From Pseudomonadota bacterium (GTDB lineage: Bacteria > Desulfobacterota > Syntrophobacteria > Syntrophobacterales > Syntrophobacteraceae), in assembly GCA_023416335.1 (NCBI GenBank), contig JAEZHY010000194.1, positions 1 through 22,625 of the forward strand: DNA of 22,625 nt, given 5' to 3'. The notes under the pieces were generated by a model. That model made no database searches. It was not told the DNA's origin and worked only from the letters and a program-made list of their open reading frames with translations. How positions within the stretch are numbered: the stretch's first letter is position 1; each line of letters opens with the position of its first letter. Shown one piece after another: positions 1 to 22,625 of this stretch. Position numbers and translations under genes: made by a program.

Positions 1-595
1 GGACCTTGACGCCTATGGACTGGGCCGCCGTTACGTATTCGCTTTCGCGGATGGACAGAAGAGCCCCGTGGGCCAGGCGCGCGAACCGCGGAGTCATAAC
101 CAGGCCGATCGTAAAGATCAGGTTGAAGAGGTTCGCGCCAAGAACGGCCGTAACTGCAACGGCCAATATGAGATCCGGGAAACACATGAAAACGTCGATC
201 AGGCGCATGATGGCGCTTTCGACCCTCCCCCGGTAATACCCGGCCACCATACCGAGGATCGTGCCCAGAACAAGGCCGAAAGTAACCGACCAGACACCGA
301 TAATCAGCGAAATGCGGCTCCCCCAGATGATGCGCGACAAAACATCCCGCCCGAAATCGTCGGTCCCCAGCAGGTGCTGCGCGCTGGCCCCGGTCAGCCG
401 ATACATCAGGTCCTGTTCGAGGGGATCGTAGGGGGCGATGAACGGAGCAAATATCGAAACAAGAACGATCAGTACCGCAACTATCCCTCCGGCGAGCGCG
501 GTTCGGTTCCGCAGGAAGGCGATCCACATCTTGCGGCCGATGGTCTTTTCAACCATCTCCGGGACGATAGGCTGTTCCAGTATTTCCTGTCTCAC
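1..595 (-). CDS. Peptide/opine-type ABC transporter permease, DppC family (partial, 3' end outside window)
   Basis: Inner-membrane permease subunit of a peptide/opine/nickel-class ABC importer, pairing with the DppB-like permease encoded just upstream. About 198 residues are visible; the frame is open to the window edge, so the C-terminal part is missing. The protein starts MRQEILEQPIVPEM, has a first membrane helix near residues 30-52 followed by FAPFIAPYDP, and then the family block LLGTDDFGRDVLSRIIWGSR. The transmembrane domain follows (GVWSVTFGLVLGTILGMVAG). The visible end, ESEYVTAAQSIGVK, is the start of the cytoplasmic EAA loop that docks the ATPase. I chose GTG at 595 because an in-frame TAA lies 6 nt upstream of it, so no earlier start is possible. 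The next ATG (556) would remove the first 13 residues. It begins 38 bp after the permease B stop, so the two are probably co-transcribed. Family assignment is firm; the substrate is unknown. Confidence 0.9.
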   Translation of the reverse strand, partial: MRQEILEQPIVPEMVEKTIGRKMWIAFLRNRTALAGGIVAVLIVLVSIFAPFIAPYDPLEQDLMYRLTGASAQHLLGTDDFGRDVLSRIIWGSRISLIIGVWSVTFGLVLGTILGMVAGYYRGRVESAIMRLIDVFMCFPDLILAVAVTAVLGANLFNLIFTIGLVMTPRFARLAHGALLSIRESEYVTAAQSIGVKV

Positions 596-633
596 CTGAT
601 CTTACTTTCTGCTGTGTTGCTGAAACGTTTCGA

Positions 634-1575
634 TCATCGGTACTTGATGCGCGGGTCGATCAAGCCGTAAACAAGATCCGTTGCGAGATTGAGCAGAACG
701 ACGATAATGGCGTAAATCACCATGACCGATTGAAATGTCACATAGTCCCGCTGCTTGATTGCGCCCACCATGAGTTTGCCGAGTCCCGGGCGCGAAAAGA
801 CGATTTCGACCATGACGGATGAGCCAATAAGCACGACCACGTAGAGTCCGCCGAGTGCCACGATCGGGATCAGGGCATTGCGGAGGACGTGTTTGAAAAG
901 AACGACACGCTCGTGAACCCCTTTGGCGTGAGCAGTCCGGACATAGTCCTCCCGGATTGTCGCGAGTATGGAGGAGCGGGTCATCCGGGTGATGTAGGCC
1001 GTCATGAGCAATCCGAGCGTCAGGCCCGGAAGGAACAGGTGCCGGAAGTTGTCCATGGGGTTGGAGAAATCCCCTGCGCCGACCACCGGGAATAGCGGGA
1101 ACTGAACGCTCAGGAGCAGGATGAGCAAAATACCGAGATAGAACGCCGGCACCGAGAGACCCAGAAGCGAAAATACCCGGTTGAAGTAATCGATAAACGT
1201 ATTCCGGCGGACTGCGGCAACGATTCCGAGAGGAATTCCCAATATGTAGCCCAGCATAATCCCGCAGAAAGTGAGCTGGAGGGTATGGGGCAGCACCTTC
1301 AGCATCTGCGCTCCGACGGGATACCCCGTAATGGCGGAAGTGCCGAGGTCGCCGCGGCAGATTTCGCCGAGAAAACGTAAGTACTGAAGCCACAACGGGG
1401 CGTTCAGACCCATTTTGGCGCGCAGGGCATCCACTGCTTCCTTGCTCGCGTAATCGCCGAGTGCCGCCACGGCGGGATCGCCTGGCAGCACCCGCACAAT
1501 TACGAAAACGAGCGTAAGCACCACGAAGAGAATGGGAATGCTCTGCAGAATCCGGCGTACAACGTAGTTGAACAT
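634..1575 (-). CDS. Peptide/opine-type ABC transporter permease, DppB family
   Basis: Inner-membrane permease of the same importer, 313 residues, which is normal for DppB/OppB/GsiC-type proteins. The N-terminus (VRRILQSIPILFVVLTLVFV) is the typical first helix, followed by the family motif RVLPGDPA near residue 30. A periplasmic segment with WLQYLRFLGEICRGDLGTS (residues 62-80) precedes the multi-helix core from about residue 95. The EAA loop is at about 210-232 (DYVRTAHAKGVHERVVLFKH) and a conserved C-terminal GLIDPRIKY closes the protein. It starts 75 bp after the binding-protein stop and is followed 38 bp later by permease C, an ordinary operon order. No ATPase gene is visible; one or two should follow permease C beyond position 1. 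Substrate class cannot be read from the permease. Confidence 0.94.
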   Translation of the reverse strand: MFNYVVRRILQSIPILFVVLTLVFVIVRVLPGDPAVAALGDYASKEAVDALRAKMGLNAPLWLQYLRFLGEICRGDLGTSAITGYPVGAQMLKVLPHTLQLTFCGIMLGYILGIPLGIVAAVRRNTFIDYFNRVFSLLGLSVPAFYLGILLILLLSVQFPLFPVVGAGDFSNPMDNFRHLFLPGLTLGLLMTAYITRMTRSSILATIREDYVRTAHAKGVHERVVLFKHVLRNALIPIVALGGLYVVVLIGSSVMVEIVFSRPGLGKLMVGAIKQRDYVTFQSVMVIYAIIVVLLNLATDLVYGLIDPRIKYR

Positions 1576-1650
1576 GCTTACCCAACCCTCATGCCACGCC
1601 CGGCATTTCCGCTTCTTTTCGAAGCGGTCATGCCGTCTTGATGGAAACGG

Positions 1651-3285
1651 CTACTGAGCCAGAAGCCTCGTCTTTTCGTTGATCTGAGGCGTATAGGTCT
1701 GCCAGGCGAACTCCAGCGGACACCCGAGTTCGACATTGGACGTCATCGGGAAGACGTACAGGAGCCGGATGACCGGCAGGACCGCCACATCCTTCAGAAG
1801 CTGGATCTGGGCCTGCTTCCAGATCTCGATCTGCTTGTTCGCATCGAGTTCCCACCGGGCTTGCTCGATCAGGGAGTCGATATTGCCGACCTTGTCCTTG
1901 ACGGTGCCGTAATGAGAAAAATTGGTGTCCGGAGACTTGCCGCTCACTACCGCCATATCCGAGTGGTAGAAACGGGTAAGGAACACATCCACGTTAGGAC
2001 GCCATGAGGCATAGTAAACCACGGGGCTGGCATCCTTGCGGACCAGCGTGTGGAAAGATGCGTGATCGACCACTTTGAGCTGCATGTCGATTCCGGCTTT
2101 CTTCAACTGCGCCTGCAGGGCAACCATCGGCTTGCGGTAACTTGTATCCAGTTCGCTTACCACCGCCTCGAACTGAATCCCGTTCGGATAGCCGGCTTCT
2201 TTCAGAAGTTCTTTCGCCTTCGCTGCATCGTTTTCATATACGACTTCCGCCTTCTGGGCTTCTTCTTTGGTTAGAGCCCCTGGAGAAGGAGGGGCAAGCG
2301 CGGGGGAATAGATAGGAACAGCCATGCTCTTGCCCATGAATGCGGCCATTTCCTCGCGCGATACCGCGTAGCTGAAAGCTTTGCGAACTCGAACATCGTC
2401 AAAGGGTTTCTGAGTCACATTGAAGAAAAGCGTCTGCACTTCGCAGGGGCCGTATGCCTTCACCTTCACGTTCGGGAAAGCGGCGATCTTTTCCGCCCAT
2501 TTATCTTCATTAAGGCCCTCGATAATATTGAGTTCGCCCGTGCGGAGACCCATTTCCCGCGAACTTACGCTCGGGATGTAGCGGACGATGACCTGCTCGA
2601 GGATGGGCTTGCCGCGGAAGTACTTGTCGTTTCGCAAAAGCACGGTTTTCTGCTGGGGTTCGTAGCTCTCGAATTTGAACGGTCCCGTTCCGACAGGATG
2701 GGTCTTGAACCAGTCGTTACCCTGGGTTTCGATCGCTTTTTTGGCAACTATGAATCCACCTGCGTAATTGGCCACTTTTGCGAAAAACAGGGTCTCCGAG
2801 ATCGGCTTTTCAAGCACTACCTGCACCGTGTAGGGATCGACCGCCTTGAAATCCATTCCGCGATACTCTCCGGCATAGGCCGAAGTGTCCGCGGTGGCAG
2901 CCCTTTTCAGCGAGAACACTACATCGTCGGAGGTCAACTCATAGCCGTCGGGGTTTCCGGGGAAAGGATGAAAAAAGACGCCTTTGCGCAGGGTAAAGGT
3001 CCATATCTTCTTGTCGTCCGAGATCTTCCAGGATTCGGCTAAATCAGGTTCGATGCCCACCTGGTTTCCGAGCGGATAGCGGACAAGCCCGTTGAAAACC
3101 ATATCCAGGGTACTCCGGTCGGCAGTCGAAGCCGCCCGGTGCGGATCCAGGGACTGAGCGTCTCCGGAGTTGTACGCGACGGTAAGCACCTGCTTTTGAG
3201 CAAGCTTTTCCTGGGCTGAGGCAGCCAGCGCGCAAAGCGATATCATCAACGTCGCGAGTAGTACGATTACGGATAATTTCTTCAT
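1651..3285 (-). CDS. Extracellular solute-binding protein, family 5 (DppA/OppA-like)
   Basis: Periplasmic binding protein that delivers substrate to the permeases downstream; 544 residues, as expected for family 5. A Sec signal peptide is clear: MKK, a hydrophobic stretch, then ALAASA with likely cleavage before Gln25. The lone Cys18 is not in a lipobox, so it is probably soluble rather than a lipoprotein. Mature-protein landmarks are SLDPHRAASTADRS, MVFNGLVRY, PDLAESWKIS and FTLRKGVFFHPFPG, followed by LTSDDVVFSLKRA, all characteristic of SBP_bac_5. An AGGAG box sits 7 nt before the ATG. Family 5 proteins bind peptides, nickel, opines, glutathione and some small amines. The nearby methylamine-type cluster makes an N-methylated amino acid or betaine possible, but this is inference and the 577-bp gap argues against a single operon. 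Confidence 0.93.
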   Translation of the reverse strand: MKKLSVIVLLATLMISLCALAASAQEKLAQKQVLTVAYNSGDAQSLDPHRAASTADRSTLDMVFNGLVRYPLGNQVGIEPDLAESWKISDDKKIWTFTLRKGVFFHPFPGNPDGYELTSDDVVFSLKRAATADTSAYAGEYRGMDFKAVDPYTVQVVLEKPISETLFFAKVANYAGGFIVAKKAIETQGNDWFKTHPVGTGPFKFESYEPQQKTVLLRNDKYFRGKPILEQVIVRYIPSVSSREMGLRTGELNIIEGLNEDKWAEKIAAFPNVKVKAYGPCEVQTLFFNVTQKPFDDVRVRKAFSYAVSREEMAAFMGKSMAVPIYSPALAPPSPGALTKEEAQKAEVVYENDAAKAKELLKEAGYPNGIQFEAVVSELDTSYRKPMVALQAQLKKAGIDMQLKVVDHASFHTLVRKDASPVVYYASWRPNVDVFLTRFYHSDMAVVSGKSPDTNFSHYGTVKDKVGNIDSLIEQARWELDANKQIEIWKQAQIQLLKDVAVLPVIRLLYVFPMTSNVELGCPLEFAWQTYTPQINEKTRLLAQ

Positions 3286-3862
3286 AAACCATCTCCTGTT
3301 CCGGCAAAGTCCACAGAAAAAAACCGAACCTTAAAACTACGCCCTGATTGCTTGCTGGTTGCCTTTGCCCTCTGGAGTTCATTCAGGCAAAGTATTGATC
3401 AAATATAGAATTGAAGCCGGTAATCGAGTCTACGCGCAGGGGGATGCACCTGCACGAATGCTCGTGAGAACAAATGCTTGTGCTTAAGAGTGGGAGCGAA
3501 CGCTACTGCAGCTTGAGATGATTACAGAACAGGAAAATGAAATCTATTCGCATCAGCATTCAGCGGATAATCGCCATTCTCCAATGCCGGTGTTATTTCT
3601 GCCGAGCCGGCACAGTGATGAACTTCCTGGGAGTACGGCCTTGGAAATCGCCGAATGTATAGACATTAAAACTGAAACTACGGGACCGGGTGTCCGATTC
3701 TTTGCCCCTGATAACAAAGCCGCTGCGTGGGAATTAACTCGGTCAGGAACGCAAATTCGAATGGAAATACAGGATCGGCACGGAATTCAGATTATCAAAA
3801 AAAGCCGCAACATCCAACATCAAAATCCATGCAACTACCTGAAATACAGCGTTATTACCAAG
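3286..3862. other. Intergenic spacer between the corrinoid-protein gene and the ABC importer
   Basis: A 577-bp stretch without a convincing gene. It should contain the 3' end of the corrinoid-protein transcript and the leftward promoter of the importer. On the minus strand a TATATT (complement of 3402-3407) could serve as a -10, but I find no good -35 at the right distance. A seven-T run on the minus strand (complement near 3799-3805) is not preceded by a clear stem, so it is a weak terminator candidate at best. A plus-strand reading frame at 3518-3910 overlaps the corrinoid gene antisense, has no clear ribosome site and no recognisable domain; I do not call it a gene. Two short 5-bp hairpins (near 3453-3466 and 3600-3612) look incidental. 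Confidence 0.5.
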
Positions 3863-4507
3863 CTATGCCAACAGGGCCTGCACGGCGGCTTTGGCGGCCT
3901 TTACGGCTGATCCCGCATCGGGGGCGTAACCGTCCGCCCCGATTTCTTCCGCAAACTTCTGGTTTACCGGCGCCCCGCCTACCAGAACTTTGACCTGCTC
4001 ACGCAGGCCGCTTGCGATAATTGCATCGACCGTTTTTTTCATCATGGGCATCGTCGTGGTCAGGAGCGCGGAGATGCAAACAAGTTGTGCATTCCGGGCC
4101 TTGATCTCCGAGATGAACCTCTCGGGGCCGATATCCACGCCAAGGTTGTACACTTCGAATCCGGCACTTTCCAGCATCATGGCGACGAGGTTTTTCCCTA
4201 TATCGTGAAGGTCGCCCTTTACTGTGCCGATGATGACTTTCCCTTTGGCGCTCATGTTCTCTTCCGTGTGCAGGTGCATCAGGGTCTTCAGCACATTCCC
4301 CATTGCCCTGGCGCACATGAGCACCTCCGGGATGAACATCTCCTCGTTTTCCATCTTGTCGCCGACAATATCCATACCGGCGAGAAGACCTTCATCCATG
4401 ATCTGCTTTACGGACGCGCCCTGGTCCAGAGCGTTTTGAACAAGTTCGGCGAGTTTGGTTTCATTGCCCGCAACAACCGATTCTATGATGGGTCCGAAGT
4501 CATGCAT
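3863..4507 (-). CDS. Corrinoid protein, MtbC/MttC/MtgC-type methyl carrier
   Basis: Cytoplasmic cobamide-binding protein that carries a methyl group between a substrate-specific methyltransferase and a second methyltransferase. It has 214 residues, the usual size for this family. Residues 1-85 form the helical B12-binding-2 cap (MDEGLLAGMDIVGDKMENEE, then IPEVLMCARAM). Residues 88-214 form the Rossmann-like B12 domain. The lower-ligand motif DxHxxG is intact as GDLHDIGKN, with His101 as the expected cobalt ligand. SALLTTTM (146-153) and VGGAPV (176-181) are the companion nucleotide-tail motifs. An AAGGAA box precedes the ATG by 6 nt. The start is 14 bp after the methyltransferase stop, so the two are translated as a pair and presumably act as a pair. 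Which amine is served is not determined by this protein. Confidence 0.95.
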   Translation of the reverse strand: MHDFGPIIESVVAGNETKLAELVQNALDQGASVKQIMDEGLLAGMDIVGDKMENEEMFIPEVLMCARAMGNVLKTLMHLHTEENMSAKGKVIIGTVKGDLHDIGKNLVAMMLESAGFEVYNLGVDIGPERFISEIKARNAQLVCISALLTTTMPMMKKTVDAIIASGLREQVKVLVGGAPVNQKFAEEIGADGYAPDAGSAVKAAKAAVQALLA

Positions 4508-4521
4508 TGTGAGTTCCTTCT

Positions 4522-5973
4522 TTAAAGCAGGATATCGAATCTTTCTCGAATTGCCCGATCCAACTCGCCGGAAATGTACGGCCTTTCATCGGCTCCAAGG
4601 ACCTTTTCGACCATCTTCCTCGCCCGCGTCCACGCGTCGGGAGCGCCGTCCTTTTCCCATTTGATCCGGCTCTTGCGGTCGGAAACGCCGTTGCCGCCGA
4701 AATACTCCGTATTCATGTACTTCATCGTGTGTTCGGAAGACATGAAGTTCGAACCCGGCCCGATCGCGTCGATAACGTCGAGTGCAAGGTGTTCCTCATC
4801 GACTTCTATCCCGTTCAGCACCTTGCAGCTCATGCCGATGATCTCGTCATCCATTACGAACTGCTCGTATGAGACGGCGAGCATCGACTCCAGCATTCCC
4901 GCGGCATGATGCACGTAGTTCGACCCGCCCATCGCGGCAAGGAGCGTTGTGAATCCTTTTTCCCATCCTGCCTGCGCATCGGGAATCTTTGAATCGGTAA
5001 GTCCGGAGGAATTGTAGTTGGGAACGCCGATGTAGTGAGACAACTGGTGGACCGCGGCGTTCATCATTCCGCATTCCACCGCCCCGCCCAGGTAGCCCAT
5101 TGTCCGCAGGTTGGCCATTCCCGGAATTCCGCCGTAAAGGACCGGAGACCCTGGGTTTGTGAGCTGACAGATCGTAATGCCGACGAGTTGTTCGGCGTGG
5201 AGCTGTGCAAGAGTTCCGGCCATCGTGATCGGAGAGGTCGAACCCGCCATCGGAGCGCAGGAGAGGGCAACCGGAATACGATTACGGGCGGCTTCCTGCA
5301 TGATCAGGGTCGATTGGGTGCAAAGTTTCAGCGGGCTGATGGCAAAACTGGCAATGACGGAGATAAAGGGCCTCTCCTGGAGCGCCTGCGCCCCTCCCGC
5401 AACGAGCGAGGCGATTTCGGCCGCGCGATAGAGCCCTTCGACCTCGTTTACTCCCGCCATTACATGCTTCGCGGTCCCCTTCAGACAGGCATAGAAAACA
5501 TTCGCATCGTATGCCGATTCCGGAATATCGGTCGGAATGCAGGGACGGAGGAAAAAATGCACGTTGTCGAGCTTGTCCACCAGCCGGGCAAGCTGATAGA
5601 GGTCCTTTAGAGTAGTCGGACGCGCCTTGCCGCTTTCGAGGTCCAATATGCGGATGGCCGCCCCGCCGGTACCCATGTGCACCCGATGCTCGGTCAGGTC
5701 GAGATCGTTTTTCCCGTCCCGGCTGTAGAGAATGACCCGGCTCGGGGCTTTGGAAATCTCCCGCGAGATCATCTCCCGGGAGAACCTGATCCGTTGCGCA
5801 TCCCGGTCCAGAGAAGCCCCCGCTTTTTCGAGCATCCCGAGAGTTTCATCGAGGCCCGATTCAAACGTGAAGCCGGTCTTCTCCAGTATGGTCAGTGCAG
5901 CCTCGTGAATCCTCTCCACCTGCGCTTCCGAAAGTGCGCGGTATTGAATGCCCGAAAGCCCTTTGCTGTCCAT
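4522..5973 (-). CDS. Trimethylamine methyltransferase family protein (MttB superfamily, non-pyrrolysine)
   Basis: Cytoplasmic methyltransferase of the MttB superfamily (PF06253), 483 residues. Members move a methyl group from a quaternary or tertiary amine to the cobalt of a cognate corrinoid protein. The archaeal and some bacterial trimethylamine enzymes read an in-frame UAG as pyrrolysine. Here the frame is uninterrupted, which places it among the non-Pyl members such as glycine betaine:corrinoid methyltransferase MtgB and enzymes acting on proline betaine or carnitine. Family landmarks are the N-terminal ILEKTGF, VHMGTGGAAIRILD, PVALSCAPMAGSTSP, GSPVLYGG and TDSKIPDAQAGWEKG. I chose the ATG at 5973, preceded by AAGGAG with 5-nt spacing, rather than an upstream ATG at 6033 that lacks a site. 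It lies 68 bp after the soxG-like gene and 14 bp before its corrinoid partner. Glycine betaine is the favoured substrate from context only. Confidence 0.9.
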   Translation of the reverse strand: MDSKGLSGIQYRALSEAQVERIHEAALTILEKTGFTFESGLDETLGMLEKAGASLDRDAQRIRFSREMISREISKAPSRVILYSRDGKNDLDLTEHRVHMGTGGAAIRILDLESGKARPTTLKDLYQLARLVDKLDNVHFFLRPCIPTDIPESAYDANVFYACLKGTAKHVMAGVNEVEGLYRAAEIASLVAGGAQALQERPFISVIASFAISPLKLCTQSTLIMQEAARNRIPVALSCAPMAGSTSPITMAGTLAQLHAEQLVGITICQLTNPGSPVLYGGIPGMANLRTMGYLGGAVECGMMNAAVHQLSHYIGVPNYNSSGLTDSKIPDAQAGWEKGFTTLLAAMGGSNYVHHAAGMLESMLAVSYEQFVMDDEIIGMSCKVLNGIEVDEEHLALDVIDAIGPGSNFMSSEHTMKYMNTEYFGGNGVSDRKSRIKWEKDGAPDAWTRARKMVEKVLGADERPYISGELDRAIRERFDILL

Positions 5974-6041
5974 ATCGACTCCTTGCCCTGCATACCATTT
6001 AAAGTCAGGTTTTTCCTGAGACTGTAAAAACAAGGGAACGG

Positions 6042-6797
6042 TTAGCGCTTCCTTTTCGGCTTCTTACGTGATGAAACCACTGCAGGCTTTGCCGGCTCAG
6101 TTGCCGCTGCTTCGGAAAGATCGGCCGCCACCGTGGGAGCGGTCTCCCTTATCACGGTCTCCTTTTCCATCCACCTTTTCGCCACCCGCTCAAACGCTTC
6201 CTCCCCTGCCGGCTGCAGACCGTATTCCTTTCCGGCATCGAGGATCGCATGCACCATATCGTGAGCGTATCCCCTGGAACAGGCAAGAAGAAGGACACCG
6301 TCCCTTCCGTCGCGCTCGAGAACCACGATCTGACAGGGCACATGCGAAAGAGGCCCCTGCAGCAGAAACGGTACGGTTTTTCCGGGTTCGGAAAAATACA
6401 AGGACGTCAGCTTCTCCGTGACCGGAAAAATGTCCCTGCCCAGAAGACCGAGCAGCACCTGCCCTTCCGTGGTCTCGGTGTATTCCTTTCCTTCGAACGT
6501 CTCAGGCGGTTGCCCGTGCAGGAACCAGACGGAAACCTGTGTCCTGTTCATCCTGTTGACCAGAACACCGTTTTGGAAGCTGCTCTTTCCCGGCGCATCC
6601 GGAACAATGAGTCCGAAGGGCTTCAGCTGCGCGATCCCGCTGTCCTGGATATCCCACTTCGGGCAATGGCTGAGGTCCACCAGCCATGGGCCTGCCCCCT
6701 CGCTTTCGTACTCGAGAACCACAGTCCAGTTTTGCCTGTTTTCCGTTCTTACCTGCCGTCCGGGAAAATGGACCGGGGATTTTCTTTCTATCGTCAT
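6042..6797 (-). CDS. Sarcosine oxidase gamma-like subunit (SoxG-like, divergent)
   Basis: Probable gamma subunit of the sarcosine/dimethylglycine oxidising complex, 251 residues. Its middle and C-terminal parts resemble the GcvT-like fold of SoxG. LVDLSHCPKWDIQD aligns with the usual N-terminal 'D-L-S' region, and LLACSRGYAHDMVHAILDAG resembles the SoxG block around 'PRSFAEYLWxWL'. The similarity is loose, and the call rests partly on position: it follows soxA by 74 bp in a soxB-soxD-soxA-soxG order. The last 35 or so residues are an Ala/Pro/Thr-rich linker ending in SSRKKPKRKR, a strongly basic tail that typical SoxG proteins (around 200 residues) do not have. The start at 6797 is supported by GGAGGA six nt upstream; a longer ATG at 6815 lacks a site. 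It could alternatively be an unrelated accessory protein. Confidence 0.62.
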   Translation of the reverse strand: MTIERKSPVHFPGRQVRTENRQNWTVVLEYESEGAGPWLVDLSHCPKWDIQDSGIAQLKPFGLIVPDAPGKSSFQNGVLVNRMNRTQVSVWFLHGQPPETFEGKEYTETTEGQVLLGLLGRDIFPVTEKLTSLYFSEPGKTVPFLLQGPLSHVPCQIVVLERDGRDGVLLLACSRGYAHDMVHAILDAGKEYGLQPAGEEAFERVAKRWMEKETVIRETAPTVAADLSEAAATEPAKPAVVSSRKKPKRKR

Positions 6798-6871
6798 TGT
6801 GAGTCCTCCGTGCATCGCCGCCCCCGCTGGAGCCGGATCGCTGCACCGGCGCGCAGTTGCCGATCGACGGT

Positions 6872-9784
6872 TTACATCTTCATCCGCTTGCCTTCAGGAT
6901 CGTAAAACGGCATGGGGACGACCTTTGCATGGAGAAGCACCCCCTTGCAGCCGTCCTCGTAAATGGAAAGCCTCGAACCCTCTACGGCGAGATCGTCATC
7001 CACCAGCGCCATCCCGACGGGTTCTTTCAGGGAATAGCTGTAGCGTGCCGTACAGACATACCCGCGTATGCGGCTGTCAACTATGGGTGACCCGTCTTTA
7101 GGGGTCCGGGAGCCGCCGTTTTCCATTTTGAAGCCGACGAGTTTGAGGCGCCCTTTCTGATCCTCGGTATGCCGGAGGGCTACCGCCCCGACTTTTTTCC
7201 ATTCCGGCATCTTCTGCCACAGGAAACTCAGCCCGAGGTCATGCAGCGTCGTGCGCTGCTCCGACTCGGACCCCAGGATGATGTGTCCTTTTTCGAGCCG
7301 CAGCGAACTTTGGGCTTCCAGCCCGAAATTCCTGATACCGAATTCTTTTCCGGCTTCTTCCAGGATATCCCACAGGGCCTGAGTGTATGATGAAGGTACG
7401 TGGAATTCGTACGAGAGTTCGCCGACGAACCCGAGCCGCATCGCCCGAACCGGAATTCCCTTGATTGAAAACTCCCGGTAGCAGGAAAACGGGAAGGCTT
7501 CGTTTGATACATCGGCATCTGCAACCTTCTCGAGGACCTCCCTCGCGTTCGGCCCGGCCAGGTTGATCACGCCGTAAGCGTCTGTGAGATTAACCAGATG
7601 GTAATTCCAGTTCTCATAGCGGGTGTGATAGCGGAACCATTCGGCGGTTACCCCAGCCCTTCCGGTCGAAGCCGTGAAAAAGTAGTCGTTTTCGCCGATC
7701 TTGGTCACAACGCCGTCGTCTATCACGCAGCCGTCTTCGTTACACATAGCGGTGTAACGCATCCTGCCCTGAACGACCCGAGACATGTCGCTCACGTAGA
7801 CACGCTGCAGGGCCTTCAAGGCGTCCGGCCCGTGAATCCGGAACTTTCCGAGAGTCGAGGCATCAAGCATGCCCACATTGCTGCGCACATTTTCGACCTC
7901 GGCCCGCGTGAATTTGTCTTCGGAAAACCGTCGCGCCCGCACCCAGACACCTACCCGCTCCATCACGGCACCGGCTGCCGCCTGCGAATGATGCAGCGGC
8001 GTGCGCTTGGCCATATCGTGGTTGGAACCCGCATAGGCCGCGATCAGGGCGGGAACGAGAGGCGCCCGCATGCTCGTGGGTTTTACTTCGGCGGGAGCTT
8101 CCCGGGTCGCTGCGACATAGAGCGGCAGGTTGTGACCGGGTATGCCCCCCTGGCCGGGACCGGTCCCAGCGGACGTAAAGCGCTTGATGAGTTCCGGCAT
8201 ATCGAAGCCCATGTCCAGCGCCTGGTTCACGTTCTTTATCGTGGTATCCTCATCGAAGCATATGAAGGTCTTACAGCCTTTGACCGGGGCCATCACGAAC
8301 TTCGATCCCCGAGCCGGACCGGCAAATGCAGCGAGTTCTTCCCCTGCAAGCCGTATTTGGGCGGATGCATCCACGCCGCAATCGGCGGCAGCACGGCACC
8401 CGGCCAGCAGCCCTGAAGCTTCGATCGCCTCTGGAGAGGCGTACCCGAGCATGCGTCCCGCGGCGTGCATTTTTTCGGGCAGTTCTTTCGGAAGGAAGAA
8501 TCCCGTATGATTGTCGTAGCTCATCTTCGCCTGACCGAGCGAAAGCGGACCCCATACCGGCGTGAAACCCGCCGAGGCGACAAGGGTATCGCACTCTATC
8601 CGGCGCTTTCGGAAACCTCCCGTAGTAGCCAGTTGAACCGAACTCAGGGTGTTCCAGCCCTTGGCTTCGGCTGCAACCCAACCACCGTAGTAAGGAATGC
8701 CGCGCTTTGCCAGTTCATCGAGCAATGCCGTGGACTGACCGTCTTCCCGGACATCAGCGACACAGGCGATATCGAGGCCGAGGTCCGCGAGATCTATTGC
8801 CGCTTCGATGCCCATGTCGTGCCCGATGCTGAACACGGCGCGCTTTCCGGGCAGCAGTCCCCAGGTATGAGTCAGCCTGTGGGCGCACCCGACCTGCATG
8901 ACTCCTGGCTTTTCGTTGTTGTTAAAGAGAAGAGGACGTTCGATGCAACCGGTCGCAACAACCACGCTTTCGGCACGAACTTCTATATAGCGCTCGTCGA
9001 AAACGTCCCCGTCTCCGCCCCGTTGCATCGCGGTGACCAGGCTGTTGCTGTATGTCCCGAGGAGGGACGCGGAGGTGAACACCCTGATGTTAGAAGTGCT
9101 CCGCACCTTTTCGGCAAGGTCCGAAGCCCTTCGGTAAAGCGGGACGCCGCTCCCGTTCTTAGCCGTCCTGTATTCGAAAGATCCTCCCAGCCACGGCCTG
9201 GCTTCGATTAGAATCACCGACAGCCCGGATTCCGCCGCTGCAAGGGCCGCGGACATACCTGCGGCTCCGCCGCCGATCACGCACACATCCGCGCGCGGAT
9301 AAATTTCGTCGTACTTCCCGGGCATCTCGAAATCCGGCTGCATCACTCCAAGCCCTGCAGCCTTGCGGATGCGCTCGATCACATGAGGCCACAGCCAGGC
9401 CGGTCTATGGAAAACTTTGTAATAGAACCCGGCGGGCATGGCCCAGCTCAGTGAATCCATAAAGCCCATGAGGTCGAATTCGGGTAAACCGACGACATTT
9501 TGAGCTTTCACACGCATGCCGCTTTTTGCCGGCGTGTTTTCGGCCCTTACGTTAGGCACGCCGTCCACTTCCATCAGCGTATTGCTGCATTCGCCGTCCA
9601 GGCTGTAGAGACCCCTCGGGCGATGGTATTTCAGACTGCGGCCGAAAATGCGGATGCCGTTTGCATACAGCGCACTCGCAACCGTATCGCCCTCGACACC
9701 CTGCATGACCCTGCCCTGATAACGGACCGAAATCGTATCCCTGGGATGAATTCGCAATGTGGGGAGATTTTCAAGCCTGTCCAT
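6872..9784 (-). CDS. soxA: Sarcosine oxidase alpha-like subunit (SoxA; dimethylglycine/sarcosine oxidation, GcvT C-terminus)
   Basis: Large subunit of a heterotetrameric sarcosine-oxidase-like complex; 970 residues, close to the roughly 965 of characterised SoxA. Residues 10-98 form the ferredoxin-like N-terminal domain with the block GDTVASALYANG and GRSLKYHRPRGLY. Only one cysteine (Cys66) is present there, so no 2Fe-2S cluster is expected in it. The dinucleotide-binding fold starts at 167 with VCVIGGGAAGMSAALA (glycines 171-176). The middle contains KRFTSAGTGPGQGG, matching the SoxA 'KRYTTxGxxxxQG' segment. From about residue 590 the protein is a GcvT-type aminomethyltransferase domain that in this family binds tetrahydrofolate and captures formaldehyde as methylene-THF. 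The ATG immediately follows the soxD stop (TAAATG), and a GAGGTGG within the end of soxD is the ribosome site. This suggests tight translational coupling with soxD. Confidence 0.93.
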   Translation of the reverse strand: MDRLENLPTLRIHPRDTISVRYQGRVMQGVEGDTVASALYANGIRIFGRSLKYHRPRGLYSLDGECSNTLMEVDGVPNVRAENTPAKSGMRVKAQNVVGLPEFDLMGFMDSLSWAMPAGFYYKVFHRPAWLWPHVIERIRKAAGLGVMQPDFEMPGKYDEIYPRADVCVIGGGAAGMSAALAAAESGLSVILIEARPWLGGSFEYRTAKNGSGVPLYRRASDLAEKVRSTSNIRVFTSASLLGTYSNSLVTAMQRGGDGDVFDERYIEVRAESVVVATGCIERPLLFNNNEKPGVMQVGCAHRLTHTWGLLPGKRAVFSIGHDMGIEAAIDLADLGLDIACVADVREDGQSTALLDELAKRGIPYYGGWVAAEAKGWNTLSSVQLATTGGFRKRRIECDTLVASAGFTPVWGPLSLGQAKMSYDNHTGFFLPKELPEKMHAAGRMLGYASPEAIEASGLLAGCRAAADCGVDASAQIRLAGEELAAFAGPARGSKFVMAPVKGCKTFICFDEDTTIKNVNQALDMGFDMPELIKRFTSAGTGPGQGGIPGHNLPLYVAATREAPAEVKPTSMRAPLVPALIAAYAGSNHDMAKRTPLHHSQAAAGAVMERVGVWVRARRFSEDKFTRAEVENVRSNVGMLDASTLGKFRIHGPDALKALQRVYVSDMSRVVQGRMRYTAMCNEDGCVIDDGVVTKIGENDYFFTASTGRAGVTAEWFRYHTRYENWNYHLVNLTDAYGVINLAGPNAREVLEKVADADVSNEAFPFSCYREFSIKGIPVRAMRLGFVGELSYEFHVPSSYTQALWDILEEAGKEFGIRNFGLEAQSSLRLEKGHIILGSESEQRTTLHDLGLSFLWQKMPEWKKVGAVALRHTEDQKGRLKLVGFKMENGGSRTPKDGSPIVDSRIRGYVCTARYSYSLKEPVGMALVDDDLAVEGSRLSIYEDGCKGVLLHAKVVPMPFYDPEGKRMKM

Positions 9785-10060
9785 TTATTCCACCTCGGGT
9801 GCGTTCACATCTGCTTTGACAAAGACTTCGAGATTGGTCCGTGTGTTTCGCAAAATCGTGAACCAGGACCCGCAGCCGTCTTTGTGGCACCACCATTCCT
9901 TCTGGATTCCGGCAGTGCAGTTGTTCATACAGGCATATTCGCACCAGGAAGCCGGGGTAAGTCCCGCTTCATCCGGCTTCGGCCCCTTGTCCTCGCCGCC
10001 GAACCGGAACTCGTATCCGTTCCGCCTCCCGCAAATGGGGCAGGTAATAGTGAGTGCCAT
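9785..10060 (-). CDS. soxD: Sarcosine oxidase delta-like subunit (SoxD) with extra cysteines
   Basis: Small zinc-binding subunit of the same complex; 91 residues from the ATG at 10060, which has AGGAG five nt upstream. A longer frame starting at 10102 lacks a ribosome site and reads into the soxB-soxD gap. The N-terminal ITCPICGRRNGYEFRFGGE is the SoxD signature. Cys7, Cys10, His59 and Cys63 fall at or next to the positions of the zinc ligands in the known heterotetrameric enzymes (Cys6, Cys9, His59, Cys63). The sequence also contains Cys40, Cys44, Cys48 and Cys58, where the SoxD sequences I can recall have non-cysteine residues (see findings). The stop abuts the soxA start. In the complex SoxD mainly packs against SoxA; whether this variant binds a second metal is open. 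Confidence 0.92.
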   Translation of the reverse strand: MALTITCPICGRRNGYEFRFGGEDKGPKPDEAGLTPASWCEYACMNNCTAGIQKEWWCHKDGCGSWFTILRNTRTNLEVFVKADVNAPEVE

Positions 10061-10129
10061 TTTTTCTCCTCTATATGCGATCGGGAATGGCCGCGTTAAC
10101 AAGCCATGCCCCTTCGCCTGTTTTCGCTC

Positions 10130-11353
10130 TCAATTGTCGGGAGAATAGCTCACGAGGGCCGCCGTCTCGCCCATCAGCCTGTGCTGTTCGAATCGGCGAA
10201 GCCCAAAGGGCTCGAGAATCTTCGGACATGCGTCGGTTGCCACGTATTGGGCCATGTACTTGCCTGCGACAGTCGAGGATTTGAAGCCAAAATATCCCCA
10301 GCCGCAGTCCATGAAGTAGCCCTTGACGGGGTAGTTGCCGTCCATGATGGGAGCCATATCGGGCGTCATGTCGGCGAGGCCCGACCAGTGGCGCATGAAC
10401 TTTACCCCTCTCAGGCACGGCAGCATCTCGGAAAGGGCCTCTGCCTGGTGTTTTATATAGTAGGCGGTGCACTGGGTTGTGTAGTTCGGCCACGCATCCA
10501 TGTGGGCGCCGGTCGCGATTTCGCCTTTGAGCGTCTGGTTGGCGTAGCAGTGATACATGCCCGATGAGACCACGTGATGGAGGAGCGGCTTCAGCGGTTG
10601 TGTCACCATCGCCTGAATATTGAGTACGCTTATCGGCAGACGGACTCCCAGCATCTGCGAGGAGATGGCGGCCGAATACCCGCCCGCAGCATTTAAGACC
10701 CGTGGAGTGTAGATCGGACCTTTATCGGTCTGGACGGAAACGACCCGGCCGTTTTCGACGCCGATCCCGGTAACCTCGGTATTCTGGTGAATATGGACGC
10801 CGCACTTCGAAGCGCCCTTAGCAAGCCCCCAGACAACCGCATCGTGCCGTACTATCCCGCCTGGCGGGTGGTACATGCCCCCGAAGATCGGATACCGCAG
10901 GCGGTCGGAGATATCGAGTGCCGGGATGAGTTCCTTGCATTCCTTTGGATCCACCAGCTTGCTCTCAATCCCGTAGAACTGGGCGGATGCGATCTGGAGC
11001 CGCATGGCTTTGAGGGCGGCATCGCTGTGAGCCAGGTTGAGGTTCCCGCAGTTGTAAAACATCAGGTTGAAGTCGAGTTCACGTGTCAGAACGGCCCATA
11101 GTTCGAGGGCTTCTTTGTACAGAGGCAGGTTCTCCTGGGTACGCTGATTGGCGCGCACAATTGCCGTGTTGCGGCCGGAGCCTCCAAAACCGATGTAGTT
11201 CTTTTCAATTACTGCAATGTTTGTCATTCCCTGATGGCGAGCGAGGAAATAGGCTGTTGCCAGCCCGTGGAGCCCTCCGCCTATAATGACTGCATCATAG
11301 CTGTGCTTGAGGGCACTCGGGTTTTCCCAAAGTCGTTTGGAACGCCGGAACAT
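10130..11353 (-). CDS. soxB: Sarcosine oxidase beta-like subunit (SoxB), FAD/FMN-dependent amine oxidoreductase
   Basis: Catalytic flavin subunit of the complex, 407 residues (characterised SoxB is about 405). The FAD-binding fold opens with AVIIGGGLHGLATAYFLA (residues 21-38). The segment GGIVRHDAVVWG places His170 at the spot where the beta subunit carries covalent FMN. NQTLKGEIATGAH keeps a lysine (Lys276) at the position equivalent to the oxygen-activating lysine of sarcosine oxidases. PDMAPIMDG near the C-terminus is the usual flavin-contact block. I chose ATG 11353, preceded by AGGAGG with a 6-nt spacer; the upstream ATG at 11437 has no site and adds residues before the Rossmann fold. 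It is the first gene of the leftward cluster, with the divergent RpiR regulator 310 bp away. Substrate could be sarcosine, dimethylglycine or a related secondary/tertiary amine. Confidence 0.93.
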   Translation of the reverse strand: MFRRSKRLWENPSALKHSYDAVIIGGGLHGLATAYFLARHQGMTNIAVIEKNYIGFGGSGRNTAIVRANQRTQENLPLYKEALELWAVLTRELDFNLMFYNCGNLNLAHSDAALKAMRLQIASAQFYGIESKLVDPKECKELIPALDISDRLRYPIFGGMYHPPGGIVRHDAVVWGLAKGASKCGVHIHQNTEVTGIGVENGRVVSVQTDKGPIYTPRVLNAAGGYSAAISSQMLGVRLPISVLNIQAMVTQPLKPLLHHVVSSGMYHCYANQTLKGEIATGAHMDAWPNYTTQCTAYYIKHQAEALSEMLPCLRGVKFMRHWSGLADMTPDMAPIMDGNYPVKGYFMDCGWGYFGFKSSTVAGKYMAQYVATDACPKILEPFGLRRFEQHRLMGETAALVSYSPDN

Positions 11354-11408
11354 TACGATCCTCCTGTTTGCCGCGCGAGGAAAGCTCGAAGTTGCGCTGT
11401 GAGGTTTT

Positions 11409-11437
11409 ACACTATCAATGAGCACAAATGATGTCAA
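11409..11437 (-). promoter_or_regulatory. Candidate promoter of the sox-mttB cluster
   Basis: On the minus strand a perfect TTGACA (11437-11432) is followed after 17 nt by TAGTGT (11414-11409), a weak -10. Transcription would begin about 50 bp before the soxB ATG at 11353. The -35 is good and the -10 poor, which fits a promoter needing activation, but this is inferred from sequence only. Confidence 0.35.
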
Positions 11438-11584
11438 AGCCTAAAATGCTTTCAAAATGTTTTTTTTCGAAGAAGAACGTATTATCTCCTTACTTTATTG
11501 AAACTATTGGTGTATTTAGCAATTTAAGAGTAACAATAAGGTAATGTCCAGGAAGCAACATGATCCAGCAAATGAAACAAATCT

Positions 11585-11608
11585 TGTCATTTTCTTCAAA
11601 AATTGACA
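11585..11608. promoter_or_regulatory. Candidate operator palindrome TGTCA-N14-TGACA
   Basis: TGTCA at 11585-11589 and TGACA at 11604-11608 form an inverted repeat with an additional TTTT/AAAA pair inside. The right half coincides with the -35 of the regulator promoter, so a bound protein would block it. RpiR-family proteins bind imperfect palindromes in neighbouring promoters; this one is a candidate autoregulatory site. Confidence 0.3.
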
Positions 11609-11631
11609 TCTCACAGCACAGATGGTATTCG
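11603..11631 (+). promoter_or_regulatory. Candidate promoter of the RpiR-family regulator
   Basis: A perfect TTGACA at 11603-11608 is followed after 17 nt by TATTCG at 11626-11631, a modest -10. The expected start lies about 25 bp before the chosen ATG at 11664. Confidence 0.4.
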
Positions 11632-11663
11632 TCCCCAAAATGACATGGGAGAGGGAGGACCGG

Positions 11664-12551
11664 ATGGCAGCTTTTCTCCATCCTTTCATCGAGAAGATCC
11701 AGGCAAACAGGGACCGGCTCACCAAAAAGGGCAGGATCCTCACCGACAACATCCTTGCCGGTCCGCGAAAAGTCGTCTTCATGACCATTCGGGAACTGGC
11801 CGACCACTGCGGCGTCAGCGAGGCGACCGTCGTACGACTCATGCATCAGCTCGGGTTCAAGGGCTATAACGACTTCCAGCAGTCGCTGAGAGACTATGTG
11901 GACGTCGAACTCACATTGATCGAGCGCCTGGACCTGACCGACCTGGAAACTCCCGGCGGGAACCTCTTAAGTCGCGTAATTTTCGAGGAAATAGACAACC
12001 TGAAACAGCTGCACGAATCGCTCGACCTCGCGGCAGCCGACCGCGTAGTGGAACTTCTCGCTCAAAGGCCCCGGGTTTTTGTCGTGGGTTCGCGGCTTTC
12101 CTACACCTTCGCCTATTACCTGGGCTGGTCGTTGAGTAAAATCCGGTCGGGCGTTCAGATCCTTAAGGGAAGCGACAACACCGCGATCGACTGGCTTGCG
12201 ATAGCGCCTGCGGATTCGCTCGTCGTTCTGCTTGCAACCTCGCGTTACCCAAACGACCTGCTCAAGACGGCAAGAGCTGTCCGAAGGCAGGAAAAAACTC
12301 TCGTGGCGATAGCAGACAGCGCAAGCTGCCCTCTCATTCAATTCGCCCACGAATCTCTCATCGCCCCAACGCGCCACATTCCGTTCATAGGCAGTCCCTC
12401 AGCCCTTGCCAGCCTCATCAGCTTTCTCATCCAGAGACTTGCGGGCATGCAGGGCGACTGCACTAAGGCCCACCAGACAAGACTCGAGCAGAGCTATCTC
12501 GAAAATGATGTCTTCTTTAATCTTTATAAGGACGGAACAGAAGAGAAGTAG
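11664..12551 (+). CDS. RpiR-family transcriptional regulator (HTH plus SIS domain)
   Basis: Cytoplasmic DNA-binding regulator, 295 residues, the usual size. The N-terminal helix-turn-helix spans about residues 35-70 and contains TIRELADHCGVSEATVVRLM followed by the RpiR-typical GFKGYNDFQQSLR. The C-terminal SIS domain (about 115-230) shows VFVVGSRLSYTFAYYLGWSL and DSLVVLLATSRYPNDLLKTA. SIS domains usually sense phosphosugars, but the ligand here cannot be read from sequence. I chose ATG 11664, preceded by GGGAGG with 5-nt spacing, rather than the ATG at 11622. It is divergent from soxB across a 310-bp region with a palindrome over its own -35, so autoregulation and control of the sox-mttB cluster are plausible. 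A regulator of this family for amine demethylation would differ from the AraC-type GbdR used by pseudomonads. Confidence 0.9.
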   Translation: MAAFLHPFIEKIQANRDRLTKKGRILTDNILAGPRKVVFMTIRELADHCGVSEATVVRLMHQLGFKGYNDFQQSLRDYVDVELTLIERLDLTDLETPGGNLLSRVIFEEIDNLKQLHESLDLAAADRVVELLAQRPRVFVVGSRLSYTFAYYLGWSLSKIRSGVQILKGSDNTAIDWLAIAPADSLVVLLATSRYPNDLLKTARAVRRQEKTLVAIADSASCPLIQFAHESLIAPTRHIPFIGSPSALASLISFLIQRLAGMQGDCTKAHQTRLEQSYLENDVFFNLYKDGTEEK

Positions 12552-12614
12552 TGCAAGGCACAAGCTGAGAATGGGGACTGGAGACGCAAAGGGAAGGCGG
12601 AGCCGTGTAGAGTG

Positions 12615-12667
12615 GGTGAGCGAAGCGCGGTCCGGCCCTTTCGGGTGCCCACCGCGCTGCGCTCACC
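12615..12667. repeat. GC-rich inverted repeat between convergent genes
   Basis: Arms 12615-12631 and 12651-12667 pair over 17 positions with one mismatch (GTGAGCGAAGCGCGGT against ACCGCGCTGCGCTCAC). The 19-nt loop itself contains a GGCCC/GGGTGCC pairing. No T-run follows on either strand. It lies between the RpiR gene end (12551) and the aminotransferase end (12697), so it may act as a bidirectional transcription barrier or be a dispersed palindromic element. Confidence 0.6.
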
Positions 12668-12696
12668 GCTTATTCGTTCGAACAAATCCAGGGCAA

Positions 12697-13989
12697 TCAC
12701 CCTCGACCTGCGATCTCCTTCAGCACCTTTCTTCCCGCATCCAGAATCGCATCGATCTCCGCCTCGCCGTGCGCGGTGGAGATATAGAGCTTTGTCGACA
12801 TGGGATTGAGGAAGATGCGGTTACGGAAGAGACCGAGCACAAATGCCCTCGCCTTTTCCGAATCGGCTCGAAAGGCGCTGCGGTAATCGACCACTTTTTC
12901 TCCCGTAAAGGAAAGCGCGCAGAGAGGACCGTCCCCGAGAACCTGGGCCGTGACGCCGACTTCTTTCAAAACGTCCCGGAATCCGTTTCGAAGCTTTTCC
13001 CCCATGACAAAAAGCCTTTCATAGGTGCCCGGCTTTCGGAGTTCTTCCAGGGTGGCGAGCGAAGCCGAGGTCGTCACAGGATTTCCGCCCAGAGTGCTCG
13101 CAAACCAGACATAGCCGTCCCGGCCGAGGGTGGATTCATCACACAGATCGAGAATTTCAGCGCGCCCGACAATTGCCCCCACCGGATACCCGCCGCCGAG
13201 CGCCTTGCCCAGGGCGGCGAGATCGGGCTTTACTCCGTAATATTGCTGCGCTCCCCCGTACGACAGCCGGAAGCCGGTTACGCATTCGTCGAAAATGAGC
13301 AGTATGCCGTGTTTCCTGGTGATCTCCCTCAAACCTTCGAGGAAACCGGGCAACGGCGAGGTGCACCTGTGGAGCGGTTCAACGATAACGCCTGCAATCT
13401 CGGAGGCATACTCGGCTATTATGCGGCTGGTGGTTTCCAGATCGTTATATGGAGCGATCAGGACTTCGCTGCAGGTCTTCTCCGTTATGCCCGCGGAAGT
13501 CGGGTTGGCTTGGGGAAAATCCACAAGGCGTTTTGGAAAGAGGCTTATGGAACCGAATTCGTTCGCCCCGTGGTATGCACCTTCGAACTTGACGATTTTA
13601 TCGCGTTTTCTGAAGGCACGCGCAAAGCGCACAGCGTACATGGTGGCTTCTGTTCCAGACGCGCAAAATCGCACCTTCTCGGCACACGGTACGGCGCGGA
13701 TAAGCTCTTCCGCAAGTTCCAGGGCAGGTTCGGATACATAGGAGAAGTTCGACCCCTGCACTACCCGGTCCCTCACCGCTTCGCAGATTTTCGGATGAGC
13801 GTGACCGAGAATGACCGAGCCCCATCCCATCGTGAAATCCACATACTCGTTGCCCTCGGCGTCGTAGACGTAGGCTCCCTTGCCCCGGGTCAGGACGATC
13901 GAGAGTTCCCGAGGGAGATTGTACTCACCGAGCGACCCGCCTGGAAACACCTTCCACGACCTCAAGCCCCATTCATTTGAATGCGTCAC
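12697..13989 (-). CDS. Class III PLP-dependent aminotransferase, HemL-like paralogue
   Basis: Fold-type I, class III aminotransferase of 430 residues, similar in size and layout to glutamate-1-semialdehyde 2,1-aminomutase (HemL). Visible landmarks are ASGTEATMYAVRFARA (PLP phosphate region), KFEGAYHGANE, APYNDLE, LLIFDECVTGFR with the pyridine-contacting Asp234, and PDLAALGKALGGGYPVGA with the Schiff-base lysine Lys262. The segment after VIVEP reads LHRCTSPLPGFLEGLR, whereas true HemL has 'GNMG' followed by the same FLEGLR. I therefore read it as a HemL-related aminotransferase or aminomutase, not the haem enzyme. The start GTG 13989 has AAAGGAG five nt upstream, better than the GTG two codons earlier that overlaps the site. 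It converges with the RpiR gene and follows the PHP/membrane gene by 93 bp. The substrate is unknown. Confidence 0.88.
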   Translation of the reverse strand: MTHSNEWGLRSWKVFPGGSLGEYNLPRELSIVLTRGKGAYVYDAEGNEYVDFTMGWGSVILGHAHPKICEAVRDRVVQGSNFSYVSEPALELAEELIRAVPCAEKVRFCASGTEATMYAVRFARAFRKRDKIVKFEGAYHGANEFGSISLFPKRLVDFPQANPTSAGITEKTCSEVLIAPYNDLETTSRIIAEYASEIAGVIVEPLHRCTSPLPGFLEGLREITRKHGILLIFDECVTGFRLSYGGAQQYYGVKPDLAALGKALGGGYPVGAIVGRAEILDLCDESTLGRDGYVWFASTLGGNPVTTSASLATLEELRKPGTYERLFVMGEKLRNGFRDVLKEVGVTAQVLGDGPLCALSFTGEKVVDYRSAFRADSEKARAFVLGLFRNRIFLNPMSTKLYISTAHGEAEIDAILDAGRKVLKEIAGRG

Positions 13990-14082
13990 CTTCACTCCTT
14001 TAACTGTTTGGGAATAATCGGATTGGATGCTGAGCGGTATATCGATACGAAAAGCGGGGGTAAGAAAACGGCACCCTTTTCA

Positions 14083-17000
14083 TCAGGGTTTCAGCGAGTG
14101 CAGAGCGGCTTCGCATGACTTCTTCACCCTGTTGGGCCACCAGAGAATGATATCTTTCGTACACGGCTTGTAGGCAATCTTCTCGATCGCATCCAGGTAT
14201 TCTTCCGAACGATCGAGATAGAAGGAGAGAGCCTGGGCGAATTTCTTTCCCACTATGCCGTTTACAAGCAGTTGGCTGATCTCCCGCTTTCGGCGGAGGA
14301 CGGATTGCGAACGAAGAAGGATCTGGCGTTCTTCGTGGGACATCTTTTGCAAGAGCGAGCACAGGACGCTCCTGGCGCGCGGCTGATACATCCAGAAATA
14401 GAGCAGGTCGAGCGCATTGATGATAATGATCTTTTCGAGGTCCCGCGCTTCCGCGCTGATCTTGAGCATGAAGTTTTTGGGTGATTCGAGCAGCTTCAGG
14501 ACGTCGGCTTCCGGAAAGATCAATTCGAGCTGCGTGTATGTATCGAACAACTGCGCAAGTTTGGTCGAGTAATCGCGCGCGCGCAGGCCGATGTATTTGA
14601 AGCGGTCGGCAAGCCCTTCGATCACTCCCGCCACGCAGTCCGAAGCAGTCTTGGAAATGATGGCCGCCCACTTCTGGAGAACACCTGCAACGTCGGGAAC
14701 TTCGAAACCGATGAGGATACCTCCGACGGCGGCATTGAGCACGACGGCAAGAGGTATCGACAGGACGGTGCGGAAAAGATTTCCTATCGCCGCACTCCTC
14801 GGCAGGCCGCGCCACATATTGTGGCTGAAGATATAAATCCCGTTGGCAGCGGCCATAACGCTGTACAACAAGATGGCGTTATTTGCCGCGGTTATCCCGA
14901 AGGTACGGTCCAGGATCTCCGTTTTCACCACAAAATCGAGCAGCGGCACCGAGAAGCCGGTATAGAGAAGCGAGTCGCAGAGCCGGTCCCAACTGACATA
15001 GCTGTCCCATTTGAGGAGGGGCGAACGCCGTATTCCTCCCGCTCCAAGGACCGACTGGACTATGTTCCGGAAGCCCGTGATTGCAAACCAGATCACACCG
15101 CCGAACCAGGCAAGCAGCCACCAGTCCTTGGTCAGATAGAAAGTGAGAAACGCGGGAATGAAACCGACCAGTACCTTCGTTGCGTCACGCACGATGCTGT
15201 TGAGGTATTTCCAGCTTACGGCCACTTTCGGCGTCTGGGTATTTGGAACGAGTTGCAGGCCGTTGCCGTTTTCCTCGCTGACTCCTCCGAGCGTTACGAT
15301 ATTGCCCTGGGAAACGATTCGCGTGGACAACTGTCGAACATCCCAATCGACAACGAATTTCCGCGCCAGCCGGCGCAGTCCGGGAATATGGTTCAATACG
15401 CGATAGAAAAGCCCTTCGGGCACACCGGCTTTACCGGACGGAATTACGGTTGTCCGCAGAAAGGCGTCGGTTCGCACGGGAATAGTCCACCGCGGAGAAC
15501 CGGCTGCACACCGGACCTCTCTTTGCGCCTTGCGCGGCAGAGTATCGATTATGGCAAGCCCCATCCCGTGAAGCCGCCTGGAGTGGCCCGTAGAATCGCT
15601 GCCTATGCGCGACTGGAGCGGACCCTTCCTGTAATAATGCTGCAGCGAGGCGATATTCCGCAGGATCTCATGGAACTTGGCAATTCTTTCCGGACTGTGC
15701 TCATTGGAAGATTCCATCCGCTGGATGATCCCGCGGATATGCTTTTTGAGCGCAATGATGTTGCCGTCATTTATCGCGTGTTGCAGTTCGTTTATTTCGT
15801 GATGATGGGTGACCTTCCCGAGCGTATAGTCCTTGAGGTTGAAGATTTCGAGATGGCTTACGGCGCCCTGGCACTGGAAAAGGAGTTCCAGGACATCTTC
15901 GGCCTTGAGATTGCTCAGGTTCAGAGTAATCCGGTAGCCGGAATGGAGCTGGGTAAGGCGATCGAGCAGGTCGCACGGGTTGAGCCTGAGCAGGTCTGGA
16001 ACGTCCTCATCGGCGCGGGGCACATGCGGGTCGGGAATTTCTGCGTTTTGCGCCGGACGCAGGTAACGCTCGACGAGCGCTTCCGAGTCGAGGTGATTCA
16101 TCTCGTCAACGAAAGCGGCGATCTTTTTCCGTTCCGCGAAATCGGATTTTTCGAAATCCTCTCTGAGTTCCAGCACCCTTTCCTGCATGGCCGGGAGCAG
16201 GTGGTTGTGAATGAACTTGGCCAGGTGGAGGATCGAAGCCTGGCCTTCTCCCACGAACGACAGGAACTTTGCCTTCTCCAGGGGCTTCAGGTCCAGCCCG
16301 TATTTTTCATTTATGTCAAGGCGGTGTTTTCGGTTAAACGCCTCAAGAATTGCAAAGACGTATTTCTGCTGGTATTCGGATACCTTTCGGCCCTCTTCCA
16401 TGAACGAGGTGATACGGGGATCCTCGAGGAAAGAGAGAAAATCTTTGGCATCCGAAAAACCGCGAGGGACGTAAAAGAGCTGGATATACCGGTCATAAAA
16501 CCTGGCGGAAAATTCCACCCCGATCCGGACCTTTATCCCCATGATATCGGCTGCTTCCAGAAGCTCTTCGGCGGCTCCCGAAGAAACATGGTTGTAGTAA
16601 ATGACAGTCAGCAGCCTGATGCCCTTGATCCAGGCATCCATGATCAGGTGCGATGGAGACTTGCGCCCTTTGGTGTTCGAGTCGTGGACATGATCGTCGA
16701 AGGAAATCTGGTTCCACTCCTCGGGCATTTCGAGCAGATGGTAGCGGCGCAAAAGCGAGCGGATAATTCGAGGCTTGCCGGTCGCGGCGGAACGAAAATC
16801 ATGGGCAAGTTCCAACTGCCGGACCTTGTTCTCCCGGGTCCGAACCAGTTCCTTCATGATCTCCAGGAGCACCCGCGCCGTGTTTTTCTGCATCGGGCCC
16901 TCGCCGCTGTGCATGACTTCGTCACGCAGACAACGAAGAGCCGTCAGGCGGTCGTCGGCCTTCCCGACTTCGAGAGATTCCAGCAGGCGGACGGCGGCAT

Positions 17001-17214
17001 AAGCGATCCGGAGCCCGCGCGAGGCGGCCAGTTCCTTTATTCCACGTGGATGGAGATACGGGTACAGAAGGTTCTTGAGGTATATGAAGGACTCATTATG
17101 GTCGAGTACGTCATTTACGATGCTGAGGAGCTCGTAATCCCGCGGGTCAAAAAGGATTCCGGGAATTCCATTACCCATGGCGAACCGTTTCCCATCCTCT
17201 GCGGCGGACTGCAT
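14083..17214 (-). CDS. Large PHP-like plus integral-membrane protein of unknown function
   Basis: A 1043-residue protein I do not recognise by name. Residues 1-165 are helical and charged. From about 170 there is a PHP-like (polymerase and histidinol phosphatase) metallohydrolase region. FDDHVHDSNTKGRKSPSHLI carries the HxH motif (His175, His177), YYNHVSSGAAEELL carries Asn208-His209 where PHP proteins have 'TDH', and IGVEFS carries Glu234. Much later RIGSDSTGHS (Asp539, His543) resembles the closing PHP 'GSDAH' motif. This implies a TIM barrel of about 390 residues with an insertion. Residues 676-835 contain about five hydrophobic membrane segments, including WWLLAWFGGVIWFAITGF. The last 200 residues are helical and cytoplasmic-looking. 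No signal peptide is seen. The ATG at 17214 has a poor ribosome site; an in-frame TAA 33 nt upstream limits alternatives, and ATG 17178 is a second option. Function unknown; a membrane-tethered phosphoesterase is a guess. Confidence 0.85.
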   Translation of the reverse strand: MQSAAEDGKRFAMGNGIPGILFDPRDYELLSIVNDVLDHNESFIYLKNLLYPYLHPRGIKELAASRGLRIAYAAVRLLESLEVGKADDRLTALRCLRDEVMHSGEGPMQKNTARVLLEIMKELVRTRENKVRQLELAHDFRSAATGKPRIIRSLLRRYHLLEMPEEWNQISFDDHVHDSNTKGRKSPSHLIMDAWIKGIRLLTVIYYNHVSSGAAEELLEAADIMGIKVRIGVEFSARFYDRYIQLFYVPRGFSDAKDFLSFLEDPRITSFMEEGRKVSEYQQKYVFAILEAFNRKHRLDINEKYGLDLKPLEKAKFLSFVGEGQASILHLAKFIHNHLLPAMQERVLELREDFEKSDFAERKKIAAFVDEMNHLDSEALVERYLRPAQNAEIPDPHVPRADEDVPDLLRLNPCDLLDRLTQLHSGYRITLNLSNLKAEDVLELLFQCQGAVSHLEIFNLKDYTLGKVTHHHEINELQHAINDGNIIALKKHIRGIIQRMESSNEHSPERIAKFHEILRNIASLQHYYRKGPLQSRIGSDSTGHSRRLHGMGLAIIDTLPRKAQREVRCAAGSPRWTIPVRTDAFLRTTVIPSGKAGVPEGLFYRVLNHIPGLRRLARKFVVDWDVRQLSTRIVSQGNIVTLGGVSEENGNGLQLVPNTQTPKVAVSWKYLNSIVRDATKVLVGFIPAFLTFYLTKDWWLLAWFGGVIWFAITGFRNIVQSVLGAGGIRRSPLLKWDSYVSWDRLCDSLLYTGFSVPLLDFVVKTEILDRTFGITAANNAILLYSVMAAANGIYIFSHNMWRGLPRSAAIGNLFRTVLSIPLAVVLNAAVGGILIGFEVPDVAGVLQKWAAIISKTASDCVAGVIEGLADRFKYIGLRARDYSTKLAQLFDTYTQLELIFPEADVLKLLESPKNFMLKISAEARDLEKIIIINALDLLYFWMYQPRARSVLCSLLQKMSHEERQILLRSQSVLRRKREISQLLVNGIVGKKFAQALSFYLDRSEEYLDAIEKIAYKPCTKDIILWWPNRVKKSCEAALHSLKP

Positions 17215-17490
17215 CCCGGCCTGAAGGCAGGTACGGGGCAGCCGGCGTTACGTCTGCGACCATAGCCGAAATATATTTACGGAGAAATTTCCCCGGCAAC
17301 CGAACCATCGCGGTCCGATCGCTCTCAATGCCGAGAATATGAAGTGGAGTAACCTTTTCATTCATATATCGTTGTTTTCGGGCAATTCAGTCAAACTAAT
17401 AAATATTATGCGTCCCATGACAAAAAGTTATTATTTAATGAAAACAGTTTACCACCGATTTTTCAAAGATGTAGTTGAAAAACTATGGGG

Positions 17491-17530
17491 AAATAAAAAA
17501 TCCAAGAATCAGTCCTGCTTTGATTCTTGG
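17491..17530 (-). terminator. Rho-independent terminator-like hairpin on the minus strand
   Basis: CCAAGAATCA (17502-17511) and TGATTCTTGG (17521-17530) form a perfect 10-bp stem with a 9-nt loop. Read leftward, the stem is followed at once by ATTTTTTATTT (complement of 17491-17501), a good U-tract. Read rightward, no T-run follows. No annotated minus-strand gene lies to its right, so the transcript it would end is unidentified. Confidence 0.6.
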
Positions 17531-17764
17531 CCGTCGACTTCAAATCATGGAAACATCTGCAGAGGACGAACAGCTCCGACCAAGAAATTTGAACATTTTA
17601 CAAGATATGGAATGCATTCTATCATTTTAGCTAAAAAACGCGATAAGAATCTCGCAGAAGGCGAAGAGCAGACAAGAATGGAGCAACACGAGAAATATTC
17701 TTTATGATGATGAGCTTCGATTGCAGAGGAATCCTTTATTTAGCCCTCCTCAGGAACAACCTCA

Positions 17765-17805
17765 AACCGCTGGTTCCCAAGCAAGGAGCTTGGGAACCAG
17801 CGGTT
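17765..17805. repeat. Perfect 18-bp inverted repeat (REP-like palindrome)
   Basis: AACCGCTGGTTCCCAAGC (17765-17782), a 5-nt spacer AAGGA, and its exact reverse complement (17788-17805). A core of GGTTCCCAAGC/GCTTGGGAACC resembles small dispersed palindromes found in many copies in various proteobacterial genomes. That resemblance is from memory and only one copy is in this window. No T-run flanks it, so a simple terminator role is less likely. Confidence 0.75.
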
Positions 17806-17815
17806 CATGTCGGGC

Positions 17816-17844
17816 TTGACATTAAAATAGCGCAATGATAGCAG
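17816..17844 (+). promoter_or_regulatory. Candidate panC promoter
   Basis: Perfect TTGACA at 17816-17821 with TAGCAG at 17839-17844 after 17 nt. The -10 is weak. If used, the transcript would carry a leader of about 165 nt that includes the 17946-17980 hairpin before panC. Confidence 0.3.
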
Positions 17845-17945
17845 AATATGCGTTCATTTCCGCTTGGATCCGGGGTGGACTGAGACGGAACGACAGCAGG
17901 ACGCGGCAGGTACGATTGCCGGCGGGAAAACCTTTGCTGTTGTCG

Positions 17946-17980
17946 AAAAGCCTTCCGGACTTGGCGTCCTGAAGGCTTTT
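17946..17980 (+). promoter_or_regulatory. Hairpin in the panC leader
   Basis: AAAAGCCTTC (17946-17955) pairs with GAAGGCTTTT (17971-17980). After one mismatch, GGAC (17957-17960) pairs with GTCC (17966-17969) around a 5-nt loop. The stem ends in four Ts within the paired arm and is followed by GCATTG, so termination would be inefficient. It lies 34 nt before the panC start and could be a weak attenuator, or the end of a short upstream transcript. Confidence 0.45.
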
Positions 17981-18014
17981 GCATTGTTAACTCACGATTG
18001 CAGGGAGCTGAAAG

Positions 18015-18866
18015 ATGCGCGTCATCGAAAGTGTAGCCGAGATGCAGCAATTGGCCGACACCTGGAGAGCCGGTGGGGAGCGGATTGCGTTGGTGCCGAC
18101 AATGGGATTTCTGCACAATGGCCATCTGGACCTTATGCGTACCGCCCGCCAACTGGGAACCAAACTCGTTATCTCGATATTCGTAAATCCGGCACAATTT
18201 GCCCCGCACGAAGATTTCGACAGCTACCCCAGGGATCTGAAGCGTGATCTGGACCTGGCTGCGGAAGTGGGAGTGGATTTTGCCTTCGTTCCCCAGCGGG
18301 AAGACATGTATCCCGAAGGATATCAGACGTACGTAAATGTTGCCGACGTCAGCCGGAACCTGTGCGGTCAGAGCAGGCCGGTTTTCTTCCGGGGCGTCGC
18401 AACCGTAGTCATGAAGCTCTTTCACGTCGTAAAGCCTCACGCGGCCATTTTCGGCGAAAAGGATTTTCAGCAGCTGGTCACGATCCGGCGCATGGTGCGC
18501 GACATGAATATGGATATAGAGATCGTAGGGCATCCTATCGTGCGCGAAGAAGACGGACTGGCAATGAGCAGCCGCAATGCGTATCTCAAGCCGCAGGAAC
18601 GGCCTATCGCGCAGCGGCTTAGCAAGTCTCTTCACGAAGCTCAGGCATTGGTCGATGCGGGCGAAAAGAATGCTGAAACCGTTCTGAACGCAGTAAAGGA
18701 ACTTCTGAGCGCGGGAGGAGGATTGCAGATCGATTATGCGCAGATCTGCAACCCGGAAACCATCGAAGACGTACCCCGAATCGAAGGGCCGGTTCTGCTT
18801 GCGCTGGCTGCCTGGGTGGGTAAGACCCGACTTATCGACAACTGTATTTTGAAACCGGCGGCATGA
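18015..18866 (+). CDS. panC: Pantoate--beta-alanine ligase (pantothenate synthetase)
   Basis: Cytoplasmic ATP-dependent ligase that joins pantoate and beta-alanine to form pantothenate, the last step before coenzyme A synthesis proper. It has 283 residues, the normal length. The nucleotidyl-transferase HxGH motif is VPTMGFLHNGHL (His34, His37). SIFVNPAQFAPHEDFDSYPR contains the substrate-binding FVNPxQF segment, FGEKDFQQL is the pantoate/ATP block, and DGLAMSSRNAYL is the KMSKS-like loop. One departure is RPVFFRGVATVV, where E. coli and mycobacterial enzymes have 'RPGHF'. AGGGAG lies seven nt before the ATG. The cinA-like gene starts one base after the panC stop (TGAAATG), so the two are an operon. 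Confidence 0.96.
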   Translation: MRVIESVAEMQQLADTWRAGGERIALVPTMGFLHNGHLDLMRTARQLGTKLVISIFVNPAQFAPHEDFDSYPRDLKRDLDLAAEVGVDFAFVPQREDMYPEGYQTYVNVADVSRNLCGQSRPVFFRGVATVVMKLFHVVKPHAAIFGEKDFQQLVTIRRMVRDMNMDIEIVGHPIVREEDGLAMSSRNAYLKPQERPIAQRLSKSLHEAQALVDAGEKNAETVLNAVKELLSAGGGLQIDYAQICNPETIEDVPRIEGPVLLALAAWVGKTRLIDNCILKPAA

Positions 18867-18867
18867 A

Positions 18868-20082
18868 ATGGCTACAGCGGAACTCCTGACGATCGGAGAC
18901 GAAATCCTGAGCGGGCATATTGTGAACACCAATGCCGCCTGGATGGGGAGAGAACTCAATGCAGTGGGCATTGCCGTCCGCCAGGCGACTTCGATCTCAG
19001 ACGATCCGGACAGAATTATCTCCGCCCTGGCCGAAGCCCTCACCCGGGTTGACATTGTCCTGATCACGGGAGGTCTTGGACCGACCAAAGACGACGTCAC
19101 CAGGAAGGCCCTTTGCGAATTTTTCGGAACGGGCCTGGTCTTCAACCAGGAAGTCTACGAAGATGTACTGCGGTATATAAAGCTGCGGGGAAATCCCGAA
19201 AACCCTCTTCACAGAATGCAGGCGATGGTTCCCGAGAGCTGCCGGGTTATCCGCAACTTATCGGGAACCGCACCGGGCATGTGGTTTGAAAAAGAAGGCG
19301 CCGTCATAGTCTCCATGCCCGGCGTCCCGGTCGAAATGAAAGCGATGATGCAAAGGGAGGTACTCCCGGGAATTCTCGCCCGCTTTTCCCCCGGGAACAT
19401 TCTCTACAGGTCCGCCCTCGTTCATGGAATCTCCGAATCAAACCTCGCCATCAAAATAGCCGAGTGGGAAGCAAACCTTCCCAAAGCTGTCAAGCTCGCC
19501 TCACTTCCGCACGGCGGATACATCCACTTGCGCCTGAGCATGTCGGGCGAAGACGAAAGCGAGTTGTCACGGCTTGCCGATGCTGAAATGGAAAAGCTCA
19601 AGGGTATTGCGGGAGAGTTTATATACGATTTCAGCGACAGTACCCCCGAACAGCTCATGGGAAGACTGCTGACCGGCAAAAGCATGACTCTCGCCTCGAT
19701 CGAGTGCGCTCCCGGAGGAACATTGGCATCCAGGCTCACGGCGGAGCCAGGCGGTCCTAATTGGCTCGATGCATCGCTTGTTGCCGACCCGGGCCATATC
19801 GGCAAGATTACCGGAATGGAGTCGGCATTCGACGGAATCGACCCGGCAAGCCGCGCATTCACGGAACTCGCGGCAGCCGGATTTCGCGACCGCATTGGCT
19901 CCGATCTGGCAATCGCCGTCGGGAAAATATCCGAGATGACGACCGAAACCGGCAGAATCGAACGCCGCATCTGGACTGCCGTGGCCTCAGCCGCGGGCAT
20001 CGCATCCGAAAGCTTCTCCGTCCTGTCTTATCATATCGACAAGGTTTTGTTCTCCGTAATCAGGCTCCTACGCAGCCTGTAG
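18868..20082 (+). CDS. cinA: CinA-family protein with degenerate C-terminal deamidase domain
   Basis: Cytoplasmic protein of 404 residues, slightly shorter than typical CinA (about 410-420). The N-terminal MoCF-like domain is well kept: AELLTIGDEILSGHIVNTNA, ITGGLGPTKDDVTRKA (67-81), GTAPGMWFE and VSMPGVPVEMKAMM. In this family that domain is an ADP-ribose pyrophosphatase or molybdopterin-binding-like unit. The C-terminal domain normally acts as nicotinamide-nucleotide amidohydrolase (PncC) with an 'AESCTGG' active site. Here the equivalent is SIECAPGG (277-284), with Ser replaced by Cys280, and the rest of the domain diverges, ending in SYHIDKVLFSVIRLLRSL. NMN deamidation is therefore doubtful. 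It starts one base after panC. The N-terminal activity is probable from conservation; the biological role here is not known. Confidence 0.9.
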   Translation: MATAELLTIGDEILSGHIVNTNAAWMGRELNAVGIAVRQATSISDDPDRIISALAEALTRVDIVLITGGLGPTKDDVTRKALCEFFGTGLVFNQEVYEDVLRYIKLRGNPENPLHRMQAMVPESCRVIRNLSGTAPGMWFEKEGAVIVSMPGVPVEMKAMMQREVLPGILARFSPGNILYRSALVHGISESNLAIKIAEWEANLPKAVKLASLPHGGYIHLRLSMSGEDESELSRLADAEMEKLKGIAGEFIYDFSDSTPEQLMGRLLTGKSMTLASIECAPGGTLASRLTAEPGGPNWLDASLVADPGHIGKITGMESAFDGIDPASRAFTELAAAGFRDRIGSDLAIAVGKISEMTTETGRIERRIWTAVASAAGIASESFSVLSYHIDKVLFSVIRLLRSL

Positions 20083-20212
20083 CCATTGCCGGAGGAGTGT
20101 TCGATAAGCCGGGCGGTATTCGTGGAAACAGGAACAGAGTGCCGAATATTGTTCGCGTGTCCGAGAGATCCTTGACAGAAGTCGAAGAGAGAGCGGCTCC
20201 CGGGGAGGCATC

Positions 20213-20419
20213 ATGTTTGAGGTGATAGTTGGCCCATGTCAATTCATTCTCTTGTCGTTCTGCTTTATGCTGCTGGCCAGAGACAAAAGGTTTAACGAAA
20301 AATTGGCAGCCTTCCATGGCGAGATATTTGCAACTAAAGCGGCCAAAAATATTTATCGAGCATCATTGATCATGCTTGTATCATCGTTGTGCTGGCTTGT
20401 TTCATACGTGTTTTTTTGA
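20213..20419 (+). CDS. Possible small membrane protein (68 residues)
   Basis: A short open frame with a strong ribosome site, GGGGAGG four nt before the ATG. The predicted protein has two hydrophobic segments, CQFILLSFCFMLLA near residues 9-22 and ASLIMLVSSLCWLVSYVFF near 50-68. A charged stretch containing DKRFNEKLAAFHGE lies between them, giving a hairpin topology. It lies between cinA and the HelD-like gene on the same strand. No family is recognised. Two membrane segments plus the ribosome site favour a real gene, but the length is small enough for chance. Confidence 0.5.
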   Translation: MFEVIVGPCQFILLSFCFMLLARDKRFNEKLAAFHGEIFATKAAKNIYRASLIMLVSSLCWLVSYVFF

Positions 20420-20509
20420 GCATTTCGAGCGCACCGGCATAAGCAGGAATACGGGCTCACCGGATATTCAATCTTGTAATACGTTTTGAGTTGGGTAGTT
20501 CAGGTGGTA

Positions 20510-22625
20510 ATGGAAAAACAGAGAGAAATTGTCGCAAGGGAAGAAGAGAGGATCCGGTATATCGTCGGTGAGATGCGCGCGACGCTTGCCGTCGAAGAAG
20601 AGGACCGTCAAAAAAAGGACAGGGAGATAGCCGACCTGCGGGCCCAGAAGCTGGAGGCCACCGGCTGGAGAGAAAAACGCGAAATAGACGACCTCATCAA
20701 ACGTTCCCGCGAGCAGTACGGCATGAGGCAATTTCAGGGCGGGAATATATTGAGCCAGCCCTATTTCGGAATCCTGGAACTCGATGACGACGACCTGGGA
20801 AAGATCGGCTACTGCCTTGGCAAGCAGTCATTCTTCGACAGGCGCAGCAAAGCCCTTGTCGTAGATTGGCGCGAAGCTCCGATTTCGCGTTTCTACTATG
20901 AATATGAAGCAGGCGAATTCTACGAGGAGGACATCCGCGGGAAAGAACGCTCGGGGGTCGTAAAGACCAAAAGGCAGGTGGATACCGCGGGGAGCGAACT
21001 CAGGAAGATAATCGAAAAAGGCGTGACGCTTATCCGCAGGGAAGACGGATCCTGGAACCGGGGCGGCGACAGCCTCGGCGGCGCGGTTGCACGAAAAGAG
21101 GAAAAGGACGATCACCGCCTGCCTGAAATCACGGCCCTCATCAGCCCGGACCAGTTCCGCGCCATCACCCATCCGGAGTCGAGCACCGTCCTGCTCCAGG
21201 GCGGGGCCGGCAGCGGGAAGACCACCGTGGGCCTGCATCGGATTGCCTATCTGTGCTACCAGGAAAAGGAACGGTTCAAGCCGGACCGGATCCTGGTGGT
21301 GATGTTCAACCGCTCGCTCCAGAACTATATTGCCCGCGTTCTGCCCCAGTTGGGAATCGGATCGGGCGTTCAGGTCGAAACCTATCACGGTTGGGCCAAC
21401 AAGATTTTTCGTTCCGCAAGGATGCGGATCGAGTATTCCGACAAGACGCCTCCAGGCGTGGTGCGCCTGAAAAAACATCCTCTCATTCTCGAACTGATTA
21501 ACCGGTACCTCGAAGGTTTGATGAAGAAATCCTGCGGCTGGCTCCTCGACAAACCGGATGCTCAATCCGCGGAGGACCTGCTGAAGGCGCAATCGGCTCC
21601 GGACTCCAAAATGGAGTTCAAGGATTTCCTGCATCTGCTCAACACGCATGCCGGGAAGCACGAGACCCGCCTTCTGGAACGTCTCGAAAGGCACATGACC
21701 GATCTCTACGAGGTCCTGACGGATCGCGCTCTTCTCGAAACGACCTTTGCAAAAGATCCCGGCGTAAAACCGGAAGACCTCGATCACCTAGTAACCCGGC
21801 AAGTCAGGCTCCGCAACCGGAACCAGATCGACTTCGCGGACGCGGGCATACTTCTTCTCCTCATGCAGCGAAAAGGATTCGCTGTTGCCCGGCCCGACTA
21901 TGCGCATGTCATGGTCGACGAAGCCCAGGACCTGAGCGAAGTCGAACTCACCACGCTTCTCCATGCGGCCGACAAACGCCAGTCCGTAACCATTTGCGGC
22001 GACATGGCCCAGCGAATAAAAGACGAAGTTTCCTTCAATTCACGTGAAGGCTTCGCAGGTCTCATTCGATCCCAGCAGAAGAGTTCGGGCGCAGAAAATC
22101 TCCGGGCGGACAACCTGGTCGTCGGCTTCAGGGCAACCCGCCCCATCATGGAACTCGCCTGGCACATTCTCGGCCAAAAACCGTCCATGACGGTTCCGCG
22201 TGACGGAGAACCTGTGCGGATAATCAGGACTCAACGATACGAAGAGAGCATCGCGGAAACAAAGAAGATCCTGGTCGATTACTTCGAGAAGCGTCCCAAG
22301 GCCCTGGTCGCCCTGGTCTGCCGCTTCAAAGCCGACGCAGACCGCGTATTCGCGGATCTTAAGGCTGCCGGCGTCCCGAACCTGCGCAGGCACGAGCGGG
22401 ACGATTTTTCATTCAATCCGGGGATCGTTGTCACCAACGCCCACCAGGTAAAAGGCCTCGAGTTTACGGCAGTTGTCGTGTTCAATCCAGGCACAAACCT
22501 CTATCGCGACGATCCCGCAAACCGCATGCTCCTCCACGTGGTGGCCACCCGCGCGTCCGACCATTTGTGGATTGTGGGGCATGAGCAAATGGCGTATGGG
22601 ATAGGGCCGGTAGAGAGTGAACAGT
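20510..22625 (+). CDS. HelD-like superfamily 1 helicase/ATPase (partial, 3' end outside window)
   Basis: UvrD/Rep-type ATPase, open to the window edge with 705 codons visible. The N-terminus (about 1-75) is a charged coiled coil. Next come QPYFGILELDD and VVDWREAPISRFYYEYE, the latter typical of HelD proteins, which recycle RNA polymerase by inserting arms into its channels. Helicase motifs are complete: Walker A GGAGSGKTT (231-239, Lys237), motif Ia VVMFNRSLQNYI, Walker B VDEAQD (470-474), motif III ICGDMAQRI, motif V NAHQVKGLEF and motif VI VATRASDHLWIVG. The ATG at 20510 is preceded by AGGTGG at short spacing, 90 bp after the small membrane ORF. Most HelD proteins are 690-780 residues, so little is missing. 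A DNA-repair helicase role is the alternative; the coiled coil and DWREAP block favour HelD. Confidence 0.9.
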   Translation, partial: MEKQREIVAREEERIRYIVGEMRATLAVEEEDRQKKDREIADLRAQKLEATGWREKREIDDLIKRSREQYGMRQFQGGNILSQPYFGILELDDDDLGKIGYCLGKQSFFDRRSKALVVDWREAPISRFYYEYEAGEFYEEDIRGKERSGVVKTKRQVDTAGSELRKIIEKGVTLIRREDGSWNRGGDSLGGAVARKEEKDDHRLPEITALISPDQFRAITHPESSTVLLQGGAGSGKTTVGLHRIAYLCYQEKERFKPDRILVVMFNRSLQNYIARVLPQLGIGSGVQVETYHGWANKIFRSARMRIEYSDKTPPGVVRLKKHPLILELINRYLEGLMKKSCGWLLDKPDAQSAEDLLKAQSAPDSKMEFKDFLHLLNTHAGKHETRLLERLERHMTDLYEVLTDRALLETTFAKDPGVKPEDLDHLVTRQVRLRNRNQIDFADAGILLLLMQRKGFAVARPDYAHVMVDEAQDLSEVELTTLLHAADKRQSVTICGDMAQRIKDEVSFNSREGFAGLIRSQQKSSGAENLRADNLVVGFRATRPIMELAWHILGQKPSMTVPRDGEPVRIIRTQRYEESIAETKKILVDYFEKRPKALVALVCRFKADADRVFADLKAAGVPNLRRHERDDFSFNPGIVVTNAHQVKGLEFTAVVVFNPGTNLYRDDPANRMLLHVVATRASDHLWIVGHEQMAYGIGPVESEQ

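Follow-up and report, generated by a model that had tools for sequence, protein, structure and literature searches.

The window analysed here, 22,625 nucleotides in all, belongs to a Syntrophobacteraceae-like member of the Desulfobacterota, related to sulfate reducers. Its PanC protein puts the host near Syntrophobacteraceae, with 95% identity only to unnamed proteins and 79% to a named MAG. The host is probably an anaerobe, as read across from relatives, and its gene content outside the window was taken from the relatives' genomes. Between positions 3863 and 11353, six open reading frames (ORFs), all on the minus strand, encode SoxB, SoxD, SoxA, a SoxG-like protein, an MttB-family methyltransferase and a corrinoid protein, in that order (Table 1). 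The ORFs and family matches bear out the identities, order and strand given to these genes in a first-pass annotation. That annotation also described a methyltransferase pair fused in one cluster, where "fused" stands for clustered; all the ORFs are separate. The upper coordinate of each of the six genes is its likely start, chosen from the starts of relatives and ATG codons. With these starts, the intergenic gaps from soxB to the corrinoid protein gene are 69, 0, 74, 68 and 14 nt. Promoter and terminator scans gave no excess over shuffles.

Table 1. Features of the operon and its surroundings in the window
Feature	Coordinates	Strand	Basis
Opp-type permease (OppC-like), truncated at window edge	2..595	-	blastp to OppC-like genes of L002 and L041
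Opp-type permease (OppB-like)	634..1575	-	family match; similar permeases in L002 and L041
Opp/Dpp-type substrate-binding protein	1651..3285	-	PF00496; possible importer of the system
Corrinoid protein (MtgC/MtbC-like)	3863..4507	-	PF02310 and PF02607; best NCBIfam match MtgC NF047996
Non-pyrrolysine MttB-family methyltransferase	4522..5973	-	PF06253; ORF to 6033, relatives start near 5973
SoxG-like gamma subunit	6042..6797	-	weak GCV_T match and predicted T-protein/SoxG-type fold; ORF to 6815
SoxA-like alpha subunit	6872..9784	-	Fer2_4 fold, Rossmann, A3 and folate-binding GCV_T domains
SoxD-like delta subunit	9785..10060	-	PF04267; alignment to 1vrq_D/2gag_D; ORF to 10102
SoxB-like beta subunit	10130..11353	-	DAO; 37.6% identity to 2gag_B; ORF to 11437
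Candidate operator, TGTCA-N14-TGACA inverted repeat	11585..11608	.	sequence and weak enrichment in relatives
Divergent RpiR/MurR-type regulator	11622..12551	+	HTH_6 and SIS; clade flanks Sox and MttB loci elsewhere

The Sox-like complex and the methyltransferase

Among solved structures, SoxA, SoxB and SoxD find their counterparts in heterotetrameric sarcosine oxidase (1vrq and 2gag). Alpha, beta, gamma and delta subunits are thus found together, the gamma subunit being assigned by predicted fold and position only. SoxA has Fer2_4, SO_alpha_A3, GCV_T and GCV_T_C domains, and the folate-binding GCV_T domain (PF01571) scores 245 bits. Despite the Fer2_4 match, we doubt that SoxA holds a 2Fe-2S cluster, since its first 100 residues contain one Cys. 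SoxD carries C-x2-C and H-x3-C, a Zn-type pattern. SoxB matches the DAO family (PF01266), and its His198 aligns with His173 of TSOX, the beta-subunit histidine that binds FMN covalently. This residue is invariant in all 19 aligned SoxB proteins, the window's included, as are Arg95 and Lys386, candidates for carboxylate binding.

The SoxG-like protein matches PF01571 weakly (24.0 bits, under the cut-off of 25.6) and has no credible match by sequence among solved structures. Its predicted fold (mean pLDDT 88.8) is closest to T-proteins and the alpha subunit of sarcosine oxidase; the gamma chains 1vrq_C and 2gag_C rank 16 and 17 among the fold matches, and a few relatives are labelled SoxG by a source. 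In the NCBIfam set TIGR01372/1373/1374/1375, SoxA, SoxB and SoxD fall below the cut-offs (715 vs 1164, 397.6 vs 529.45 and 65.4 vs 116.5 for the first three models, respectively) and the SoxG-like protein does not match the SoxG model. Judged by these scores, the window's Sox proteins are homologous to the four subfamilies and lie outside them. Such scores would also fit a general N-methyl amino or imino acid dehydrogenase (for proline, an opine or similar) whose proximity to mttB is incidental to betaine use, and the Sox superfamily does include other dehydrogenases. We consider this highly improbable in view of the full alpha-beta-gamma-delta set with its folate domain and conserved FMN-histidine position, a combination that we know of in no Sox relative that does not demethylate.

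MttB is a full-length member of PF06253 (E 8.8e-107, 357.6 bits, profile positions 30-490 of 500). Its reading frame has no in-frame amber stop and it is therefore a non-pyrrolysine member; pyrrolysine MttB (TIGR02369) was rejected for the same reason and because the score is 418.2 bits against a cut-off of 525. The best matches among solved structures are 2qne and 9yce, both MtgB, at 258 bits. Compared with the best 120 of 2742 homologues, MttB shows 70-80% identity, and the few named homologues are mostly from Deltaproteobacteria. The corrinoid protein scores below the curated MtgC cut-offs (NF047996, 199.9 vs 370 bits; NF047995, 174 vs 310 bits).

Linkage and regulation in relatives

The first-pass annotation had proposed a search for conserved gene order. 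Of the 63 MttB loci fetched, eight have SoxA and SoxG clustered with MttB, upstream of it and in the same orientation ("linked" loci); all eight fall among the 47 loci with MttB at 62-76% identity. All six genes are visible in six linked loci, counting L001, where SoxB is truncated by the contig start. L043 ends inside MttB at the contig end, and L044 breaks off within SoxA, with a disrupted MttB frame and no corrinoid-protein match. In the SoxA tree, linkage appears at four places, with three changes forced by well-supported branches; this tree excludes L130, which duplicates the L006 region, and L022, which comes from the same genome as L114, and has L114 (G017) labelled as unlinked. The MttB tree was built without the duplicates L130 and L114, and L044 was lost to the length filter.

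Among 27 MttB-clade genomes, picked for searching out of the 47 close-MttB loci, 21 have the SoxA clade, with a partial match in G021. We also scored a phylum sample of 296 genomes with thresholds of at least 52% identity for SoxA (two candidates per genome) and at least 58% for MttB (up to five), with one partial match each. Here the SoxA clade occurs in seven genomes, and SoxA and MttB occur together in three (2 of 295 once the centre genome is left out; Fisher P 0.002). The linkage of Sox and MttB is beyond chance.

The divergent RpiR gene points the same way. Of the 37 copies in its clade, 31 have a SoxA- or MttB-clade gene no more than 10 kb away, which holds for 1 of 12 remoter RpiR proteins, although the copies are not independent and the six away from both genes may reflect contig breaks. 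In seven genomes where Sox and MttB are unlinked (G002, G014, G016, G020, G021, G022 and G168), the clade is found within 10 kb of both loci; in G022, it is near a second MttB copy (53%). The best reading is that one RpiR clade co-regulates the Sox and MttB modules. The functional linkage claimed in the first-pass annotation is thus upheld by the linked loci, the co-occurrence of SoxA and MttB, the common RpiR clade and the SoxA tree.

The inverted repeat upstream of the RpiR gene is only a lead as a candidate operator. TGTCA-N-TGACA occurs exactly in 4 of 38 regions upstream of related RpiR genes (0.1 expected from mononucleotide shuffles) and with at most one mismatch in 12 of 38 (2.0 expected), but its position varies among regions and several of these loci are near-copies or duplicates. 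A half-site also overlaps TTGACA, which is a -35 word.

The two modules could instead share regulation and a C1 pool while serving different compounds, with MttB demethylating one betaine whose product is excreted and SoxBDAG acting on imported sarcosine or dimethylglycine. The modules are more than 10 kb apart or on different contigs in 12 of the 21 genomes, although in nine of these the two genes sit on separate contigs, so that their true distance is not given. The six of 27 MttB genomes without the SoxA clade would fit this as well, and so would G307, where SoxBDAG adjoins an OsmF-type transporter (L121) and MttB has no match at E 1e-110. We find it quite unlikely, as it does not sit well with the recurrence of the cluster at four points in the SoxA tree or with one RpiR clade near both unlinked loci in seven genomes.

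Substrate and proposed route

With a probability of roughly 60%, we read the locus as an anaerobic, co-regulated operon for demethylating a quaternary amino acid that the cell imports, glycine betaine being the likeliest. MttB would transfer one methyl of the imported betaine to the corrinoid protein, from which an MtgA-like enzyme encoded outside the window would hand it to tetrahydrofolate (THF). The SoxBDAG-like complex would oxidise methyls of the demethylated product, the folate domain of SoxA would place the carbon on THF to give methylene-THF, and the electrons would pass to an acceptor other than oxygen; O2 is an unlikely acceptor for this complex. The acceptor and the number of methyls taken by each enzyme are inferred.

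Glycine betaine is the favoured substrate, and its methyl would, on sequence grounds, be the one that MttB moves to the corrinoid. MttB superfamily members vary in substrate (excerpt of PMC8604678), and MttB is remote from MtgB at 258 bits, which counts against this main reading. So do the six of 27 MttB genomes lacking SoxA of the window's clade, the four of seven SoxA-clade genomes in the phylum sample lacking an MttB-clade match, and the five of eight linked loci lacking an MtgA-like gene in the available locus DNA. The other three (L003, L006 and L043) have an MtgA-like gene placed between those for SoxG and MttB, together with transport genes in L003. An apparent MtgA-MttB fusion in L006 was rejected because it came from extending the wrong frame; at that locus MtgA has a gene of its own. 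In the window, tblastn found no MtgA, OsmF-type binding protein, RamA or ETF genes, and the window thus does not hold a complete Mtg set, with MtgA in the same locus.

The extra flavoproteins bear on how far demethylation would go. A stand-alone DAO protein (DAO445) is found in none of the eight linked genomes, compared with 12 of 12 genomes with MttB and unlinked Sox, and DMGDH-like proteins are absent in seven of the eight. The linked genomes therefore have no dedicated enzyme for a dimethylglycine step, which leaves three readings: SoxBDAG covers the dimethyl stage, MttB acts a second time, or a dimethyl betaine is the compound used. Many of these genomes are incomplete MAGs, and the absences can be trusted most in G004 and G024, the genomes of the two Desulfacinum isolates. 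The lack of DAO445 is not peculiar to the linked operon, because it is also missing from G017 (Sox and MttB 8.3 kb apart; a DMGDH-like protein is present) and from G057, G307 and G249 among the SoxA-clade, MttB-clade-negative genomes of the phylum sample, where G120 and G168 have it.

The first-pass annotation suggested that the second and third methyls could reach THF through SoxA. This is no more than a proposal, since characterised SoxBDAG enzymes act on sarcosine, and MttB genomes with unlinked Sox carry extra flavoproteins that linked genomes do not. In a tentative form that we hold at well below even odds, an oxygen-free route would need two enzymes: MttB would remove the first methyl, and SoxBDAG, as a dehydrogenase, would turn over dimethylglycine and sarcosine alike; methyl- and methylene-THF would feed the C1 pool of a sulfate reducer. 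Glycine betaine could in this way be fully demethylated to glycine. The linked-operon genomes hold the minimal set for a two-enzyme route, and in five of the eight the linked MttB is the sole family member found (the broken gene of G026 being taken as one).

A DAO445-EtfB-EtfA set is present in many of the unlinked Sox loci. Among 14 genomes compared, the best EtfA match is 33-40% identical in seven linked genomes (44% in G026) and 49-70% in five unlinked ones. We do not claim ETF as the acceptor for the linked operon, as the ETF pair tracks the extra flavoprotein and not Sox.

A different substrate would account for the missing dimethylglycine enzyme. With proline betaine (stachydrine) or another dimethyl betaine, none is needed because only two methyls exist; MttB would act like MtpB, the proline betaine methyltransferase of Eubacterium limosum, to give N-methylproline, and SoxBDAG would yield proline. 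The absence of DAO445 from all eight linked genomes and of DMGDH-like proteins from seven agrees with this, and MtpB belongs to the same MttB superfamily (excerpt of PMC8604678). The transporter adjoining the window operon is Opp-type, as is Prb, the proline betaine transporter of Sinorhizobium meliloti (according to the title of a paper cited in PMC11337228). A similar Opp set occurs in MttB loci L002 and L041 (binding protein 64-70% identical, permeases 64-86%). Among the loci read, however, only these two and the window have this set near MttB, and Opp-type transporters carry many substrates. Other Opp sets, in L007, L019 and L026, are 28-40% identical, and a plasmid search with the Opp binding protein gave generic ABC annotations only among the matches listed. 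OpuAC-type transporters, which favour the main reading, are commoner, with an OpuAC (PF04069) binding protein downstream in five of eight linked loci (L003, L006, L041, L044 and L046) and no PF04069 match in G007 and G023; proline betaine, too, is among the compounds that such transporters can carry. Sarcosine is what characterised SoxBDAG enzymes act on and prefer, which further speaks against proline betaine, and we regard it as unlikely.

Comparison with known systems

The window complex resembles TSOX (1vrq, 2gag) in its four subunits and their domains, the FMN-histidine position, the Zn-type SoxD pattern and the folate domain. It differs in adjoining a corrinoid methyltransferase in presumed anaerobes, and in SoxB being only 37.6% identical. 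With the MtgB/MtgC/MtgA system of Desulfitobacterium it shares a non-pyrrolysine PF06253 enzyme and a corrinoid protein (and, in L003, L006 and L043, an MtgA-like gene), whereas the window lacks MtgA and is joined to SoxBDAG.

Two corrections to the background of the first-pass annotation are needed. It held that MtgB systems usually stop at dimethylglycine, but the available part of PMC12478193 describes an aerobe, Ruegeria pomeroyi, that demethylates glycine betaine by corrinoid MtgBC(D), and reports that genes for later demethylation frequently neighbour mtgBCD in marine Alpha-, Gamma- and Deltaproteobacteria. Corrinoid betaine demethylation with such genes nearby is what our locus would share; according to the same excerpt, the hosts there are aerobic and the route is tied to methionine synthesis. 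Alphaproteobacterial MttB proteins among the fetched loci are only 36-38% identical to that of the window. Second, soxB, DMGDH and opuABC are listed in the legend of a figure of grdH and mtgB clusters from a cold-seep metagenome (PMC8547467, seen in part), a likeness drawn from the legend alone; the mtgB pathway is given there as demethylation to dimethylglycine. Corrinoid betaine demethylation near later-step genes being already known in aerobes (PMC12478193, in excerpt), what is new is the presumably anaerobic, co-regulated version.

If the proposed pathway is true, sediment anaerobes would have in a single regulon the means to bring a major marine osmolyte down as far as glycine, where the alternatives end at dimethylglycine or yield trimethylamine, a methane precursor. 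Betaine carbon would then shift from methane to sulfate reduction, and a textbook oxidase family would function without oxygen. The pathway is open to testing, as the Desulfacinum isolates have the linked operon. Glycine-cleavage genes, recognised by eye, lie beside a second GCV_T gene in five linked genomes.

Gene run of the window and identity of its products

The first-pass annotation had described six genes in one order on one strand, from soxB to the corrinoid protein gene, and open reading frames and family matches confirmed both the order and the single minus strand. The coordinates of these and other features are collected in the table.

Features of the window and of related loci (L, genome loci fetched around MttB or Sox homologs)
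Feature	Location	Strand	Basis or remark
soxB-soxD-soxA-soxG-mttB-corrinoid protein	window 11353 down to 3863	minus	ORFs and family matches
RpiR/SIS-type regulator, divergent to the sox run	window 11622-12551	plus	family match
Opp-type binding protein and two permeases, downstream of the run	window 3285 down to 2	minus	
Candidate operator between soxB and the RpiR gene	window 11585-11608		inverted repeat
Class III aminotransferase, GSAM-like, adjoining the RpiR gene	window 12697-13995		NCBIfam scores below cut-offs
1043-aa ORF	window 14083-17214	minus	no match in Pfam, NCBIfam or PADLOC
Helicase-like ORF, extending past the window end	window 20486-22624		weak PADLOC matches, mostly UvrD-type helicases
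SoxBDAG directly adjoining an OsmF-type ABC transporter and c3 protein	L121:4228-13889		genome G307
c3 protein, about 1515 aa (example)	L035:9308-13855		GlmS-like SIS domains; class II glutamine amidotransferase-like N-terminus (by eye)
MmgE/PrpD-family gene near MttB (cluster c6)	L026:5878-7215		also at 16 other loci
Carbon-nitrogen hydrolase gene near MttB (cluster c14)	L016:13281-14201		also at 5 other loci

The solved heterotetrameric sarcosine oxidase (TSOX) aligns with SoxA, SoxB and SoxD of the window. The SoxB residue aligned to TSOX His173, the FMN-binding histidine, is invariant in 19 of 19 SoxB sequences, the window's included, as are Arg95, Tyr298, Lys304 and Lys386. The SoxG-like protein was too divergent to give a match in sequence searches of NCBIfam and solved structures, and its Pfam match to GCV_T fell below threshold. 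With its predicted fold, T-proteins and sarcosine oxidase alpha chains rank best, and the gamma chains 1vrq_C and 2gag_C stand at ranks 16 and 17. MttB, a PF06253 protein of the non-pyrrolysine type, has its best match among solved structures in MtgB, a name given to 2qne in a passage of PMC9842639. The PanC sequence points to a host resembling Syntrophobacteraceae.

Conservation of the Sox-MttB linkage

A GTDB genome scan with MttB as the query returned 63 loci: 47 share 62-76% identity with it, and the other 16, at 36-38%, are alphaproteobacterial. Judged by record title, the 47 close loci are mostly from Deltaproteobacteria and Desulfobacterota; three are from Spirochaetes-type MAGs and one is from a Planctomycetota MAG. 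The MttB tree places its 47 close rows in a single group, separate from three alphaproteobacterial rows. The search for a conserved sox-mttB order, which had been proposed as a check, showed that the cluster recurs: eight of the 47 loci (L001, L003, L004 from Desulfacinum hydrothermale, L006, L041 from D. infernum, L043, L044 and L046) carry SoxA and SoxG upstream of MttB within a single cluster.

A SoxA clade at 59-68% identity was found in 21 of 27 genomes with the MttB clade (one match is partial). The two genes are at most 10 kb apart in nine of these, the eight clusters plus G017 (8.3 kb); in the remaining 12 they are more than 10 kb apart or on different contigs. Linked loci occupy four separate positions in the SoxA tree (27 rows). 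One is the Desulfacinum clade, L001 and L003 account for two more, and the last is a clade that groups the window with L044, L043 and L006 (support 100/98). This tree needs four changes between linked and unlinked, three of them forced by well-supported branches. Among 296 genomes sampled across the phylum, the SoxA clade (at least 52% identity) is present in seven, the MttB clade (at least 58%) in five and both in three, two of which are Desulfacinum species. Once the centre genome is omitted, both occur in 2 of 295 (Fisher P 0.002).

A regulator class common to both modules

RpiR proteins 42-58% identical to that of the window form a separate class (n=37; 25 genomes searched). Of these 37, 31 are encoded at most 10 kb from a gene of the SoxA or MttB clade, versus 1 of 12 remoter RpiR proteins. 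In seven genomes with unlinked modules (G002, G014, G016, G020, G021, G022 and G168), class members lie within 10 kb of both Sox and MttB; the one on the MttB side in G022 is near a second MttB copy (53% identity). Five genomes (G005, G007, G010, G013 and G015) have a class member near only one of the two, and the RpiR search of G023 gave none. This common class is the strongest evidence that the Sox and MttB modules serve one pathway.

Proposed pathway and substrate

The system most likely works in three steps. MttB would load one methyl group of the substrate onto the corrinoid protein, from which an MtgA-like enzyme would pass it on to THF, and SoxBDAG would oxidize the methyl groups of the demethylated product onto THF. 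An MtgA-like gene is placed between SoxG and MttB in L003, L006 and L043. Glycine betaine as the substrate would agree with the transporter genes nearby and with the closest relative of solved structure; OpuAC/OsmF-type binding proteins are encoded downstream in L003, L006, L041, L044 and L046, with PF04069 matches at the same places.

Fused proteins resembling dimethylglycine dehydrogenase (DMGDH) were not found in seven of the eight linked genomes, where the GCV_T family consists of SoxA or SoxG only, plus a second protein read as GcvT in five. Glycine-cleavage genes, recognized by eye, adjoin the second GCV_T gene in G004, G006, G024, G025 and G027. The other linked genome, G026, has two DMGDH-like frames. 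Since most linked genomes lack a dimethylglycine enzyme, there are three options. SoxBDAG may accept dimethylglycine, or MttB may act twice, as cautiously suggested for Sporomusa in work cited in a passage of PMC9768040. The third is a substrate with only two methyl groups, such as proline betaine, for which the S. meliloti transporter is Opp-like according to the title of a paper that PMC11337228 cites. Each of G001, G003, G006 and G025 carries a single MttB-family gene; G026 has one that is broken, G004 has two, and G024 and G027 have four each. In G024 (C25), G027 (C55), G014 (C49), G016, G007 and G017 there are MttB-family frames interrupted by a single TAG, which are likely to be pyrrolysine members.

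In many unlinked Sox loci an RpiR gene stands beside soxB-D-A-G, and next come genes for a second DAO flavoprotein (about 445 aa) and EtfB-EtfA. All 12 genomes that combine MttB with unlinked Sox have this flavoprotein, as does G168. None of the 8 linked genomes has it, and it is also missing from three Sox-bearing genomes without MttB.

In this pairing SoxBDAG may act without oxygen and on dimethylglycine. MtgBCD is described in aerobic marine bacteria, often with later demethylation genes nearby (passages of PMC12478193, PNAS 2025), a figure legend on grdH and mtgB clusters from a cold seep names soxB and DMGDH (PMC8547467), and marine Deltaproteobacteria carry non-pyrrolysine MttB copies (a passage of PMC8318568). 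Judged mostly by titles and abstract openings, and for some by passages, none of the papers listed in searches of a mainly open-access literature describes a sulfate reducer in which SoxBDAG is joined to MttB.

In G307, where SoxBDAG adjoins c3, an MttB-clade search at E 1e-110 gave no match. The c3 protein, whose role in betaine use is not obvious, lies near MttB in 22 of the 63 loci, three of them linked to SoxBDAG.
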